Source: Thermoanaerobacterium xylanolyticum LX-11
GTDB taxonomy: Bacteria; Bacillota; Thermoanaerobacteria; Thermoanaerobacterales; Thermoanaerobacteraceae
Assembly (NCBI RefSeq): GCF_000189775.2
Contig: NC_015555.1
Span: forward strand, 817,001-881,000
Direction of reading: 5' to 3'
Length of the DNA: 64,000 nucleotides
The notes below the pieces were generated by a model. It was not told the DNA's origin. It saw only the letters and a list, made by a program, of their open reading frames with translations, and searched no databases. Numbering within the stretch: position 1 is the stretch's first letter; each line of letters begins with the position of its first letter. Positions 1 to 64,000 of the stretch are shown piece by piece. Position numbers and translations under genes: made by a program.

Positions 1-1
1 C

Positions 2-1969
2 AAATGGAATTTTGTAAGCTACGATGATGGTTTAGATGGTTTAAAAGGCAATAAATATTATTTTATGATAGTAATACCGAAAGACTTTTCCAAAAATATT
101 TTAAGTGTCAATGGCAATGCCGTAGAAAAAGCTCATATTCAGTATATGACAAATGACAAAAAGAATTTTTTGGCGACACAGCTTGGAAATAAAGCCATAG
201 AAAATTTGACGCAAAGAATAGCTGATACGATAAGAAAAAGCTATATAGATACTGTTTTTTCAAATGTCAAAAACATGGGAAATGGTTTAAAACAAGCCTC
301 TTTAGCAGAAAAACAATTATCAGACGGTGCAAAAATGCTAAATGATGGCGTTTCAAAATTGAATGATGGCATTAACAAAGCTTTGGCTGGAACAAATCAA
401 TTTAAAGATGGGTTGTACAATTTAAGCATTGGGGCAAATAACGCATCTTATGGCGCGTCAAATTTATCAAATGGCGCTCAGATTTTATCTCAGAAGTTAG
501 ATGAAGTAGACAAAAATAGCAATTTGATTTTAAATGGAATGAATAATATAAAGAGTGGTTTAAATGGAGTGAGTCAAGGTCTTAATGCGATAAGCAATAG
601 CATAAACCAATTGAAAAGCGGTTCGACTGCTGTAACAAATGGTTACGATCAAATTGGTCAGAGTCTATCGTCATTTTTGACAGAATTTGATTCGGTAAGT
701 AACGGATTGAACAGTATTCAGACAAATTTGGACAGCGCCGTTGTTGCATTAAACAATTATGTTGATAAACATCCCGAGGCCATGTCAGATGCGGATTTTA
801 AGACGGCGATTACCGTTGTGTCAGAATCAAATTCAGGATTAAAACAAATAATCAATGGACTTGAAACTAACAAGGCCAAGATGGATGCATTGAACGATTC
901 TCTTAAAAAATTAGACAGCGCTACTAATAATTTAACAATTGGATATGACAAATTGAATGATGGGGTATCTCAATTGCAGTCAGTCGTAACAGAAATTATA
1001 AATGGTGAAAATAATTTAAGCAATGGCATTTCTCAGTATGCAAATGGAATATCGTTGTTAAATCAAAAGATGAGCGAAATTACATCCGGGCTTTTAAAAC
1101 TTAATGATGGACTTAATGCATTAAAACAAGGTGCTTCTAGTTTATACAATGGCTCTAAAGACTTAAATAGCGGGTTGGTGACGGTATCTAATGGCAGCAA
1201 GCAGATACAAGTAAACATGGAGAAACTATACAAAAATCAAGATCTTCTTTATAAAAAACTTAGTGATGCATCTGACAAAATAGAAGTGATGGGTACAAGT
1301 GATGAGAAAAAGAGCATGATAAATGAACCTATTATTCTTGATACTAAGAGATTAAATCCAGTAGCGAATTATGGCATTGGGTTTACACCGTATTTCATAC
1401 CTTTATCACTTTGGGTTGGCGCATTGATTTTATTCTTTATAATAGATATTTACGATAAAAACGGCTATAAAGATATTAGCAACGCTTCAATTGTCGTAGG
1501 TAAACTGCTGAGCTTAAGCATCTTAGGCATTTTTCAATCGATAGTTTCTGGTTTTGTATTGATAGAAGCACTTAAATTGCCTGTGAACAATTTGATCTAC
1601 TATTACGTTATAAATGCTGTAATGTCTGTGGTTTTTGTATTTATTATTGGCTTTTTTGTAATGCTTCTTGGCATGGCAGGAAAATTCTTCGCCGTTGTGC
1701 TTTTGATGCTACAGTTGACATCATCTGGTGGCGTATTTCCTATGGAATTAGAGCCGAAATTCTTTAATATTCTAAATCCATTTTTCCCAATGACATACGG
1801 TACTCAAGCATTGAGAGAAGCCATTTCAGGCTCTAATACAGGAGTGATTACTCATGATTTATTTATTTTAGCATGTTTTGGGATTTTATTTATGCTTTTG
1901 TCAATTTTGCTGTCGGGAAAAGTAGGAGATAAGAATAAAATTGATGAAAAGTTAAATGCGGCAAATTAA
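2..1969 (+). CDS. YhgE/Pip domain membrane protein (5' truncated by window edge)
   Basis: The reading frame is open from the first bases, so the true start lies upstream; the first in-frame ATG (65) follows sequence that already reads like the family (GNKYYFMIVIPKDFSKN). The long middle is a soluble, probably coiled stalk of repeated LxxGxxxLxxG units (about residues 90-420). About five hydrophobic segments follow, from IPLSLWVGALILFF to the end, as in the ABC-2-like membrane domain of YhgE/Pip proteins. These are cell-surface or export-associated proteins (phage infection protein, ESX-type secretion relatives). Its substrate cannot be told from sequence. Confidence is high for family, low for role. 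Confidence 0.85.
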   Translation, partial: KWNFVSYDDGLDGLKGNKYYFMIVIPKDFSKNILSVNGNAVEKAHIQYMTNDKKNFLATQLGNKAIENLTQRIADTIRKSYIDTVFSNVKNMGNGLKQASLAEKQLSDGAKMLNDGVSKLNDGINKALAGTNQFKDGLYNLSIGANNASYGASNLSNGAQILSQKLDEVDKNSNLILNGMNNIKSGLNGVSQGLNAISNSINQLKSGSTAVTNGYDQIGQSLSSFLTEFDSVSNGLNSIQTNLDSAVVALNNYVDKHPEAMSDADFKTAITVVSESNSGLKQIINGLETNKAKMDALNDSLKKLDSATNNLTIGYDKLNDGVSQLQSVVTEIINGENNLSNGISQYANGISLLNQKMSEITSGLLKLNDGLNALKQGASSLYNGSKDLNSGLVTVSNGSKQIQVNMEKLYKNQDLLYKKLSDASDKIEVMGTSDEKKSMINEPIILDTKRLNPVANYGIGFTPYFIPLSLWVGALILFFIIDIYDKNGYKDISNASIVVGKLLSLSILGIFQSIVSGFVLIEALKLPVNNLIYYYVINAVMSVVFVFIIGFFVMLLGMAGKFFAVVLLMLQLTSSGGVFPMELEPKFFNILNPFFPMTYGTQALREAISGSNTGVITHDLFILACFGILFMLLSILLSGKVGDKNKIDEKLNAAN

Positions 1970-2009
1970 ATTCACATAAGATTCACATAAATATTTAATA
2001 ATTTTGAAA

Positions 2010-2165
2010 CTGCCAATAGTAAACAAACCTACGATTCAGTATATAGTTGAGGAAGCTGTAAACTCAGGCATAGAGGATATACTCATAATAACAGGAAGAA
2101 ACAAAAGAGCGATAGAGGATCACTTCGACAGATCGATAGAATTGGAATTGGAGCTATGGGTATAA
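2010..2165 (+). pseudogene. galU: galU remnant (UTP-glucose-1-phosphate uridylyltransferase fragment)
   Basis: A 51-codon open stretch translates to a clear internal piece of Gal[21 protein letters not shown], then [20 protein letters not shown]. It matches roughly the region just after the N-terminal nucleotide-binding loop of a protein normally near 300 residues. It has no start codon or RBS, lacks the N-terminal GxGTR loop, and ends at a stop after ELELW. It is therefore a decayed relic and not a functional gene. A complete galU presumably exists elsewhere in the genome (inference). Confidence 0.85.
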
Positions 2166-2221
2166 ATAAAAAATCTTGTGTAAATCTTATAAAGGTGTTA
2201 AAATAAATAAGTAATTGAATA

Positions 2222-2262
2222 AGACAGTTCGAAACCATCCTGTCTATAAACAAAACTACGGG
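2222..2262 (+). promoter_or_regulatory. preQ1 class I-like riboswitch aptamer upstream of queT
   Basis: P1 is GACAG (2223-2227) paired with CTGTC (2240-2244). The loop begins TTCGA, and an A-rich tail (TATAAACAAAACTA) follows P1, as expected for the H-type pseudoknot of preQ1-I aptamers. The gene downstream encodes a QueT-type queuosine precursor transporter, and queF follows, which is the expected regulon. The P2 pairing is not perfectly clear to me, so the exact subtype is uncertain. A hairpin (TGCAAA/TTTGCA, 2266-2284) and a terminator (2290-2316) follow, suggesting control by transcription attenuation. Confidence 0.65.
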
Positions 2263-2289
2263 CATTGCAAATTGAAAGTTTGCATATAT

Positions 2290-2316
2290 GAGCACAGGTG
2301 GGCTGTGCTCTTTTTT
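2290..2316 (+). terminator. Intrinsic terminator of the preQ1 leader
   Basis: GAGCACAG (2290-2297) pairs with CTGTGCTC (2303-2310), followed by TTTTTT. It lies between the aptamer and queT, so it is the likely OFF-state expression platform. Confidence 0.8.
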
Positions 2317-2366
2317 CATTATGTTTATGGAAGGATGTGATAACTGGAAATTTTAGGAGGTATATC

Positions 2367-2855
2367 ATGAACGTAGGATTTTTAAAAAAAAAGTACAGCC
2401 TTACTCAAAAATTGACTATCTCTGGATTGGTAATTGCATTGTACCTTGTTGTAATGTACTTTACACAAAATTTTGCTTTTGGCCAGTACCAAATAAGAAT
2501 AGCAACATCGATTTATGCGTTGTCTGCAATTTTTCCATTTTTGGTATTGCCAATGGGATTAAGCAATATGCTTAGTAATATTTTAATGGGAGGCTTAGGG
2601 CTTCCTGATATGATTGGAGGCTTCTTTGTAGGCATATTGACGTCGTATGCAGTTTACCTTGTTAGAAAGTATCGTCTAAATGATTGGTTTATCTCAATTC
2701 CTATAATATTATTTCCAGGCCTTATAGTGCCAATTTGGCTTTCTGTTTTGCTTAAAATACCGTATCACATATTAGCCATAAGCATTACAGTAGGTCAGAT
2801 TATACCCGGAATTGTAGGTGTACTGTTAGTCAAACAGTTGAAAAACAAATTATGA
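2367..2855 (+). CDS. queT: QueT-family queuosine precursor transporter
   Basis: 162-aa integral membrane protein of the QueT family (S component of an ECF transporter, predicted to import preQ0/preQ1 or related bases). About five hydrophobic segments are visible. The start at 2367 is chosen because AGGAGG lies 7 bases upstream; an in-frame ATG at 2298 lies inside the terminator hairpin and is rejected. The preQ1-like riboswitch upstream and queF 15 bp downstream support the assignment. The energising ECF A/A'/T genes are not in the window. Confidence 0.88.
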   Translation: MNVGFLKKKYSLTQKLTISGLVIALYLVVMYFTQNFAFGQYQIRIATSIYALSAIFPFLVLPMGLSNMLSNILMGGLGLPDMIGGFFVGILTSYAVYLVRKYRLNDWFISIPIILFPGLIVPIWLSVLLKIPYHILAISITVGQIIPGIVGVLLVKQLKNKL

Positions 2856-2870
2856 TGGAGTGTGAGTATA

Positions 2871-3365
2871 ATGCCGAGAGATGAGAAAGAGCTTAATGGG
2901 TTATCTCAATTAGGGAATAAAGAAACTAAGTATATTTTCGATTACGATCCATCTTTGCTTGAAACATTCCCTAATAAGCATCAAGAGAATGACTATTTTG
3001 TAAAGTTCAATTGCCCTGAATTCACAAGCCTTTGCCCTAAGACAGGACAGCCTGACTTTGCTACAATATACATTTCATATGTTCCAGACAAATTGATGGT
3101 TGAAAGTAAATCATTAAAGCTTTATCTTTTTAGCTTTAGAAATCACGGTGATTTTCATGAAGACTGCGTAAATATAATTATGAAGGATTTAATAAAACTG
3201 TTGGATCCAAAATACATTGAAGTTTGGGGTAAGTTTACGCCAAGAGGTGGAATATCTATAGATCCATACTGCAACTATGGAAGACCTGGTACGAAGTGGG
3301 AAGATGTAGCACAAAAAAGGCTTTTTTACCATGATATGTACCCTGAAAAAGTAGATAACAGGTGA
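2871..3365 (+). CDS. queF: NADPH-dependent 7-cyano-7-deazaguanine reductase QueF
   Basis: 164-aa unimodular QueF that reduces the nitrile preQ0 to preQ1 in queuosine biosynthesis. Family-defining segments are present: [20 protein letters not shown] with the catalytic Cys, [20 protein letters not shown] for binding substrate and NADPH, and [12 protein letters not shown]. Length matches the Bacillus enzyme. The ATG at 2871 has GGAG about 10 bases upstream; a GTG at 2862 (3 more residues) is possible but too close to that site. It follows queT directly and probably shares its riboswitch-controlled transcript. Confidence 0.96.
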
Positions 3366-3414
3366 TTTTGTGATATAATATAAATATCAATTGACGTTAA
3401 AGGAGATGCAATAC

Positions 3415-3966
3415 ATGAAAATAGGGGTAATAAGCGATACACACGGCGATTATACATCGTGGGAAAAAGCTATTAGCTATCTTCACGATGCTGATTTAAT
3501 ATTGCATGCAGGGGATGTCTTGTATCATGGTCCCAGAAATGATATTCCGTCTGGATATAATCCTAAGAAACTTATTTCTGCCATAAATGATTGCAAAATA
3601 CCTATTTTGATATCAAAAGGAAACTGTGATGCATCTGTAGACCAAATGGTATTGAACATCCCTATTCAATCGCCTTACGTCTTTGCAGTGATTGAGAATA
3701 AAAGGTTTTTAGTACAGCACGGTGTTCAGATCAGCGAAGACGGAATACAAGATTTAATTTTCAGGTACAAGCTTGATTATTTTATTACTGGACATACTCA
3801 TATTCCGGTGTTGAAGAGACATGACAACTGCATAATCGTAAATCCAGGTTCTACATCTTTAAGCAAAAGAGATGATGGAATAAATACTATAAGCATAATT
3901 GATGATGATGGCATATATATTTTAGACATAGATACAGGCAATAAGATACTTGAAATAAAAAATTAA
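3415..3966 (+). CDS. YfcE/MJ0936-type metallophosphoesterase
   Basis: 183-aa calcineurin-like phosphodiesterase of the YfcE family. Metal-ligand motifs appear in order: SDTHGD near the N-terminus, HAGDVLYHG, SKGNCD, VQHG and GHTHIP. The family hydrolyses phosphodiesters in vitro with Mn; physiological substrates are mostly unknown. The start at 3415 is set by AAAGGAGA just upstream; upstream in-frame codons precede that RBS. It ends in a shared bidirectional terminator facing the nitroreductase gene. Confidence 0.92.
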   Translation: MKIGVISDTHGDYTSWEKAISYLHDADLILHAGDVLYHGPRNDIPSGYNPKKLISAINDCKIPILISKGNCDASVDQMVLNIPIQSPYVFAVIENKRFLVQHGVQISEDGIQDLIFRYKLDYFITGHTHIPVLKRHDNCIIVNPGSTSLSKRDDGINTISIIDDDGIYILDIDTGNKILEIKN

Positions 3967-3988
3967 AACCACCTAAATAGGTGGTTTT
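3965..3988. terminator. Bidirectional intrinsic terminator
   Basis: AAAACCACCT / AGGTGGTTTT with an AAAT loop. A/T tracts on both sides let it serve both the phosphoesterase gene (+) and the nitroreductase gene (-). Confidence 0.85.
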
Positions 3989-3996
3989 AGTCATAT

Positions 3997-4614
3997 TTAT
4001 AGGACTTTTACTATCTTTTCATATCCATTTCTCTTTAACCTTGGATAAAGCGTTTTGCTTTCATCAAAGTATCCGAGAGATATAAGCATCACTACGACCT
4101 TGTCATCAGGTATACCAAATGCTTCTTTTAACTTATCTTCCTCAAAGCCGATCATTGCATGTGAGTCAACGCCATAGTATTTTGCGGCGTACATTATGGA
4201 CATGCTTAAAAGCGATGTATTTCTAACGGCAAAATTGTTCGCCTTTAAGTCTGTATTGTAAAGCATGTTTTTAGCAAAATCGATGCTACCTTGAATCTTA
4301 TCATCAGGAATTCCCACATCTCTCATATACCACCAAGCAGGATTGTCTTCCTTATATGCGTTTTTATCGCCAATCATGATTAAAGTTACTGGCGCATCAA
4401 GAATTTTTGGCTGTTTCAATGCAACATCATAAAGTTTTTCCTTTGCTTCCTTTGACTTTACAGCGATTATTTCCCAAGGTTGTAAGTTGAACGCAGATGG
4501 GGCCAAAACTGCTAAGTCGATTATTTTCTTTAATGTATCTTCATCAAGTCCTTTATTTTTATCAAAGAAATTGACAGAACGCCTTTCTTCGAACACTTCT
4601 TTTAAATCTTTCAT
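3997..4614 (-). CDS. Nitroreductase family protein
   Basis: 205-aa FMN-dependent nitroreductase-like oxidoreductase. The N-terminal FEERRSVNFFD and the APSAFNLQPWEIIAV segment are the conserved FMN-phosphate and dimer regions; LISLGYFDESK near the C-terminus is also typical. The start at 4614 has GGGGGAAA upstream on the minus strand; a longer ORF start (4692) would lack a site. It is transcribed divergently from the FMN hydroxyacid dehydrogenase gene, with about 150 bp between. The natural electron acceptor is unknown. Confidence 0.92.
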   Translation of the reverse strand: MKDLKEVFEERRSVNFFDKNKGLDEDTLKKIIDLAVLAPSAFNLQPWEIIAVKSKEAKEKLYDVALKQPKILDAPVTLIMIGDKNAYKEDNPAWWYMRDVGIPDDKIQGSIDFAKNMLYNTDLKANNFAVRNTSLLSMSIMYAAKYYGVDSHAMIGFEEDKLKEAFGIPDDKVVVMLISLGYFDESKTLYPRLKRNGYEKIVKVL

Positions 4615-4764
4615 AAAATTTCCCCCTAGTTTTGAAGTTACAACTAAATTATACCACATATTTTTTGAAAAACAAAGAATTCCTATAAACATACTATGTA
4701 ATATGATTAAACTAAAAAAGTTGTATAATATATGTGGACAAATTTTTGCATTGGAGGTCTTTTT

Positions 4765-5781
4765 ATGGATTGGAATGAGATAAGAGAAAAAGCAAGGGAA
4801 AACATGAAGGGCTATTGCAGAGGATGCAAAAGATGTGATGGCATTGCATGTGCAGGTGAAGTCCCCGGCATGGGAGGCACAGGCACGGGAAATGGATTCA
4901 TTGAAAACATAAAGGCATTAGACAGATGGAAAGTCAAGCTGAAGACGCTTCACGATGTCCTAAAGCCAGACATAAACACATCTTTTCTTGGCTTTGAAGT
5001 CAAGATGCCTGTTTTTGTTGCTCCAATGACAGGACTTAAGGGAAATGCAGGTGGATATTTGTCTGAGCGTGAATACGATATGATTGTCGCAGAAGCGTGT
5101 AAAAATGTAGGAACGATATTTATGTCAGGCGATGCGAATGATATGGACATGTATCCTGCAGGCATTGATGCTATAAAATCAACAGGTGTTTTAGGTATAC
5201 CATTTTCTAAGCCTCGGACAGTAGATGAGATAATAGAGAAGGCGAAAATTGCCAAAGAAGCAGGTGCTATAGCGTTTGGCGTCGATGTGGATGGAGCTGG
5301 GCTTATTATGATGGTAAGAAGCGGTCAGTTTGTAGGACCAAAATCGAGAAAAGAGATCGAGACGATAACTAAAAATATTGAGCTTCCTTTAATATTAAAG
5401 GGCATCATGACGACAGAAGAGGCAGTGATTGCAGCAGAAGCAGGTGCAAAGGCAATTGTCGTTTCAAACCACGGAGGAAGAGTATTAGATTACACTATGG
5501 GAACTGCTGATGTTCTACCGGACATCGCAAAGGCTGTTGGAGACAAAATTGATGTACTGGTGGACGGCGGCGTAAGAACAGGGATCGACGTCTTAAAGAT
5601 GTTGTCATTGGGAGCAAAAGCCGTCTTGATAGGAAGACCTATAATGATTGCTGCACATGGAGGAGGAAGAGAAGCCATAGAGTTTTATCTAAATAAGGTT
5701 GCTGATGAGTTGTATCAAGCCATGGTTCTCACTGGATGCAAAGACTTAAAGAACGTACCGGAAGTGTATAAAGCAAGCTGA
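4765..5781 (+). CDS. FMN-dependent alpha-hydroxy-acid oxidizing protein
   Basis: 338-aa TIM-barrel flavoprotein of the glycolate/lactate oxidase family. Visible features are FVAPMTG (FMN site), LILKGIMT (catalytic Lys region), VSNHGGRVLD with the substrate-binding His, and DGGVRTGIDVLKMLSLGAKA then GRP for FMN phosphate. The N-terminus carries a Cys cluster (YCRGCKRCDGIACAGE) seen in clostridial members. The RBS GGAGGT precedes the ATG at 4765. In an anaerobe it more probably works as a dehydrogenase than an oxidase (inference). Substrate unknown. Confidence 0.88.
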   Translation: MDWNEIREKARENMKGYCRGCKRCDGIACAGEVPGMGGTGTGNGFIENIKALDRWKVKLKTLHDVLKPDINTSFLGFEVKMPVFVAPMTGLKGNAGGYLSEREYDMIVAEACKNVGTIFMSGDANDMDMYPAGIDAIKSTGVLGIPFSKPRTVDEIIEKAKIAKEAGAIAFGVDVDGAGLIMMVRSGQFVGPKSRKEIETITKNIELPLILKGIMTTEEAVIAAEAGAKAIVVSNHGGRVLDYTMGTADVLPDIAKAVGDKIDVLVDGGVRTGIDVLKMLSLGAKAVLIGRPIMIAAHGGGREAIEFYLNKVADELYQAMVLTGCKDLKNVPEVYKAS

Positions 5782-6067
5782 TATATTAAAAACAGAAATG
5801 AGATTTTTATATGAAAAATCCCAAAGTTGATGAGTATTTAGAAAAAGTTTTATTTTTCTCAACCAAAACAATCTAAGACGAGACAGGTAAGAATTGAAAA
5901 ATACATAGTAAATTTTAAGTGGGAAGGGATTAAATGACTAAACGGCGGGTGTTTCCGCCTATTTTTTATTTAAATTTTTTAAACAAGTTATTCACTTTGA
6001 TGATTTGATTTGATAAAATATCTTTATATATAGATATAGTTGAATATGTTCAAAGGGGGATATTGAA
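5782..6067 (+). other. Intergenic region with no gene; terminator and cimA promoter region
   Basis: This 286-bp stretch has an AT-rich inverted repeat near 5808-5824 (GATTTTT/AAAAATC), a terminator hairpin at 5944-5968 and AT-rich promoter-like sequence (6000-6045) before the cimA RBS (AAAGGGGGAT). I looked for a T-box, since cimA is a branched-chain amino acid gene, but saw no AGGGTGGNACCGCG-type element. Confidence 0.5.
5944..5968 (+). terminator. Intrinsic terminator or attenuator upstream of cimA
   Basis: GGCGG (5944-5948) pairs with CCGCC (5955-5959), followed by TATTTTTT. It could end the upstream transcript or attenuate cimA; no companion aptamer was recognised. Confidence 0.7.
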
Positions 6068-7627
6068 GTGAAAAACATTGTCATTTACGATTCTACATTG
6101 AGAGATGGAGCTCAATCACAGGGGATTTCCTTTACAGTATCAGACAAAATAAAGATTGTTGAGCTTTTAGACGATTTTGGTGTAGATTACATTGAAGCTG
6201 GAAATCCAGGTTCCAATCCTAAAGACATGGAGTTTTTTGATATTATAAAAAGAAAAAGTTTGAAAAATTCCAAGTTGATAGCATTTGGCAGCACCAGAAG
6301 GGCGAACACACCTGTCGAGAAAGATGCTAATGTCAGTTCGCTTCTATTGGCGGAGACAGAATATGTGGCAGTATTTGGAAAGTCATGGGACTTCCATGTT
6401 AGCGAGATATTGCGAACGACTTTAGATGAAAATCTCAATATGATATATGATACGATAAATTACTTGAAAAAGCAGGGTAAAAAAGTCGTATTTGATGCAG
6501 AACATTTTTATGATGGCTTTATAGAAAATCCTGATTACGCATTGAAAACAATTCAGGTTGCGTATGATGCAGGAGCAGACAGTATCTGCCTTTGTGATAC
6601 AAAAGGTGGCATGTTTCCTACAGAGATATATGACATAACCAAAAAGGTTGTAGATAAATTTGATTGTGAGATAGGCATACATGCTCACAATGACAATGGT
6701 ATGGCTGTCGCCAATTCTATAATGGCTGTAGAAGCAGGTGCAGTACAAGTCCAAGGAACGATAAACGGATATGGTGAAAGATGTGGAAATGCAAATCTGT
6801 GCACGATTTTGCCAAACTTGCAGTTTAAAAAAGGAATAAAATGCGTTGAAGACGACAAGATGAGAGAGCTTACGGTACTTTCAAGAAGAATAAGTGAAAT
6901 AGCCAATGCTGCACCAGATGAAAGAGCACCGTACGTAGGGAGAAACGCATTTGCCCACAAGGCAGGTATGCATTCAGATGCTGTTTGCAAAAACACAAGG
7001 TCGTATGAAATCATCGATCCAGAGCTTGTTGGCAATGAAAGAGTGCTTCTATTGTCAGAGGTTGCTGGCAGAAGTGCTTTAATAGGCATAGTAAATGAAG
7101 TAGATCCAACCATAGACCGCGATTCTGATAAGACGAAAGAGATATTAGATAAGCTAAAAGAAATGGAATCTAAGGGATACAAGTACGAAGGTGCTGAAGG
7201 TTCGTTAAAGCTTTTGATATTGAAGACTTTGGGACTGTATAAACCTTCATTTAGGCTTATAGAATTTAAAGTTATAGTCAATGAACCATCTGTTGATGAT
7301 GTAAATTCATCTGCCCTCATAAAAATAGAAGTAGACGGGCAAGAAGAAATAACCGCTGCAGAAGGCGACGGACCTGTAAACGCACTCGATAAGGCAGTCA
7401 GAAAGGCTTTAGAGAGGTTTTATCCAGAAGTCAAGGAGATGAAACTTACAGACTACAAAGTAAGAGTTTTAGACTCTAATTCTGCTACAGCAGCGAAAGT
7501 AAGGGTAATAATAGAATCATCCGATGGAAACGAAATTTGGAGCACCATTGGTGTTTCTACAGATATAATAGATGCCAGTTGGATAGCGCTTGTAGACTCA
7601 ATAGAGTATAAACTTAATAAAAAATGA
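6068..7627 (+). CDS. cimA: (R)-citramalate synthase
   Basis: 519-aa enzyme of the isopropylmalate/homocitrate synthase family, in the CimA subgroup that condenses acetyl-CoA with pyruvate to citramalate. This is the first step of the threonine-independent route to isoleucine. The N-terminal barrel carries DSTLRDGAQSQGISF and the metal motif GIHAHNDNGMAVANS; the C-terminal third (about residues 390-515) is the LeuA-type allosteric domain. Length fits the long CimA type. It starts with GTG at 6068 behind a GGGGGAT site. It stands alone, with a strong hairpin terminator after it. Confidence 0.93.
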   Translation: MKNIVIYDSTLRDGAQSQGISFTVSDKIKIVELLDDFGVDYIEAGNPGSNPKDMEFFDIIKRKSLKNSKLIAFGSTRRANTPVEKDANVSSLLLAETEYVAVFGKSWDFHVSEILRTTLDENLNMIYDTINYLKKQGKKVVFDAEHFYDGFIENPDYALKTIQVAYDAGADSICLCDTKGGMFPTEIYDITKKVVDKFDCEIGIHAHNDNGMAVANSIMAVEAGAVQVQGTINGYGERCGNANLCTILPNLQFKKGIKCVEDDKMRELTVLSRRISEIANAAPDERAPYVGRNAFAHKAGMHSDAVCKNTRSYEIIDPELVGNERVLLLSEVAGRSALIGIVNEVDPTIDRDSDKTKEILDKLKEMESKGYKYEGAEGSLKLLILKTLGLYKPSFRLIEFKVIVNEPSVDDVNSSALIKIEVDGQEEITAAEGDGPVNALDKAVRKALERFYPEVKEMKLTDYKVRVLDSNSATAAKVRVIIESSDGNEIWSTIGVSTDIIDASWIALVDSIEYKLNKK

Positions 7628-7635
7628 TGAAAAGG

Positions 7636-7683
7636 GACTGCTGCACAAATGACTGAATAGTTCATAGTGCATCAGTCTTTTTT
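7636..7683 (+). terminator. Intrinsic terminator after cimA
   Basis: GACTG(CTGCAC) at 7636 pairs with (GTGCAT)CAGTC ending 7677, followed by TTTTTT. The stem is long with internal mismatches. Confidence 0.75.
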
Positions 7684-7761
7684 AATACGCAGTTTTACCT
7701 TGAGATGCCTTAGCATATGTAATAAAATAAATATGTGATTTAGTTTGTGGGAGTTGATAAA

Positions 7762-10700
7762 TTGAAGGAGATATTTTTTGGGCCTTTTTGCAACAATATT
7801 AGAGATACGCTTATTGGAAAGTCTATGGAAGCTATAAGAAATGGGAAAAGGATTTTATACATATTGCCTTCCCGTGAGGCTATGTTTGATGTAAGAGATA
7901 AGTTTATTAAATTAAATGGTGGTATTGTTGATACGGATATATTAGTGTTTGAAGATCTATCGATGCTTTTGTGCGGTGATTTTATAAAAGATTACACGGT
8001 AATATCGACTTATGAGATAAAAGAAATTTTAAGAAATATCTTACGGAAATCTCATTACAATGGTTATTATAGAAATGTGAAAGACAAAGCAGGATTCTTA
8101 AAATCTGTTTTAAGTTTCATAAAGACAGCGAAGAGAAACATGTTAAATCCTACTGATATCAAAAAAATCGCAAATGGCTTAGAAAAAGATGTGTTAAGAG
8201 AAAAGCTGAATAATTTAGCGGAAATTTACATTGATTATGAGGAGTACAAGAATAAAAATGGATTGATTGATGTAGACGATATTTCAGTTAAAGCCTTTCA
8301 ATATGCAAATAGTTCAAATTATTTCAGTAGAATAGGAATTGTCGTAATAGACGGCTTTATAAATTTAGACGGTGTAAATATGCAATTATTGAGGAAGATG
8401 GCCTTAAATGGCGATTATGATATTTACGTGAATATTCCATTTAAAAATGAGTACAATGAAATCTTCATAAAAAACGGCATCGTGAAAGATTTATTGGAGA
8501 TTGGATTTAGGCTAAATGAAATGATGGAAGAAAGTATAGATGGCAGCAATGCTGAGAAAGTTTCTAAATATTTGTATTCAGGGAAAGAGATTATTAAAAG
8601 CGTAGACGGCACTCTTATGATCCTGAATAGTCCTTCCATAGAGCATGAAGTAAGAGAAGCTGCAAGGATAATAAAGAAGAAGATAGTATTTGAGAAAGTA
8701 AAACCTGAAAATATTGCTGTATTTGTGAAAAATATTGATGACTACAGAGAAAGCATAATTGATATTTTTGACGAGATGGGCATTCCTTTAAGGTTTAATG
8801 ATGGCAAGAAATTAATATCAATGATGATTGCCGGTGATATTTACAGTTTGATCACATATAAGATAAATCATGATTTTAAAAGCTTTGACAGCATAATGAA
8901 ATCAAAGTATCTGATGCCTAATGAAATAATTGACGTATACAATAAAGCATCAAAACTGATAGATGTATCTCATAGCAATTATGAAGAAGAATTTTTATCT
9001 GCATTAAACGACGACGAGTTTGAAAGATTAAAAAAATACATCAATATGCTTGTAGATTTCAAGGAAAAGCAGTATAAAGATACAAGTGAATTTCTGGATA
9101 GTATTTTAAATGTCATTGAGATGCTTAAAATCGATTCAAACATAATGTCGTTGTACGAATCAGGCATTATAGATGGAAGGAATTTTGTATACAGTTTAAA
9201 AGCGTTAGAAGCGATGAAACAAATTTTAAAGAATGTTATGGAATTAAAAAGGCTGTATGGTGAAACTTCTTCTGATGACATTGAGACTATTCAAGAGGAC
9301 TTATTAGACATGATGGTAAACTGCGATATAATGATTAAAAATCTTGACATTGAAGGTGTTAAGGTGGTAAATCCGGATTTGGCAAGAGGTCAGAAATACG
9401 ATGCAGTGTTTATCCTTGGTGCAAATGAGGGGGATTTTCCAACTACATCTTCTATCAATCCGATTTTTGATTTGCAGGATGAAGCTTATTTGGGAAATAG
9501 CCATCTCTATGTTTTTAGCCGAAACTTCGAAATAGAAAGGGAGAAAATAAGATTTAATTCCTGCATCGCTTCTTCTTTAGGTGATGTTTATATATCGTAC
9601 AGAACGACAGATGAAGAAGGCAATAAAATGATTAAATCACCATTTGTATATGAGATTGAAAGTCTTTTTGATGAAATATCATTAGGAAAAATAGTTGCTT
9701 CTATTGTTTACATGAAAGATAGATTTACCTATAATCTAAATAATTTATCCAGCGAAGATGAAATAATGTATTTTTTGGCAAATTCGAAATGCGATGATGT
9801 TGACTTGAACATTTTGTCAGGCAGGGAAAACCTTACAAAAACGTACCAGCATATTAAATATTTATCATCATTAGAGAGAAAAAGAATGACAAGCAATGAA
9901 ATAAATGAGTACACAGGGAAAATACATAGAGAGGAAAATTTAAAGATACTTGATGAAATTCACTTAAGCGCGTCAAGCTTAAACAGTTATGTTGCTTGTC
10001 CTTTTAGGTTTTTTGTGGAGACGCTTTTGGATATCAAAGTTTCAGATGAGTCAATTGAATTCAAGAAAAACATGGGCTCTACATACCATGAGATTTTGAT
10101 GAAATATTACAGTGAAAATAAAGATCTCTACGATGTGAATGAAGAAAGGCTTAAAGATGTGATTGATAAAATCTGTGAGAATTTAGATGGAATTAAGAAT
10201 GATATTATACTTGAAAAGTTTAAAAAAGAGATGTATGACACTATATTTAAGCTTATAGTAGATGATATATCAAATAGGCTTAATTATTACAAGAAGACTG
10301 GTGCTGAGCTTATTCCTTTAATGCTTGAAAAGAAATTCGAGATAGACAGTCATTACGGTGGTTACAGGTTCTACGGCAAGATAGATAGAATCGATTTAGA
10401 GCGAAGCATAGATGGTAATTTGACGGGGAAATACCTTATATACGATTATAAGTTAGGGGCAGTAGGAGGGCTAAGGCAGTGCATAGATGGTTTGGATTTT
10501 CAATTGCCTACGTATTACATGGCTGCAGAAGAAATTCTAATAAATGAGTTTGGCATCAAAAATCCATCCTGTTTAGGATTGCTGTACTACAGCGTAGAAA
10601 ATATCAAAAGAAATGGGATTATGCTTGATGAATACAAGAAATATCTTTTTAAGGGAAATGCAGGCCCGAGAGATGTATTAAGCAAAAGTAGCTTTGATGT

Positions 10701-10872
10701 AATAATGGATTGGATCGAAAAAAAGGGAATTGAAAATGTAGGCAAAATGATGACAGGTTCTTTTAATCTGCCTGAAGAATGTCCATACGATGATTCTAAT
10801 ATAAGATGTCCTTATGTATCAATATGCAGGTATGATAAACGTGAAAGTAAAAGAGGTGTAAATGGTGTGTAG
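7762..10872 (+). CDS. addB: AddB subunit of the AddAB helicase-nuclease
   Basis: About 1036-aa AddB/RexB, partner of AddA in double-strand break resection. The C-terminal PD-(D/E)xK nuclease is visible: ACPFRFFVETLL (first Fe-S Cys), then YDYKLGAV with a following Gln-rich QLPTYYM motif. The remaining Cys ligands lie in EECPYDDSNIRCPYVSICRYD. The N-terminus (FFGPFCNNIRDTLIGKS) lacks the GRxGSGKS Walker A seen in many AddB proteins. A TTG at 7762 is preferred (GGGAG 8 bases upstream); a GTG at 7747 is the alternative. It overlaps addA by 11 bp, so translation is probably coupled. Confidence 0.9.
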   Translation: MKEIFFGPFCNNIRDTLIGKSMEAIRNGKRILYILPSREAMFDVRDKFIKLNGGIVDTDILVFEDLSMLLCGDFIKDYTVISTYEIKEILRNILRKSHYNGYYRNVKDKAGFLKSVLSFIKTAKRNMLNPTDIKKIANGLEKDVLREKLNNLAEIYIDYEEYKNKNGLIDVDDISVKAFQYANSSNYFSRIGIVVIDGFINLDGVNMQLLRKMALNGDYDIYVNIPFKNEYNEIFIKNGIVKDLLEIGFRLNEMMEESIDGSNAEKVSKYLYSGKEIIKSVDGTLMILNSPSIEHEVREAARIIKKKIVFEKVKPENIAVFVKNIDDYRESIIDIFDEMGIPLRFNDGKKLISMMIAGDIYSLITYKINHDFKSFDSIMKSKYLMPNEIIDVYNKASKLIDVSHSNYEEEFLSALNDDEFERLKKYINMLVDFKEKQYKDTSEFLDSILNVIEMLKIDSNIMSLYESGIIDGRNFVYSLKALEAMKQILKNVMELKRLYGETSSDDIETIQEDLLDMMVNCDIMIKNLDIEGVKVVNPDLARGQKYDAVFILGANEGDFPTTSSINPIFDLQDEAYLGNSHLYVFSRNFEIEREKIRFNSCIASSLGDVYISYRTTDEEGNKMIKSPFVYEIESLFDEISLGKIVASIVYMKDRFTYNLNNLSSEDEIMYFLANSKCDDVDLNILSGRENLTKTYQHIKYLSSLERKRMTSNEINEYTGKIHREENLKILDEIHLSASSLNSYVACPFRFFVETLLDIKVSDESIEFKKNMGSTYHEILMKYYSENKDLYDVNEERLKDVIDKICENLDGIKNDIILEKFKKEMYDTIFKLIVDDISNRLNYYKKTGAELIPLMLEKKFEIDSHYGGYRFYGKIDRIDLERSIDGNLTGKYLIYDYKLGAVGGLRQCIDGLDFQLPTYYMAAEEILINEFGIKNPSCLGLLYYSVENIKRNGIMLDEYKKYLFKGNAGPRDVLSKSSFDVIMDWIEKKGIENVGKMMTGSFNLPEECPYDDSNIRCPYVSICRYDKRESKRGVNGV

Positions 10873-13800
10873 TGTGTTGATTGAAGAAGATCTAAGCCAA
10901 GAGCAATCACGAGCTCTTGATATAGGTAAAAACGTAGCATTAAAAGCCGGTGCTGGTTCTGGCAAGACGAGAGTATTGACTAAAAGGTACATAAAGCTTT
11001 TGAATGATGTGACTGATATCAAGATTGACAATATCGTCGCAATAACATTTACTCGGAAAGCTGCTGCTGAAATGAAAGAAAGGATAAGAAAAGAAATAGA
11101 ATCACTGTGCAAATCAGATAAGGATGGCAAAAAATGGACTGTATTTAGAGATTCACTGATATTTGCCAACATCGATACTATTCACGGTTTTTGCGAGAAA
11201 ATGATAAGAGATAATTTTGTCGAAACCTCAGTCGATCCTACGTTTTCTATTATGGATGAGGCGGAGGTTAGCACAGCAGTTAAAAAGATGGTGGAAATTG
11301 TGACAGGTGAAGTGATAAACGATGAAAAAAATAAATATATGTTAGCAACTGCATTAAAAAAATATCCTTCAAAGATATTTACGGGAAAAATGTTTCAATC
11401 TGAGGTAATAAGCTTATATTTCCGCATGAAAGAAGCTGGACTATCAGTTGAAGACATAAAATTGTCTTATGAAAGCGATGAATCAACAAAGGCCATGGAA
11501 AATTTGGCGCTTATAATCTTAGAGAAAATAGAGGAAAATTATAAGGCATTCAAGTCAAGCAAGAATTTGCTTGACTTTAACGACTTAGAGACGATTGCGC
11601 TAAAACTTCTTTCTAACGATATCATAAGAAACGATTATTTTGAAAGGTACAGATATATTCTCGTAGATGAGTTTCAAGATACGAATCGCCTTCAAAAAGA
11701 GATTATTTTAAAGCTTACTGAGAAAGATGGTAAGATTCCAGATGGCAAATTGTTTATTGTAGGAGATATAAAACAGTCAATATACGGTTTTAGAGGGACG
11801 GATTTTAGGATATTTGATGAGTTTTGCAGAAAAATAGAAGCAGATGGAAAAGTGCTTAATTTAAGCAATTGCTACAGAAGCACAAAAAACATCATATCAA
11901 CAATCAATGACGTCTTTAAAAATTTGATAGAGCCTTACGAAGAATTGAAGTATCAAAGCTTTGCTGACGAAGGCCCTAAAGTAGAACTCATTACTTACAA
12001 AAAAGATGATATAGTTAATGAAAAGAATGAAAGATATAAAAAGATAAAACAACTTTTGAAAGACGATGACAATAAAGGAAAGCTTAATGAGTTGCTGATG
12101 GAAGACGGAGCTTTGGCTAATTCAAGAAAGGATTTTCAGGGCAAGATTATAGCAGGTAGGATTTTAAAGCTTGTAGGCGAAGGATTTGAATATAAGGATA
12201 TTGCTGTACTTTTAAGAAGCAGGTCAAGTCTTAAAAGCATTGAAGGTGCACTTGCGGATTGCGGCATACCGTATTGCATCATAGGTGGGATTGGATTTTG
12301 GGATAAAAGGGAGATAATTGACATCATTTCGGTTTACAAATTGGCTTTTGACACATCGGATGAAATTGCGCTTCTTACAGCTTTAAGATCGCCTATTTTT
12401 GGATTTAGCGATGATGATTTATTTGCGTTCATGAATATATACAATGGCCAATGCATAGATGATCCGCTGGAAGCTTTAAAAAATTTTTCTCCGAAGTGCG
12501 GTGACGATAAATGGGTCATAAAAAGAGCTTGCAACATTTTGGATAAGATTTCGAAGATGAGGGGTGTATACAACCCATACGAAATATTCAAGATGATTTT
12601 AAAAATCACAGAGTATAAAAAACTTTTGATTTCATTGCCAAATGGGTATCAAAAATTCAGAAATGTTGAGAAGTTAGAGAGTATAATCAAAAGCTTTGAA
12701 GAGAAACGCATACTCGATTCAAAAGATTTGATTGAGTATTTAGATGCTTTGAAAGAGTCATCAAGTCTTGACTCTGAAGCCTTTTTGGATACTGAAGAAA
12801 GCAATGCCGTTAAGATTATGACTATTCATTCATCAAAAGGTCTGGAGTTTGATGCTGTAATAATACCTGACATGGATAAAGCTACTGATGGCATATCGGT
12901 GAGAAAGGCTCCTTTATTTATGCTAAGCGAAGAAGGTTACATTTTTTGTATAGGCGTCAATGATGATGGAGATTTGGATAAATCGGAAAACAGCTTATAC
13001 AAAGAGGAATATGACAGGTATCTTGAAAAGGAAAATATGGAGAGCAGGAGACTTTTTTATGTAGCTTCTACAAGGGCAAAGAAGTTTTTAGCGTTTATAG
13101 GGCAAATGAAAGATAATATAGACGACATTGACGAAGATAGCAAGCTTAACTCATTTATGAAACAGTTGCTATTTGCTATTAAAGATGGCTGTTCTAACAT
13201 AGACTACATTGATGGCACTTGTTTACAATCATATGCAAAGAACAAACTTGATTATGTAAAAGAATTAAATGAAGATGCAGATAAAATAAAGTTTGGTGGG
13301 TTGATAGATAAAATGCCTCTTAACGTTAAAGGCAACGTTTCTGTAACTGCATATATTGATTATCTGACGTGTCCTATGTTCTACTATTACAAATATATTG
13401 TATCGCTTACTGACGAGTATGTTGAATTAGATGGAAACAGTGATGATATTTACTCAGAAAGCGATGACAAAATAAGTGCTTTAGAAAGAGGGACGATTGT
13501 TCATAAAATACTTGAAACTTTAGATGATGATGACTATATTGATGTAAGTAATTTAAATGATGAAATCATCAAAAGGTATATTGACAATTACTACATGCTT
13601 AGAGATAAACATAGAAAGAAGATAAGTGGCAGATTATTAAAAAGATTGAAGGAATACAAATTTAGGGCGCCTATAGATGACAACATAAATTTAAACGGAG
13701 TAATTGATAGAATTGATATATACGAAAATGATGGAAATATTGAATCGTACATTTTTGACTATAAGACAAACAAAATAGATAGCGATGATGATTTGGAGAA

Positions 13801-14083
13801 AATAGCAAGACATTACACACCACAGATTCATGTTTATTCGCATGTTTTAAGGCGTTTAAAAACTATAAGTGGTTTTTCTCCAACTTTGAAAGGTGCTTTT
13901 TTGTACTTTTTAGATGTAGGCAAATACGTTGAAGTTGACATTTCTGATCTTTATATCATGGAAACATTAGAGAAAATCCTTAAGGCTACACCATTTTTAT
14001 TAGGTGCTAAAGGGATTGAAGAATATGTCAGCCGAAAAAGGGAATATTGCAGTATGTGTTTATACAACAAAATTTGCAGATAG
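10862..14083 (+). CDS. addA: AddA helicase-nuclease subunit
   Basis: 1073-aa UvrD-type (SF1A) helicase fused to a C-terminal nuclease. Motifs in order: Q motif (LSQEQSRALD), Walker A AGAGSGKT near residue 33, TFTRKAAAEM, LVDEFQDTN (Walker B), VGDIKQSIYGFRG, TIHSSKGLEFD, YVASTRAKKF. The nuclease has ERGTIVHKILE and FDYKTNK near the end. It is the translocating motor of AddAB and acts at DNA ends with Chi-like control. AGAGGTG precedes the ATG. It is slightly shorter than the Bacillus protein (about 1230 aa). Confidence 0.95.
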   Translation: MVCSVLIEEDLSQEQSRALDIGKNVALKAGAGSGKTRVLTKRYIKLLNDVTDIKIDNIVAITFTRKAAAEMKERIRKEIESLCKSDKDGKKWTVFRDSLIFANIDTIHGFCEKMIRDNFVETSVDPTFSIMDEAEVSTAVKKMVEIVTGEVINDEKNKYMLATALKKYPSKIFTGKMFQSEVISLYFRMKEAGLSVEDIKLSYESDESTKAMENLALIILEKIEENYKAFKSSKNLLDFNDLETIALKLLSNDIIRNDYFERYRYILVDEFQDTNRLQKEIILKLTEKDGKIPDGKLFIVGDIKQSIYGFRGTDFRIFDEFCRKIEADGKVLNLSNCYRSTKNIISTINDVFKNLIEPYEELKYQSFADEGPKVELITYKKDDIVNEKNERYKKIKQLLKDDDNKGKLNELLMEDGALANSRKDFQGKIIAGRILKLVGEGFEYKDIAVLLRSRSSLKSIEGALADCGIPYCIIGGIGFWDKREIIDIISVYKLAFDTSDEIALLTALRSPIFGFSDDDLFAFMNIYNGQCIDDPLEALKNFSPKCGDDKWVIKRACNILDKISKMRGVYNPYEIFKMILKITEYKKLLISLPNGYQKFRNVEKLESIIKSFEEKRILDSKDLIEYLDALKESSSLDSEAFLDTEESNAVKIMTIHSSKGLEFDAVIIPDMDKATDGISVRKAPLFMLSEEGYIFCIGVNDDGDLDKSENSLYKEEYDRYLEKENMESRRLFYVASTRAKKFLAFIGQMKDNIDDIDEDSKLNSFMKQLLFAIKDGCSNIDYIDGTCLQSYAKNKLDYVKELNEDADKIKFGGLIDKMPLNVKGNVSVTAYIDYLTCPMFYYYKYIVSLTDEYVELDGNSDDIYSESDDKISALERGTIVHKILETLDDDDYIDVSNLNDEIIKRYIDNYYMLRDKHRKKISGRLLKRLKEYKFRAPIDDNINLNGVIDRIDIYENDGNIESYIFDYKTNKIDSDDDLEKIARHYTPQIHVYSHVLRRLKTISGFSPTLKGAFLYFLDVGKYVEVDISDLYIMETLEKILKATPFLLGAKGIEEYVSRKREYCSMCLYNKICR

Positions 14084-14147
14084 TATTGGATTTTCGTCTG
14101 TAATATGTAATAATATGGTTAAGTATTATTTAATGGGGGGTGGGTAG

Positions 14148-15260
14148 ATGACAGACCCAAGGCTAAAAAAGCTTGCAAATCTATTGGTGAATTACTCTAC
14201 AAAAGTCAAAAGAGGAGATTTTGTATTGGTTCAAGCAGGAGATATTGCTATACCATGGATAAGCGAAGTAGTTAGGGAGGCAGTTAAGGCAGGGGCCCAT
14301 GTTGAGACATTGGTTGACATTCCTGATGTGTCAGAGATTATTTTAAAAAACTCTACCGATGAGCAACTTCTTATGGAAAAATATATTCAGAGAATTGCTC
14401 TTGAAAAAGCCGATGTGTGGCTTACTGCGTGGGCTAACAAAAACACAAAAGCTAATTCGAATGTAGATCCAGCTAAGCTTAAGTTGGCGACAAAAGGAGC
14501 GTCTTCATGGAGGAAAGTTTACTCTGAAAGAATGGGCAATGGTTCTTTAAGGTGGTGCGGTACACAATATCCTACACAGGCAGATGCACAAGAAGCTGAA
14601 ATGAGCCTAAGTGAGTATGAGGACTTTGTCTATGGCGCAGGTTTATTAGACAGCGATGATCCTATATCATTATGGCAAAAAATACGCATGGAGCAAGATA
14701 TATGGATTGATTATCTAAATAAAAAGTCAGAATTGCATATAGTATCAGAGGGAACTGACATATACGTCAATACGTCAGGTAGGAAGTGGATAAACTGCAG
14801 TGGTACAGAGAATTTTCCTGATGGAGAAATTTTTACATCACCTGTTGAAAACAAAATCAATGGTCACATCACTTTCAGCTTCCCAGGAATATACATGGGT
14901 AAAAGCATAGAAGTTATATACCTGGAAGTGGAGAATGGACTTGTCATAAAAGCTACGGCAGAAAAAGGTGAAGATTTATTGCACGCTTTGATGGACACAG
15001 ATGAAGGTGCAAAACATTTTGGAGAAGTAGCCATAGGCACCAATTACGGCATACAAAAATTTACAAGGAATATGCTTTTTGATGAGAAAATAGGAGGCAC
15101 AGTGCATATGGCGTTAGGTGATTCTATGCCTGAAGCAGGTGGGAAAAATCGTTCTGCTATCCATTGGGATATGCTTTGCGACATGAGGCAAGGTGGGGAA
15201 ATATACGCAGACGGTGAACTTTTCTATAAAGATGGCCATTTTATTAAAAGTGTTTTGTAA
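14148..15260 (+). CDS. M29-family (AmpS/PepS-type) aminopeptidase
   Basis: 370-aa metallo-aminopeptidase of family M29, a cytosolic enzyme trimming N-terminal residues of peptides; thermophile members (aminopeptidase T, AmpS) bind two Zn or Co ions. The C-terminal metal-binding segment is visible: VHMALGDSMPEAGGKNRSAI, then HWDMLCDMR and GELFYKDGHF. The EGTDI segment in the middle is also conserved. It starts with ATG behind GGGGGGTGGG and ends in a GC-rich hairpin terminator. Confidence 0.93.
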   Translation: MTDPRLKKLANLLVNYSTKVKRGDFVLVQAGDIAIPWISEVVREAVKAGAHVETLVDIPDVSEIILKNSTDEQLLMEKYIQRIALEKADVWLTAWANKNTKANSNVDPAKLKLATKGASSWRKVYSERMGNGSLRWCGTQYPTQADAQEAEMSLSEYEDFVYGAGLLDSDDPISLWQKIRMEQDIWIDYLNKKSELHIVSEGTDIYVNTSGRKWINCSGTENFPDGEIFTSPVENKINGHITFSFPGIYMGKSIEVIYLEVENGLVIKATAEKGEDLLHALMDTDEGAKHFGEVAIGTNYGIQKFTRNMLFDEKIGGTVHMALGDSMPEAGGKNRSAIHWDMLCDMRQGGEIYADGELFYKDGHFIKSVL

Positions 15261-15264
15261 GCTA

Positions 15265-15296
15265 AAAAAGGCGTTGGCATGAAGCCGCGCCTTTTT
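15265..15296. terminator. Intrinsic terminator after the M29 peptidase
   Basis: AAAAAGGCG (from 15265) pairs with CGCCTTTTT (ending near 15296). The tracts suit both strands, so it may also serve the small minus-strand gene at 15301. Confidence 0.8.
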
Positions 15297-15300
15297 AATA

Positions 15301-15432
15301 TTATACTGTAGGCTCTTGCTTATCGAGAATAAATACACCTGGTACTAAAAGCAATATTATGACAATTATCAAAACTATCCATACCCAGTAATAGTCGTCT
15401 TTTGGCTTCTTCTTGCAGTCAGTTCCAGACAT
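15301..15432 (-). CDS. Small single-pass membrane protein (43 aa)
   Basis: The minus strand encodes MSGTDCKKKPKDDYYWVWIV followed by an Ile/Leu/Val membrane helix (LIIVIILLLVPGVF) and a short polar tail (ILDKQEPTV). AAAAAAGGGGG lies 8 bases before the ATG. The pattern of a charged head, aromatic YYWVW, one TM helix and a tiny tail resembles small YjcZ-like sporulation or membrane proteins of Firmicutes, but I cannot assign a family. A strong RBS, a sensible membrane topology and a shared terminator support a real gene. Confidence 0.75.
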   Translation of the reverse strand: MSGTDCKKKPKDDYYWVWIVLIIVIILLLVPGVFILDKQEPTV

Positions 15433-15622
15433 TACAATACCCCCTTTTTTATATAAATGGGAACAGATACAATAACATATTATGATAAAAAAATATTTTT
15501 GTTACGGTATAAAATATTCCCTGTTTCTACAAATAATGATATAATGTTTATATCAAATGTTAAAATTTCTTGTCGTTTTTTCGATATAATGTATGGAACT
15601 TAGATATGTAAGGAGGTCAATA

Positions 15623-15829
15623 ATGCTAAATCGATGCTTCTGTGGGGGAGACGTAAAGATAGAGATGGCAGAATATGTGTTGATGAAGGGGAAAAAGACG
15701 GTAGTTTATAAAAATGTTCCAACTTACGTTTGTCAAAAATGCGGTGCTAAATATTATGACACAGAAGTATTGGATAAATTACTGAAAAAAGAAGAAAGAA
15801 AGTCTCTTTTTGGCTTGATTAAAGCGTGA
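15623..15829 (+). CDS. YgiT-type zinc finger protein
   Basis: 68-aa protein with a CxC...CxxC zinc-binding site (RCFCGG near residue 5, YVCQKCGAKYYD near residue 40), as in the N-terminal domain of MqsA/YgiT antitoxins. The HTH half of MqsA is absent. The ATG at 15623 is chosen because AAGGAGGT precedes it. No toxin gene (MqsR/DUF4258) is adjacent; the neighbour 18 bp downstream is an RluA synthase, probably in the same transcript. It could be an orphan antitoxin-like or nucleic-acid-binding protein (inference). Confidence 0.85.
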   Translation: MLNRCFCGGDVKIEMAEYVLMKGKKTVVYKNVPTYVCQKCGAKYYDTEVLDKLLKKEERKSLFGLIKA

Positions 15830-15847
15830 TCTTTAAGGTGTAAGGGA

Positions 15848-16708
15848 ATGAAAATAGTCGTTAATAAAGAAGATGCTTATTTGACATTGAAAGAGTTTTT
15901 ACTAAATAAAGGTTTTTCTCCAACTCTAATAAGAAAGTACAAAAATCGTGGTAAGATGCTTGTAAATGGAGAAATTTCAATAGTTAACAGGATTGTCTTT
16001 GAAGGAGACACTGTGGAACTTTTGCTAGATGATGAAAACACATCAGTAAGTCCTGAAAAAATGGATTTACATATATGCTATGAGGATGAAGACATTTTGG
16101 TTGTCAATAAAGATGCTGGTATAGTTGTCCACCCTACAGCCGGGCATCCTGATGGTACACTTGTAAATGGTGTTGCTTGGTATTACGAAAAAAATAACAT
16201 TAAGGCGCCAATAAGGCCTGTCAATAGGCTAGACAGAGATACATCTGGCTTAATCATTTTTGCAAAAAATCCTTTTATGCAAAATTATCTTCAAATTGTC
16301 TGCCCTATGAAAAAATTATACATTGCAATAGTCGAAGGAGATATGGATGGCAGAGGAACGATAGATTTGCCTATAAAAAGAAAACCAGGCAGCACCATTG
16401 AGCGAATGGTAGATGATGAAGGAGATACGGCAGTGACAGATTTTTATGTACTAAAAAGAAGCGAAAAGTTAAGCCTTGTAAAGTTAGAATTAAAGACAGG
16501 CAGGACGCATCAAATAAGAGTTCATTTAAGCCATATAGGACATCCCATAATTGGCGATACGTTATATGGTTCGGATACCTCTTATATAAAAAGGCAGGCA
16601 CTTCACGCTTATAGACTTACATTTAGGCAGCCTTTTATTGGAAAGTGCATCTCTCTCTATTCGCCAATTCCGGATGATATGAAGGCTGTTTTAAAGAATG
16701 CCTTCTAA
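15848..16708 (+). CDS. RluA-family pseudouridine synthase
   Basis: 286-aa pseudouridine synthase acting on rRNA or tRNA. An N-terminal S4-like region (LKEFLLNKGFSPTLIRKYKN ... GKMLVNGE) is followed by the RluA catalytic domain with RLDRDTSGL near residue 128 (catalytic Asp). KLELKTGRTHQIRVHLSHIG and GDTLYG further support RluA/RluD. The exact target uridine cannot be told. Its last 18 bp overlap the 3' end of the convergent radical SAM gene. Confidence 0.94.
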   Translation: MKIVVNKEDAYLTLKEFLLNKGFSPTLIRKYKNRGKMLVNGEISIVNRIVFEGDTVELLLDDENTSVSPEKMDLHICYEDEDILVVNKDAGIVVHPTAGHPDGTLVNGVAWYYEKNNIKAPIRPVNRLDRDTSGLIIFAKNPFMQNYLQIVCPMKKLYIAIVEGDMDGRGTIDLPIKRKPGSTIERMVDDEGDTAVTDFYVLKRSEKLSLVKLELKTGRTHQIRVHLSHIGHPIIGDTLYGSDTSYIKRQALHAYRLTFRQPFIGKCISLYSPIPDDMKAVLKNAF

Positions 16709-17584
16709 GTCAAAATCAGGAATAAAGCTTTCTGATGCACTTTCATCATCCTGGACAAACCCGTTTTCCAGACCTATTTCAAAGAAATATTCTATAGCTT
16801 CTTCATATTCTCTATTGCTTATCCTTTTATTTAATTCTTGGTATTTATTTGCGTTGTAATACGGTGTATATTGTCCCATAAGGCTTACATACACTTCGTT
16901 AGATAGATTATCCTTTATCCATTTCAGTATCTTTTTTGTCTCATCTAATTTCCCTGGCAATATTAAATGGCGTATAATTATTCCCTTTTTCATTATGCCG
17001 TCGTTATCAAAGACAGGGTTACCTACCTGACGATACATTTCTAAAATCGCCTTTGTAGCGTACTCAAAATAATGTGGTGCTTTAGAGTATTTTAAAGCAG
17101 ATTCATCACTGTAATATTTTAGATCAGGCAAGTATATATCTATGAGCCCTTCTAAAGTCTTTAGAGATTCTACATTTTCATACGCATTTGAGTTGTAAAC
17201 TATAGGTATGCTAAGTCCATTATTTCTAGCTATAATAATAGACTCTTTTATTTTTGGAACATATATTGTAGGAGACACAAGATTGATGTTGTGAGCACCT
17301 GCTTTTTCTAAATTCATAAAAATATCTGCAAGCTTTTCTGGTGAAACACTTACTCCAAAATTCCCTTGGCTGATTTTGTAGTTTTGGCAAAATACACATC
17401 TTAAATTGCAGCCTGTGAAAAATACTGTTCCAGACCCTCTGCTGCCGCTTATGCAAGGCTCTTCCCATTCATGAAGATATGCTTTTGCCACATGTATTTC
17501 ACTTGACATGCCGCAAAAGCCTACTTTTGCACTGCGATCAACATTACAATTTCTTGGACATATATTGCATACTTGTGATATCAT
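16691..17584 (-). CDS. PflX-like radical SAM protein (COG1313 type)
   Basis: 297-aa radical SAM protein. The N-terminus is Cys-rich (QVCNICPRNCNVDR ... GFCGMSS), and the SAM-cluster motif CNLRCVFC lies near residue 60. The arrangement matches the uncharacterised PflX/COG1313 group related to pyruvate formate-lyase activating enzyme. No glycyl radical enzyme is adjacent, so it is not assigned as a PFL activase. The gene is convergent with and overlaps the pseudouridine synthase gene by 18 bp. Confidence 0.88.
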   Translation of the reverse strand: MISQVCNICPRNCNVDRSAKVGFCGMSSEIHVAKAYLHEWEEPCISGSRGSGTVFFTGCNLRCVFCQNYKISQGNFGVSVSPEKLADIFMNLEKAGAHNINLVSPTIYVPKIKESIIIARNNGLSIPIVYNSNAYENVESLKTLEGLIDIYLPDLKYYSDESALKYSKAPHYFEYATKAILEMYRQVGNPVFDNDGIMKKGIIIRHLILPGKLDETKKILKWIKDNLSNEVYVSLMGQYTPYYNANKYQELNKRISNREYEEAIEYFFEIGLENGFVQDDESASESFIPDFDLEGIL

Positions 17585-17707
17585 TTAAAACACCTCATAA
17601 GTATTTTAACATATTTAGTGTATAAACAAAGTATGAAAAAATTATTATGTATTTGAGCAATGTAGATGCCAATAAAAATTTAATTTTTTCTTAATCATTT
17701 TTAATGT

Positions 17708-17747
17708 TTATGTAATATTTGACAGTTCAATTAGATGTATAATAGTG
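17708..17747 (+). promoter_or_regulatory. Duplicated promoter element, copy 1
   Basis: The 40 bp ending in GATGTATAATAGTG carry a TATAAT -10 box and recur with 4 mismatches at 19323-19362, also just upstream of a lipoprotein gene. TTGACA at 17719 is only 13 bp from the -10, so the -35 assignment is doubtful. Confidence 0.6.
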
Positions 17748-17774
17748 CTAGAAATTGTGAGGGAGGATCATCAC

Positions 17775-18719
17775 ATGAAAAGATTTTTAGCTCACCTTTT
17801 AATTTTAGCTTTATTTTTAACTGGGTGTGGAATTGGTGGAAAACAGAATACTACAATTAGCTCAAATACTACAATGTCTAAGAGCTTTTCAAAGGCAAAT
17901 GAATCTGATATTATGTGGAAATGGTCTTTTAAAAACAATCATAAAACATTAGAGAATCTACAGATTTTCAAGTCAACAGATAGAGGTAATTCATGGACTG
18001 AAATAAATTTACCTATAAACGTTTTTCCAAAAGATGCATATAGTGACGTTTATGTAGAAAATGTTGTCCCATATTTTTTGGACTCTAATAATGGTTGGAT
18101 TTCATGGATAAATAATAGTGATACTACATTGTATGTGATTAAGACAACAGACGGAGGCAAAACGTGGAACAAACTAAGTTATAAACTGCCGCAGTTATCA
18201 CAAAGCATTTCGAAAATCCAATTTGTAACGCAAAATACAGGATGGCTTTTGGTTGTATCTGATAGCGCAGTGGAACAGCAAATTAAGTATTTACTCAAAA
18301 CAAATGATGGAGGTAAGACATGGCAAAAAGTCAATGTTACTTCATCAGATCCTTATTCTGGTTTACCAATTGTAGGAACATCAACTGATATGATATTTTA
18401 TGGTACAGATAATGGATGGATAGGTGTATCAAATCCGATATCAGCAGATGTAATCTTGTATAAAACAGTTGATGGCGGCAATACGTGGAGTAAAGTTTCA
18501 GTTCCTACACCACAAGGCTATGAAAAGTATTGTATCTTGTCGGCTTCAGTACCTATATTTAAAGATGATAAAAATGGAACATTAAATATCGATTTTTATA
18601 GAACAAATGATGGCAAATCTGAAAATCATACTGTGACTTATGTGACAAATGATGGTGGGAACACTTGGTCAACAAATATATACGCGTATGATGAAAATAA
18701 GCATATATTTGTAAATTAA
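17775..18719 (+). CDS. Lipoprotein with BNR/Ycf48-like beta-propeller repeats
   Basis: 314-aa secreted lipoprotein. The signal peptide MKRFLAHLLILALFLTGC has the lipobox LTGC. The mature part carries at least four Asp-box-like repeats of the form (D)DGGxTWxxV (TDRGNSWTEI, TDGGKTWNKL, NDGGKTWQKV, VDGGNTWSKV, NDGGNTWSTN), as in sialidase/Ycf48 beta-propellers. Function is unknown; such proteins bind ligands or assemble complexes at the cell surface. The ATG at 17775 follows GAGGGAGG. First of three lipoprotein genes with near-identical signal peptides. Confidence 0.88.
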   Translation: MKRFLAHLLILALFLTGCGIGGKQNTTISSNTTMSKSFSKANESDIMWKWSFKNNHKTLENLQIFKSTDRGNSWTEINLPINVFPKDAYSDVYVENVVPYFLDSNNGWISWINNSDTTLYVIKTTDGGKTWNKLSYKLPQLSQSISKIQFVTQNTGWLLVVSDSAVEQQIKYLLKTNDGGKTWQKVNVTSSDPYSGLPIVGTSTDMIFYGTDNGWIGVSNPISADVILYKTVDGGNTWSKVSVPTPQGYEKYCILSASVPIFKDDKNGTLNIDFYRTNDGKSENHTVTYVTNDGGNTWSTNIYAYDENKHIFVN

Positions 18720-18785
18720 AACCTGAAAATATAAATGATTTAGAAAAAATCTATTGTTAAAGGTTTTTGTAGGAGGGTTATATGC

Positions 18786-19310
18786 ATGAAAAAGATCTTT
18801 GCAAGCATACTGATTTTAACTTTATTTTTAAATGGATGCGGAATTACTGATGTTAAAAACAATAATGTAAATTCAAATAAACCTTACAAGATAATTAGTA
18901 AAAGTACTGACACTGCATCACAAACAAATTTAGACAATCTTAAAAATTTGAATAAAATGTCACCTACCAAACAAGAACTAATTAGAGAGGAAGGAATAGA
19001 TTACAAAGTCTCCTATAAACTTTTTGATTGTTCAAAATTATCGCCAGGTTTTTCAACATACATTCCAGAGTCTATGAAAACTCAATTAAGTAATTCAAGT
19101 GATGGCAGTACTGTTATTCGAATTTATGAAACATCAAAAGACGGACAAGTTTTACACGATTATAATTATATTCAAATTTTTTACTATCCTAAAAATACAG
19201 AAAAAAATGCTGCAATAGAATTAATAAAAAACCTTTCAAACAAATATAATCTCAACTATCAGAGCGTATATTTGCAGAATGGCGTTGGACAGATACAGGT
19301 AAGGGATTAA
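18786..19310 (+). CDS. Lipoprotein of unknown function
   Basis: 174-aa protein with signal peptide MKKIFASILILTLFLNGCGI (lipobox LNGC). It is followed by an Asn/Ser/Lys-rich linker and a mature domain (from about residue 65) that I do not recognise (VSYKLFDCSKLSPGFSTYIP, then a C-terminal VYLQNGVGQIQVRD). GGAGGG precedes the ATG. The signal peptide is strikingly similar to those of the lipoproteins on each side, suggesting duplication with diversification of the mature part. Confidence 0.8.
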   Translation: MKKIFASILILTLFLNGCGITDVKNNNVNSNKPYKIISKSTDTASQTNLDNLKNLNKMSPTKQELIREEGIDYKVSYKLFDCSKLSPGFSTYIPESMKTQLSNSSDGSTVIRIYETSKDGQVLHDYNYIQIFYYPKNTEKNAAIELIKNLSNKYNLNYQSVYLQNGVGQIQVRD

Positions 19311-19322
19311 TCGATTAGAAGA

Positions 19323-19362
19323 TTATGTAATATTTAACAGATTAATTAGATGTATAATATTG
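19323..19362 (+). promoter_or_regulatory. Duplicated promoter element, copy 2
   Basis: 36 of 40 bases are identical to 17708-17747, including the TATAAT box, ahead of the third lipoprotein gene. This shows that the promoter was duplicated along with the signal-peptide region. Confidence 0.6.
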
Positions 19363-19388
19363 TTAAAGATTTTGGGGAGGGTGTGCAC

Positions 19389-20129
19389 GTGAAAAGATTT
19401 TTTATCGGCTTGTTGGTTTTGACAATATTTTTAAATGGATGCGGAAACAAAATGAGTGAAGGTGACCGTAGTAAATTGCAAAAGGCTCAAATTTCAAATA
19501 CTGTAAAAAATAATAGCGAGAGTATGGATGCTACACAGATTAACCAACATATTCCACAGCTTATTACATACAATGGTAATCACTTATCCGCTTGGGTGAA
19601 TCAATTCTTATTTGTTGAAAATGGTGATTTAAAAGAAAGTCATGATGGTGATAAAAGTTATATAAAGCTTAGTTATGTAAAAGATAATGTCGTAAAGACT
19701 GTCGATTTAATTTCATACGCGTTGAAGTACGATTTGTTTAATGGCATTAATTATATGACTGCTTCTCCGTCAGGGAAATACATCATTTTAGAGTTTTCTC
19801 AAAACGTTCCAATTAGTGTCATTGTCGATACTGACACAAATAAAAGCAGTATATTATGGTATGATGAATCAAAAAAAGAAAGCATGATGAGAATTTCATT
19901 TAACCCCAATAATGAAGATGAGTTTGCTTTTTTGCCGTCAGCAGAAATAAATGGTCCTAATGGCAGTCATTTTTTAAAACTTTATGAAATAAAAACTCAT
20001 AAGATAAATACAATAGGTGAAATTTCAGAGAAAGATATATCAATGCAAAATTCAATGATACAATGGGGGAAAAACACAATCAGTGTTATTTCACTGGATA
20101 AAAACAAAATATTTAATTTCATATATTAA
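19389..20129 (+). CDS. Lipoprotein of unknown function
   Basis: 246-aa protein starting with GTG at 19389 (GGGGAGGG upstream). The signal peptide reads VKRFFIGLLVLTIFLNGCGN with lipobox LNGC. The mature region contains repeated beta-rich segments (YIKLSYVKDNVVKTVDLISY, SPSGKYIILEF, NPNNEDEFAFL) suggestive of a beta-propeller, but I recognise no family. It belongs to the lipoprotein island with the two preceding genes. Confidence 0.82.
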   Translation: MKRFFIGLLVLTIFLNGCGNKMSEGDRSKLQKAQISNTVKNNSESMDATQINQHIPQLITYNGNHLSAWVNQFLFVENGDLKESHDGDKSYIKLSYVKDNVVKTVDLISYALKYDLFNGINYMTASPSGKYIILEFSQNVPISVIVDTDTNKSSILWYDESKKESMMRISFNPNNEDEFAFLPSAEINGPNGSHFLKLYEIKTHKINTIGEISEKDISMQNSMIQWGKNTISVISLDKNKIFNFIY

Positions 20130-20208
20130 TCGTATTATATAGAACAAAGTTCGTATATGCAATGTATTTGAGTGAAGAATTTTCAAAATCATTAAAGAGG
20201 GGTCTTGT

Positions 20209-20812
20209 ATGAAAGTAAAAAGTATAATGATATTTGTAGCAGGAATGATAGTTGGCATACTGTTATCTCAAATGTTAACAAGACATACAAGCATTTATGA
20301 TGGCAATGGCAGTGTAGTATCATCTGAAAATATACAAAGCGTCGATATGGAGAACCCAATATCACAAAAAGAAATTTTAAAACAATTGAAAATAAACCCA
20401 GCTTTTGATATGTCACAAATACCAGTTGTAGGTTCCGATATTTACGGACATGTTTGGGAGGATATGGGTACCAAATCAAATTCATTTACTTCATGGGAAA
20501 TGCCTAAAGCATGGAAAAAAATGCATCTACACTGAAACAGACAAAACCGATCCTAAATCTATAAACAATGGAGCCAATGATAAATTTTTATATATAACAT
20601 TACAGGGTGTTGTCTTTTTATATTTGCCTCCTGATGGTAGATATTGGAGTCCAATACCGATGTTTGGAGATATACCGCCAGGTTCTGTGATAATTGCACA
20701 GCATGTTCCGTTAAAGCCCGCTGTCGAAGCTGGTATAATACAGGTATATCATGGTCAAGCATTTACTAAAAGTTATCCATTGCCAAAAGAGTGGCAGAAT
20801 GCGCTAAGATAG
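20209..20812 (+). pseudogene. Membrane-anchored unknown protein, frameshifted in an A7 run
   Basis: The first frame starts at 20209 (AGAGGGG upstream) with a signal anchor (MKVKSIMIFVAGMIVGILLS) and runs to ...EMPKAWKK, then stops at 20535. The other half continues in the next frame from about 20521 (CIYTETDKTDPKS ... PLPKEWQNALR, stop at 20812). Reading the A7 run at 20515-20521 as A6 joins both into one protein of about 200 residues. Both halves look like genuine protein. It is a recent 1-base indel, a sequencing error or (less likely) a slippery site. No family recognised. Confidence 0.75.
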
Positions 20813-20900
20813 TTTTTACAGACTTAATGAGTACTCAGAAATCAATAAGACTATTAGTCATAAATATATAGTTAAAAAGGTTTAAAGGGGGTCGATTTAG

Positions 20901-21392
20901 TTGCTTATCATATTGATTTTTGCAATAGCGATAACATATTCGATTGTTTCTTCAAAACATCCAGAATTTAAAAGACCAAAGATTAGATATACTGTAGCTT
21001 TTTTTCTCTGTATACTTCTTGCAATTCATCTTTACTTAGACTACTTTAGAATAGGGTCGTTTAATTCGCTGGTTTTAAGTAACTTCCACAATTCAAAAAT
21101 CGTTTCGACTATGTTGGCCAAAAATAATGACAATGATAAAAGCAGTATCATAAAAAGTACCAATGATGTAAAGACAATAAATGACTTGATATCGTATTTA
21201 AAGCAATTTAAACTTGTGCAATATAATGGCAAATATACTAGTACAAACAATTATTCTTACGATATTGTTTTTTATACCAATAAAAAAGATGAAAGAATCG
21301 GAATAAGTGTGACCAATGATAAGTATATTGATGTTGCTGTGGACACCGCTAAAACTTACCATTTATTCTTTTTAACTGGTATAATAACATAA
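20901..21392 (+). CDS. Membrane-anchored unknown protein, probably 3' frameshifted
   Basis: Starts with TTG at 20901 behind AAAGGGGG. Two N-terminal hydrophobic segments (LLIILIFAIAITYSIV and YTVAFFLCILLAIHLYL) precede a soluble domain of unknown family. The frame ends at 21392 (TGIIT), but the next frame stays open to 21475 and reads FNWYNNINSYKSYKIVNG through to LHSIKD. One extra T in the T5 run at 21369-21373 would join them. The gene is probably a truncated form of a longer protein of about 190 residues. Confidence 0.65.
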   Translation: MLIILIFAIAITYSIVSSKHPEFKRPKIRYTVAFFLCILLAIHLYLDYFRIGSFNSLVLSNFHNSKIVSTMLAKNNDNDKSSIIKSTNDVKTINDLISYLKQFKLVQYNGKYTSTNNYSYDIVFYTNKKDERIGISVTNDKYIDVAVDTAKTYHLFFLTGIIT

Positions 21393-21485
21393 ATAGCTAT
21401 AAATCTTATAAGATAGTTAACGGCAATATAAATTTGCATTTTTTAGATTCTGTATTGCATTCTATAAAAGATTAATTTCGAAATC

Positions 21486-21501
21486 TGTGATATTTATCAC
21501 A
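21486..21501 (+). promoter_or_regulatory. CRP/FNR-type palindrome upstream of ferredoxin
   Basis: TGTGATATTTATCACA is an exact TGTGA-N6-TCACA site, the consensus used by CRP/FNR family regulators, including Gram-positive Fnr. A TATAGT -10 candidate at 21523-21528 would put the start near 21535, so the site centre lies at about -41.5, the class II activator position. The cognate regulator is not in the window. Confidence 0.6.
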
Positions 21502-21561
21502 AATTTTGTGCTGTTTTTGTTGTATAGTATATATTGGACAAAAATGAATGGAGGTTATCAA

Positions 21562-21927
21562 ATGGTCAAAAGGAAGATAGTAAAGATCGATGAAGAGAAG
21601 TGCAATGGATGTGGACTTTGCATTTCACCATGTGTTGAAAGCGCAATAGTTTTAGTGAATGGGAAAGCCAAAGTCATAAGCGAAGAGCTTTGCGATGGCG
21701 CAGGTGTATGCTTGAATGTGTGTCCAACAGGCGCTTTGTCTATTGAAGAAAGGGAAGCAATGCCTTTTAACGAAGAAGCTGCATTGAAGCACAAGGCTAC
21801 CATTGACAAAGATAGATGTTCATATTGTGGCAACAGCGATGATGATGCGCCAATTTTGACGTATAAATACAAAGGAGAGATAAAGCAAGTCTGCGTAAGA
21901 TGTCTTCCGGCTCTTATTCACGGTTGA
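21562..21927 (+). CDS. Ferredoxin-type 4Fe-4S protein
   Basis: 121-aa iron-sulfur protein. The first cluster motif CNGCGLCISPC (near residue 14) and the second, CDGAGVCLNVCPTGAL (near residue 45), form a two-cluster ferredoxin fold in which the second has a modified CxxxxxC spacing. A C-terminal region adds CSYCG and CVRCLPALIHG, possibly another metal site. The ATG at 21562 follows GGAGG. It probably carries electrons for anaerobic redox enzymes; the partner is unknown. The CRP/FNR-type site upstream suggests redox or carbon control. Confidence 0.9.
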   Translation: MVKRKIVKIDEEKCNGCGLCISPCVESAIVLVNGKAKVISEELCDGAGVCLNVCPTGALSIEEREAMPFNEEAALKHKATIDKDRCSYCGNSDDDAPILTYKYKGEIKQVCVRCLPALIHG

Positions 21928-22219
21928 TCCTTTTAGGGATGTTTGGCGGTTGAGAAGATGTACCAAGATCTTTGTGGCGTGGTGAATGAACCACAGTGAT
22001 GCTGTTCATGATTATTTCTACGTCTTCTTCACCGTCTTTTATTTTTTTTCTAAACTCCACTCTGGGTACAACTACTGTGACCTCATGTGGTACATCTATG
22101 TTTGTCTTCCTTTTTACCTCCACATCAAGGCCGTACAACCTTAATGTTATTTTGTCGTATCCTTTGCTTCTTTTAAATAGTTTTTTTGCCATATTTAATA
22201 TACTTTTTATATTAACCAT
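21914..22219 (-). CDS. Conserved-looking small protein of unknown function
   Basis: 101-aa basic protein. The start at 22219 is chosen because GGGGGTTAT precedes it on the minus strand; the longer frame upstream would be hydrophobic junk. The sequence has an amphipathic N-terminus (MVNIKSILNMAKKLFKRSKG) and a beta-rich middle (ITLRLYGLDVEVKRKTNIDV, VTVVVPRVEFRKKIKDGEED). I recognise no family. It converges on the ferredoxin gene with a 14-bp overlap and is divergent from rubrerythrin. Confidence 0.72.
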   Translation of the reverse strand: MVNIKSILNMAKKLFKRSKGYDKITLRLYGLDVEVKRKTNIDVPHEVTVVVPRVEFRKKIKDGEEDVEIIMNSITVVHSPRHKDLGTSSQPPNIPKRINRE

Positions 22220-22343
22220 GATATAACCCCCAATACAATTTATGAAAAAAATGATATATACGTTCATACAGATGATGATGTATTGTATAAAATAACAAAT
22301 TTGATAAAAAATATAGACAAACTCATAAAGAAAGGGTGTATTT

Positions 22344-22892
22344 ATGAAAAATAATATGACGGCAGCTAATCTGCGCTCTGCATTTGGCGGGGAAAGCATG
22401 GCATATCAACGGTACAAATCGTGGGGTAAAATTGCCATGCAAGAGGGCTTTAAAAACGTATCAAAACTTTTTAATGCCATAGCGTATGCAGAGGAAGTTC
22501 ATGCAGGAAATCATTTTAAAGCACATAGAGATATTGAAGGAGATTTTTTAGTGCCATCAATGGCTGGATTCGGTATAGGAAATACGTCTAACAATTTAGG
22601 TAAAGCCATAAGCGGAGAGCTTTTTGAAGTAAACGAGATGTATGCGACGTATATTGCTACAGCAGAATTTCAACAGGAACAGGAAGCTTTAAAGTCATTT
22701 ACATGGGCAAGAGAAGCGGAAAAAATCCACGCTGATCTTTTCAAAGAAGCAAAACTATCAGTAGATATGGGGAAAGACGTAGGATTTAATGAAGTACATA
22801 TATGCAGTGTTTGCGGTTATACAACGGTAGGACCTATACCTGAGAAGTGTCCCGTCTGTGGAGCAGAAAAAACGAAATTTGTGTCTTTTTAA
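22344..22892 (+). CDS. Rubrerythrin
   Basis: 182-aa rubrerythrin: an N-terminal ferritin-like four-helix domain with diiron ligands (GGESMAYQRY, AYAEEVHAGNHFKA, ELFEVNEMY, AREAEKIHADLF) and a C-terminal rubredoxin-like Cys4 site (CSVCGYTTVGPIPEKCPVCG). It is a peroxide reductase protecting anaerobes from oxidative stress and is typically PerR-regulated; perR is at 40.7 kb. AAAGGG precedes the ATG. A hairpin terminator follows, so it is probably monocistronic. Confidence 0.96.
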   Translation: MKNNMTAANLRSAFGGESMAYQRYKSWGKIAMQEGFKNVSKLFNAIAYAEEVHAGNHFKAHRDIEGDFLVPSMAGFGIGNTSNNLGKAISGELFEVNEMYATYIATAEFQQEQEALKSFTWAREAEKIHADLFKEAKLSVDMGKDVGFNEVHICSVCGYTTVGPIPEKCPVCGAEKTKFVSF

Positions 22893-22893
22893 G

Positions 22894-22919
22894 AAGGAAG
22901 GGCTTATAACCTTCCTTTT
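22894..22919 (+). terminator. Intrinsic terminator after rubrerythrin
   Basis: AAGGAAGG (22894-22901) pairs with CCTTCCTT (22910-22917), ending in a short T tract. The loop GCTTATAA recurs in the gapA-pgk hairpin. Confidence 0.8.
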
Positions 22920-22945
22920 AATTTCACACACTTAATCATTTTAGT

Positions 22946-23006
22946 TGACACACATTTGAATCACATCTAAATAAATTTCTTGCAATGTGTTTTACTGCAC
23001 ACATTT
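22946..23006 (+). promoter_or_regulatory. Paired upstream activator sites, hydroxyacid dehydrogenase promoter
   Basis: The distal site TGACACACATTT (22946-22957) and the proximal site CACACATTT (22998-23006) share CACACATTT with an offset of 49 bp. The proximal copy is part of an imperfect inverted repeat with GTGTTTT at 22987. The same pair with the same 49-bp offset lies upstream of the PTS operon, so these are probably binding sites of the LevR-like activator encoded between them. Confidence 0.65.
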
Positions 23007-23050
23007 TTTTATATTAAGCCTAAGGGTTTATTTTGCTGTGCGTCGCAACA

Positions 23051-23068
23051 TTGGCATCAAATTTGCAT
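23051..23068 (+). promoter_or_regulatory. Sigma-54 (-24/-12) promoter of the hydroxyacid dehydrogenase gene
   Basis: TTGGCATCAAATTTGCAT has the GG at 23053-23054 and the GC at 23065-23066, exactly 10 bp between, matching the TGGCAC-N5-TTGC consensus. rpoN is encoded at 42.5 kb and a sigma-54 activator at 24.3 kb. Confidence 0.8.
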
Positions 23069-23127
23069 CATTATATATGGGGGAAGATTGTCTCGTCTAA
23101 ATTACAATATTGATTGGAGGAGAGCCA

Positions 23128-24075
23128 ATGAAAGGTAAGATTTTGATAACTCCAAGATCTTTGCAGCATAAAAAAAGCGATATAATTGAAATGCTTAGTG
23201 ATTACGAAGTTCTAATGAATGATACAGGAAGACCATTTGATGAAAATGAATTAAAGAAGCTTATACAAGATGTTGACGGCATTATCGTAGGTGTAGATAA
23301 AATAACAAGAGAGATTTTGGCGAATGCTAAAAAATTAAAGGTTATCACAAAGTACGGTGTTGGATTGGATAATATTGATATAGAATACGCCAAAAAGTTA
23401 GGCATAAAGATAACTTACACGCCTGGTGCTAATAAAGAATCTGTTGCTGATTTAGTGTTTACGATGATATTGGAACTTAGCAGGCAACTATTTAAGATGG
23501 ATAAAATCGTAAGAGATAATAGATGGGATAAAGTCATTGGCAGGGAAGTATATGGAAAAGTCATTGGCATAATCGGCACGGGAAATATCGGCAAAAGTGT
23601 TGCCAAAAGGGCTACAGGATTTGACATGAGAATATTGGGCTATGACATGTTTCCTGACTATGAATTTGCAAAAGAGATAGGGATGGAATATGTTGACTTG
23701 CAGACTTTACTAAAAAATTCAGACTATATAACACTTCACATACCGTTTACAGAAAGCATGCATCATTTTATAGATAGAGAAGAACTAGAAATGATTAAAA
23801 CCACTGCATATATAATCAACACTTCACGTGGAGAACTTATAAATGAGGAAGCTTTGTACGAAGCTTTAAAGCAAAAAAGATTGGCTGGTGCGGCATTAGA
23901 CGTATTTGAAATAGAGCCTCCATATAATAGCAAATTGATTAAACTGGAAAATGTGATACTTTCTCCACATTGCGGTGCATCTACAGAAGATGCTATAAAT
24001 AGGATGAACATGATGGCTGTAGAGGGACTTAAAAGCGTCTTAGAAGGTAAGGAGCCTAAATTTGTATATGCATAA
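23128..24075 (+). CDS. D-isomer-specific 2-hydroxyacid dehydrogenase (phosphoglycerate dehydrogenase-like)
   Basis: 315-aa NAD-dependent dehydrogenase. The Rossmann motif GIIGTGNIGKSVAKRA lies near residue 148. The substrate Arg is in NTSRGELI and the catalytic His in LSPHCGAST. It lacks the C-terminal ACT domain of typical SerA. The sigma-54 promoter and activator sites shared with the PTS operon suggest that it acts in catabolism of the PTS substrate (for example reducing a keto-acid) rather than in serine synthesis; this is inference. The ATG at 23128 follows GGAGGAG. Confidence 0.85.
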   Translation: MKGKILITPRSLQHKKSDIIEMLSDYEVLMNDTGRPFDENELKKLIQDVDGIIVGVDKITREILANAKKLKVITKYGVGLDNIDIEYAKKLGIKITYTPGANKESVADLVFTMILELSRQLFKMDKIVRDNRWDKVIGREVYGKVIGIIGTGNIGKSVAKRATGFDMRILGYDMFPDYEFAKEIGMEYVDLQTLLKNSDYITLHIPFTESMHHFIDREELEMIKTTAYIINTSRGELINEEALYEALKQKRLAGAALDVFEIEPPYNSKLIKLENVILSPHCGASTEDAINRMNMMAVEGLKSVLEGKEPKFVYA

Positions 24076-24297
24076 TGTGCCAAACTTAAAATGATAAAGT
24101 GCAAAAAACTTGTTATCTGGCTTAATTATGGCTGTAATCGCGTTTTTTAAAAGAAATCAGCAAAAATTTCAGATTGAATAAAATTATTACTGGTGTTAGA
24201 ATTTTAATATCATTTTTGAAAATCCCGCATTTGATTTCTTAATATTTTATTTTTAAAGCACTGTTTATATTAAATGTAAAAGGAGCTGGTACAGGTA

Positions 24298-26952
24298 ATG
24301 GATTTCAAAAGTAACGAAAGCATAAAAAGAAGCGATAAAGTTTATAAAAAACTAAAGGAGTTGACGGAATCTTTAAACTTCAATGACTTTAACAGTCCTT
24401 TAGGATATGACGCTTTATATATAGGAAAGATACTAAACATCTCCAGAAGCAATACCAGCAGGGAACTTAACAAGCTATTAAAATCAGGAAAAGCGATAAA
24501 AATAAAAGGTAAGCCAGTTCTGTATTTAGATAGATTGTATTTTAAGGAAAAATTCAGTTACCGTTTTACAAAGTCTGTTTTTGAAGATAGAAAAGATTTT
24601 GTGAATACATTAACAAGCGCAGGAATACTGAACCGAGAATCATTTCAACTTAGTCAAAATAATCACAATAAATTTATTAATGCTAAAAAGATCAACAATA
24701 AATATTCTGAAAGCATACTTGATAATATCATCGGTGCCAAAAGCAGCTTAAAAGAACAAATTTCAAAAGCAAAAGCAGCCATATTGTATCCTCCAAATGG
24801 GCTTCATACGCTGATAATTGGCCCTACAGGGGTTGGGAAGTCCACATTTGCCGAAATGATGTACAAGTTTGGCGTAGAAGCTAAAGTTTTTAAAAGCAAT
24901 TCTCCTTTTGTAGTGTTTAATTGTGCTGACTATGCTCAAAATCCACAATTGCTTATGTCTCAATTATTCGGACATATTAAAGGTGCTTTTACTGGAGCAG
25001 ATAAAGAAAAAAGAGGCCTCATTGAAGAAGCTGATGGCGGTATATTGTTTTTAGACGAAATTCACCGCATGCCACCGGAAGGGCAGGAAATGCTATTCAC
25101 GCTTATTGACAATGGGAAATACAGACGACTTGGTGAGACTGAAAATGTTAGAAGTGTAAAAGTTCTGATTATTGCAGCAACAACTGAAAATCCTCATTCG
25201 GCTTTGCTTCACACTTTCTTAAGGCGTATTCCGATGGTAATTCAATTGCCAAGTCTTGACAAAAGAACGTTGATTGAGCGCTTTTTATTCATATATCAGT
25301 TCTTTTATGAGGAATACGAAAGACTAAATGTACCTATTAAATTAGAAAATGATGCGTTAAAAGCAATAATGCTTTATGATTGTCCAGGCAATATTGGACA
25401 ATTGAAAAGTGATATAAAGTTAATTTGTGCAAGAGCATTTTTGGATTATATAATTGAGGAAAAAGAGATGGTAGAGGTCTCGTTATCAACATTACCGCAA
25501 AATGCAAAAGAAGGCCTTTTGAAAATTCACAATTTGAGGGATGAGATTGTATTCAAGGAAATAAGCAATAATGGAGATATAGTATTTAGCAAAAACACCG
25601 TAGGCGTAAAAGATAAATTGAACATTAATTTTCTAAAAAGTTCCTACAGTGCAGATGATGATTTGTATGACTTCATAATGGATAACTGGGAAAAATTTAA
25701 CAGACAAGGGATGCCATCAGAGCACATAAGGGAAAACATAGAAAATCAAATACAATTGTACTATAAAAATTATCTATATCCAATAGAACAGAATACTGAC
25801 GGCGTAAACAGAAGTGTTTTGTTTAAGTTTGTTGATCCGTATATATTGACTGCTGTGGAATATGCTTTTAATGCCGTTCGTGAAAGCTTTGATGGAGTAA
25901 TAACTCAGAAAGCAATTTATCTATTGTCATTTCACATAAAAACAATGGTTGAGAGGCTTAAAGTAGGAATTGCCATTTCGCATCCTGATAGAGAAAGTAT
26001 AGCAAGAAGTTATAAATCCGCTTATAGTGCTGCAAATGTCATAAAAGAGAGGCTTGAAGAAAAATTGAATATGGACATTCCTGAAGATGAGACAGCTTTT
26101 ATAGCGATGTTTTTGCAGGCGTTGCAGTATGGAAAGAATAGCAGCAAGATTGGTATATTAGTTATGGCACATGGAAATAGCACTGCCAGCAGTATTGCGG
26201 AAGTAACCAATAGACTTCTTGGCACTGATCATGTAAAGGCTTTGGATATGCCGTTGGAAGAAAAACCGGAGGTGACTCTTAATAAAGCTATCAATATGAT
26301 AAAAGAGATTGATCAAGGTAAAGGTGTACTGATTCTTGTAGATATGGGGCTTCTTAGGACTTTTTCTGACATTATTACCGAAAAAACCGGTATAAAAACC
26401 AGGACTATTGAAATGGTCAGTACTCCATTAGTGCTTGAAGCTACAAGAAAGGCTTTGACTCCAGATATGGATATAGACAAGCTTGTAGATGAGATAATAT
26501 CTTTGCATCCATTGTTAAGTGGTGATGGCGACGCAAGCAATATTACATCTGGTACCAACAATATTTCGTTTTACGAGAAAAATTTAAAAGACCTTTTAGC
26601 CCAGGCATTGAATTTTTTAAATCCTGATAAGGTTTATCCTGTATTAAAAGGAATTTTAAATGATATTCTCAATGAGAAGGATAAAAAAGTAGAGGACGAG
26701 ATTTGGATAAAATTTTTATTTCACTGTGCTTGTTTGATAGAGAGGGGTATTAGAAAGGATTATTTGCCAAATAACGATTTAGATGTGATAAAAAGCCGCA
26801 AAAATGGTTCATTTCAATTGATAAAGAAGCATTTTGAGGCTGTGGAGAATCTCTTTGGAATAGAGATTCCAGATAGTGAGTATGCATATGTGGCTGAGAT
26901 GATTGACACATATATTGACACACTTGAACTTAGGAACATGACACACATTTAA
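24298..26952 (+). CDS. LevR/ManR-type sigma-54 activator with PTS regulatory domains
   Basis: 884-aa transcription activator. In order: N-terminal winged HTH (about 1-75; ISRSNTSRELNKLL), AAA+ sigma-54 interaction domain with Walker A GPTGVGKS (about 176), GAFTGA loop (about 229) and GGILFLDEIH Walker B (about 247), PRD1 (about 505-610), an EIIA(Man)-like domain with phosphorylatable His in VMAHGNS (about 624), and a C-terminal PRD2 region. Activity of such proteins is set by PTS phosphorylation. It probably activates the PTS operon 3' to it and the dehydrogenase 5' to it. AAAGGAG lies 11 bases before the ATG. Confidence 0.94.
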   Translation: MDFKSNESIKRSDKVYKKLKELTESLNFNDFNSPLGYDALYIGKILNISRSNTSRELNKLLKSGKAIKIKGKPVLYLDRLYFKEKFSYRFTKSVFEDRKDFVNTLTSAGILNRESFQLSQNNHNKFINAKKINNKYSESILDNIIGAKSSLKEQISKAKAAILYPPNGLHTLIIGPTGVGKSTFAEMMYKFGVEAKVFKSNSPFVVFNCADYAQNPQLLMSQLFGHIKGAFTGADKEKRGLIEEADGGILFLDEIHRMPPEGQEMLFTLIDNGKYRRLGETENVRSVKVLIIAATTENPHSALLHTFLRRIPMVIQLPSLDKRTLIERFLFIYQFFYEEYERLNVPIKLENDALKAIMLYDCPGNIGQLKSDIKLICARAFLDYIIEEKEMVEVSLSTLPQNAKEGLLKIHNLRDEIVFKEISNNGDIVFSKNTVGVKDKLNINFLKSSYSADDDLYDFIMDNWEKFNRQGMPSEHIRENIENQIQLYYKNYLYPIEQNTDGVNRSVLFKFVDPYILTAVEYAFNAVRESFDGVITQKAIYLLSFHIKTMVERLKVGIAISHPDRESIARSYKSAYSAANVIKERLEEKLNMDIPEDETAFIAMFLQALQYGKNSSKIGILVMAHGNSTASSIAEVTNRLLGTDHVKALDMPLEEKPEVTLNKAINMIKEIDQGKGVLILVDMGLLRTFSDIITEKTGIKTRTIEMVSTPLVLEATRKALTPDMDIDKLVDEIISLHPLLSGDGDASNITSGTNNISFYEKNLKDLLAQALNFLNPDKVYPVLKGILNDILNEKDKKVEDEIWIKFLFHCACLIERGIRKDYLPNNDLDVIKSRKNGSFQLIKKHFEAVENLFGIEIPDSEYAYVAEMIDTYIDTLELRNMTHI

Positions 26953-26999
26953 TTGAATAAAAACATTTACATGAAGAAGTGTTTTCATGGCACACATTT
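26939..26999 (+). promoter_or_regulatory. Paired upstream activator sites, PTS operon promoter
   Basis: The distal TGACACACATTT (26939-26950) overlaps the last codons of the activator gene; the proximal CACACATTT is at 26991-26999. The offset is 49 bp, as upstream of the dehydrogenase gene. The proximal copy again forms an imperfect inverted repeat with GTGTTTT (26979). The proximal site lies about 11 bp (one helical turn) further from the -12 box than in the other promoter. Confidence 0.65.
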
Positions 27000-27054
27000 T
27001 GAAAATGATGTTTTTTTCTCCTAAGAGACATTCATTTGCAGATAGGTCATTTTC

Positions 27055-27072
27055 ATGGCATGATTTTTGCAT
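27055..27072 (+). promoter_or_regulatory. Sigma-54 (-24/-12) promoter of the mannose-family PTS operon
   Basis: ATGGCATGATTTTTGCAT has the GG at 27057-27058 and the GC at 27069-27070 with 10 bp between, a canonical -24/-12 element, about 50 bp upstream of the IIA start. Confidence 0.85.
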
Positions 27073-27121
27073 TATAGAATTTATGAAAGATAAAACATCG
27101 CATTTTGAAAGGATGATGATC

Positions 27122-27523
27122 TTGATAGGGATATTGGTTGTAACACACGGTGAGTTTGGTAAGGAATTATTAAAAAGTGCTGAGTTAATATTGGGAAAAC
27201 AAGAAAAAGTTATGTGTTTGGGATTAAATGAAGGTGATGATGTTTTAAAACTAAAAGATAAAGTAAGGCAAGGCATCATTGATCTTGATGAAGGAGAAGG
27301 TGTGTTGGTCTTGACAGATATGTTTGGGGGAAGTCCTTTTAATGTGACATCAGCTAACTTAAAGGAATTGACCTTTAATTATTTGACAGGAGTAAATTTA
27401 CCTATGCTTATTGAAGCATTATCGTCAAGGCATAGCTATGATGTTGATACATTAGCTGATATGTGTTATAAGTCGGGAATTGAAGGGATTAGAAACATGA
27501 ATAAAGAAATACTCAACAAGTAA
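27122..27523 (+). CDS. PTS mannose/fructose/sorbose family IIA component
   Basis: 133-aa EIIA(Man) domain protein. The N-terminal IGILVVTHGEFG carries the phosphorylated His (residue 9), and VLVLTDMFGGSPFN is the family core motif. It relays phosphate from HPr to the IIB subunit. A TTG at 27122 is chosen (GAAAGGA about 9 bases upstream, matching the usual family start); ATGs at 27113 and 27116 overlap the RBS. First gene of the sigma-54 operon IIA-IIC-IID-IIB. Confidence 0.93.
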   Translation: MIGILVVTHGEFGKELLKSAELILGKQEKVMCLGLNEGDDVLKLKDKVRQGIIDLDEGEGVLVLTDMFGGSPFNVTSANLKELTFNYLTGVNLPMLIEALSSRHSYDVDTLADMCYKSGIEGIRNMNKEILNK

Positions 27524-27603
27524 ATTTATACACTGCAATAAAGATGGCTCTTTAAAGAGTTATCTTTATATATAAAAACTTAATAAAAAAAGGAGGACTT
27601 TAT

Positions 27604-28383
27604 ATGCATGTAAGTATTAGTGCATCACAAGCTGCAATCATTGCTTTATGGGTGGCTATAGTCGAGGCACGTGCTCTTGGTTATTCAACATTGATGCTTC
27701 GCTTCACGCCTTTGATGACAGGTCTTGTAGTAGGTATCGTCATGCACAATGTACCGGAAGCAATGGTAGTCACTGCTGCCATACAGTTAATCTACATGGG
27801 GTTAATCGCACCTGGTGGAACATTGCCAAGTGAGCCAGCAGTTGCGGCTTCTATAGCAGTTCCGGTTGCGGTTATGGCACATCTTGATCCATCAGCAGCA
27901 ATTGCAATCGCAGTGCCTGTAGGACTATTAGGGTCATACTTGTATTCATTCAGATTCCTTTTGAATACGTTTGTATTACGACTTACGGATAAGTATGCGG
28001 AAGAATTAAACGATAGAGGCTTGACATTGACAATAATTGTTTTGCCTATTTTAGTGAGTCTTGTGTTGTTCTTCCCAGCTATATTTATAGCGCTTTACAA
28101 AGGAACTCCATTGATAGCAGCGTTGATAAAAACAGTCACAGCCGGCAAGCTATTCCATGTTTTGACGGTGATAGGAGGAGGACTACCTGCGTTAGGAATT
28201 GCATTGACACTAACAGTCATAGGCAAGAGAAAATTTGTCGTATTTTTCCTCTTAGCATACTTTATGGCTGTCATACTAAAATCATTAAATGTAAATACTG
28301 TAACGTACGCTGTCTTAGGAGGAATAATGGCATATCTCTACGTTATGTTTACAAGCAAAGAAGCAGATAGCCAACAAATTTGA
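27604..28383 (+). CDS. PTS mannose/fructose/sorbose family IIC component
   Basis: 259-aa polytopic membrane permease subunit of the mannose-family PTS. Conserved segments: LWVAIVEARALGYSTLML at the N-terminus, PEAMVVTAAIQLIYMGLIAP and GGTLPSEPAVAASIAV. It forms the sugar channel with IID. AAAGGAGG precedes the ATG. The family transports hexoses, hexosamines or sorbose; specificity cannot be read from sequence. Confidence 0.94.
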   Translation: MHVSISASQAAIIALWVAIVEARALGYSTLMLRFTPLMTGLVVGIVMHNVPEAMVVTAAIQLIYMGLIAPGGTLPSEPAVAASIAVPVAVMAHLDPSAAIAIAVPVGLLGSYLYSFRFLLNTFVLRLTDKYAEELNDRGLTLTIIVLPILVSLVLFFPAIFIALYKGTPLIAALIKTVTAGKLFHVLTVIGGGLPALGIALTLTVIGKRKFVVFFLLAYFMAVILKSLNVNTVTYAVLGGIMAYLYVMFTSKEADSQQI

Positions 28384-28397
28384 AGGAGGTAAGTGGC

Positions 28398-29282
28398 ATG
28401 GAAGATGTAAAAGCGAAGAACAGTGTAAATTCGTCAGAAATTGATGACAGCAGCAAAAAAATCACAAGAAAAGATTTGCTTTTAGGATGGTTTAGATGGT
28501 GGTACGCCAATGAAATACCTCATACATTTGATAGAATGTTGGCACCCTCACTTTTGTTTGGGTTAATGCCTATTTTAAGGAAAATATACAAAAAGAATGA
28601 GGATCTTAAAGAAGCGTATAAAAGGCATCTTTTGTTTTACAATACGCAAGCAGTATGGGGCGGTGGCACAATACTTGGAATAACGGCATCATTGGAGGAG
28701 GAAAGGGCTAAAAAGCTAAATGAAGGCAAAATCGATGAAGCAGTTGATCCAGAGATCATAAATAGTACGAAAGTTGGATTGATGGGACCTTTGGCGGGCA
28801 TAGGCGACGCAATAGATTCAGGTACGGTGCAGTATATTTTGATAGGCATATTCCTACCGTGGGCAAAAGCTGGCAGTGCATTGGGAGCTCTTCTTCCTTG
28901 GATATTGTTTGTTGCACTGACATTCACATATGGATATTATTTTACTGAATTGGGATACAGGCTTGGACGTTCTGCAGTCGTTGAAATTGTAAGCGGTGCA
29001 AGAATTAGAAAAATCATTGATGGATTATCTGTTTTAGGTACTTTTATGATGGGAATTTTGGCGGCTTCTTATGTGACAGTAAATACATCGTTAAAATGGA
29101 CTTTGTCAGGAAAACAATTCGTCTTACAAGATATTTTAGACAAAGTATTACCTGGGTTGTTACCACTACTGACAGTTATGCTTGTATACTGGTATTTCTC
29201 AAGAAAAGGTTTAAAAATAGTGAAAGTGCTTTTGTGGCTAATAGTCATATTTGCGGTTTTAGGCTTTACAGGACTTTTATAA
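28398..29282 (+). CDS. PTS mannose/fructose/sorbose family IID component
   Basis: 294-aa IID membrane subunit. A hydrophilic N-terminus (about 20 residues, charged) precedes DLLLGWFRWWYANEIPHTFD. GLMGPLAGIGDAIDSGTVQY is the IID signature, and several C-terminal membrane helices follow. The ATG at 28398 sits behind GGAGGT, 15 bp after the IIC stop. It works with IIC as the sugar channel. Confidence 0.94.
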   Translation: MEDVKAKNSVNSSEIDDSSKKITRKDLLLGWFRWWYANEIPHTFDRMLAPSLLFGLMPILRKIYKKNEDLKEAYKRHLLFYNTQAVWGGGTILGITASLEEERAKKLNEGKIDEAVDPEIINSTKVGLMGPLAGIGDAIDSGTVQYILIGIFLPWAKAGSALGALLPWILFVALTFTYGYYFTELGYRLGRSAVVEIVSGARIRKIIDGLSVLGTFMMGILAASYVTVNTSLKWTLSGKQFVLQDILDKVLPGLLPLLTVMLVYWYFSRKGLKIVKVLLWLIVIFAVLGFTGLL

Positions 29283-29289
29283 TATTCAT

Positions 29290-29329
29290 GGTTTAGCTTA
29301 ATTGCCTTTAAAGGTGATTTAGCTAAACC
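29290..29329 (+). other. Intra-operon stem-loop between IID and IIB genes
   Basis: GGTTTAGCT (29290-29298) pairs perfectly with AGCTAAACC (29321-29329), with an inner CTTTAAAG mini-palindrome in the loop. There is no good U tract, so it is more likely an RNA processing or stability element than a full terminator; it could set IIB dosage. Confidence 0.55.
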
Positions 29330-29361
29330 TCTATTTTAAATAATGAGAAAGGATGATCATT

Positions 29362-29865
29362 ATGGGAGAAATCATTTTTGCCAGAATAGATGATAGACTT
29401 ATACATGGTCAAGTTATGACAAAATGGGTAAAAGGGTATAATTGCAACTCAATATTCGTCATTGATGACCAATTAGCAAAGGATGAATTCATGAAAAATA
29501 TTTACATCATGTCTGCATCTACTGCTAATATTACATTGAAGATATTGACCGTCGATGATTCAATAAAATTGTGGGAAAAAGATCATTACGACGGATTTAA
29601 AGTTATATTATTGTTTAAAAATATAAAAACAGTCAAAGACACCATTGAAAAAGGACTGCCTATAAAGAAGCTAAACATTGGCGGTATAGCAAAAAGCGTC
29701 GACAGGAAATTCATAATACCGACTGTAAGTCTTAACAAAGAAGAGACGGAATCACTTTTAAAACTTGAAGAAAATTATGGTGTGGAAATATTTTTCCAGA
29801 CAGTACCTGAAAGCAAGAGAGTTGGACTTGATGCAGCACTTGGCGTCTTTAACATTAAAAGATAA
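29362..29865 (+). CDS. PTS mannose/fructose/sorbose family IIB component
   Basis: 167-aa cytosolic IIB subunit. RIDDRLIHGQVMTKW carries the phosphorylated His (residue 15) and the family signature. It transfers phosphate from IIA to the incoming sugar. The ATG at 29362 follows GAAAGGAT. The gene order A-C-D-B differs from the Bacillus lev operon (A-B-C-D). No dedicated catabolic enzyme lies in the operon itself. Confidence 0.94.
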   Translation: MGEIIFARIDDRLIHGQVMTKWVKGYNCNSIFVIDDQLAKDEFMKNIYIMSASTANITLKILTVDDSIKLWEKDHYDGFKVILLFKNIKTVKDTIEKGLPIKKLNIGGIAKSVDRKFIIPTVSLNKEETESLLKLEENYGVEIFFQTVPESKRVGLDAALGVFNIKR

Positions 29866-29890
29866 TTTTGTTTTTTCCAGCAATCTACTA

Positions 29891-29919
29891 TTGCAATGAA
29901 AAGCATTTAGGTATATACT
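29891..29919 (+). promoter_or_regulatory. Sigma-A promoter of 6S RNA
   Basis: TTGCAA (29891-29896), a 17-bp spacer and TATACT (29914-29919) give a predicted start near 29926, where the 6S-like sequence begins. Confidence 0.7.
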
Positions 29920-29925
29920 GTAATC

Positions 29926-30116
29926 AACAAGATGGTCCTGAGGAGTTTAGTTACGGTGAATTTGTTTTCAACCAACACCATGACAACGGGAATTTGGGTT
30001 CAATTACGTATGAAAAGCCCACGTTTTAAGGGACTTCAGAAGTAATTGACAGGATACCCACTTTAGAAGCGGGCTTGAAAACATAGCCGAACGGCTTCGC
30101 GGGATAGATTGGATGT
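29926..30116 (+). ncRNA. ssrS: 6S RNA
   Basis: About 190 nt between a sigma-A promoter and a strong terminator, with no coding potential. The 5' part (GGTCCTGAGGAGTTTAGTTA ... GAATTTGTTTTCAACC) strongly resembles the start of Bacillus 6S-1 RNA. TCCTG near the 5' end can pair with CGGGA near the 3' end to close the long rod with a central bubble. 6S RNA binds sigma-A holoenzyme and down-regulates it in stationary phase. Ends are approximate. Confidence 0.78.
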
Positions 30117-30120
30117 AAAA

Positions 30121-30144
30121 AAACCGGCAATTGCCGGTTTTTTT
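30121..30144 (+). terminator. Intrinsic terminator of 6S RNA
   Basis: The palindrome ACCGGCAATTGCCGGT is followed by TTTTTTT, with A residues before it. Confidence 0.9.
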
Positions 30145-30200
30145 ATACACAGATTTAAAAATCTCTTCATTTGTATTATAATTTATGGTGAGGTGATTTT

Positions 30201-31844
30201 ATGAATCTAAATGTAGAAGGTGCTGTCTGTACTTTTCCAGATCATGTGACGCTGGAAGAAATATCAGAGCAGTTTAAAGACAACCATAAGTATAGGATAG
30301 TTGCAGCAAAAGTGGATAATCTCATGGTTGATTTGTCTACAAAGATAGACAGGGACTGTGAGATACAATTTGTCGATATGTCAACAGAAGAAGGGATGAT
30401 GGTATATAGAAGAAGCCTTACGTTTGTTTTGATTAAAGCAGTTAAAGATATTTTGCCGACTTCAAAGGTTACAATTGAGCACTCTTTAGGTAAAGGTTTG
30501 TACTGCGAAATTCATGGTTCTACTGTGAACAATAAAATTGTGCATGATATAAAGCGTAGGATGAGAGAGATAATCGACGCAGATTATCCGATAATAAAAA
30601 AGTATTTAGACAAAGAAAGTGCTGTAAATCTATTTTCGAAAGAAGGCTTAGAAGAAAAAGTAAGTCTTTTTAAATACAGCGATAAAGCAAAAATTCCTGT
30701 TTACTTTTGCGAAGATGTTGTAGATTTTTTCTACAGCCCATGTGTTCCATCTACAGGATATTTAAAGCTGTTTGATCTTATACTCTATTTTCCAGGAGTA
30801 ATACTTTTATTTCCTGAACCAAAAAGTCCAGATGTGCTTCCTGTATTTGAAGATGTTCCTAAATTGGCATCTGTATTTAAAGAAGCTGAGGAATGGGCAA
30901 ATATACTTAATATAGGATATGTAGCGTCTTTAAATGATATGATTAAAAGCGGAAATGGTAGAGAGCTTGTCTTAATATCGGAAGCGCTTCATGAAAAGAA
31001 GATTGCCACTATAGCAGATCACATATATCAAAATAAAATGATAAAGTTGGTCCTTATTGCTGGTCCTTCATCATCTGGTAAGACGTCATTTGTCCACAGA
31101 TTAAGTGTTCAGCTTAGAGTAAATGGATTAAAACCGCTGCCAATATCACTTGACAATTATTTTTTGCCAAGAGAATTGACGCCAAAAGACGAATTTGGCA
31201 ACTACAATTTTGAAACGATCGATGCTTTAGATTTAGAGCTTTTTAATGATCACATAATAAAGCTTATGCAAGGTGAAGAAGTAGAGCTTCCGATTTTCAA
31301 TTTCAAAAAAGGAGAAAGAGAAAAAGCAGGGAGAAAGGCTAAACTTGACAGAAATCAGATAATTCTTGTAGAAGGAATACACGGTTTAAACGAAAAGCTC
31401 ACAAAGGATATACCAAAAGACAGCAAGTACAGGATATACATAAGCGCTTTGACACAGTTAAACCTTGATGAACACAACAGAATATCTACTACCGAGACTC
31501 GACTTTTAAGAAGGATTGTGAGAGATAATCAGTTTCGTTCCAGCGATGCCGAGGAGACAATTCTTATGTGGCCTTCCGTAAGAAAAGGTGAGGAAAACTA
31601 TATTTTCCCGTACCAAGAAGATGCAGATATCATGTTTAATTCTTCGCTTCCATATGAACTGCCTGTTATAAAGAAATACGCTGAACCACTTTTAAAAGAA
31701 ATAAATAAAGATAGCAAGGCTTTTTCAATTGCACAGGAGCTTTTAGAGATATTGAGTTACTTTGTAAATTTAGAAGATGAATCTCCCATACCTCCAAATT
31801 CTTTGATGAAAGAATTCATTGGAGGAAGTTGTTTGGATGTGTAA
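30201..31844 (+). CDS. TGS-containing uridine kinase-like (nucleoside kinase) protein
   Basis: 547-aa protein with an N-terminal TGS-like domain and ThrRS second-additional-domain-like region (about 1-220), then a P-loop kinase of the uridine kinase/phosphoribulokinase family. Walker A AGPSSSGKTSF is near residue 288, DNYFLPRELTPKDEFG follows, and the lid region has RLLRRIVRDNQFR. Proteins of this architecture in Clostridia and Thermotoga are annotated as nucleoside kinases; the role of the tRNA-synthetase-like half is unclear. It is monocistronic by position, starting at 30201 behind GAGGTGA. Confidence 0.88.
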   Translation: MNLNVEGAVCTFPDHVTLEEISEQFKDNHKYRIVAAKVDNLMVDLSTKIDRDCEIQFVDMSTEEGMMVYRRSLTFVLIKAVKDILPTSKVTIEHSLGKGLYCEIHGSTVNNKIVHDIKRRMREIIDADYPIIKKYLDKESAVNLFSKEGLEEKVSLFKYSDKAKIPVYFCEDVVDFFYSPCVPSTGYLKLFDLILYFPGVILLFPEPKSPDVLPVFEDVPKLASVFKEAEEWANILNIGYVASLNDMIKSGNGRELVLISEALHEKKIATIADHIYQNKMIKLVLIAGPSSSGKTSFVHRLSVQLRVNGLKPLPISLDNYFLPRELTPKDEFGNYNFETIDALDLELFNDHIIKLMQGEEVELPIFNFKKGEREKAGRKAKLDRNQIILVEGIHGLNEKLTKDIPKDSKYRIYISALTQLNLDEHNRISTTETRLLRRIVRDNQFRSSDAEETILMWPSVRKGEENYIFPYQEDADIMFNSSLPYELPVIKKYAEPLLKEINKDSKAFSIAQELLEILSYFVNLEDESPIPPNSLMKEFIGGSCLDV

Positions 31845-31954
31845 AAAGTTCTAAAAAGGTATTGAATTAATATATTATTAGTGCTAATATTTTTTTAAGA
31901 AGAATTTTGGTCTTTTTGGTATTTTTAAATTTATTGGTATAAGGAGGGGATGTT

Positions 31955-33295
31955 ATGAACATAATCGATCCTGTTGTTGGAGCTCTTATCAATTACATCG
32001 ACAAAGATCCAGAGAAAAACCTTCAAGCAATGGCCAATCTAATGTCAAAAATAGCGGTATTGCCGAATCACAGACAGCAAATAGAAAGTGTAAAATCGTT
32101 TTTAGACGACAAGGACAGCAACTGGTATAAGTTTACAGTAAAAGGGATAAAAAACATTGACAAGAACATCTTAAAGACGCTCATGATAAACTTCCTTGTA
32201 AACGCAAGCCTTAAAGGTATTCCGAAACAGCAAGAGTGGGAACAAAAATTAGATGCCAATGTTCCGTGGGCGATACTTATGGATCCCACTGAAGCATGCA
32301 ATCTAAATTGTGTAGGCTGTTGGGCAGGAAAGTACAATCCACACAATCTATCATTTGAAACTATGGATAGAATATGCAAAGAGGCAGAAGAACTGGGAGT
32401 TTACTTTATAGTTCTATCTGGCGGTGAGCCGACCGTCAGGATGAAAGACATAATAAAGCTTGCTGAAAATCATAAGAATCAAGTATTTCATCTCTTTACA
32501 AATGGTACGCTTATAGATGAAGACATGATAAAAGAAGTAAAAAGAGTGGGAAATATAACATTTGCAGTAAGCATTAACGGCTTAAAAGACAAAAATGATG
32601 AGATAAGAGGCAAAGGCACTTTCGATAAAGTGATGAAAGCCATGGATCTTATGAGAGAAAATGGGGTATTATTCGGTTACTCTGCTACATACACTAAAAC
32701 TAATATTGAAGAAATATTCAGTGATGAGTTTGTAGATATGATGATAGACAAAGGTGCTTACTTTGCATGGTACTTTACTTACATTCCTGTTGGAAAAGAT
32801 CCTGATGTAAAATTCATGGTATCGCCTGAACAAAGAAAATACGCTTATGAAAGGATAAACTATATAAGAGCTACGAAAGAGCTGTTTGCAATCGACTTTT
32901 GGAATGACGGAGAATTTAGTGGGGGATGCATAGCAGGAGGCAAGAGGTATCTCCATATAAATGCAGCAGGCGATGTTGAGCCATGTGCTTTCATCCATTA
33001 TGCTAATGTCAACATAAATGACGTAAGTCTGAAGGAAGCCCTTATGTCTCCTATTATGAAAGCTTACAGAAAGAGGATGCCGTTTAATCAAAATCATTTG
33101 AGGCCATGTCCACTTATAGACAACCCAGAAGAGCTTTTAAATATAGTGAGAGAATCCAACGCAAGGCACACGGAAAACAGCGATGCATCACATATTGAAA
33201 ATTTGTACAGTGATTTAAAGGAAGTTGCAGAAAGATGGGGAGAAGTAGCGGATGATATCTGGAATTCAAAGACATCTACCGAAAAAGAAGCTTGA
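31955..33295 (+). CDS. Radical SAM protein with N-terminal extension and Cys-containing C-terminal domain
   Basis: 446-aa radical SAM enzyme. A helical N-terminal domain (about 1-100) precedes the cluster motif CNLNCVGC near residue 116; SGGEPTVR is the SAM-binding GGEP motif. C-terminal Cys (GGCIAGGKRYLHINAAGDVE then PCAFIHYA, RPCPLI) suggest a SPASM/twitch-like auxiliary cluster. The family is uncharacterised to me. A possible link to membrane-spanning lipid synthesis is raised in the findings. It lies 50 bp upstream of an HTH regulator gene, suggesting a small regulatory unit. AAGGAGG precedes the ATG. Confidence 0.88.
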   Translation: MNIIDPVVGALINYIDKDPEKNLQAMANLMSKIAVLPNHRQQIESVKSFLDDKDSNWYKFTVKGIKNIDKNILKTLMINFLVNASLKGIPKQQEWEQKLDANVPWAILMDPTEACNLNCVGCWAGKYNPHNLSFETMDRICKEAEELGVYFIVLSGGEPTVRMKDIIKLAENHKNQVFHLFTNGTLIDEDMIKEVKRVGNITFAVSINGLKDKNDEIRGKGTFDKVMKAMDLMRENGVLFGYSATYTKTNIEEIFSDEFVDMMIDKGAYFAWYFTYIPVGKDPDVKFMVSPEQRKYAYERINYIRATKELFAIDFWNDGEFSGGCIAGGKRYLHINAAGDVEPCAFIHYANVNINDVSLKEALMSPIMKAYRKRMPFNQNHLRPCPLIDNPEELLNIVRESNARHTENSDASHIENLYSDLKEVAERWGEVADDIWNSKTSTEKEA

Positions 33296-33344
33296 CTGCA
33301 AAGGCAAAATACCCTATTATAAGTAAGAGAAATGGGGTGTTTGT

Positions 33345-34004
33345 GTGCCTTTAACGAAAAGAAAGGTAGACTTTTTGGAAACGCTTATAAAGCTTTATGA
33401 CAAGGATAAAGCTCCTGTACACTATGCTGACGTTGCAAGTTTTATGGGCATAAGCAAATGGACTGCCTATGATATGTTGACAGAATTAGAAGAACTGGGA
33501 TATGTGAAGCGGCAGTATTTTATTGGTGAGGATAAATCTATAGGTAGATCTATATTGGTTTACATGCCTAATGAAAGTGCTTATGATGTGGTAAATAAAA
33601 GCAGTATACATGAGTGGAACAGTGTAAAAGAAGTCTTATTGAATGTGATCAAAAAAAATGATGATTCCATATCAGTTGACGATTTTATGAACGAAAAAAA
33701 AGCTGCTTTAAAGCCTCTTAAGTTTTGTGCTTATGCCTTGACAACGTTGCTTTTGCAGATTAAGACACTTGATGTAACAGTAATTGAAAATATAAAAAAT
33801 TCCATAAACATTAATGGCAGTGAAGCGCCTGTGATTTTGTTTGTTGGAATCGTGATTGGATTCTACATCGACTATCATTTGTCCAGTGAAAGCAGGAAAG
33901 TTTTTGAGAAGGTTAATATATTCCACAAATATATAAAGGAGCTAAGCGCAAATGACAAAACATTGTTAAATAACTTTTTGAAAGAATCGCTTTTGTACAT
34001 TTAA
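33345..34004 (+). CDS. Winged-helix transcriptional regulator
   Basis: 219-aa protein. Its first 70 residues form a winged HTH (ETLIKLYDKDKAPVHYADVA, then GISKWTAYDMLTELEELGYV), reminiscent of DtxR/MarR-like readers. The rest (about 75-219) is a largely helical ligand or dimer domain of unknown family with one hydrophobic stretch (APVILFVGIVIGFYI). It starts with GTG at 33345 behind AATGGGGTG. It probably regulates the adjacent radical SAM gene (inference). A hairpin terminator follows. Confidence 0.82.
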   Translation: MPLTKRKVDFLETLIKLYDKDKAPVHYADVASFMGISKWTAYDMLTELEELGYVKRQYFIGEDKSIGRSILVYMPNESAYDVVNKSSIHEWNSVKEVLLNVIKKNDDSISVDDFMNEKKAALKPLKFCAYALTTLLLQIKTLDVTVIENIKNSININGSEAPVILFVGIVIGFYIDYHLSSESRKVFEKVNIFHKYIKELSANDKTLLNNFLKESLLYI

Positions 34005-34024
34005 GACCGTTTAGGTCTTTTTTT
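34003..34024 (+). terminator. Intrinsic terminator
   Basis: AAGACC (34003-34008), loop GTTT, GGTCTT, then a T tract; it begins within the stop codon of the HTH gene. Confidence 0.85.
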
Positions 34025-34073
34025 GTATAATAAAAGTTTTTTTTTAGAAACTAAATATTTAGGAGGTGTTTTT

Positions 34074-34274
34074 ATGGACAGAGAAAAAGAGATAAGTGAG
34101 ATAATAGATTTTGTGGAAAGGTACAAAGAATCAATGGCCAGTCAAATGGTGGTGTCGCGGATTTTAGGCGACAAAGGCGCTAAAGTAAATGAAGAAACTA
34201 TTGATAAATTAAAAAACAGTATTGTAAATGCAGCGGAAGATGATTTGGAAGCGTGTTACTATATAATAAAATAA
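34074..34274 (+). CDS. Small acidic protein of unknown function
   Basis: 66-aa mostly helical protein (MDREKEISEIIDFVERYKES ... AAEDDLEACYYIIK) with a perfect AGGAGGTG RBS. It has one Cys and no signal peptide. I recognise no family. A ferredoxin gene follows 63 bp downstream. Its position after a terminator suggests its own promoter in the AT-rich 34025-34060 region. Confidence 0.75.
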   Translation: MDREKEISEIIDFVERYKESMASQMVVSRILGDKGAKVNEETIDKLKNSIVNAAEDDLEACYYIIK

Positions 34275-34337
34275 ATATTTTGTTTTTTGCAAAAATATGA
34301 TATATTAGATGTATAAAATAGCATAGGAGGTAAATAT

Positions 34338-34526
34338 ATGAAGGTATATGTAGATCAAGATTTGTGTATAGCTTGTGGCCTGTGCATCGACACGTGTCCA
34401 GCGGTTTTTGACTGGAATGACGAAGGCAAATCGCAGGCAATAGTCGATGAAGTGCCTGAAGGCGAAGAACAGGCTTGCCGTGATTCCATAGATGGTTGCC
34501 CTACTGAGGCAATAAAAGAAATATAA
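34338..34526 (+). CDS. Ferredoxin, single [4Fe-4S]
   Basis: 62-aa ferredoxin. CIACGLCIDTCP (residues about 9-20) gives three ligands, and the distant Cys in DGCPTEAI gives the fourth; a further pair in QACRDSIDGC could form a disulfide. The length and single-cluster pattern fit thermophile ferredoxins. It is a low-potential cytosolic electron carrier, for example for radical SAM enzymes or hydrogenase. AGGAGG precedes the ATG. Confidence 0.94.
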   Translation: MKVYVDQDLCIACGLCIDTCPAVFDWNDEGKSQAIVDEVPEGEEQACRDSIDGCPTEAIKEI

Positions 34527-34556
34527 GTTTTGACAAATATATAAGTTTGGATATAT

Positions 34557-34588
34557 ACCTTCGCTGGAGGAAAAATAAAAGCGGAGGT
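34557..34588 (+). promoter_or_regulatory. Hairpin that includes the SASP ribosome binding site
   Basis: ACCTTCGCT (34557-34565) pairs with AGCGGAGGT (34580-34588) with one wobble. The 3' arm contains GGAGGT, the RBS of the spore protein gene starting at 34598, and TTTTTT follows. It may act as an RBS-sequestering switch or a weak attenuator. Confidence 0.55.
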
Positions 34589-34597
34589 GTTTTTTCT

Positions 34598-34816
34598 ATG
34601 TCAAAGAGAAAGAAATTGTATGAAAAGGCTGAAGACGAGCTTGACTCATTAAAAGAAGAAGTTGCCGAAGAATTACACCTTGATGATGACATTGAAAGGC
34701 GTTGTTATGAAAATATGACTACCAGAGAAGTTGGAAAAATTGGTGGTAACATGGTTAAAAAGATGATTAAATACGCTGAAAAACAAATGGATGAAAAAGA
34801 TGGCAAGATAGATTGA
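34598..34816 (+). CDS. Alpha/beta-type small acid-soluble spore protein (SASP)
   Basis: 72-aa protein with the clostridial SASP pattern: LKEEVAEELHLDDDIERRCY, then TTREVGKIGGNMVKKMIKYA, then EKQM. The GNMVKKMI block is the conserved C-terminal DNA-binding motif. Such proteins coat spore DNA and protect it from UV and heat; expression is normally forespore-specific (sigma-G). The ATG at 34598 follows GGAGGTG, which lies inside a hairpin arm. This is the clearest evidence in the window that the organism sporulates. Confidence 0.9.
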   Translation: MSKRKKLYEKAEDELDSLKEEVAEELHLDDDIERRCYENMTTREVGKIGGNMVKKMIKYAEKQMDEKDGKID

Positions 34817-34818
34817 TA

Positions 34819-34848
34819 TTAGGCTGAAGGATATCCTTCAGCTAATTA
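34819..34848 (+). terminator. Palindromic hairpin after SASP gene
   Basis: GCTGAAGGATATCCTTCAGC (34823-34842) is a perfect palindrome flanked by TTAG/CTAA. The trailing tract is TTATTTAT and not a pure U run, so termination strength is uncertain. Confidence 0.6.
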
Positions 34849-34914
34849 TTTATAAATAACTCCTATCATATAATTAAGCGATCATTTATGTAAAAGAAGG
34901 GAAAAAAGAGTCTA

Positions 34915-34921
34915 TGTCGAA
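34915..34921 (+). promoter_or_regulatory. Candidate Spo0A box upstream of the Lon-like gene
   Basis: TGTCGAA matches the core 0A box, 28 bp before the Lon-like start codon. A 7-mer like this is expected several times by chance in the window, so it is weak alone. Confidence 0.3.
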
Positions 34922-34948
34922 TTCTTATTTATAAAAGGAGGGCTTTGA

Positions 34949-37318
34949 ATGAGGGAATTAACACCAGAAAGTCTTAAAAAGCATATAGATCCAGATTTGC
35001 TTGGTTTTGAAACGACGGATGATGTGGAACCTTTGAAAGATCTCATAGGGCAGGAAAGAGCTAAAGATGCCATGGAGTTTGGTTTAAGAATCAAACAGAA
35101 AGGATACAACATATTTATTACTGGGATTACTGGTACTGGAAAATCCAGCTTTGCCATAAGCAGTGTTTCTAAAATCGCATCTTCAGAAAAAGTGCCAGAT
35201 GATTGGGTGTACGTGTTTAATTTTGATAAACCGTCACAGCCAATTGCTATAAATTTAAGACCAGGTGATGGCAAGAGATTTAAAAACGACATGAGAGATT
35301 TTGTGGAGCAGCTTCAAAGAGAAATCCCTAAGGCATTTAATTCAAAAGCATACGATTTGCAAAAAAATGAAATTGTGAAGAAATTTCAAGACAGAAAAAA
35401 TCAATTGATCCAAGAACTAAACGATTTGGCAAAAAATTTTGGCTTTGTGCTTAAAGAGACAAAAACTGGTATAGTAAGTATACCTGTTGTAGACGGTAAA
35501 CAGATAAGCAATGAAGAATACGAGCTATTAGACGATGAGAAAAGAAAAGAGATAGAAGCTAAAGCGGCAAATTTTGAAGAAAAGGCACTGCAGATATGGA
35601 AGGATATACAAAGTATAGATAAAGAAACAAGGGATGCTGTTCACGAGCTTGACAATAGCGTAGGACTTATAGCTGTTGGACATTTGATCGATGATTTAAG
35701 AAATAAATATGCGGAATATGACGGTGTATCGAGATATCTTGACAGCCTTCAAAGAGATATATTAGAAAACATCGACAGTTTCAGAAGCGATGATGATGAA
35801 GACAATCAATTTCCATTTATCATGCGAAAGAACAAAAAAGATGTTTTCAAAAAGTACAGTGTAAATCTTTTTGTAGATAACAGCAATACAAATGGTGCGC
35901 CTGTTGTGGTGGAGTACAATCCCAACTACAACAATGTATTAGGAAACATTGAATACGAAAGCGATTTTGGAGTGGCGATTACTGATTTTACGAAGATTAA
36001 AGCAGGGGCTCTTCACAAGGCAAATGGAGGATATCTTATTTTACAGGCTAAGGATGTCTTGACGTATCCGTACGTATGGGATGCCATTAAGCGTACGCTA
36101 AAGACGGATAAAATAGCAATAGAAAATGTTGCGTCGTCTTACGGCCTTTTGTCCATATCATCACTAAAACCTGAGCCAATTGACTTAAATGTCAAGGTAA
36201 TACTCATAGGAACTCCGTATTTATACTATATTTTATATAATTACGATGATGATTTTAAAAAGCTTTTTAAAGTTAAAGTTGATTTCAACGACGTGATGGA
36301 TTTAAACGAAGAAAGCATCTTAAAAATGGCTTCTTTTATAAAGAAACATTGTATTGAAGACAATTTAAGGCCTTTTCACAAAACAGGAGTGGCAAAAGTC
36401 ATTGAGTATTCAACAAGGATATCGGAAGACCAAAACAAATTATCTACACAGTTTAATGATATTGTTGAGATTTTATATGAATCAAATATCTGGGCGGAAA
36501 TAGAAGGAAGCAAAGCTGTCACGGCTCATAATGTAGAAAAGGCTATAAAGGAAAAGATAAAGCGTGTCAACATGATAGAGGAAAAGTATATGGAATATTT
36601 TAAAGATGGAACTTTTTTGATGGATGTAGATGGTGAAAAAGTTGGGATTGTAAATGGGCTTTCTGTCATAAATTTAGGTGATTACCAATTTGGAAAGCCT
36701 TCCAGGATAACGGTTACCACTTACCCGGGCGAAGAAGGTGTGGTAAACATCGAAAGAGAAACCAAAATGAGTGGTCACATTCACGACAAAGGCATAATGA
36801 TAATAACGGGATTTATAGGCAATAGGTATGCTTTGGATTTTCCCCTTACTTTATCAGCCAGAATATGCTTTGAGCAGCTATATGAAGGCGTAGAAGGTGA
36901 CAGTGCTTCCAGCACAGAGCTTTATGGGCTGCTTTCAAGCTTATCAGATATTCCCATTAGACAGGACATAGCTGTAACTGGTTCTGTCAATCAATTTGGA
37001 GTCATACAGCCTGTAGGAGGCGTAACACATAAGATTGAAGGATTTTTCAAATTATGCAAAGTGAAAGGACTTACAGGAAGGCAAGGCGTCATAATCCCAG
37101 AGCAGAATGCAATAAACCTTGTTTTGGACGATGAAGTAATAGACGCATGCAAGAGTGGAAAATTTCACATATATACTGTAAATACGATAGATGAAGGTAT
37201 GGAAATATTGACAGGTCATAAGATGAGTGATATAAACGAAAGAGTGAAAAACAAGCTAAGATTATTTTACAACATATTGACAAAAGAAAAGTCATCTGAT
37301 AAAGAAAGGAATGTTTGA
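34949..37318 (+). CDS. Lon-related ATP-dependent protease (LonB-like)
   Basis: 789-aa protein with an AAA module (Walker A GITGTGKS near residue 60, with a large helical insertion at about 120-300) and a C-terminal Lon protease domain. The catalytic Ser is in EGDSASSTEL and the Lys in GGVTHKIEGFF. This is the soluble Lon-related group (AAA_32 type) and lacks the N-terminal LAN domain of classical LonA. It degrades unfolded or regulatory proteins. AAAGGAGGG precedes the ATG. It overlaps queG by 8 bp. Confidence 0.92.
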   Translation: MRELTPESLKKHIDPDLLGFETTDDVEPLKDLIGQERAKDAMEFGLRIKQKGYNIFITGITGTGKSSFAISSVSKIASSEKVPDDWVYVFNFDKPSQPIAINLRPGDGKRFKNDMRDFVEQLQREIPKAFNSKAYDLQKNEIVKKFQDRKNQLIQELNDLAKNFGFVLKETKTGIVSIPVVDGKQISNEEYELLDDEKRKEIEAKAANFEEKALQIWKDIQSIDKETRDAVHELDNSVGLIAVGHLIDDLRNKYAEYDGVSRYLDSLQRDILENIDSFRSDDDEDNQFPFIMRKNKKDVFKKYSVNLFVDNSNTNGAPVVVEYNPNYNNVLGNIEYESDFGVAITDFTKIKAGALHKANGGYLILQAKDVLTYPYVWDAIKRTLKTDKIAIENVASSYGLLSISSLKPEPIDLNVKVILIGTPYLYYILYNYDDDFKKLFKVKVDFNDVMDLNEESILKMASFIKKHCIEDNLRPFHKTGVAKVIEYSTRISEDQNKLSTQFNDIVEILYESNIWAEIEGSKAVTAHNVEKAIKEKIKRVNMIEEKYMEYFKDGTFLMDVDGEKVGIVNGLSVINLGDYQFGKPSRITVTTYPGEEGVVNIERETKMSGHIHDKGIMIITGFIGNRYALDFPLTLSARICFEQLYEGVEGDSASSTELYGLLSSLSDIPIRQDIAVTGSVNQFGVIQPVGGVTHKIEGFFKLCKVKGLTGRQGVIIPEQNAINLVLDDEVIDACKSGKFHIYTVNTIDEGMEILTGHKMSDINERVKNKLRLFYNILTKEKSSDKERNV

Positions 37319-38462
37319 TGTGACTTGTGTCACAAAAGAGGAGATTAAGGATTTTGCCTATAAGTCCGGCATTGACGTAATAGGCTTTGCAAGTCCTGAT
37401 TGTCTTTTTGAGTATAGGGATTTATTGCTTTATAGACTTAACAATGGTTTAAATTGCAATATTGAAGAAAAGGATGTAGATAAAAGGATAAATCCCTATT
37501 ATCTCCTTAGTGATGTTAAGTCGATAATATCTGTTGCTATATCTTACAACGTAGATTATGAATTTGAAGCACCGAGGTATGGATATGGGACTATTTCAAA
37601 GACTGCATGGGGCGTAGATTATCATAAAGTCATGATTGATTTGCTTAAAAAGCTGGAAAAATTTATTTCATCTAAATGCGGTGATGCCAAGACAGTTTTG
37701 CTTGTTGACAACAATCCACTTTTGGAAAGAGCTATCGCTTACAATGCAGGCATTGGATTTTTCGGGAAAAATAATATGATAATAAATGAGGAATATGGAT
37801 CATACATTTTTTTAGGAGAGATGCTGATAAACATATCTTTTGAACCAGATTCAAAAGTTGAATCAAAATGTGGAAGCTGCAGAAGATGTCTTAAAGCATG
37901 TCCTGGGAAAGCATTGATTGAAGAATACAAAATAGACGCCAATAAGTGCTTGTCATATGCTACAATTAAGAAAGGATACTTAAGCGATAGCACATTAAAA
38001 AGGTTAGGCACTCGCATATATGGATGTGATATATGCCAGGATGTTTGTCCATTTAATCAAAAAGCAAAGAAAGTCACAAGGCGCGAATTTACGCCACAAA
38101 ATCTTAAACCTAAACACGATTTGAAAGATATTTTACGTCTTGACAACAAAAAGTTTAAAGAATTATTTGGAGATACATCGGCATCTTGGAGAGGCAAGAA
38201 TACTATAATAAGAAATGCAATAATTGCAGCTATTAATTCAAATGACAAGGATGCAATCGAACCATTGAAAAAGCTTATAAACTCTGAAAGTGCTTATATA
38301 AGAGGCTATAGCGCATACGCTTTAAGCATCCTTGATAAAGAAAATGCTTTTTCATATATTGAAAAAGCTTATCTAAATGAAAAAGATGAATCTACAAAGG
38401 AGTTTATGAAGAAAGCCATAATGAATATTAGAGGTGAGACTTTTGAGGGTAACGAAAGATGA
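37311..38462 (+). CDS. queG: Epoxyqueuosine reductase QueG
   Basis: 383-aa cobalamin- and Fe-S-dependent reductase converting epoxyqueuosine to queuosine in tRNA. Two 4Fe-4S motifs are visible (CGSCRRCLKACPGKAL and CDICQDVCPFNQ). The N-terminal B12 domain has FFGKNNMI, and HEAT-like repeats make up the last 80 residues. The ATG at 37311 abuts the AAAGGA site; a GTG at 37320 has better spacing and may be the true start. It overlaps the Lon-like gene and is followed by overlapping nth. It completes the pathway begun at queT-queF. Confidence 0.94.
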   Translation: MFDVTCVTKEEIKDFAYKSGIDVIGFASPDCLFEYRDLLLYRLNNGLNCNIEEKDVDKRINPYYLLSDVKSIISVAISYNVDYEFEAPRYGYGTISKTAWGVDYHKVMIDLLKKLEKFISSKCGDAKTVLLVDNNPLLERAIAYNAGIGFFGKNNMIINEEYGSYIFLGEMLINISFEPDSKVESKCGSCRRCLKACPGKALIEEYKIDANKCLSYATIKKGYLSDSTLKRLGTRIYGCDICQDVCPFNQKAKKVTRREFTPQNLKPKHDLKDILRLDNKKFKELFGDTSASWRGKNTIIRNAIIAAINSNDKDAIEPLKKLINSESAYIRGYSAYALSILDKENAFSYIEKAYLNEKDESTKEFMKKAIMNIRGETFEGNER

Positions 38463-39087
38463 AGCGCTGGAGGTTGTAGAAATTCTTAAAAAAACATATC
38501 CTGATGCAAAGCCTGGTTTACATTTTAAAAATGCCTTTGAGTTATTGGTAGCAACAATACTGTCAGCACAGTGTACTGACAAAAGGGTCAACATGATTAC
38601 AGAAAAACTTTTTAAAAAGTACAAATCGCCATTTGATTTAAAGGACGTTGATCCATTAGAACTTGAAGAAGAAATAAGGGATTGCGGTCTTTACAGGAAT
38701 AAGTCGAGAAACATAATAAATACATGCAAAATTTTGTGCGATAAGTATGGCGGTACTGTTCCTAATGATATGGAAAAGCTTATGGAGTTGCCGGGTGTTG
38801 GCAGGAAAACTGCAAATGTGGTTATAAGCAATGCCTTTAAACAAGATGCGATTGCAGTTGATACCCACGTTTTTAGGGTGTCAAATAGGATTGGACTTGC
38901 AGAAAGCGATGATGTTTTAAAGACAGAACAACAGCTTATGGATATTCTACCTAAAAATTTGTGGTCTTTGTCTCATCACATTCTTATATACCATGGACGA
39001 AATATCTGTATTGCACGGAAGCCTAAGTGTGATATTTGCCCTATCAAACATATTTGTAAGTTTTATAAAAATTTTATAAAAAATTAA
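38443..39087 (+). CDS. nth: Endonuclease III
   Basis: About 214-aa base-excision repair glycosylase/AP lyase for oxidised pyrimidines. The helix-hairpin-helix LPGVGRKTAN has the catalytic Lys, VDTHVFR has the catalytic Asp, and the Fe-S cluster is C-x6-C-x2-C-x5-C near the C-terminus (CIARKPKCDICPIKHIC). A TTG at 38443 is preferred because AGAGGTG lies just upstream; a GTG at 38434 overlaps that site. It overlaps the end of queG, so probably co-transcribed. Confidence 0.95.
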   Translation: MRVTKDEALEVVEILKKTYPDAKPGLHFKNAFELLVATILSAQCTDKRVNMITEKLFKKYKSPFDLKDVDPLELEEEIRDCGLYRNKSRNIINTCKILCDKYGGTVPNDMEKLMELPGVGRKTANVVISNAFKQDAIAVDTHVFRVSNRIGLAESDDVLKTEQQLMDILPKNLWSLSHHILIYHGRNICIARKPKCDICPIKHICKFYKNFIKN

Positions 39088-39169
39088 TCAGTATGTAATT
39101 TATTTGCAATGTATTTATAATATAATTAAATTGTTCTAAATTAAAAAACTAAATAATGGGGAGATCAAA

Positions 39170-40654
39170 ATGGAGACAAAGGACACAAAAAGCATAAAGA
39201 GCAAAAGCAATTATTTTTATATCATTCTTCTTATATTAATAATAACTGTGTTTGCTGGTTCATTTGTGATGTTTTATTCTGTCATGAATCAAAATACTAT
39301 CGCAAAGGGAGTTTTTGTAAATGGAATTAGTCTTAGTGGACTTACTAAATCTGAAGCGAATTCAAAACTGCAAGATAACCTTAAGACGGTGAACAATTTA
39401 AAAGTCGTTTTAAAGTACAATGACAAGCAGTTTGTGCTTCCAAGCGATGACGTTAAAATAGGCTACGACTATGATGCTATCGTCAATGAAGCTTATTCTA
39501 TCGGCAAAAGTGGGAACTTCATAAATCGCATAAAGACGATATACAATATATCTAAGAACGGTAAATATCTTAAGTACAGTCCTATAGCCGTTTTTAATGG
39601 TTTAGATAAATTTTTAATGGATGTATCGAAAAACATAGACAAAAAACCTGTTGATGCTAAGATATACGTGTCTGACGGTAAGATAAACATTACAAATGAT
39701 ATTTCGGGTTTAAAAGTCGATGCAAATAATACAATTGAAAGTATAAAAAGTGCAGTTAATAATGCGATTATGACAGGTGATGAAGATTATGTAGAAGTTC
39801 CTATCACAGTTAAAAAAGTTGATGCAAACATAAAGGCTTCAGAACTCGGCATGATAAAAGGCAAAATTGTCAGTTTTTCCACACAATTCAATACTGGTGA
39901 TGCAAATAGGTCAGAAAATCTTGCTGTAGCTGCAAAAGCTGTAAATGGCAAGCTGCTTATGCCGGGGCAAGTTTTTTCACTTAATAAAACGTTAGGACCG
40001 AGAATCATACAGAATGGATATAAAGAAGCGCCTGTGATAATTGGCAACAAGCTTGTTCCGGATATAGGTGGTGGGGTGTGTCAAGTTGCTACTACCATTT
40101 ACAACGCTGCGTTAAGAGCAGATATGAAAATCGACGAGAGGTACCATCACACATTTCCTGTTGGATACGTTTCGCCGGGGCAAGATGCTACAATCTCAGG
40201 AGATGTTCTCGATTTAAAGTTTGAAAATCCAACGAAATACCCTATATACATTGAATCGTACATCAGCGGAAATAACTTTGTAGTGAATTTTTATGGATAT
40301 CCGGAAGATCCATGGAAAAGGATCGACATATATTCTGAAATTGTGGAGAAGTACGAACCAAAAGTAACGTATGTTGATGATCCTACTTTGCCTGAAGGAG
40401 TCACGCAGGTAGATGTGGAAAAGCATACAGGATACAAGGTAAATACTTACAGGCTCATTTATGAGAACAATGTTTTAGTGAAAAAAGAATTTTTGTATAC
40501 AGACATCTACAAGCCAGTTGACGGCGTTATAAGACGGGGTGTGAAAAAAGATGAAGTAAGTAACAATGAAAGTGTTCAAAGCCAAATTGATGACAAAAAC
40601 GTATCTACAGAGGATTTAAATGGAAAACCACAAAATATAAATCCTACAAATTAA
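39170..40654 (+). CDS. VanW family protein with peptidoglycan-binding-like and G5-like domains
   Basis: 494-aa membrane-anchored extracellular protein. An N-terminal TM helix (residues about 16-37) is followed by a PG_binding_4-like region (about 45-225) and the VanW domain (about 245-380; SENLAVAAKAVNGKLLMPGQ, then FSLNKTLGPR and GGGVCQVATTIYNAAL). A C-terminal G5-like beta segment (about 390-455) precedes a polar tail. It is probably cell-wall associated; VanW function is unknown and vancomycin resistance is not implied. It ends in a bidirectional terminator. Confidence 0.92.
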   Translation: METKDTKSIKSKSNYFYIILLILIITVFAGSFVMFYSVMNQNTIAKGVFVNGISLSGLTKSEANSKLQDNLKTVNNLKVVLKYNDKQFVLPSDDVKIGYDYDAIVNEAYSIGKSGNFINRIKTIYNISKNGKYLKYSPIAVFNGLDKFLMDVSKNIDKKPVDAKIYVSDGKINITNDISGLKVDANNTIESIKSAVNNAIMTGDEDYVEVPITVKKVDANIKASELGMIKGKIVSFSTQFNTGDANRSENLAVAAKAVNGKLLMPGQVFSLNKTLGPRIIQNGYKEAPVIIGNKLVPDIGGGVCQVATTIYNAALRADMKIDERYHHTFPVGYVSPGQDATISGDVLDLKFENPTKYPIYIESYISGNNFVVNFYGYPEDPWKRIDIYSEIVEKYEPKVTYVDDPTLPEGVTQVDVEKHTGYKVNTYRLIYENNVLVKKEFLYTDIYKPVDGVIRRGVKKDEVSNNESVQSQIDDKNVSTEDLNGKPQNINPTN

Positions 40655-40677
40655 AAAACGAGCGATGCTCGTTTTTT
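40653..40677. terminator. Bidirectional terminator between vanW-like gene and perR
   Basis: AAAAAACGAGC / GCTCGTTTTTT with a GAT loop; A and T tracts on both sides serve both convergent genes. Confidence 0.9.
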
Positions 40678-41098
40678 AATTTGTTATCTTTTTTTTGCAA
40701 TCAGGGCAGTAGCCATAAAAATACAATTTTTGATCCATCAAAAGGTAATCTGTGTGTTTGCTTACTTCACCAAGGAGATCATCTAATGCTGAGTCGTCAA
40801 GGTCATCTACCCTATTGCATCCGTAACATATCAAATGTGGGTGTGAATTGACATTTGCGTCATATCTGAAACTACCTTCACCAACATTAAGTTCTTGCAC
40901 AAGTCCTATACTTTTTAGCATTTCAAGCGTCTTGTAGACAGTAGCCAAACTCATTGTTGGGAAATCGGACGACAACGTCTTGTATATGGTTTCAGCACTT
41001 GGATGTTCTTTGGTATTTTTAAGCATGTTGATGATAGCAAGTCTCTGTGGTGTTACTTTTAATCCCTTTTCTTTCAGGATTGACGAGATATCGTCCAT
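40676..41098 (-). CDS. perR: Fur-family regulator, PerR-like
   Basis: 140-aa Fur-family repressor. A winged HTH (VTPQRLAIINMLKNT, MSLATVYKTLEML) precedes the metal-sensing part YDANVNSHPHLICYGCNRVD; the structural Zn site is CYGC plus CPDC. The Asp/His arrangement (RYDANV, SHPH, DDLDDS) fits the peroxide sensor PerR rather than iron-sensing Fur. Rubrerythrin at 22.3 kb is a plausible target. The upstream AT-rich region has only a weak palindrome. Confidence 0.9.
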   Translation of the reverse strand: MDDISSILKEKGLKVTPQRLAIINMLKNTKEHPSAETIYKTLSSDFPTMSLATVYKTLEMLKSIGLVQELNVGEGSFRYDANVNSHPHLICYGCNRVDDLDDSALDDLLGEVSKHTDYLLMDQKLYFYGYCPDCKKKITN

Positions 41099-41291
41099 AA
41101 TATCCCTTCTTTCTATGAAATATTAATTAATAAAATTTCTCTTGTAATATTTATAGTTACATTATACTATTGCAATTTTATGCTGTCAATCATTTTTTGA
41201 AATGCATAGTGAAAATCGTGAAAACTTGAAGTTGATTGTCAGTAATGGTATAGTAATATTGAAAAAATATTCTGATGAATGGGGGACTACG

Positions 41292-42116
41292 ATGACATAT
41301 AAATTAATTGCAATAGATATGGACGATACACTTTTGACGCATGACAAGCAAATCTCGAGAGAAAACTTAGAAGCTTTAAAAAAAGCTCATGATGCAGGTA
41401 TTTATGTTGTCATATCAACAGGCAGGATTTATGCTTCTGCTTACGCATACTCGGAATTTTTAGGATTCAAACCATACATCATTGCCAGCAATGGAGCCAT
41501 GGTGATAGATGACAATGATGAAGAAATTTATAAAAGTGTGCTTGATATAGACATATTGTCGTATTTGATAGATTTGGCGAAGGAAAACGACCTTTATTAT
41601 CATTTTTACAGCGATAAAATTGTTTATTCACCGGAGATTACCAGCAAATTTCAAAAGTACGGCGAGTGGAACAGATTGTACGCCGAAACATTACGAGTAG
41701 AAGTGGAGAATATACCTTCTCATACAGAATTTGAAAGCAAGTTGAAAGACAGCATTGTGAAATTTGTAATGTTTGACGAAGATTCAGAGAAAATAAAAGC
41801 AGTGAGAAAAACGATAGATAACGAAAAAGGCGATAGATTAGAGACCACAAGCTCATTTCACAATAATATAGAAATATTAAATAAAGGTGTAAATAAAGGA
41901 AACGGCCTCAAGATATTGGGAGAATATCTGGGAATAGATAGATCAGAAATGGTGGCAATAGGTGATAGCGAAAATGATGTAGAGATGGTTGAGTATGCAG
42001 GTTTTGGTGTGGCAATGGAAAATGCCATAGATAAACTTAAAAAAACAGCAGACTTTATCACAAAATCAAACATGGAAAACGGCGTCGCTTACGTTATAAA
42101 TAAATTTATCTTGTAA
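41292..42116 (+). CDS. Cof-type HAD-superfamily phosphatase
   Basis: 274-aa haloacid dehalogenase hydrolase of the Cof/YidA subgroup. Motif I IDMDDTLLT near the N-terminus, motif II VISTGR, the Lys of motif III in NKGNGLKIL, and motif IV IGDSENDVEM are all present. The family dephosphorylates sugar phosphates and nucleotides (possibly FMN); the substrate is unassigned. The ATG at 41292 follows GGGGGAC; the upstream in-frame extension is not supported by an RBS. Confidence 0.93.
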   Translation: MTYKLIAIDMDDTLLTHDKQISRENLEALKKAHDAGIYVVISTGRIYASAYAYSEFLGFKPYIIASNGAMVIDDNDEEIYKSVLDIDILSYLIDLAKENDLYYHFYSDKIVYSPEITSKFQKYGEWNRLYAETLRVEVENIPSHTEFESKLKDSIVKFVMFDEDSEKIKAVRKTIDNEKGDRLETTSSFHNNIEILNKGVNKGNGLKILGEYLGIDRSEMVAIGDSENDVEMVEYAGFGVAMENAIDKLKKTADFITKSNMENGVAYVINKFIL

Positions 42117-42146
42117 GTTGATTTGCTTTTGAAAGGAGGGGTTCTT

Positions 42147-42419
42147 GTGAAAAAAACGGTCCATCTTAATTTGACAGGCCATGTGCAAGGTGTTGGGCTT
42201 AGGTATTCTGTTTACAACATGGCTTTGCGGCTTAATATAACTGGATATGCAAAGAATCTGTACGATGGAAGTGTTGAAATTGTGGCAGAAGGCAATGAAG
42301 AGGATATAAATATGCTTATCGATTACATAAAAAATGGGCTAAGATGGGCAAGGGTAGAAAGTATAGCTCAAAAATGGGATGACTACCAAGGAATGTATCA
42401 CACTTTTGAGATAATGTAG
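42147..42419 (+). CDS. acyP: Acylphosphatase
   Basis: 90-aa acylphosphatase hydrolysing carboxyl-phosphate bonds (for example 1,3-bisphosphoglycerate, carbamoyl phosphate). GHVQGVGLRY carries the catalytic Arg and GYAKNLYDGSVEI the catalytic Asn. It starts with GTG at 42147 behind GAAAGGAGGGG, 30 bp after the HAD gene, and is probably co-transcribed with it. Confidence 0.95.
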   Translation: MKKTVHLNLTGHVQGVGLRYSVYNMALRLNITGYAKNLYDGSVEIVAEGNEEDINMLIDYIKNGLRWARVESIAQKWDDYQGMYHTFEIM

Positions 42420-42515
42420 GTCACTTGTCTCCAAACTAAAAATATCCATTTTATAAACGGTTACAAGTATGTTATAATTGAAATGTGAATATTGATGTAT
42501 ATGAGGGTGTAGAAT

Positions 42516-43865
42516 ATGAAGCTGGATATGGGACTTAATTTAAAACAAGTACAGAAATTATTGATGACGCCTCAGCTTAAACAAGCCATTGAGATATTAC
42601 AGCTAAATTCGTACGAGCTAAATGAGCTTATCACAAGTGAATTGGAAACCAACCCTATGCTGGAGGCGTACGAAGATAAGGAAGACATCATTGAGATTTA
42701 CCATGAATTAAATAAAAATAGCGACCTTGAAAAATACAATTACAGCAGCGATGATGAAGAAAGAGACGACTTAAGCTTTGAAAACATGGTCTCGACTGAT
42801 ACGTCCCTCACAGATCATTTGCTGTTTCAACTTCATATAACACCTCTTACAAAGAAAATAAAAGAGATATGCAAAGTCATAATTTACGATCTTGACAGCA
42901 ATGGTTATCTAAACGATGATATCGAAAAACTCAGTGAAGATTACAATTACAGTGAAGAAGATATTATGACGGCTTTAAATGTAGTGCAATCATTTGACCC
43001 GCCTGGGATCGCAGCGAGAAATTTAACGGAATGCCTCATGCTTCAGTTAAAAAGCAAAAACATGTATAATGGCGTAGTAAAAGAAATTGTGGAAAATTAT
43101 TTAAACGAAATTGCGGACAACAAGCTTTCGTTTATAGCAAAGAAGTTGAATGTGGACATTAGAGAAGTGCAGAATGCTGTAGACGAGATAAAAAAGCTAA
43201 ATCCGAGGCCTGGAAGTAGTTTTTCAAGCTACAATGATATAAAATACGTCATTCCAGATGCTTATATAAAGAAGATAGACGGCGATTATGTTGTGCTTAT
43301 AAATGAGTCTTTGTATCCTGGCTTGAGGATAAATAAGTCTTATGAAAGTATTTTGACTGCTACTGATGATGACAATACAAGAAAATACCTTTCAAATAAA
43401 ATTCAGTCAGCTATGTGGCTTATAAAAAGCATTGAGTCGAGAAGGGATACTTTGTACAAAGTGTTAAGCGCGATAGTGAAAGAGCAAAGGTCATTTTTTG
43501 ACAGAGAGCAGAAATACATTAAACCTATGAACTTAAAGAAGATTGCAGATGCAGTAGGAGTTCATGAATCGACGGTAAGCAGGGCAGTAAACGGAAAGTA
43601 CGTTGATACACCTTTAGGTGTTTTTGAAATCAGATACTTCTTCCAAAGCGGCATCGGCAATGGCGATGGTGAGATGTTTTCGCAGGAAATGATAAAAGAG
43701 ATGATAAAGCAATTGATAAACGAAGAAGACCCTCAAGATACTTTAAGCGATCAAAAAATCGCTGAGATTTTGTCTCAAAAAGGCATAACGATATCGAGAA
43801 GGACTGTCGCTAAATACCGAGAAGAGATGAATATCCCATCGTCCAACAAGAGAAAAAGATATTGA
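42516..43865 (+). CDS. rpoN: RNA polymerase sigma-54 factor
   Basis: 449-aa RpoN. Region I is Gln/Leu-rich (LNLKQVQKLLMTPQLKQAIE), the central core-binding region includes DPPGIAARNLTECL, and the C-terminal DNA-binding part ends with the RpoN box SRRTVAKYREEMNIPSSNKR. It recognises -24/-12 promoters and needs AAA+ activators; the LevR-like activator and two such promoters are in this window. It sits just upstream of cggR, as in several Clostridia, and is separated from it by a terminator. Confidence 0.96.
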   Translation: MKLDMGLNLKQVQKLLMTPQLKQAIEILQLNSYELNELITSELETNPMLEAYEDKEDIIEIYHELNKNSDLEKYNYSSDDEERDDLSFENMVSTDTSLTDHLLFQLHITPLTKKIKEICKVIIYDLDSNGYLNDDIEKLSEDYNYSEEDIMTALNVVQSFDPPGIAARNLTECLMLQLKSKNMYNGVVKEIVENYLNEIADNKLSFIAKKLNVDIREVQNAVDEIKKLNPRPGSSFSSYNDIKYVIPDAYIKKIDGDYVVLINESLYPGLRINKSYESILTATDDDNTRKYLSNKIQSAMWLIKSIESRRDTLYKVLSAIVKEQRSFFDREQKYIKPMNLKKIADAVGVHESTVSRAVNGKYVDTPLGVFEIRYFFQSGIGNGDGEMFSQEMIKEMIKQLINEEDPQDTLSDQKIAEILSQKGITISRRTVAKYREEMNIPSSNKRKRY

Positions 43866-43866
43866 T

Positions 43867-43902
43867 AAAAGAGAGCAATAATTTTAGAAAATGCTCTCTT
43901 TT
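43867..43902 (+). terminator. Intrinsic terminator after rpoN
   Basis: AAAAGAGAGCA / TGCTCTCTTTT with an AT-rich loop, ending in a short T tract. Confidence 0.85.
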
Positions 43903-43915
43903 ATCATATTGTCTA

Positions 43916-43944
43916 TTGAAAAATTAGAAGTCTTAATATAAAAT
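43916..43944 (+). promoter_or_regulatory. Sigma-A promoter of the cggR-glycolysis operon
   Basis: TTGAAA (43916-43921), 17-bp spacer, TAAAAT (43939-43944), just after the rpoN terminator and upstream of the CggR operator candidate. Confidence 0.65.
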
Positions 43945-43980
43945 AGTATTGAAGGTAAAAATATTTATTTGATGTTTTGG

Positions 43981-44016
43981 TGGGACAGTTAAAATACAAC
44001 GGGTCTATAAAAGTCC
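43981..44016 (+). promoter_or_regulatory. Candidate CggR operator
   Basis: The second half, CGGGTCTATAAAAGTCC (44000-44016), fits the CggR half-site pattern CGGGAC-N6-TGTCC. The first, starting TGGGACAGTTAA (43981), is a more degenerate copy 19 bp upstream. As in Bacillus, it lies between the promoter and cggR, so CggR binding would block elongation until fructose-1,6-bisphosphate relieves it. Confidence 0.6.
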
Positions 44017-44034
44017 TGAAGAAGGTTTTGATAC

Positions 44035-45057
44035 ATGAATGACATAATATCATTACAACAGAAAATTGTGCCTGAGCTAATAGAACTGCTGCAAAAAAGG
44101 TATACTATAATGCGTAATATATATTTCAGCCAGCCAATAGGGAGGCGAGCTTTGTCATATCAGCTTAATATTGGCGAGAGGATAATAAGGACAGAGGTAT
44201 CTTTTTTGAAGCGACAAGGCCTTATCGATATAAATCCTTTAGGAATGACTGTGACTAAAGACGGCGAGAAACTTTTGGAGGAGCTTAAGGAGTTTATCCA
44301 TGAGTTAAAAGGCTTAAACAACTTGGAAAAAACTTTAAAAGATCGCCTGAAACTAAAAAAAGTCATCGTGATACCGGGTGATGTCGATAATGATAGGCTT
44401 ATAAAAAAAGACATGGGCAAATCTGCTGCAGCTTACCTTAAAAGCATAATAAAGAATGACAGCATCATTGCATTGACTGGCGGTTCAAGTGTGATGGAAG
44501 TTGCAAATGAAATGCCTCAGTGCTACACCAAATCAAATATAATGGTTGTACCTGCAAGAGGTGGCTTAGGTCGCGAAGTGGAAAAACAAGCAAATACAAT
44601 TGCATCAGTCCTTGCAAAAAAGTTAGGTGGTTCCTACAAAATGCTTCATATTCCTGACAACGTAGGTAAAGAAGCTATAGAGACCCTTATGAATGAGCCA
44701 GACATAAAAAGCGTTATTGACATATTGAAAGAAGCTGATATAGTGCTTTTTGGCATAGGACGTGCAGATGTGATGGCTGACAGGCGAAATTTACCTTCAT
44801 CGACTAAAGAGTATCTTAGGAGTGTTGGTGCCACGTCAGAAGCATTGGGCTTTTACTTAAACATAAACGGTGAAATAGTTTATGAGACGCCAAGCATATT
44901 TCTCACAAAGGATGATTTAAAAAAAGTCAAAAATTTGATAGCTGTTTCAGGTGGCAAAAGCAAAGCTGATGCGATTATATCAACTTGCATAAGTGGAATG
45001 GTGGATGTCCTCATAACTGATGAAGGTGCTGCATTTGAAATATTAAAAAGTTGTTAA
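44035..45057 (+). CDS. cggR: Central glycolytic genes regulator CggR
   Basis: 340-aa SorC/DeoR-family repressor. N-terminal HTH (IGRRALSYQLNIGERIIRTE) and a C-terminal sugar-phosphate-binding domain (about 90-340; ALTGGSSVMEVA, VPARGGLGREVEKQAN, SGGKSKADAI). It controls the gapA-pgk-tpiA-gpmI-eno genes that follow and responds to fructose-1,6-bisphosphate in Bacillus. First gene of the operon. Confidence 0.96.
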   Translation: MNDIISLQQKIVPELIELLQKRYTIMRNIYFSQPIGRRALSYQLNIGERIIRTEVSFLKRQGLIDINPLGMTVTKDGEKLLEELKEFIHELKGLNNLEKTLKDRLKLKKVIVIPGDVDNDRLIKKDMGKSAAAYLKSIIKNDSIIALTGGSSVMEVANEMPQCYTKSNIMVVPARGGLGREVEKQANTIASVLAKKLGGSYKMLHIPDNVGKEAIETLMNEPDIKSVIDILKEADIVLFGIGRADVMADRRNLPSSTKEYLRSVGATSEALGFYLNINGEIVYETPSIFLTKDDLKKVKNLIAVSGGKSKADAIISTCISGMVDVLITDEGAAFEILKSC

Positions 45058-45058
45058 T

Positions 45059-45072
45059 ACACCGAAAGGTGT
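45059..45072 (+). other. Stem-loop between cggR and gapA
   Basis: ACACC-GAAA-GGTGT sits just after the cggR stop. In Bacillus the cggR-gapA mRNA is cleaved near a stem-loop here, giving a stable gapA message; the same use is inferred. Confidence 0.5.
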
Positions 45073-45081
45073 TTAATATAA

Positions 45082-46116
<1,035 letters not shown>

Positions 46117-46122
46117 TATCAT

Positions 46123-46147
46123 AGGACAAGGCTTATAACCTTGTCCT
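46123..46147 (+). other. Stem-loop between gapA and pgk
   Basis: AGGACAAGG (46123-46131) pairs perfectly with CCTTGTCCT (46139-46147), with no U tract. It is probably a 3' stabiliser of gapA mRNA or a partial attenuator within the operon. The loop matches that of the rubrerythrin terminator. Confidence 0.6.
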
Positions 46148-46172
46148 AAAATATATAGATAGGAGGTATATC

Positions 46173-47354
46173 ATGAAAAAAACTGTAAGGGATATCGATG
46201 TAAAGGGCAAGAGAGTCCTTGTAAGGGTAGACTTTAATGTGCCTATGGACAGTGAAAAAAATATAACTGATGATACGAGAATAAAAGCGGCATTGCCTAC
46301 TATCCAATATCTTTTAGACAATAATGCAAAGGTGATATTAGTATCACACTTAGGAAGGCCGAAGGGCAAGTTCAACATGGAGTATTCTATGAAGCCTGTT
46401 GCAAAAAGGCTTTCAGAGTTACTCGGGAAACAAGTCATTGTAGCTGATGATGTAATAGGTGAAGATGCTAAGGCAAAAGCTAACGCATTGAAAGACGGTG
46501 AAGTGCTGCTTTTAGAAAATGTCAGATTCCACGCTGAAGAAGAGAAAAATGATCCGGATTTTTCAAAAGAGTTGGCATCATTGGCTGACGTATTCGTCAA
46601 CGATGCATTCGGTACAGCTCATAGAGCGCATGCATCTACAACGGGAGTTGCAAGTTACCTGCCAGCAGTATCTGGATTTTTAATTGAGAAAGAGTTAAAT
46701 TTCATGGGCGGTGCTTTGGAAAATCCAGAAAGACCTTTTGTAGCAATACTGGGCGGTGCAAAAGTTTCAGATAAAATTGGCGTCATCACGAACCTTTTAG
46801 ATAAAGTTGATAGTTTGCTTATTGGCGGCGGTATGGCATACACATTTATAAAGGCTGAAGGCCACGAAATAGGTAAATCCCTTTTGGAGGAAGATAAATT
46901 AGAGCTTGCCAAAGACTTAATCGAAAAGGCTAAGCAAAAAGGAGTCAAATTGCTTTTACCGGTAGATACAGTAGTCAGTGCAGAATTAAAATCAGGCGTT
47001 CCATATGAAGTGGTTGACATAGACAAGATGCCTAATGACAAAATCGGTGTAGACATTGGACCGAAGACAATTGAAGAATTTTCAAAAGTCATAAAAGGTG
47101 CAAAGACAGTAGTTTGGAATGGCCCTATGGGTGTATTTGAAATCAGAGAATTTGCAAAGGGAACAGAGGCAATCGCAAAAGCTATGAGTGAATGCAGTGG
47201 CACTACTATAATCGGTGGCGGAGATTCTGCTGCGGCAGTTGAACAGTTAGGCTATGCAGACAAAGTGTCACATATATCGACAGGTGGCGGTGCGTCATTA
47301 GAATTCTTAGAAGGCAAGGTATTGCCTGGAATAGCTGCATTAAACGACAAATAA
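46173..47354 (+). CDS. pgk: Phosphoglycerate kinase
   Basis: 393-aa PGK making ATP from 1,3-bisphosphoglycerate. The signature [14 protein letters not shown] is at the N-terminus, [10 protein letters not shown] follows, and the nucleotide-binding C-terminal domain has [16 protein letters not shown] and [21 protein letters not shown] precedes the ATG. Third gene in the operon; tpiA starts 13 bp later. Confidence 0.98.
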
Positions 47355-47367
47355 AGAGGTGTTTTGA

Positions 47368-48114
47368 TTGAGAAGACCTATTATCGCAGGTAATTGGAAG
47401 ATGTACATGACGCCATCTGAAGCTATAAACCTTGTAAATGAGCTTAAGCCTTTAGTGTCTGGTGCAGAAGCAGAAGTTGTAGTAATACCACCGTTTGTGG
47501 ATCTTATAGACGTAAAGAAGGCCATAGATGGCTCTAACATAAAGTTAGGTGCACAGAATATGCACTGGGAAGAAAAAGGCGCATTTACAGGAGAAGTTTC
47601 ACCGACTATGCTCAAAGAGATAGGTGTAGAGTACGTCGTAATCGGCCATTCCGAGAGAAGACAGTATTTCGCTGAGACAGATGAGACTGTGAATAAAAAA
47701 GTTAAATCTGCATTAGGTCATGGTCTTAAGCCTATTGTATGTGTAGGCGAATCATTATCTCAAAGAGAAGCAGGAGAAGCTTTCAATGTAGTAAGAGAAC
47801 AGACAAAAAAAGCATTGGATGGCATTAGAAGTGAAGATGTCTTAAATGTCGTCATAGCTTATGAGCCTATTTGGGCTATTGGTACAGGTAAAACAGCTAC
47901 GTCGAAAGATGCAAATGACGTAATAAAGGTCATAAGAGAGACTATTGCAGACATATACGGTATAGACATCGCTAATGAGGTAAGAATACAATATGGTGGC
48001 AGTGTTAAACCTGATAATGCTAAAGAGCTTATGTCAGAAAGCGATATTGATGGTGCATTAGTGGGCGGAGCTAGCCTTAAAGCGCAGGATTTCGCTAAAA
48101 TTGTAAATTATTAA
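47368..48114 (+). CDS. tpiA: Triosephosphate isomerase
   Basis: 248-aa TIM barrel interconverting dihydroxyacetone phosphate and glyceraldehyde-3-phosphate. GNWKM (catalytic Lys), IGHSERR (His) and [14 protein letters not shown] (Glu and loop 6) are all present. It starts with TTG at 47368 behind AAGAGGTG. Unlike many Clostridia, it is not fused to pgk. Confidence 0.98.
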
Positions 48115-48126
48115 GGAGAGGATTGC

Positions 48127-50975
<2,849 letters not shown>

Positions 50976-50989
50976 TTTATCTCTGCATA

Positions 50990-51026
50990 AAAAGAAGCTC
51001 AGTATCAATATACCTGAGCTTCTTTT
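50990..51026. terminator. Strong bidirectional terminator after eno
   Basis: AAAAGAAGCTCAG (50990-51002) pairs with CTGAGCTTCTTTT (51014-51026), a perfect 13-bp stem. It overlaps the last codons of the convergent small membrane protein gene. Confidence 0.9.
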
Positions 51027-51334
51027 AAATTTTTCTTTTCAAATCCGATCGCATCTACAAATGCACCTGATGCAATCATAAAACTGCCAGCCAAAATAAG
51101 CAAATCAGGATTTTCGATGATAATTTCATCTTTGTTTTCATTTTGTCTTATCGATATTATATTTAGGGCGTACAGTAAAAAAGTTCCTATAAAAATAATC
51201 CATCTGCCAGAAACTGCAAGATTTTCTTTTGTTATTCCATCGCTATTTATACCTATTGCGAAAAGTATATAACCGATAGCTGTTACAAGAGAGCTTGCAG
51301 ACGATAACTTTGAAATAATGGAAGATAGCGTCAT
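51005..51334 (-). CDS. Small membrane protein of unknown function
   Basis: 109-aa protein with about three hydrophobic segments (SLVTAIGYILFAIGI, WIIFIGTFLLYALNII, DLLILAGSFMIASGAFVDAI). No family recognised. The start at 51334 is chosen for AAAGGA 8 bases upstream; an ATG at 51343 overlaps that site. Its last codons lie in the eno terminator stem, an economical convergent arrangement. Confidence 0.75.
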   Translation of the reverse strand: MTLSSIISKLSSASSLVTAIGYILFAIGINSDGITKENLAVSGRWIIFIGTFLLYALNIISIRQNENKDEIIIENPDLLILAGSFMIASGAFVDAIGFEKKNLKEAQVY

Positions 51335-51488
51335 AAAAATCATCCTTTATAATCTTGTTAACTAATTTATGCTATTCATTGTATTAGAAATATGTGTGCA
51401 TTGTATTTAAAAGTATCTTGATATAATTAACTTATAGGTGATAAAATAGTATTATGATTATGCAAAAAAAGAAATGGGATGTGATAAA

Positions 51489-51863
51489 ATGCCAAGACCT
51501 CAAAAATGCAGATGGGTAAAATGTGAACCAAACATAAATTATTTTAAGCCAGTAGGAATACCTATGCACTCATTAAGTGAAGTGGTGCTTACAGTTGAAG
51601 AGTTTGAAGCTATACGTCTAAAGGATTTAGAAGGATTAGAACAAGAAGATTGTGCGGAAAGGATGAAAGTATCAAGGCCTACATTTTTTAGGATCATCAT
51701 GTCAGCTCGTGAAAAAGTTGCAGATGCACTTGTAAATGGCAAAGCCATAAGAGTAGAAGGCGGCAATTACAAAGTCTACGGTGAAGACGTACCCCACCAT
51801 GGACATGGACATTGCAATAGGCATGGCATGATGGGTGAATCAATTTCTGATGAAGAAAATTAG
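51489..51863 (+). CDS. DUF134 family protein
   Basis: 124-aa DUF134 protein. MPRPQKCRWVKCEPNINYFK at the N-terminus, then LTVEEFEAIRLKDLEGLEQE and a sigma-like HTH (CAERMKVSRPTFFRIIMSAR) are the family hallmarks, suggesting a DNA-binding regulator. The C-terminus is His/Cys-rich (HHGHGHCNRHGMM), a likely metal site. Members often neighbour NifB/MTH1175-like dinitrogenase iron-molybdenum cofactor proteins, but none is here. The start at 51489 matches the family start; the RBS is weak. Confidence 0.9.
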   Translation: MPRPQKCRWVKCEPNINYFKPVGIPMHSLSEVVLTVEEFEAIRLKDLEGLEQEDCAERMKVSRPTFFRIIMSAREKVADALVNGKAIRVEGGNYKVYGEDVPHHGHGHCNRHGMMGESISDEEN

Positions 51864-51933
51864 TACTTGATATAAATATGCTATTGCTATATAATATATA
51901 ATAGTATAAATATGATTTTCGGAGGTTAAACAT

Positions 51934-52173
51934 ATGCTAAAAATAATAGTACTTATAATTCATATTATTGTTAGTTTGTTTATGATGGCAGTTATACTCT
52001 TGCAACAAGGGAAAAGTGCAGGTATATCCGGGGCAATTGCAGGTGGTGCAGAGACTTTCTTTGGTAAAAACAAGGCCAGGACGATGGAAGGTACTTTGGA
52101 GAGGCTTACGACGATAAGCGCCGTAGTTTTCATAATTACTTCATTGATATTGACGTTGCTGATGGGAAAATAA
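51934..52173 (+). CDS. secG: Preprotein translocase subunit SecG
   Basis: 79-aa SecG with two TM helices (IVLIIHIIVSLFMMAVILLQ and ISAVVFIITSLILTLL) and the conserved loop QGKSAGISGAIAGGAETFFG. It assists SecYE protein export. GGAGG precedes the ATG. It often lies downstream of eno in Firmicutes and does so here with two small genes between. A clear terminator follows. Confidence 0.96.
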   Translation: MLKIIVLIIHIIVSLFMMAVILLQQGKSAGISGAIAGGAETFFGKNKARTMEGTLERLTTISAVVFIITSLILTLLMGK

Positions 52174-52188
52174 TATCGTCTATATAAA

Positions 52189-52216
52189 ATAAAACCCTTA
52201 TTGGGTTTTATTTTTG
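52189..52216 (+). terminator. Intrinsic terminator after secG
   Basis: ATAAAACCC (52189-52197) pairs with GGGTTTTAT (52203-52211), followed by TTTTT. Confidence 0.85.
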
Positions 52217-52228
52217 TGAGAAGGTGAT

Positions 52229-53242
52229 ATGATGAAAATAAGGGAAATATCCGAGGATATGGAGTATAAGATACTATCACCGTACGCAGCACACAGCAGA
52301 GAATCAAAAGGGAGAACAAGAGACGAGGAAAAGTGCGATATTCGCACAGATTACCAAAGGGATAGAGACAGAATCATACATTGTAAGGCTTTTAGGAGAT
52401 TGAGTCATAAGACGCAGGTTTTTATATCTCCTGAAGGTGACCACTACAGGACGAGACTTACGCATACTTTGGAAGTTGCACAAATATCAAAAACTATCGC
52501 AAGGGCATTGCGGCTTAACGAAGATTTAACCGAAGCCATAGCATTAGGTCATGATTTAGGGCATACCCCTTTTGGCCATTCTGGTGAGGATGTTCTAAAT
52601 AGGCTTTTAAAAGATGGCTTTAGGCATAGTGTCCAAAGCTTAAGAGTGGTGGATGTGATAGAAAATAATGGTTTAGGGCTTAATCTGACATGGGAAGTGC
52701 GAGATGGCATCTTAAATCATTCCACATCCGGAAATCCTGGAACATTGGAAGGTAAAATCGTTCAATTAGCAGACAAGATTGCCTATGTGAATCACGATAT
52801 TGATGATGCAATTCGAGGCAAAGTATTGACAAATGATGATATACCAAAAGATTTAAGGCGTATATTAGGAGATACTCACAGCAAGAGGATAAACACAATG
52901 GTTAAGGACATAATTGAAAACAGCATGGGAAAAGATAGTATCTCCATGAGCCGTGAGATTTATGATGCTACTTACAGCCTTAGAGATTTTTTGTTTAAAA
53001 AGGTTTATATAGGTTCGAAGGCAAAAAGCGAAGAGGCAAAAGCGAAAAAAGTTGTTGAACAGCTTTTTTATTATTTTTGTGAAAATGTGGACGACATGCC
53101 AGAGGAATTTATCGAATTAACACATGAATATGGTAAAGAACGGGCAGTTGCTGACTATATAGCAGGAATGACTGATAAATACGCTATAACAAAGTATAAA
53201 GAGATTTTCTTACCATCACCGTGGGAAGATAAAAATTTCTAA
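52229..53242 (+). CDS. dgt: dGTPase-like HD-domain triphosphohydrolase
   Basis: 337-aa HD-superfamily dNTP triphosphohydrolase. HYRTRLTHTLEVAQISKTIA, then ALGHDLGHTPFGHSGE and KIVQLADKIAYVNHDIDD supply the metal-binding His/Asp residues. It degrades dGTP or other dNTPs to nucleoside and triphosphate. GAAGGTG precedes paired ATGs (52229, 52232). It is the first gene of the dgt-dnaG-sigA block typical of Clostridia. Confidence 0.95.
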   Translation: MMKIREISEDMEYKILSPYAAHSRESKGRTRDEEKCDIRTDYQRDRDRIIHCKAFRRLSHKTQVFISPEGDHYRTRLTHTLEVAQISKTIARALRLNEDLTEAIALGHDLGHTPFGHSGEDVLNRLLKDGFRHSVQSLRVVDVIENNGLGLNLTWEVRDGILNHSTSGNPGTLEGKIVQLADKIAYVNHDIDDAIRGKVLTNDDIPKDLRRILGDTHSKRINTMVKDIIENSMGKDSISMSREIYDATYSLRDFLFKKVYIGSKAKSEEAKAKKVVEQLFYYFCENVDDMPEEFIELTHEYGKERAVADYIAGMTDKYAITKYKEIFLPSPWEDKNF

Positions 53243-53277
53243 TATGTAAAAATTTCAAGAAGGATTTTAGGAATTTA

Positions 53278-53350
53278 TGTCGAATATATTAATTCCATGA
53301 AAATTTTATAATTCTTTTTTAAAAAGAGGATTTTCCTATTTTTTGTCGAA
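53278..53350 (+). promoter_or_regulatory. Two candidate Spo0A boxes upstream of dnaG-sigA
   Basis: TGTCGAA occurs at 53278-53284 and again at 53344-53350, 66 bp apart, each followed by a TATTAATT-like stretch. They frame the only intergenic region before dnaG, so sporulation control of the primase/sigma-A operon is plausible. Confidence 0.45.
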
Positions 53351-53371
53351 CTATTAATTAAGGTGGTGTTT

Positions 53372-55168
53372 ATGTCTTATTCAAAAGACGTAATTGATAG
53401 GGTAATAGAAGAAAATGATATAGTTGATGTTGTCTCAAGTTATGTTTCGCTTAAAAAATCTGGCAAAGACTTTAAGGGATTGTGCCCATTTCATCATGAG
53501 AAAACACCATCTTTCAATGTAAGCCAAGAGAAGCAGCTTTATCATTGTTTTGGTTGCCAAGCCAGCGGAAATGTCATTACCTTTGTAATGAATATTGAAA
53601 ATGTAGGTTTTAAGGAGGCCGTTGAGTTCTTGGCAGATAGAGCTGGTATAGAGATTGAAGAAGAAAATTTGTCAGGTTTAGAGTATCAGAAAAAAAAGCT
53701 GAAAGATGAAATATATGAAGTAAATAGGTTAGCTGCTTTGTTTTACCACAGGTATCTTTATTCAAAATTTGGACAGGCTGCATTAAAATACCTCTATGAT
53801 AGGGGCATAGACGACATTACGATAAAGAGATTTGGATTGGGGTTTTCTCCGCCAAGTGGACTTGAATTGCTTAAGTATTTAAAGCGCCGCAATTACAATA
53901 CTGACGTACTTGTAAGCGCTGGTCTTGTTTCAAAAAGCAGCACTGGATCATATTACGATAGATTTAAAAATCGGGTAATGTTTCCTATAATAGACGAGAA
54001 AAACAATGTGATAGGTTTTGGCGGCAGAGTCATGGATGATGCAAAGCCAAAGTATTTAAATACTCCTGAGACGGTTGTTTTTAAAAAAGGAAAGACCTTA
54101 TATGGAATTAATTACGCCAAAAAATCTAAAGAAGATATGTTTATTATCGTTGAAGGATATATGGATGCTATAGCATTGTACCAAAGCGGACTAGACAATG
54201 TTGTCGCATCGTTGGGCACTGCGCTGACTTTAGAGCAAGGTAGACTTATAAAAAAGTACAAAAACACTGTCGTAATTTCATATGACGCAGATGAAGCAGG
54301 CATTGAGGCCACAATGAGAGGTCTTAACCTTTTAGATGAACTGGACCTAAATGTAAATATATTGACAGTACCTAATGGCAAGGACCCTGATGAATATGTG
54401 AGAAAAGAGGGTTTTGATGCATTTAAAAAGCTTCTTGAAAAGACAGATACATTGATAGAATATAAGATAAAGAAGTACAAGCAAGATTTGGATTTAGAAA
54501 AACCATCAGACAGGATAAAGTATATCAAAAAGGTGTGCAAGGATCTTGCCACAGTTAAAGACGAAGTAAAGCGAGATGTGTATATTTCCATCGTATCAGA
54601 AGACGCTGAAATACCTGAAAACACTATTAGAGCAGAAATAGACCAATTTGTCAAGGGTTTTTTGCAAAATAATAAAAAAATTAGGTATACAGTTGGCAAT
54701 AATAGGCATAATATTAAATACAGTGGAGCAAAAAAGATACCGTCTCTTAAGTACTTGATTGCACTGCTTTTAATTGACAACAAGCTTTATAGCAGGGTGA
54801 AAGGGAAGCTTTCTGTAGATGACATCGAAGACGAACATTTAAAGGCAGTGATGTCGTATATTTTTGAAAGGCTTGAAGATGGTGGCCATGTGGATGTAAA
54901 AGACCTAAGCTTTATGCTGGACAATGCTGATTTAAAAGACGAATTTAACGATATATTCAACGTGCTGTATAGCGAGAAAGTGGCAAGCGAAAAAATAGTG
55001 GATGACTGTGTAAGAGAGATAATCAAAGACGACATACGAAGAAAAATAGCGAGCATTAAACGCGAAATTGACGATTCATATAATGCTGGTGACATTGAGA
55101 AGGAAAGAGAACTTTTGATACAATTACAGAAATATGAAAAGGAGATGCTGAATTTAAAAAATGGCTGA
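53372..55168 (+). CDS. dnaG: DNA primase
   Basis: 598-aa DnaG. The N-terminal zinc site [11 protein letters not shown] with [11 protein letters not shown] binds template. The TOPRIM core has [16 protein letters not shown] near residue 256 and YDADEAG, and the C-terminal part (about 430-598) is the DnaB-interacting region. It synthesises replication primers. The ATG at 53372 follows AAGGTGGTG. The end overlaps the sigA start by 8 bp if the first sigA ATG is used. Confidence 0.97.
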
Positions 55169-56273
55169 GAAAAAGGTTGCCCAAAAGGAGGGGACACCCG
55201 TGAATAAAGAAAAAGTAAAAAATTCTATAAAAGAGCTTATTGATAAAGGCAAAAAGAATGGCATGCTGACGTATAATGAAATAATGAATTCTCTTGAAGA
55301 TATTGATATGGATGCAGATCAGATAGAAAAAGTATATGATACATTCGAAAAGTTGGGTATAGAAATCGTGGGAGAAGAACCACAACAAGATGAATTAATT
55401 CCAGAGGAAGATCTGGATTTGGATCTTACTATTCCTGAAGGAATAAATATTGATGATCCAGTAAGGATGTACTTAAAGGAAATAGGAAAGATACCTCTTT
55501 TATCTCCTGATGAAGAGATAGAGTTGGCAAAGAGGATAGAAAAAGGCGATGAGGAAGCTAAAAAAAGGCTTACGGAAGCGAATTTGAGGCTTGTTGTAAG
55601 CATTGCTAAACGATACGTAGGCAGAGGTATGTTATTTCTCGATTTGATCCAAGAAGGAAATTTAGGTCTACTAAAAGCTGTAGAAAAGTTTAACTACAGA
55701 AAGGGATTTAAGTTTAGCACATACGCTACGTGGTGGATAAGACAGGCAATCACGAGGGCTATAGCTGATCAAGCCAGGACGATACGCATTCCTGTCCATA
55801 TGGTAGAGACTATTAATAAGCTTATAAGGGTTTCAAGGCAACTTTTGCAGGAATTGGGACGTGATCCTCTACCAGAGGAGATCGCTAAAGAGATGGATAT
55901 GTCAGTTGACAAGGTCAGAGAGATAATGAAGATTGCTCAGGAACCAGTATCGTTAGAGACTCCTATAGGCGAAGAAGAAGACAGCCATCTTGGCGATTTT
56001 ATACCAGACGAAGATGCTCCAGCCCCTGCTGAAGCGGCAGCATTTACAATGCTTAAAGAGCAGCTTATAGACGTATTGGATACTTTGACGCCGAGGGAAG
56101 AAAAGGTATTGAGGCTAAGATTTGGATTGGATGACGGAAGAGCAAGGACATTGGAAGAAGTGGGCAAAGAATTCAATGTCACAAGAGAGAGAATAAGACA
56201 GATAGAGGCAAAGGCATTGAGGAAATTAAGACATCCAAGCCGCAGCAAGAAATTAAAAGATTTTTTGGATTAA
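55161..56273 (+). CDS. sigA: Primary sigma factor RpoD/SigA
   Basis: 370-aa housekeeping sigma factor. Region 1.2 ([17 protein letters not shown]), region 2 ([20 protein letters not shown], then [20 protein letters not shown]) and region 4 ([20 protein letters not shown]) are complete. The ATG at 55161 gives an N-terminus like Bacillus SigA (MA(E/D)K) but lacks a near RBS. A GTG at 55200 has an excellent AAAGGAGGGG site and may be the main start (357 aa). It follows dnaG with overlap or close coupling. Confidence 0.97.
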
Positions 56274-56279
56274 CACTGC

Positions 56280-56307
56280 TTGACACCGGTTAAAAATGTA
56301 GTATAAT
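56280..56307 (+). promoter_or_regulatory. Promoter of the tRNA-Asn/tRNA-Met pair
   Basis: TTGACA (56280-56285), 16-bp spacer and TATAAT (56302-56307), 12 bp before the mature tRNA-Asn. Confidence 0.8.
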
Positions 56308-56318
56308 AATAAATGTAT

Positions 56319-56393
56319 TCCTCAGTAGCTCAATGGTGGAGCAACCGGCTGTTAACCGGTAGGCTGTAGGTTCGAGCCCTACCTGAGGAGCCA
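56319..56393 (+). tRNA. tRNA-Asn (GTT)
   Basis: 75 nt including encoded CCA. Acceptor TCCTCAG / CTGAGGA, anticodon loop CTGTTAA with GTT, T arm TAGGTTCGAGCCCTA. Confidence 0.95.
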
Positions 56394-56399
56394 TATTTA

Positions 56400-56475
<76 letters not shown>

Positions 56476-56494
56476 TATAATGATGAAAGGATAG

Positions 56495-56520
56495 GCATTT
56501 GATTTTACAAATGCTTTTTA
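56495..56520 (+). terminator. Terminator of the tRNA pair
   Basis: GCATTTG (56495-56501) pairs with CAAATGC (56508-56514), followed by TTTTTATTTT. It ends only about 10 bp before the trmK ATG. Confidence 0.75.
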
Positions 56521-56529
56521 TTTTATAGT

Positions 56530-57240
56530 ATGAAGCTGTCACAGAGATTAAATTCTATCGTCAAAATGATAAAACTTCATTCTAAAGTTGCTGATATAGG
56601 TACAGATCATGGATATATACCAGTCTACCTTTATTTAAATGGCATTTCAGACTACATAATTGCATCAGATGTAAAATCTACTTCTCTCAATAAAGCAATT
56701 GATGTTATTAAAAAGTACAATCTGTCAGAAAATATAATTGTACGGCTTGGCGATGGATTAAGCATTTTAATGCCAAATGAAGTTGATACGGTTGTAATAG
56801 CCGGTATGGGTGGCATTTTGACTTCAGATATTTTAGAAAAAGGCAAAAGTATTGCTTCAACTGTAGAGAGATTTATCTTGCAGCCTATGACGGCATCTGA
56901 CCATCTTCGCAGGTATATTTATGAGAATGGGTATTTGATTGTTGATGAAGATTTAGTCTTTGAAAAAGGGAAGTTCTTTGAGATAATTGCTGTAGAACAT
57001 GGCAAGGGGAGAATCCACGACGAAATTTTTTATGAAATCGGTGAAAAACTCTTTCAAAAAAGTCACCCATTGCTTAAAGATTATATATCATATAAGATAG
57101 GAAAGCTAAAAAAGATTTTTGATGAAGTCTCGAAAAGCAATGAAAGTGATTTACTGAAAGAGGATATTTTAAATAAAATAAAAAAATATGAGGTGTTATT
57201 GTATGAGTCTGAAATGCCAGACAATAGCAGGAATGATTGA
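56530..57240 (+). CDS. trmK: tRNA (adenine(22)-N1)-methyltransferase TrmK
   Basis: 236-aa SAM-dependent methyltransferase modifying A22 of tRNAs. The SAM motif VADIGTDHGYIPVYL is near residue 20, and AGMGGILTSDIL is the family signature. It sits directly after two tRNA genes and ends inside nif3 (38-bp overlap), the usual TrmK-Nif3 pair that follows sigA in Firmicutes. No Shine-Dalgarno is visible before the ATG at 56530, because the upstream sequence is a T-rich terminator tail. Confidence 0.93.
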   Translation: MKLSQRLNSIVKMIKLHSKVADIGTDHGYIPVYLYLNGISDYIIASDVKSTSLNKAIDVIKKYNLSENIIVRLGDGLSILMPNEVDTVVIAGMGGILTSDILEKGKSIASTVERFILQPMTASDHLRRYIYENGYLIVDEDLVFEKGKFFEIIAVEHGKGRIHDEIFYEIGEKLFQKSHPLLKDYISYKIGKLKKIFDEVSKSNESDLLKEDILNKIKKYEVLLYESEMPDNSRND

Positions 57241-58318
57241 CAAACTTGCACCACACAAATGTGCTGAAGAATGGGACAATGTTGGGCTTCTTGTGGGGAA
57301 TCCCAGAAAAGATGTGTCGTCTGTCATGGTGGCTTTGGATGCCACAAGAGAAGTTGTATTAGAAGCCATATCAAAGAAAGTCGACATGATTGTAACGCAT
57401 CACCCTATAATATTTAAACCATTTAAGAATTTACGTACTGATAATCCGTTAGGCGAAGTTTTGACGATGCTTATAAGAGAAGACATACCTGTGTATTCAG
57501 CGCATACCAACTTTGATGCTGCAAAGGGCGGAATGAACGATATTCTCTGCAACATACTGGGAATATACGACGAGGAGATTTTGCAAGTTACGTATAAAGA
57601 AGGCTATAAGAAAATTGTAGTATATGTTCCGATTGGATATGAGGAGATAGTAAAGACAGCTATGTGCAATGCAGGTGCAGGCTACATAGGAAATTACAGC
57701 GATTGTACTTTTCAAACGATGGGCATAGGAAGTTTTAAACCGTTAGAGGGAACGAATCCTTTTATAGGTGAGATAGGAAAAGTGGAAAATACTCAGGAGG
57801 TTAGAATAGAGACTATAGCACCAGATAAATTGGTAAATAGGGTTATAAGTGCTATGTTAAAAGTTCATCCATATGAAGAGGTAGCTTATGACATATACCC
57901 TGTTGAGACATTGTATGATGAATATGGAATCGGGAGAGTAGGCTTAATAAAAGACACTACATTAGGCAACCTCGCAAATGATGTAAAAGCAAAACTTGGC
58001 TTAAAAAACATACGTGTCGTAGGCGATTTAAACAAGACAGTTAAAAAAGTGGCTGTATGCGGTGGCAGTGGTGGTAGCTTTGTATCAATTTCAGCTTTTA
58101 AAGGTGCCGATGTTTTGATAACAGGTGATGTTGGCTACCATGATGCAGTAGATGCAAGGCATATTGGACTGGCTATAATAGATGCGGGTCATTTTGGCAC
58201 AGAGAAGATTTCTGTAAATTTCATCGCTGAATACATAAGGGATGAAGCGCAAAAAATGGATGTAGACTTAAATGTCATTACCAGCGAAGCACAAGCTGAT
58301 CCGTTTATGTTTATGTAA
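57203..58318 (+). CDS. Nif3-like dinuclear metal centre protein
   Basis: 371-aa Nif3/YqfO family protein. Metal ligands lie in VTHHPIIFKP near the N-terminus and in the C-terminal HFGTE; GDVGYHDAVDA is also conserved. A PII-like insert (about 130-240) makes the long Firmicute form. It is annotated by similarity as a GTP cyclohydrolase I type 2 homologue, but its activity is unsettled. The start at 57203 has GAGGTG upstream; it overlaps trmK by 38 bp. Confidence 0.93.
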   Translation: MSLKCQTIAGMIDKLAPHKCAEEWDNVGLLVGNPRKDVSSVMVALDATREVVLEAISKKVDMIVTHHPIIFKPFKNLRTDNPLGEVLTMLIREDIPVYSAHTNFDAAKGGMNDILCNILGIYDEEILQVTYKEGYKKIVVYVPIGYEEIVKTAMCNAGAGYIGNYSDCTFQTMGIGSFKPLEGTNPFIGEIGKVENTQEVRIETIAPDKLVNRVISAMLKVHPYEEVAYDIYPVETLYDEYGIGRVGLIKDTTLGNLANDVKAKLGLKNIRVVGDLNKTVKKVAVCGGSGGSFVSISAFKGADVLITGDVGYHDAVDARHIGLAIIDAGHFGTEKISVNFIAEYIRDEAQKMDVDLNVITSEAQADPFMFM

Positions 58319-58378
58319 TAATTGCCAGTTGACAAACTTATTTGATAGTGGTATCATTCTATATCTGGAGAGTAATAC

Positions 58379-58761
58379 TTACGAGTAAGCCAGATGGTCG
58401 CGTACATTATGTACGAGGAAAGTCCGAGCTCCACAGGGCAAGGTGCCGGGTAATACCCGGTGGAGGTGACTCCAAGGAAAGTGCAACAGAGATATACCGC
58501 CCATCATTTAATTCGTTAATAATAAATTTTTTATTCGTAACGAATTAGTTGGTGGGTAAGGGTGGAAAGGCGAGGTAAGAGCTCACCAGCATCCAGGCGA
58601 CTGGAATGCTCTGTAAACCCCACCTGGAGCAAGGTAGAATAGGAGGGAAATACAAGTGGCCCGCTTGACCCTCGGGTAAAACCGCTGGAGGTATCAGGTA
58701 ACTGATATTGTAGATAGATGACCATCTAAAACAGAACTCGGCTTATAGACTTGCTCGTATT
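58379..58761 (+). ncRNA. rnpB: RNase P RNA
   Basis: About 380 nt with the universal RNase P core: GAGGAAAGTCCGAGCTCC near the 5' end, ACAGAGATATACCGCC, and the 3' block ACAGAA...CGGCTTATAGAC. ACGAGTAAG (58381-58389) pairs with CTTGCTCGT (58750-58758) to close P1. A strong terminator follows. It is the catalytic RNA that matures tRNA 5' ends. Ends are approximate. Confidence 0.96.
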
Positions 58762-58768
58762 AAAAGGC

Positions 58769-58803
58769 AAAAACTCAATGTCATGTGGCATTGAGTTTTT
58801 TTA
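58769..58803 (+). terminator. Intrinsic terminator of rnpB
   Basis: AAAAACTCAATG (58769-58780) pairs perfectly with CATTGAGTTTTT (58789-58800), followed by further T residues. Confidence 0.9.
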
Positions 58804-58836
58804 AATAATTTTTTATGAGAGAGGTTGTAATTTTAA

Positions 58837-59946
<1,110 letters not shown>

Positions 59947-60015
59947 AAAGCGATTGAAGGTTTACATCATTTTTGATATTATATAATTGTAAAATATTAA
60001 AAGGAGATGGATGAA

Positions 60016-60717
60016 TTGAGTATTCACATAGGTGCAAAAGATGGAGAAATTGCAAGTACAGTATTATTGCCTGGAGATCCACTGAGGGCTAAGTACATTG
60101 CAGACAATTTTTTAACTGATGTAATTTGTTACAATGAAGTTCGCGGAATGTACGGATTTACTGGTTATTATAAAGGTAAAAGAGTATCTGTTCAGGGAAC
60201 AGGTATGGGTATACCATCTATATCCATATATGTAAACGAGCTTATCCAAAGCTACAACGTAAAAAATCTCATAAGGATAGGCACATGCGGATCAATGCAA
60301 GAAGATATAAACATAAGGGATGTAATATTAGCAATGGCGTCATCGACAGATTCCGCCATAAATAAGATCAGGTTTAATGGCATGGACTATGCTCCTACAG
60401 CCAGTTTCAAGCTCCTGAAAAAAGCTTATGATGCGGCTTTGGAGAAAGGTATCAACGTAAAAGTAGGCAATATACTTTCATCAGATACATTTTACAACGA
60501 TGATAAAGATAGCTGGAAATTATGGGCTAAGTTTGGCGTTTTAGCAGTTGAGATGGAAACAGCAGGTCTTTACACTTTAGCTGCTAAGTATGGAGTAGAT
60601 GCTCTTACCATATTGACAGTAAGCGATAGTTTAGTTACAGGTCATGCTACATCCGCAGAAGAAAGGCAGAAGACATTTAACGATATGATAGAAATTGCTC
60701 TAAATATCGCTGAATAA
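60016..60717 (+). CDS. deoD: Purine nucleoside phosphorylase, DeoD type
   Basis: 233-aa hexameric PNP that cleaves purine (deoxy)nucleosides with phosphate. [20 protein letters not shown] is the classic DeoD N-terminus, and [17 protein letters not shown] and [10 protein letters not shown] are also present. A TTG at 60016 is chosen: AAGGAG (60001-60006) is 9 bases upstream and the sequence then begins like other DeoD proteins; an ATG at 60007 touches the RBS. manA follows at 18 bp. Confidence 0.95.
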
Positions 60718-60735
60718 TATGTGGGAGTGATGAGA

Positions 60736-61692
60736 ATGCAACCACTAAAGTTTAAACCCATATTTATGGAAAGGATATGGGGCGGAGATGCCTTGAAGAC
60801 AAAGTACGGCTTTAATGTACCTTACGGCAAAAAGATAGGTGAGCTTTGGTGCATTTCTGACAATACAACTGCTGTAAGTGAAGTAGATGGCGGTATTTAC
60901 GATGGAGTTAAATTAAGCGAACTTGCAAATAAGCATGGAGACGAGCTTTATGGAGAAGGCAAATCGTACGGTAGATTTCCATTGCTTATAAAGATAATAG
61001 ATGCCAATGATAAATTGTCTGTTCAAGTGCATCCAGATGATGATTACGCTTATCATCATGAAAATGGCGATATAGGCAAAACAGAAATGTGGTATATAAT
61101 CGATGCAAAGCCTGGTGCCAAACTTATCTGTGGTTTAAAAGAAGGCACGACGAAGGAACAATTTAAGTCATTGCTTGAAAAGGAAAGTCTTGAAGAATGT
61201 CTAAATGAGATAGAGGTAAAGCCAGGAGATGTAGTGTACATACCTTCAGGGATGGTACATGCCATCGGAGAAGGCATACTAATCTGCGAAATACAGCAGA
61301 ATTCGGATTTAACTTACAGAGTCTATGATTACAATAGAGTAGATGACAATGGAAACAAAAGAGAGCTTCACATTGATAAAGCTTTAGACGTGATTGATTT
61401 TAATTTAAAAAGCGATAAAATAGTTCCTAAATATAAAAAGGTAGATGGGGGAAGCATTGCCAATGTCGTTCAGTCAAAATACTTTAAAACGGATGTAATC
61501 TATGTTGAGTCAACGGTCAATATAGAGACTAACGGCATTTTTAATACGTTGGTGATGGTAGAAGGCGAAGGAAAGATAATTTACGAAGATGGGGAAGCTG
61601 ATTTGAAAAGCGGTGAATCGCTTTTGATACCTGCGTCAATTGGCAAATACACCATTACTGGCAATTGCAAACTTATAAGGTCTTACGTGTAG
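60736..61692 (+). CDS. manA: Mannose-6-phosphate isomerase, class I
   Basis: 318-aa cupin-type phosphomannose isomerase interconverting mannose-6-P and fructose-6-P. MERIWGGDALKTKYG, the Zn ligands in SVQVHPDDDYA and EMWYI, and VYIPSGMVHAIGEG are present. The ATG at 60736 has GGGAG 9 bases upstream; earlier GTG codons overlap that site. It could channel sugar imported by the mannose-family PTS at 27-30 kb into glycolysis, if mannose is the substrate (inference). Confidence 0.95.
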   Translation: MQPLKFKPIFMERIWGGDALKTKYGFNVPYGKKIGELWCISDNTTAVSEVDGGIYDGVKLSELANKHGDELYGEGKSYGRFPLLIKIIDANDKLSVQVHPDDDYAYHHENGDIGKTEMWYIIDAKPGAKLICGLKEGTTKEQFKSLLEKESLEECLNEIEVKPGDVVYIPSGMVHAIGEGILICEIQQNSDLTYRVYDYNRVDDNGNKRELHIDKALDVIDFNLKSDKIVPKYKKVDGGSIANVVQSKYFKTDVIYVESTVNIETNGIFNTLVMVEGEGKIIYEDGEADLKSGESLLIPASIGKYTITGNCKLIRSYV

Positions 61693-61701
61693 AAAGTGAT
61701 G

Positions 61702-61730
61702 TTGACATAGAGGTAAAAATATAATATACT
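61702..61730 (+). promoter_or_regulatory. Promoter of the tRNA-Val pair
   Basis: TTGACA (61702-61707), 17-bp spacer and TATACT (61725-61730), 17 bp before the mature tRNA-Val(GAC). Confidence 0.75.
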
Positions 61731-61747
61731 AAACATGTGAGGCGAGT

Positions 61748-61824
<77 letters not shown>

Positions 61825-61862
61825 TTTTAACTAATTTAAAATTTAAATATGGATTTTTAAGT

Positions 61863-61939
61863 GGGGTTATAGCCCAGCCGGTTAGAGCGCTACGCTCACA
61901 TCGTAGAGGCCACAGGTTCGAATCCTGTTAACCCCACCA
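61863..61939 (+). tRNA. tRNA-Val (CAC)
   Basis: 77 nt with encoded CCA, identical to the preceding tRNA at 71 of 77 positions. The anticodon loop is CTCACAT (CAC, reading GUG). It is a tandem duplicate with a changed anticodon. Confidence 0.92.
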
Positions 61940-61951
61940 ATCTGAAATATG

Positions 61952-61976
61952 CAGCTTAAAAAGCTGTTTTTATTTT
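61952..61976 (+). terminator. Terminator of the tRNA-Val pair
   Basis: CAGCTT (61952-61957) pairs with AAGCTG (61961-61966), then TTTTTATTTT. Confidence 0.7.
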
Positions 61977-61984
61977 GCAAAAAA

Positions 61985-62041
61985 CCGCCTCTAAAAGGCG
62001 GCTTGAACAACATTTCTACTTTTTGACAAAAAAGTAGAAAT
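61985..62041 (-). other. Two hairpins between tRNA genes, terminator-like on the minus strand
   Basis: CCGCCT/AGGCGG (61985-62001) is followed by a U tract only if read on the minus strand (GGTTTTTTG). Next to it, ATTTCTACTTTTT (62012-62024) pairs with AAAAAGTAGAAAT (62029-62041). Read on the minus strand, this is a hairpin followed by an intrinsic terminator, as in a small RNA; no protein gene there explains it. Confidence 0.4.
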
Positions 62042-62073
62042 CATCACCATCTTATGATATAATTATTTTTGAT

Positions 62074-62145
62074 GGGGATGTAACTCAGCGGGAGAGTACC
62101 ACATTCGCATTGTGGGAGTCGAGGGTTCAAATCCCTTCATCTCCA
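62074..62145 (+). tRNA. tRNA-Ala (CGC)
   Basis: 72 nt to the discriminator A, without encoded CCA. Acceptor GGGGATG / CATCTCC contains the G3-U70 pair that defines Ala. Anticodon stem CCACA/TGTGG around loop TTCGCAT gives CGC. A strong terminator follows. Confidence 0.88.
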
Positions 62146-62157
62146 CTTAGAAAAATC

Positions 62158-62198
62158 AAGGGTTTGGACATTTTACTTAAGTCCAAACCCTTTTTTGT
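62158..62198 (+). terminator. Terminator of tRNA-Ala(CGC)
   Basis: AAGGGTTTGGAC (62158-62169) pairs perfectly with GTCCAAACCCTT (62181-62192), followed by T residues. Confidence 0.92.
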
Positions 62199-62287
62199 GC
62201 CCAATTGGTGCCATATTTTTTTATTTTTTGCATTTAAGTGAATGGAATAAAAGGTTCCCATGATATAATAGTTTGGGAGGGATGATT

Positions 62288-62497
62288 ATGAATGAAATGT
62301 GCATAATAGACAGATTCGAAGGTGATTACGCTGTAATTGAGTTTGGGCGTATTACATTTAATTTTCCTCGTACTCTTTTACCAAAAGATTTAAAAGAAGG
62401 CGATGTAATAAAGTTTGATGTACGAATTGACAGTGAAGAAACGCTTAAGCGAAACCAGAAAATAAAAAGGCTGGCAGATGAACTTTTTAGAGAGTAG
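62288..62497 (+). CDS. DUF3006 family protein
   Basis: 69-aa protein with the DUF3006 pattern: CIIDRFEGDYAVIEFGRITF at the N-terminus, then PRTLLPKDLKEGDVIKFDV. It is a small beta-rich protein of unknown function, often encoded beside ComEC-like metallo-beta-lactamase proteins, as here (11 bp upstream of one). GGGAGGG precedes the ATG at 62288. Confidence 0.88.
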   Translation: MNEMCIIDRFEGDYAVIEFGRITFNFPRTLLPKDLKEGDVIKFDVRIDSEETLKRNQKIKRLADELFRE

Positions 62498-62508
62498 AGA
62501 GGTGCATC

Positions 62509-63426
62509 ATGTTTAAAAAAATAGCAATTTTCGTTTTGATATTTGCTTTGCTTTTTTCTTTGGTTGGATGTTCTGATACCACAAATTTCAATCAGAAACA
62601 AGGCGAAATTCAGAATTCTACAGTACAATCTACAAATGGCTTACTTAAAGTGTATTTTATCGATGTAGGACAGGGCGATAGCATTTTTATTAAGACACCT
62701 GACAATAAGGCGATGCTAATCGATGCTGGTGTACCAGAAATGGGGAAAAAGGTCGTCGACTACATAAAAAGTTTAGGTGTAACAAAAATCGATATATTAG
62801 TTGGAACACACCCACACGAAGATCACATTGGTGGAATGGATAGAGTAATAGAAAGCTTTGAAATAGGAAGATTTTACATGCCAAAGGTGACTACAAATAC
62901 AAAGACATTTGAATATGTATTAAATGCTGCAAAAAATAAGGGATTGAAGATAGATGTGGCAAAAGCAGGAGTGACTTTGGACCTTGGTCCTTCTGTTAGT
63001 GCTGAAATTATAGCGCCAAATAGCTCTAAATACGCCGATCTTAACGAATACAGTGCAGTGATAAAACTTACTTATAAAAACACATCGTTTTTGTTTACTG
63101 GCGATGCTGGTGCTGAATCGGAGAGGGAAATGATTGAAAAGGGGTATGATTTGAAGTCGGATGTACTTAAAGTTGGTCATCATGGAAGCTCAACATCAAC
63201 TACTGCGAGCTTTTTAGATGATGTCAGTCCTAAATATGCTGTAATCTCCTGTGGAAAAGGCAATGACTACGGACATCCCCACAGTTCTACATTGAAAAAA
63301 CTTAAAGCCAGAAACATACCGGTCTATAGGACAGACGAATGTGGGACAATAATTGCTGTAAGCGATGGGCAAAGTATTTCGTTTAATGTGAAACCAGGCG
63401 ATTACACACCGGGACAAAAAAACTAA
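62509..63426 (+). CDS. ComEC/Rec2-related metallo-beta-lactamase lipoprotein
   Basis: 305-aa secreted lipoprotein: signal peptide with lipobox LVGC near residue 21, then a stand-alone ComEC-type MBL hydrolase domain. VYFIDVGQGDSIFIKTPDN, the metal motif GTHPHEDHIGG, FTGDAG and KVGHHGSSTST are all present. In ComEC this domain is thought to degrade the non-transforming DNA strand; here it lacks the membrane channel, so a surface nuclease or phosphodiesterase is a fair guess. AGAGAGG precedes the ATG; it pairs with the DUF3006 gene. Confidence 0.9.
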   Translation: MFKKIAIFVLIFALLFSLVGCSDTTNFNQKQGEIQNSTVQSTNGLLKVYFIDVGQGDSIFIKTPDNKAMLIDAGVPEMGKKVVDYIKSLGVTKIDILVGTHPHEDHIGGMDRVIESFEIGRFYMPKVTTNTKTFEYVLNAAKNKGLKIDVAKAGVTLDLGPSVSAEIIAPNSSKYADLNEYSAVIKLTYKNTSFLFTGDAGAESEREMIEKGYDLKSDVLKVGHHGSSTSTTASFLDDVSPKYAVISCGKGNDYGHPHSSTLKKLKARNIPVYRTDECGTIIAVSDGQSISFNVKPGDYTPGQKN

Positions 63427-63504
63427 AAACGGATTTTTGTTACATAAATATGTAGATTTCATGAAAAGATATAACCAGAAAGAATTATGAGGAGGTTATA
63501 TCTC

Positions 63505-64000
63505 ATGAAAAAATATAAAAGATATATTGCGATGATGCTGATTTTTGTTATGGTGCTTGCAACTGCATCATTGGCAGGATGCAAAAGCTCAGTTAAAAAG
63601 CCAGTTACATCAAAGAGAAGTTTAAATGTTGTTGGATTTTATGTTGATTCACCTGGATACGACAACTCATACAATTCGCTTGTAAAATACGCGAAGTACA
63701 TGGACACAGTTTCGCCACTGTGGCTTACTGTTCAAGGCGATGGATCTGTTAAAGATTCAACAAATCCGCAAGCTTTAAACTTTGCAAAGAAAAATGGTTT
63801 AAAAGTTATACCGCTTGTAAACGTAGCTGATAGCAAGGATTCAGTTTTGCTTGATTCTAAAGTGAAGACTGAGACCATGAATGAGCTTATAAGTCTTCTT
63901 AAAAAACATGGATTTGACGGATACAACATAGACTTTGAGTTTATCCCACATGGCACAAAAAATTATGTTAAGGATAAAGACTACCTTACGGCATTTATGG
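63505..64000 (+). CDS. GH18-like lipoprotein (3' end cut by window)
   Basis: 165 codons are visible up to the window edge. The signal peptide is MKKYKRYIAMMLIFVMVLAT followed by a lipobox (LAGC). The mature part begins a glycoside hydrolase 18/YaaH-like barrel: LNVVGFYVDSPGYDNSYNSL, VSPLWLTVQGDGSV, and the catalytic pattern DGYNIDFEF (DxxxDxE with the acid Glu). Such proteins hydrolyse chitin-like or peptidoglycan glycan bonds, often in spore or cell-wall remodelling. GAGGAGG precedes the ATG. Confidence 0.85.
   Translation, partial: MKKYKRYIAMMLIFVMVLATASLAGCKSSVKKPVTSKRSLNVVGFYVDSPGYDNSYNSLVKYAKYMDTVSPLWLTVQGDGSVKDSTNPQALNFAKKNGLKVIPLVNVADSKDSVLLDSKVKTETMNELISLLKKHGFDGYNIDFEFIPHGTKNYVKDKDYLTAFM

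Follow-up and report, generated by a model that had tools for sequence, protein, structure and literature searches.

The stretch analysed here (the window) comprises 64,000 nt of Thermoanaerobacterium xylanolyticum LX-11 (GCF_000189775.2, NC_015555.1, forward strand, 817,001-881,000). Within it, two sigma-54 promoters flank the gene of a LevR-type activator and share a common set of spaced repeated sites. The genes concerned are the following.

23128..24075, forward strand: D-isomer-specific 2-hydroxyacid dehydrogenase, 315 aa (PF02826 1.2e-60, PF00389 2.8e-30)
24298..26952, forward strand: LevR-type sigma-54 activator, 884 aa (PF00158 1.2e-43; PF00874 in two stretches; PF03610 2.4e-15)
27116..27523, forward strand: PTS EIIA, mannose family (PF03610 4.8e-26)
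27604..28383, forward strand: PTS EIIC, mannose/sorbose family (PF03609 7.3e-54)
28398..29282, forward strand: PTS EIID, mannose family (PF03613 2.8e-86)
29353..29865, forward strand: PTS EIIB, sorbose subfamily (PF03830 3.2e-47)
42516..43865, forward strand: rpoN, the sigma-54 factor (PF04552 1.2e-64, PF04963 6.3e-62, PF00309 2.7e-16)

The activator is of the LevR type in that it carries an AAA+ sigma-54 interaction domain with GAFTGA, two PRDs and an EIIA-Man-like domain (PF03610 at 619-732), the order being putative N-terminal DNA-binding region, AAA+, PRD, EIIA-Man, PRD. No Pfam HTH was matched at the N-terminus, and the stretch between EIIA and the second PRD, where an EIIB-Gat-like domain was sought, had no Pfam match. 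Candidate phosphorylation histidines lie in VMAHGNS and FHCACLIER, and the orthologues that share the array of sites described below show good conservation of the stretch SRSNTSRELNKLL..KIKGKPVLYLDR. Membership of the NCBIfam equivalog DagR was rejected, the score being 569 bits against a curated cut-off of 1400. The mannose-family PTS is complete, with EIIA-Man, EIIB-Sor, EIIC-Sor and EIID-AGA all present.

The promoters, recognized by sequence pattern, and the repeated sites upstream of them are listed below.

22924..22935, forward strand: site B of the dehydrogenase promoter, TCACACACTTAA, a weak copy, 22 bp before site C (24 bp in G002 and G003)
22946..22957, forward strand: site C of the dehydrogenase promoter, TGACACACATTT, 107 bp to the -24 GG
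22983..23006, forward strand: site D of the dehydrogenase promoter, CAATGTGTTTTACTGCACACATTT, forward half-site 22995-23006, exactly 49 bp from C
23051..23067, forward strand: -24/-12 promoter of the dehydrogenase gene, TTGGCATCAAATTTGCA
26904..26915, forward strand: site A of the PTS promoter, TGACACATATAT, within the activator gene
26916..26927, forward strand: site B of the PTS promoter, TGACACACTTGA, within the activator gene
26939..26950, forward strand: site C of the PTS promoter, TGACACACATTT, in the last codons of the activator gene, 118 bp to the -24 GG
26975..26999, forward strand: site D of the PTS promoter, AGAAGTGTTTTCATGGCACACATTT, forward half-site 26988-26999, exactly 49 bp from C
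27055..27071, forward strand: -24/-12 promoter of the PTS operon, ATGGCATGATTTTTGCA

Both promoters match TGGCA-N6-TTGC, with a GG-to-GC spacing of 12. The original prediction placed a distal and a proximal CACACATTT exactly 49 bp apart upstream of each promoter (22949 to 22998; 26942 to 26991); this offset and all site and promoter coordinates are exact to the base. Two sites per promoter proved to be an incomplete count, as three to four copies are present at each (additional ones at 26904 and 26916, and a weaker one at 22924). The PTS promoter has four copies in the same direction, A-12-B-23-C-49-D, and the dehydrogenase promoter has B-22-C-49-D. An inverted repeat formed with GTGTTTT before each proximal copy had also been proposed. 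GTGTTTT is indeed present at both, and in site D of the dehydrogenase promoter a reverse half-site lies back to back with the forward one, but the repeat is not a rigid dyad, because the GTGT...ACAC spacer varies between 6 and 9 bp (dehydrogenase promoter 8 bp, PTS promoter 9 bp, G006 promoter 6 bp).

The uniqueness of the sites was assessed by pattern searches of the 2.53-Mb genome, in which TGACACACATTT occurs twice, both times at this locus. The 49-bp CACACATTT pair, with up to two mismatches, likewise has two matches genome-wide, both here, and none in the reversed control. In the window, 0.02 such pairs are expected and two are observed without mismatch, a number that 0 of 100 shuffles reached. 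Over nine genomes of the genus, CACAC-N84-114-TGGCA-N6-TTGC has matches only at the two promoters here and at the corresponding ones of G002 and G003. Since neither the pair nor the CACAC/-24/-12 combination is found elsewhere in the genome, the two operons are consistent with a complete regulon, as had been suggested, with weak or single sites elsewhere possible.

A search for the motif pair in related genomes, which had been proposed with the original prediction, found it at the orthologous promoters of G002 and G003. The full array, A-12-B-22/23-C-49-D, is kept in G000, G002, G003 and G006. In G006 the array (12/22/49) is also kept beside an activator homologue of 58% identity that drives a different PTS. 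In a second genus, with activators 54-57% identical, A-12-B-22-C is kept, but site D and the step of 49 bp leading to it are not, the step there being about 20 bp or, to a weak copy, 53 bp. The exact spacing of 49 bp is a feature of Thermoanaerobacterium-like genomes and not a general rule. In every orthologue lineage, A to B is 12 bp and B to C is 22 or 23 bp. G014 provides a natural activator swap: it has the same PTS and dehydrogenase (EIIC 79%, EIID 77%, EIIB 69%, dehydrogenase 67%) with an activator only 33% identical, and behind this unrelated activator the TGACACAC array is absent from the operon. Judged from these genome comparisons, the array tracks the activator and not the target genes, being kept with orthologous activators and gone where the activator is swapped, which supports well the earlier proposal that the sites are shared sites of this activator. 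The three genomes in which both promoters occur are closely related to one another (activators 93-100% identical), and in their dehydrogenase promoters the sites are not significantly better conserved than the spacers (58/65 vs. 143/169, p = 0.25). A scan of named genomes for the activator returned distant relatives only.

The start of the proximal 12-mer lies 58 bp from the -24 GG in the dehydrogenase promoter and 69 bp in the PTS promoter, a difference of 11 bp, from which a common DNA face had been claimed on the strength of two promoters. This claim gains support from six promoters, in which site C lies 107, 107, 117, 118, 128 and 170 bp from the -24 box, fitting whole 10.5-bp helical turns. 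The six values, which are not fully independent, are in phase at 10.5 bp (R = 0.985, p = 1.1e-5; 2.4e-4 when any period from 9.5 to 11.5 is allowed).

Taken together, the repeated sites very likely serve as upstream activating sequences for the LevR-type activator whose gene lies between the two promoters. The activator would bind half-sites arranged in a row (core ACACAT, flanked 5' by TGAC/TGGC), roughly 60-155 bp ahead of the -24 box, and, by DNA looping, would contact sigma-54 RNA polymerase on a fixed face of the DNA. One target operon would be the dehydrogenase gene, with transcription possibly reading on into the activator gene, and the other would be the mannose-family PTS, EIIA-EIIC-EIID-EIIB. 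Activity would depend on substrate availability and PEP status, presumably through phosphorylation of the PRD and EIIA domains by the PTS.

The regulated pathway most likely imports a sugar acid (a hexonate or keto-hexonate), as gene neighbourhoods suggest. Relatives have the orthologous dehydrogenase gene behind the same PTS, together with genes for a KDPG/KHG (Eda-family) aldolase, 6-phosphogluconate dehydrogenase, ribose-5-phosphate isomerase B (RpiB) and altronate dehydratase, and in orthologous operons an Ldh2-family dehydrogenase also stands beside this PTS and dehydrogenase. These neighbours lend indirect support to the sugar-acid substrate first suggested. The mere presence of 6-phosphogluconate dehydrogenase is uninformative as a correlate of the dehydrogenase, because nearly all genomes of the order have one; the informative part is its adjacency, seen in G006, G012, G014 and G015. 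An ordinary hexose of the mannose/fructose type could instead be imported, with no sugar acid involved and the dehydrogenase serving as a fermentative D-lactate-type enzyme. Mannose-family PTSs usually carry hexoses or amino sugars, the dehydrogenase falls under the cut-off of every NCBIfam equivalog, and the only sugar-acid gene adjoining the PTS in the window is the dehydrogenase itself, the operon having no aldolase and no dehydratase. The sugar-acid genes of the orthologous operons argue against this reading, which we consider possible but rather unlikely. Families and solved structures were not decisive on the dehydrogenase substrate, phosphoglycerate dehydrogenase and glyoxylate reductase being the best matches and a probable 2-ketogluconate reductase the sixth.

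A bolder form of the sugar-acid reading, which we regard as doubtful, is that the PTS takes up a keto-hexonate such as 2-ketogluconate, to be reduced after phosphorylation to 6-phosphogluconate by the co-regulated dehydrogenase. On this view, activation would require a larger assembly of the protein, set on a fixed ruler of DNA (half-sites at 12, 22 and 49 bp, all in helical phase with the promoter), with an enhancer partly embedded in, and shaping, the activator's own C-terminal codons. No description of a PTS for such a keto-hexonate was found in the literature searched.

Another regulator, e.g., a CRP/FNR-type protein, might own the sites, with the LevR-type activator binding at other places. 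In the dehydrogenase promoter, site D reads AATGTG-N8-CACATT (TGTG-N8-CACA within 22983-23006), the geometry of a CRP box. However, the PTS promoter has a spacer of 9 and the G006 promoter one of 6, and a CRP-type dyad was rejected because of this difference between copies. Furthermore, sites A to C are single half-sites in one direction, the array goes with the activator and is missing where an unrelated one takes its place, and the pair occurs nowhere else in the genome, unlike the sites of a global regulator. This makes ownership by such a protein very improbable.

Sites A, B and C of the PTS promoter fall within the 3'-terminal part of the activator ORF (end at 26952), and one could suppose that the dyad at site D is the only real activator site and that the other three are by-products of coding constraint in the C-terminal tail. 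A and B lie in frame, giving ..IDTYIDTL.., and their threonines recur in relatives. Yet the residue before each threonine varies across orthologues (D, S, G, N), always within RRC-ACR codons: the codons are invariably GAC/AGC/GGC/AAC followed by ACA/ACG, and C-ending codons are the minority of their sets in these genes. Site C is retained in several relatives even where it lies at or past the stop codon, and copies of B and C also precede the dehydrogenase gene, in DNA free of coding constraint. We therefore find it highly unlikely that coding constraint produced these sites. Hardly credible at all is a functionless origin by chance or recent duplication: CACACATTT alone is short (0.99 expected in the window) and the 49-bp layout is common to both promoters, as duplication might give, but chance is ruled out for the pair by the genome-wide count and shuffles, simple duplication of one promoter is ruled out because the DNA between the sites is unlike in the two, and the spacing is conserved over 58% protein identity.

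This type of switch is already known, and the present case is a clean fresh example, with part of the switch lying in the final stretch of the activator gene, in which the sites are very probably activator binding sites. The D-glucosaminate PTS of Salmonella, with its activator DgaR, pairs a LevR-type activator with a mannose-family PTS for a sugar acid, and KDPG aldolase acts in the pathway. The system described here is alike in its activator and PTS and in the KDPG aldolase gene of the relatives' clusters, but it has a 2-hydroxyacid dehydrogenase instead of an ammonia-lyase, none of which was seen in the gene clusters examined. DgaR is mentioned in PMC4987338. LevR of Bacillus subtilis acts on the levanase operon from an upstream activating sequence at about -125, as cited in PMC10864463. 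The likeness to LevR, a sigma-54 activator with AAA+, PRDs and EIIA-Man controlling a mannose-family PTS from an upstream activating sequence, is one of domains and layout; here, in contrast, there are two target operons, several half-sites, sites inside the activator gene and a 2-hydroxyacid dehydrogenase as target. CelR (Bacillus thuringiensis / Clostridium acetobutylicum), also a LevR-type PRD activator, has three upstream sites of which two contribute in vivo (PMC10864463); several upstream sites are predicted here too, but CelR serves a cellobiose operon and, as far as described, its sites lie outside the activator gene. In the sigma-54 regulons of Clostridiales, multiple activator sites likewise lie 100-250 bp upstream of -24/-12, the activator gene adjoins its target, and four groups contain PRDs (Nie et al. 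2019, PMC6615313). Table 1 of that study has no regulon pairing a PTS with a 2-hydroxyacid dehydrogenase, and Thermoanaerobacter-type names are absent from its main text. Our literature search found no paper on this regulon.

The array defines a specific predicted binding-site pattern for a LevR-type activator in organisms that are probably thermophilic anaerobes (Thermoanaerobacterium, Thermoanaerobacter), and predicts its two target operons. It also offers evidence from evolution that activators of this kind retain sites on a single face of the helix, as measured from the promoter. The gene content suggests that the PTS serves a sugar acid, for which there is a short list of candidates. Thanks to the natural activator replacement in G014 and to the 58% homologue paired with a different PTS, the site assignment can be put to a direct test. 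In the same genomes, a paralogous LevR-type activator has distances to the -24 box (about 105-109 bp) that vary too little to test phasing and do not contradict it; its layout is comparable, with AATACACATATGTGTATT over its stop codon.

The two motif pairs that the original prediction placed upstream of the dehydrogenase and PTS promoters are present in the window sequence exactly as described, with a spacing of 49 bp both times. TGACACACATTT starts at 22946 and 26939, a second CACACATTT lies 49 bp beyond the first in both promoters alike, and canonical -24/-12 elements lie downstream of both pairs (23051-23067 and 27055-27071). Genome-wide (2,534,358 bases), TGACACACATTT occurs twice, both times in the window. 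When the 49-bp pair was searched with 18 specified bases and two mismatches allowed, two matches were found in the genome, both exact and both in the window, compared with none for the reversed control and a mean of 0.02 in window shuffles. Among nine genomes of the genus, CACAC followed 84-114 bp on by TGGCA-N6-TTGC was found only at both promoters here and at the corresponding ones of two sister species. Extra copies were sought by a scan with TGRCACACWTTT, which found copies beyond the noted pair, every copy in the same direction.

Half-sites found by the TGRCACACWTTT scan (window positions)
22924, site B (weak), dehydrogenase promoter
22946, site C, dehydrogenase promoter, 22 from B
22995, site D, dehydrogenase promoter, 49 from C
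26904, site A, PTS promoter
26916, site B, PTS promoter, 12 from A
26939, site C, PTS promoter, 23 from B
26988, site D, PTS promoter, 49 from C

The proximal copy had been read as part of an inverted repeat. A reverse half-site does adjoin D (CAATGTGTTTTA/CTGCACACATTT), but D is no rigid dyad, because the number of bases separating GTGT from ACAC differs: 8 (dehydrogenase promoter), 9 (PTS promoter) and 6 (the related genome G006). Between C and D, ATAAAAACATTTACAT (26958-26973) is identical in the window's genome (G000) and G006, whereas the remaining C-D spacer has diverged; it may mark an additional weak site or a bend.

Orthologues of the LevR-type activator were gathered across the order (24 genomes); those from the same genus are 98, 93 and 81% identical and those from a second genus 54-57%; G006 has a second homologue (58%) beside a different PTS, and G008 a 58% fragment. 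The A-12-B-22/23-C arrangement is present in all orthologue lineages, site A of G012 and G008 being assigned by eye as CAGCACATATTA. The expected recurrence of the motif pair in relatives held in part: C-49-D is retained in G000, G002, G003, G006 (where D is degenerate, TGAAACACTTTG, with another copy 22 bp further) and the 58% homologue locus (TGACACGCAAAA-49-TGGCACGCTTAA), but D is shifted or weak in the second genus. When the PTS intergenic region was aligned for four genomes, conserved columns were more frequent in sites than in spacers (39/54 vs 72/162, P = 3e-4). For the dehydrogenase promoter, compared among three close genomes only, site columns are not better conserved (P = 0.25). The activator orthologue of G018:C14 (about 2512-3513) is in fragments, and no promoter array or PTS gene was found behind it within the stretch examined.

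Sites A and B fall within the final codons of the activator gene. The residue preceding each of two threonines varies there (D, S, G, N), and the codons are without exception GAC, AGC, GGC or AAC, then ACA or ACG. These C-ending codons are a minority in their codon sets (7-40% in the same genes), and the product of their fractions over four separate lineages is roughly 1e-6 by hand calculation. Site C is retained in several relatives though at or just past the stop codon. This codon pattern suggests that A and B are under selection at the DNA level.

A natural activator swap was observed in G014 (locus L060, flipped coordinates 8080-16823), where the same PTS-dehydrogenase-aldolase operon (EIIC 79%, EIID 77%, EIIB 69%, dehydrogenase 67% identical) accompanies an unrelated LevR-type activator, only 33% identical. 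The G014 operon promoter is without the TGACACAC array. Conversely, the array is retained where orthologous activators adjoin other PTS genes (the G006 homologue, G010 and G011). Judging from these sequence comparisons, the array goes with the activator and not with the target genes. A paralogous LevR-type activator of the same genomes, in both genera (L066-L082), has a dyad AATACACATATGTGTATT that spans its own stop codon and lies about 105-109 bp upstream of the -24 box, with further half-sites present; placing a site at the activator gene's end may therefore be a layout that recurs within the LevR-type family in these genomes.

Distance between site C and the -24 box (counted to the first G of its GG)
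Dehydrogenase promoter, 107 bp
PTS promoter, 118 bp
G006, 128 bp
G006 homologue, 117 bp
G012, 170 bp
G011, 107 bp (site C, TGGCACATGTAA, placed via its 22-bp distance from B)

These six distances equal 107 bp plus 0, 1, 2, 1, 6 and 0 helical turns, within about 1 bp, in agreement with the proposal that the same DNA face is kept. The phase fit gives R = 0.985 at 10.5 bp (P = 1.1e-5 vs random distances; P = 2.4e-4 with free choice of period from 9.5 to 11.5), the six values being partly dependent, as some promoters are homologous. The homologous PTS promoters differ in length by +10, -1, +52 and -11, each near a whole number of turns.

Activators of this class loop to sigma-54 polymerase, and rpoN lies at 42516-43865. 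LevR/CelR-type proteins recognize sites upstream of the promoter, and PTS phosphorylation switches their activity (PMC10864463). The window activator, with AAA+/GAFTGA, PRD, EIIA-Man and PRD domains, would by analogy bind its upstream sites, respond to PTS phosphorylation and loop to the polymerase. A search for plus-strand terminators in the interval from the dehydrogenase gene to the activator gene found none, so transcription could run on into the activator gene and give positive feedback. It is well known that sigma-54 promoters can have several activator sites upstream and that activator genes can lie beside their targets (PMC6615313, PMC10864463). The literature searched contained neither the window regulon nor its motif; the motif, codon imprint and phasing are new details.

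Related genomes have the orthologous dehydrogenase gene 3' of the same PTS. The pair is accompanied by a KDPG/KHG aldolase (G006, G008, G012, G014), an Ldh2-family dehydrogenase (G008, G012, G015) and a 6-phosphogluconate dehydrogenase (downstream in G006 and G014, just upstream of the activator in G012 and G015); G006 also has ribose-5-phosphate isomerase B and altronate dehydratase parts, both named from reading the sequence. A second LevR-type system of the same genome (G000:C1, about 1004000-1017600, in locus L059, 1002000-1019500) comprises a LevR-type activator, a galactitol-family PTS, two D-2-hydroxyacid dehydrogenases, two sugar-acid dehydratases (altronate/galactarate and enolase-superfamily) and a KDPG aldolase. 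Because of these neighbors and this second system, the PTS substrate is likely a hexonate or keto-hexonate, in keeping with the suggested sugar acid. The best specific guess, a tentative one, is 2-ketogluconate, phosphorylated and then reduced to 6-phosphogluconate. The L059 system is interrupted by a transposase-like gene, and sigma-54 promoter matches lie at either end of its activator gene. In the window, a 6S RNA (RF00013, 68.5 bits) lies at 29932-30109, directly 3' of the EIIB gene; a hairpin and a T run come after the RNA.
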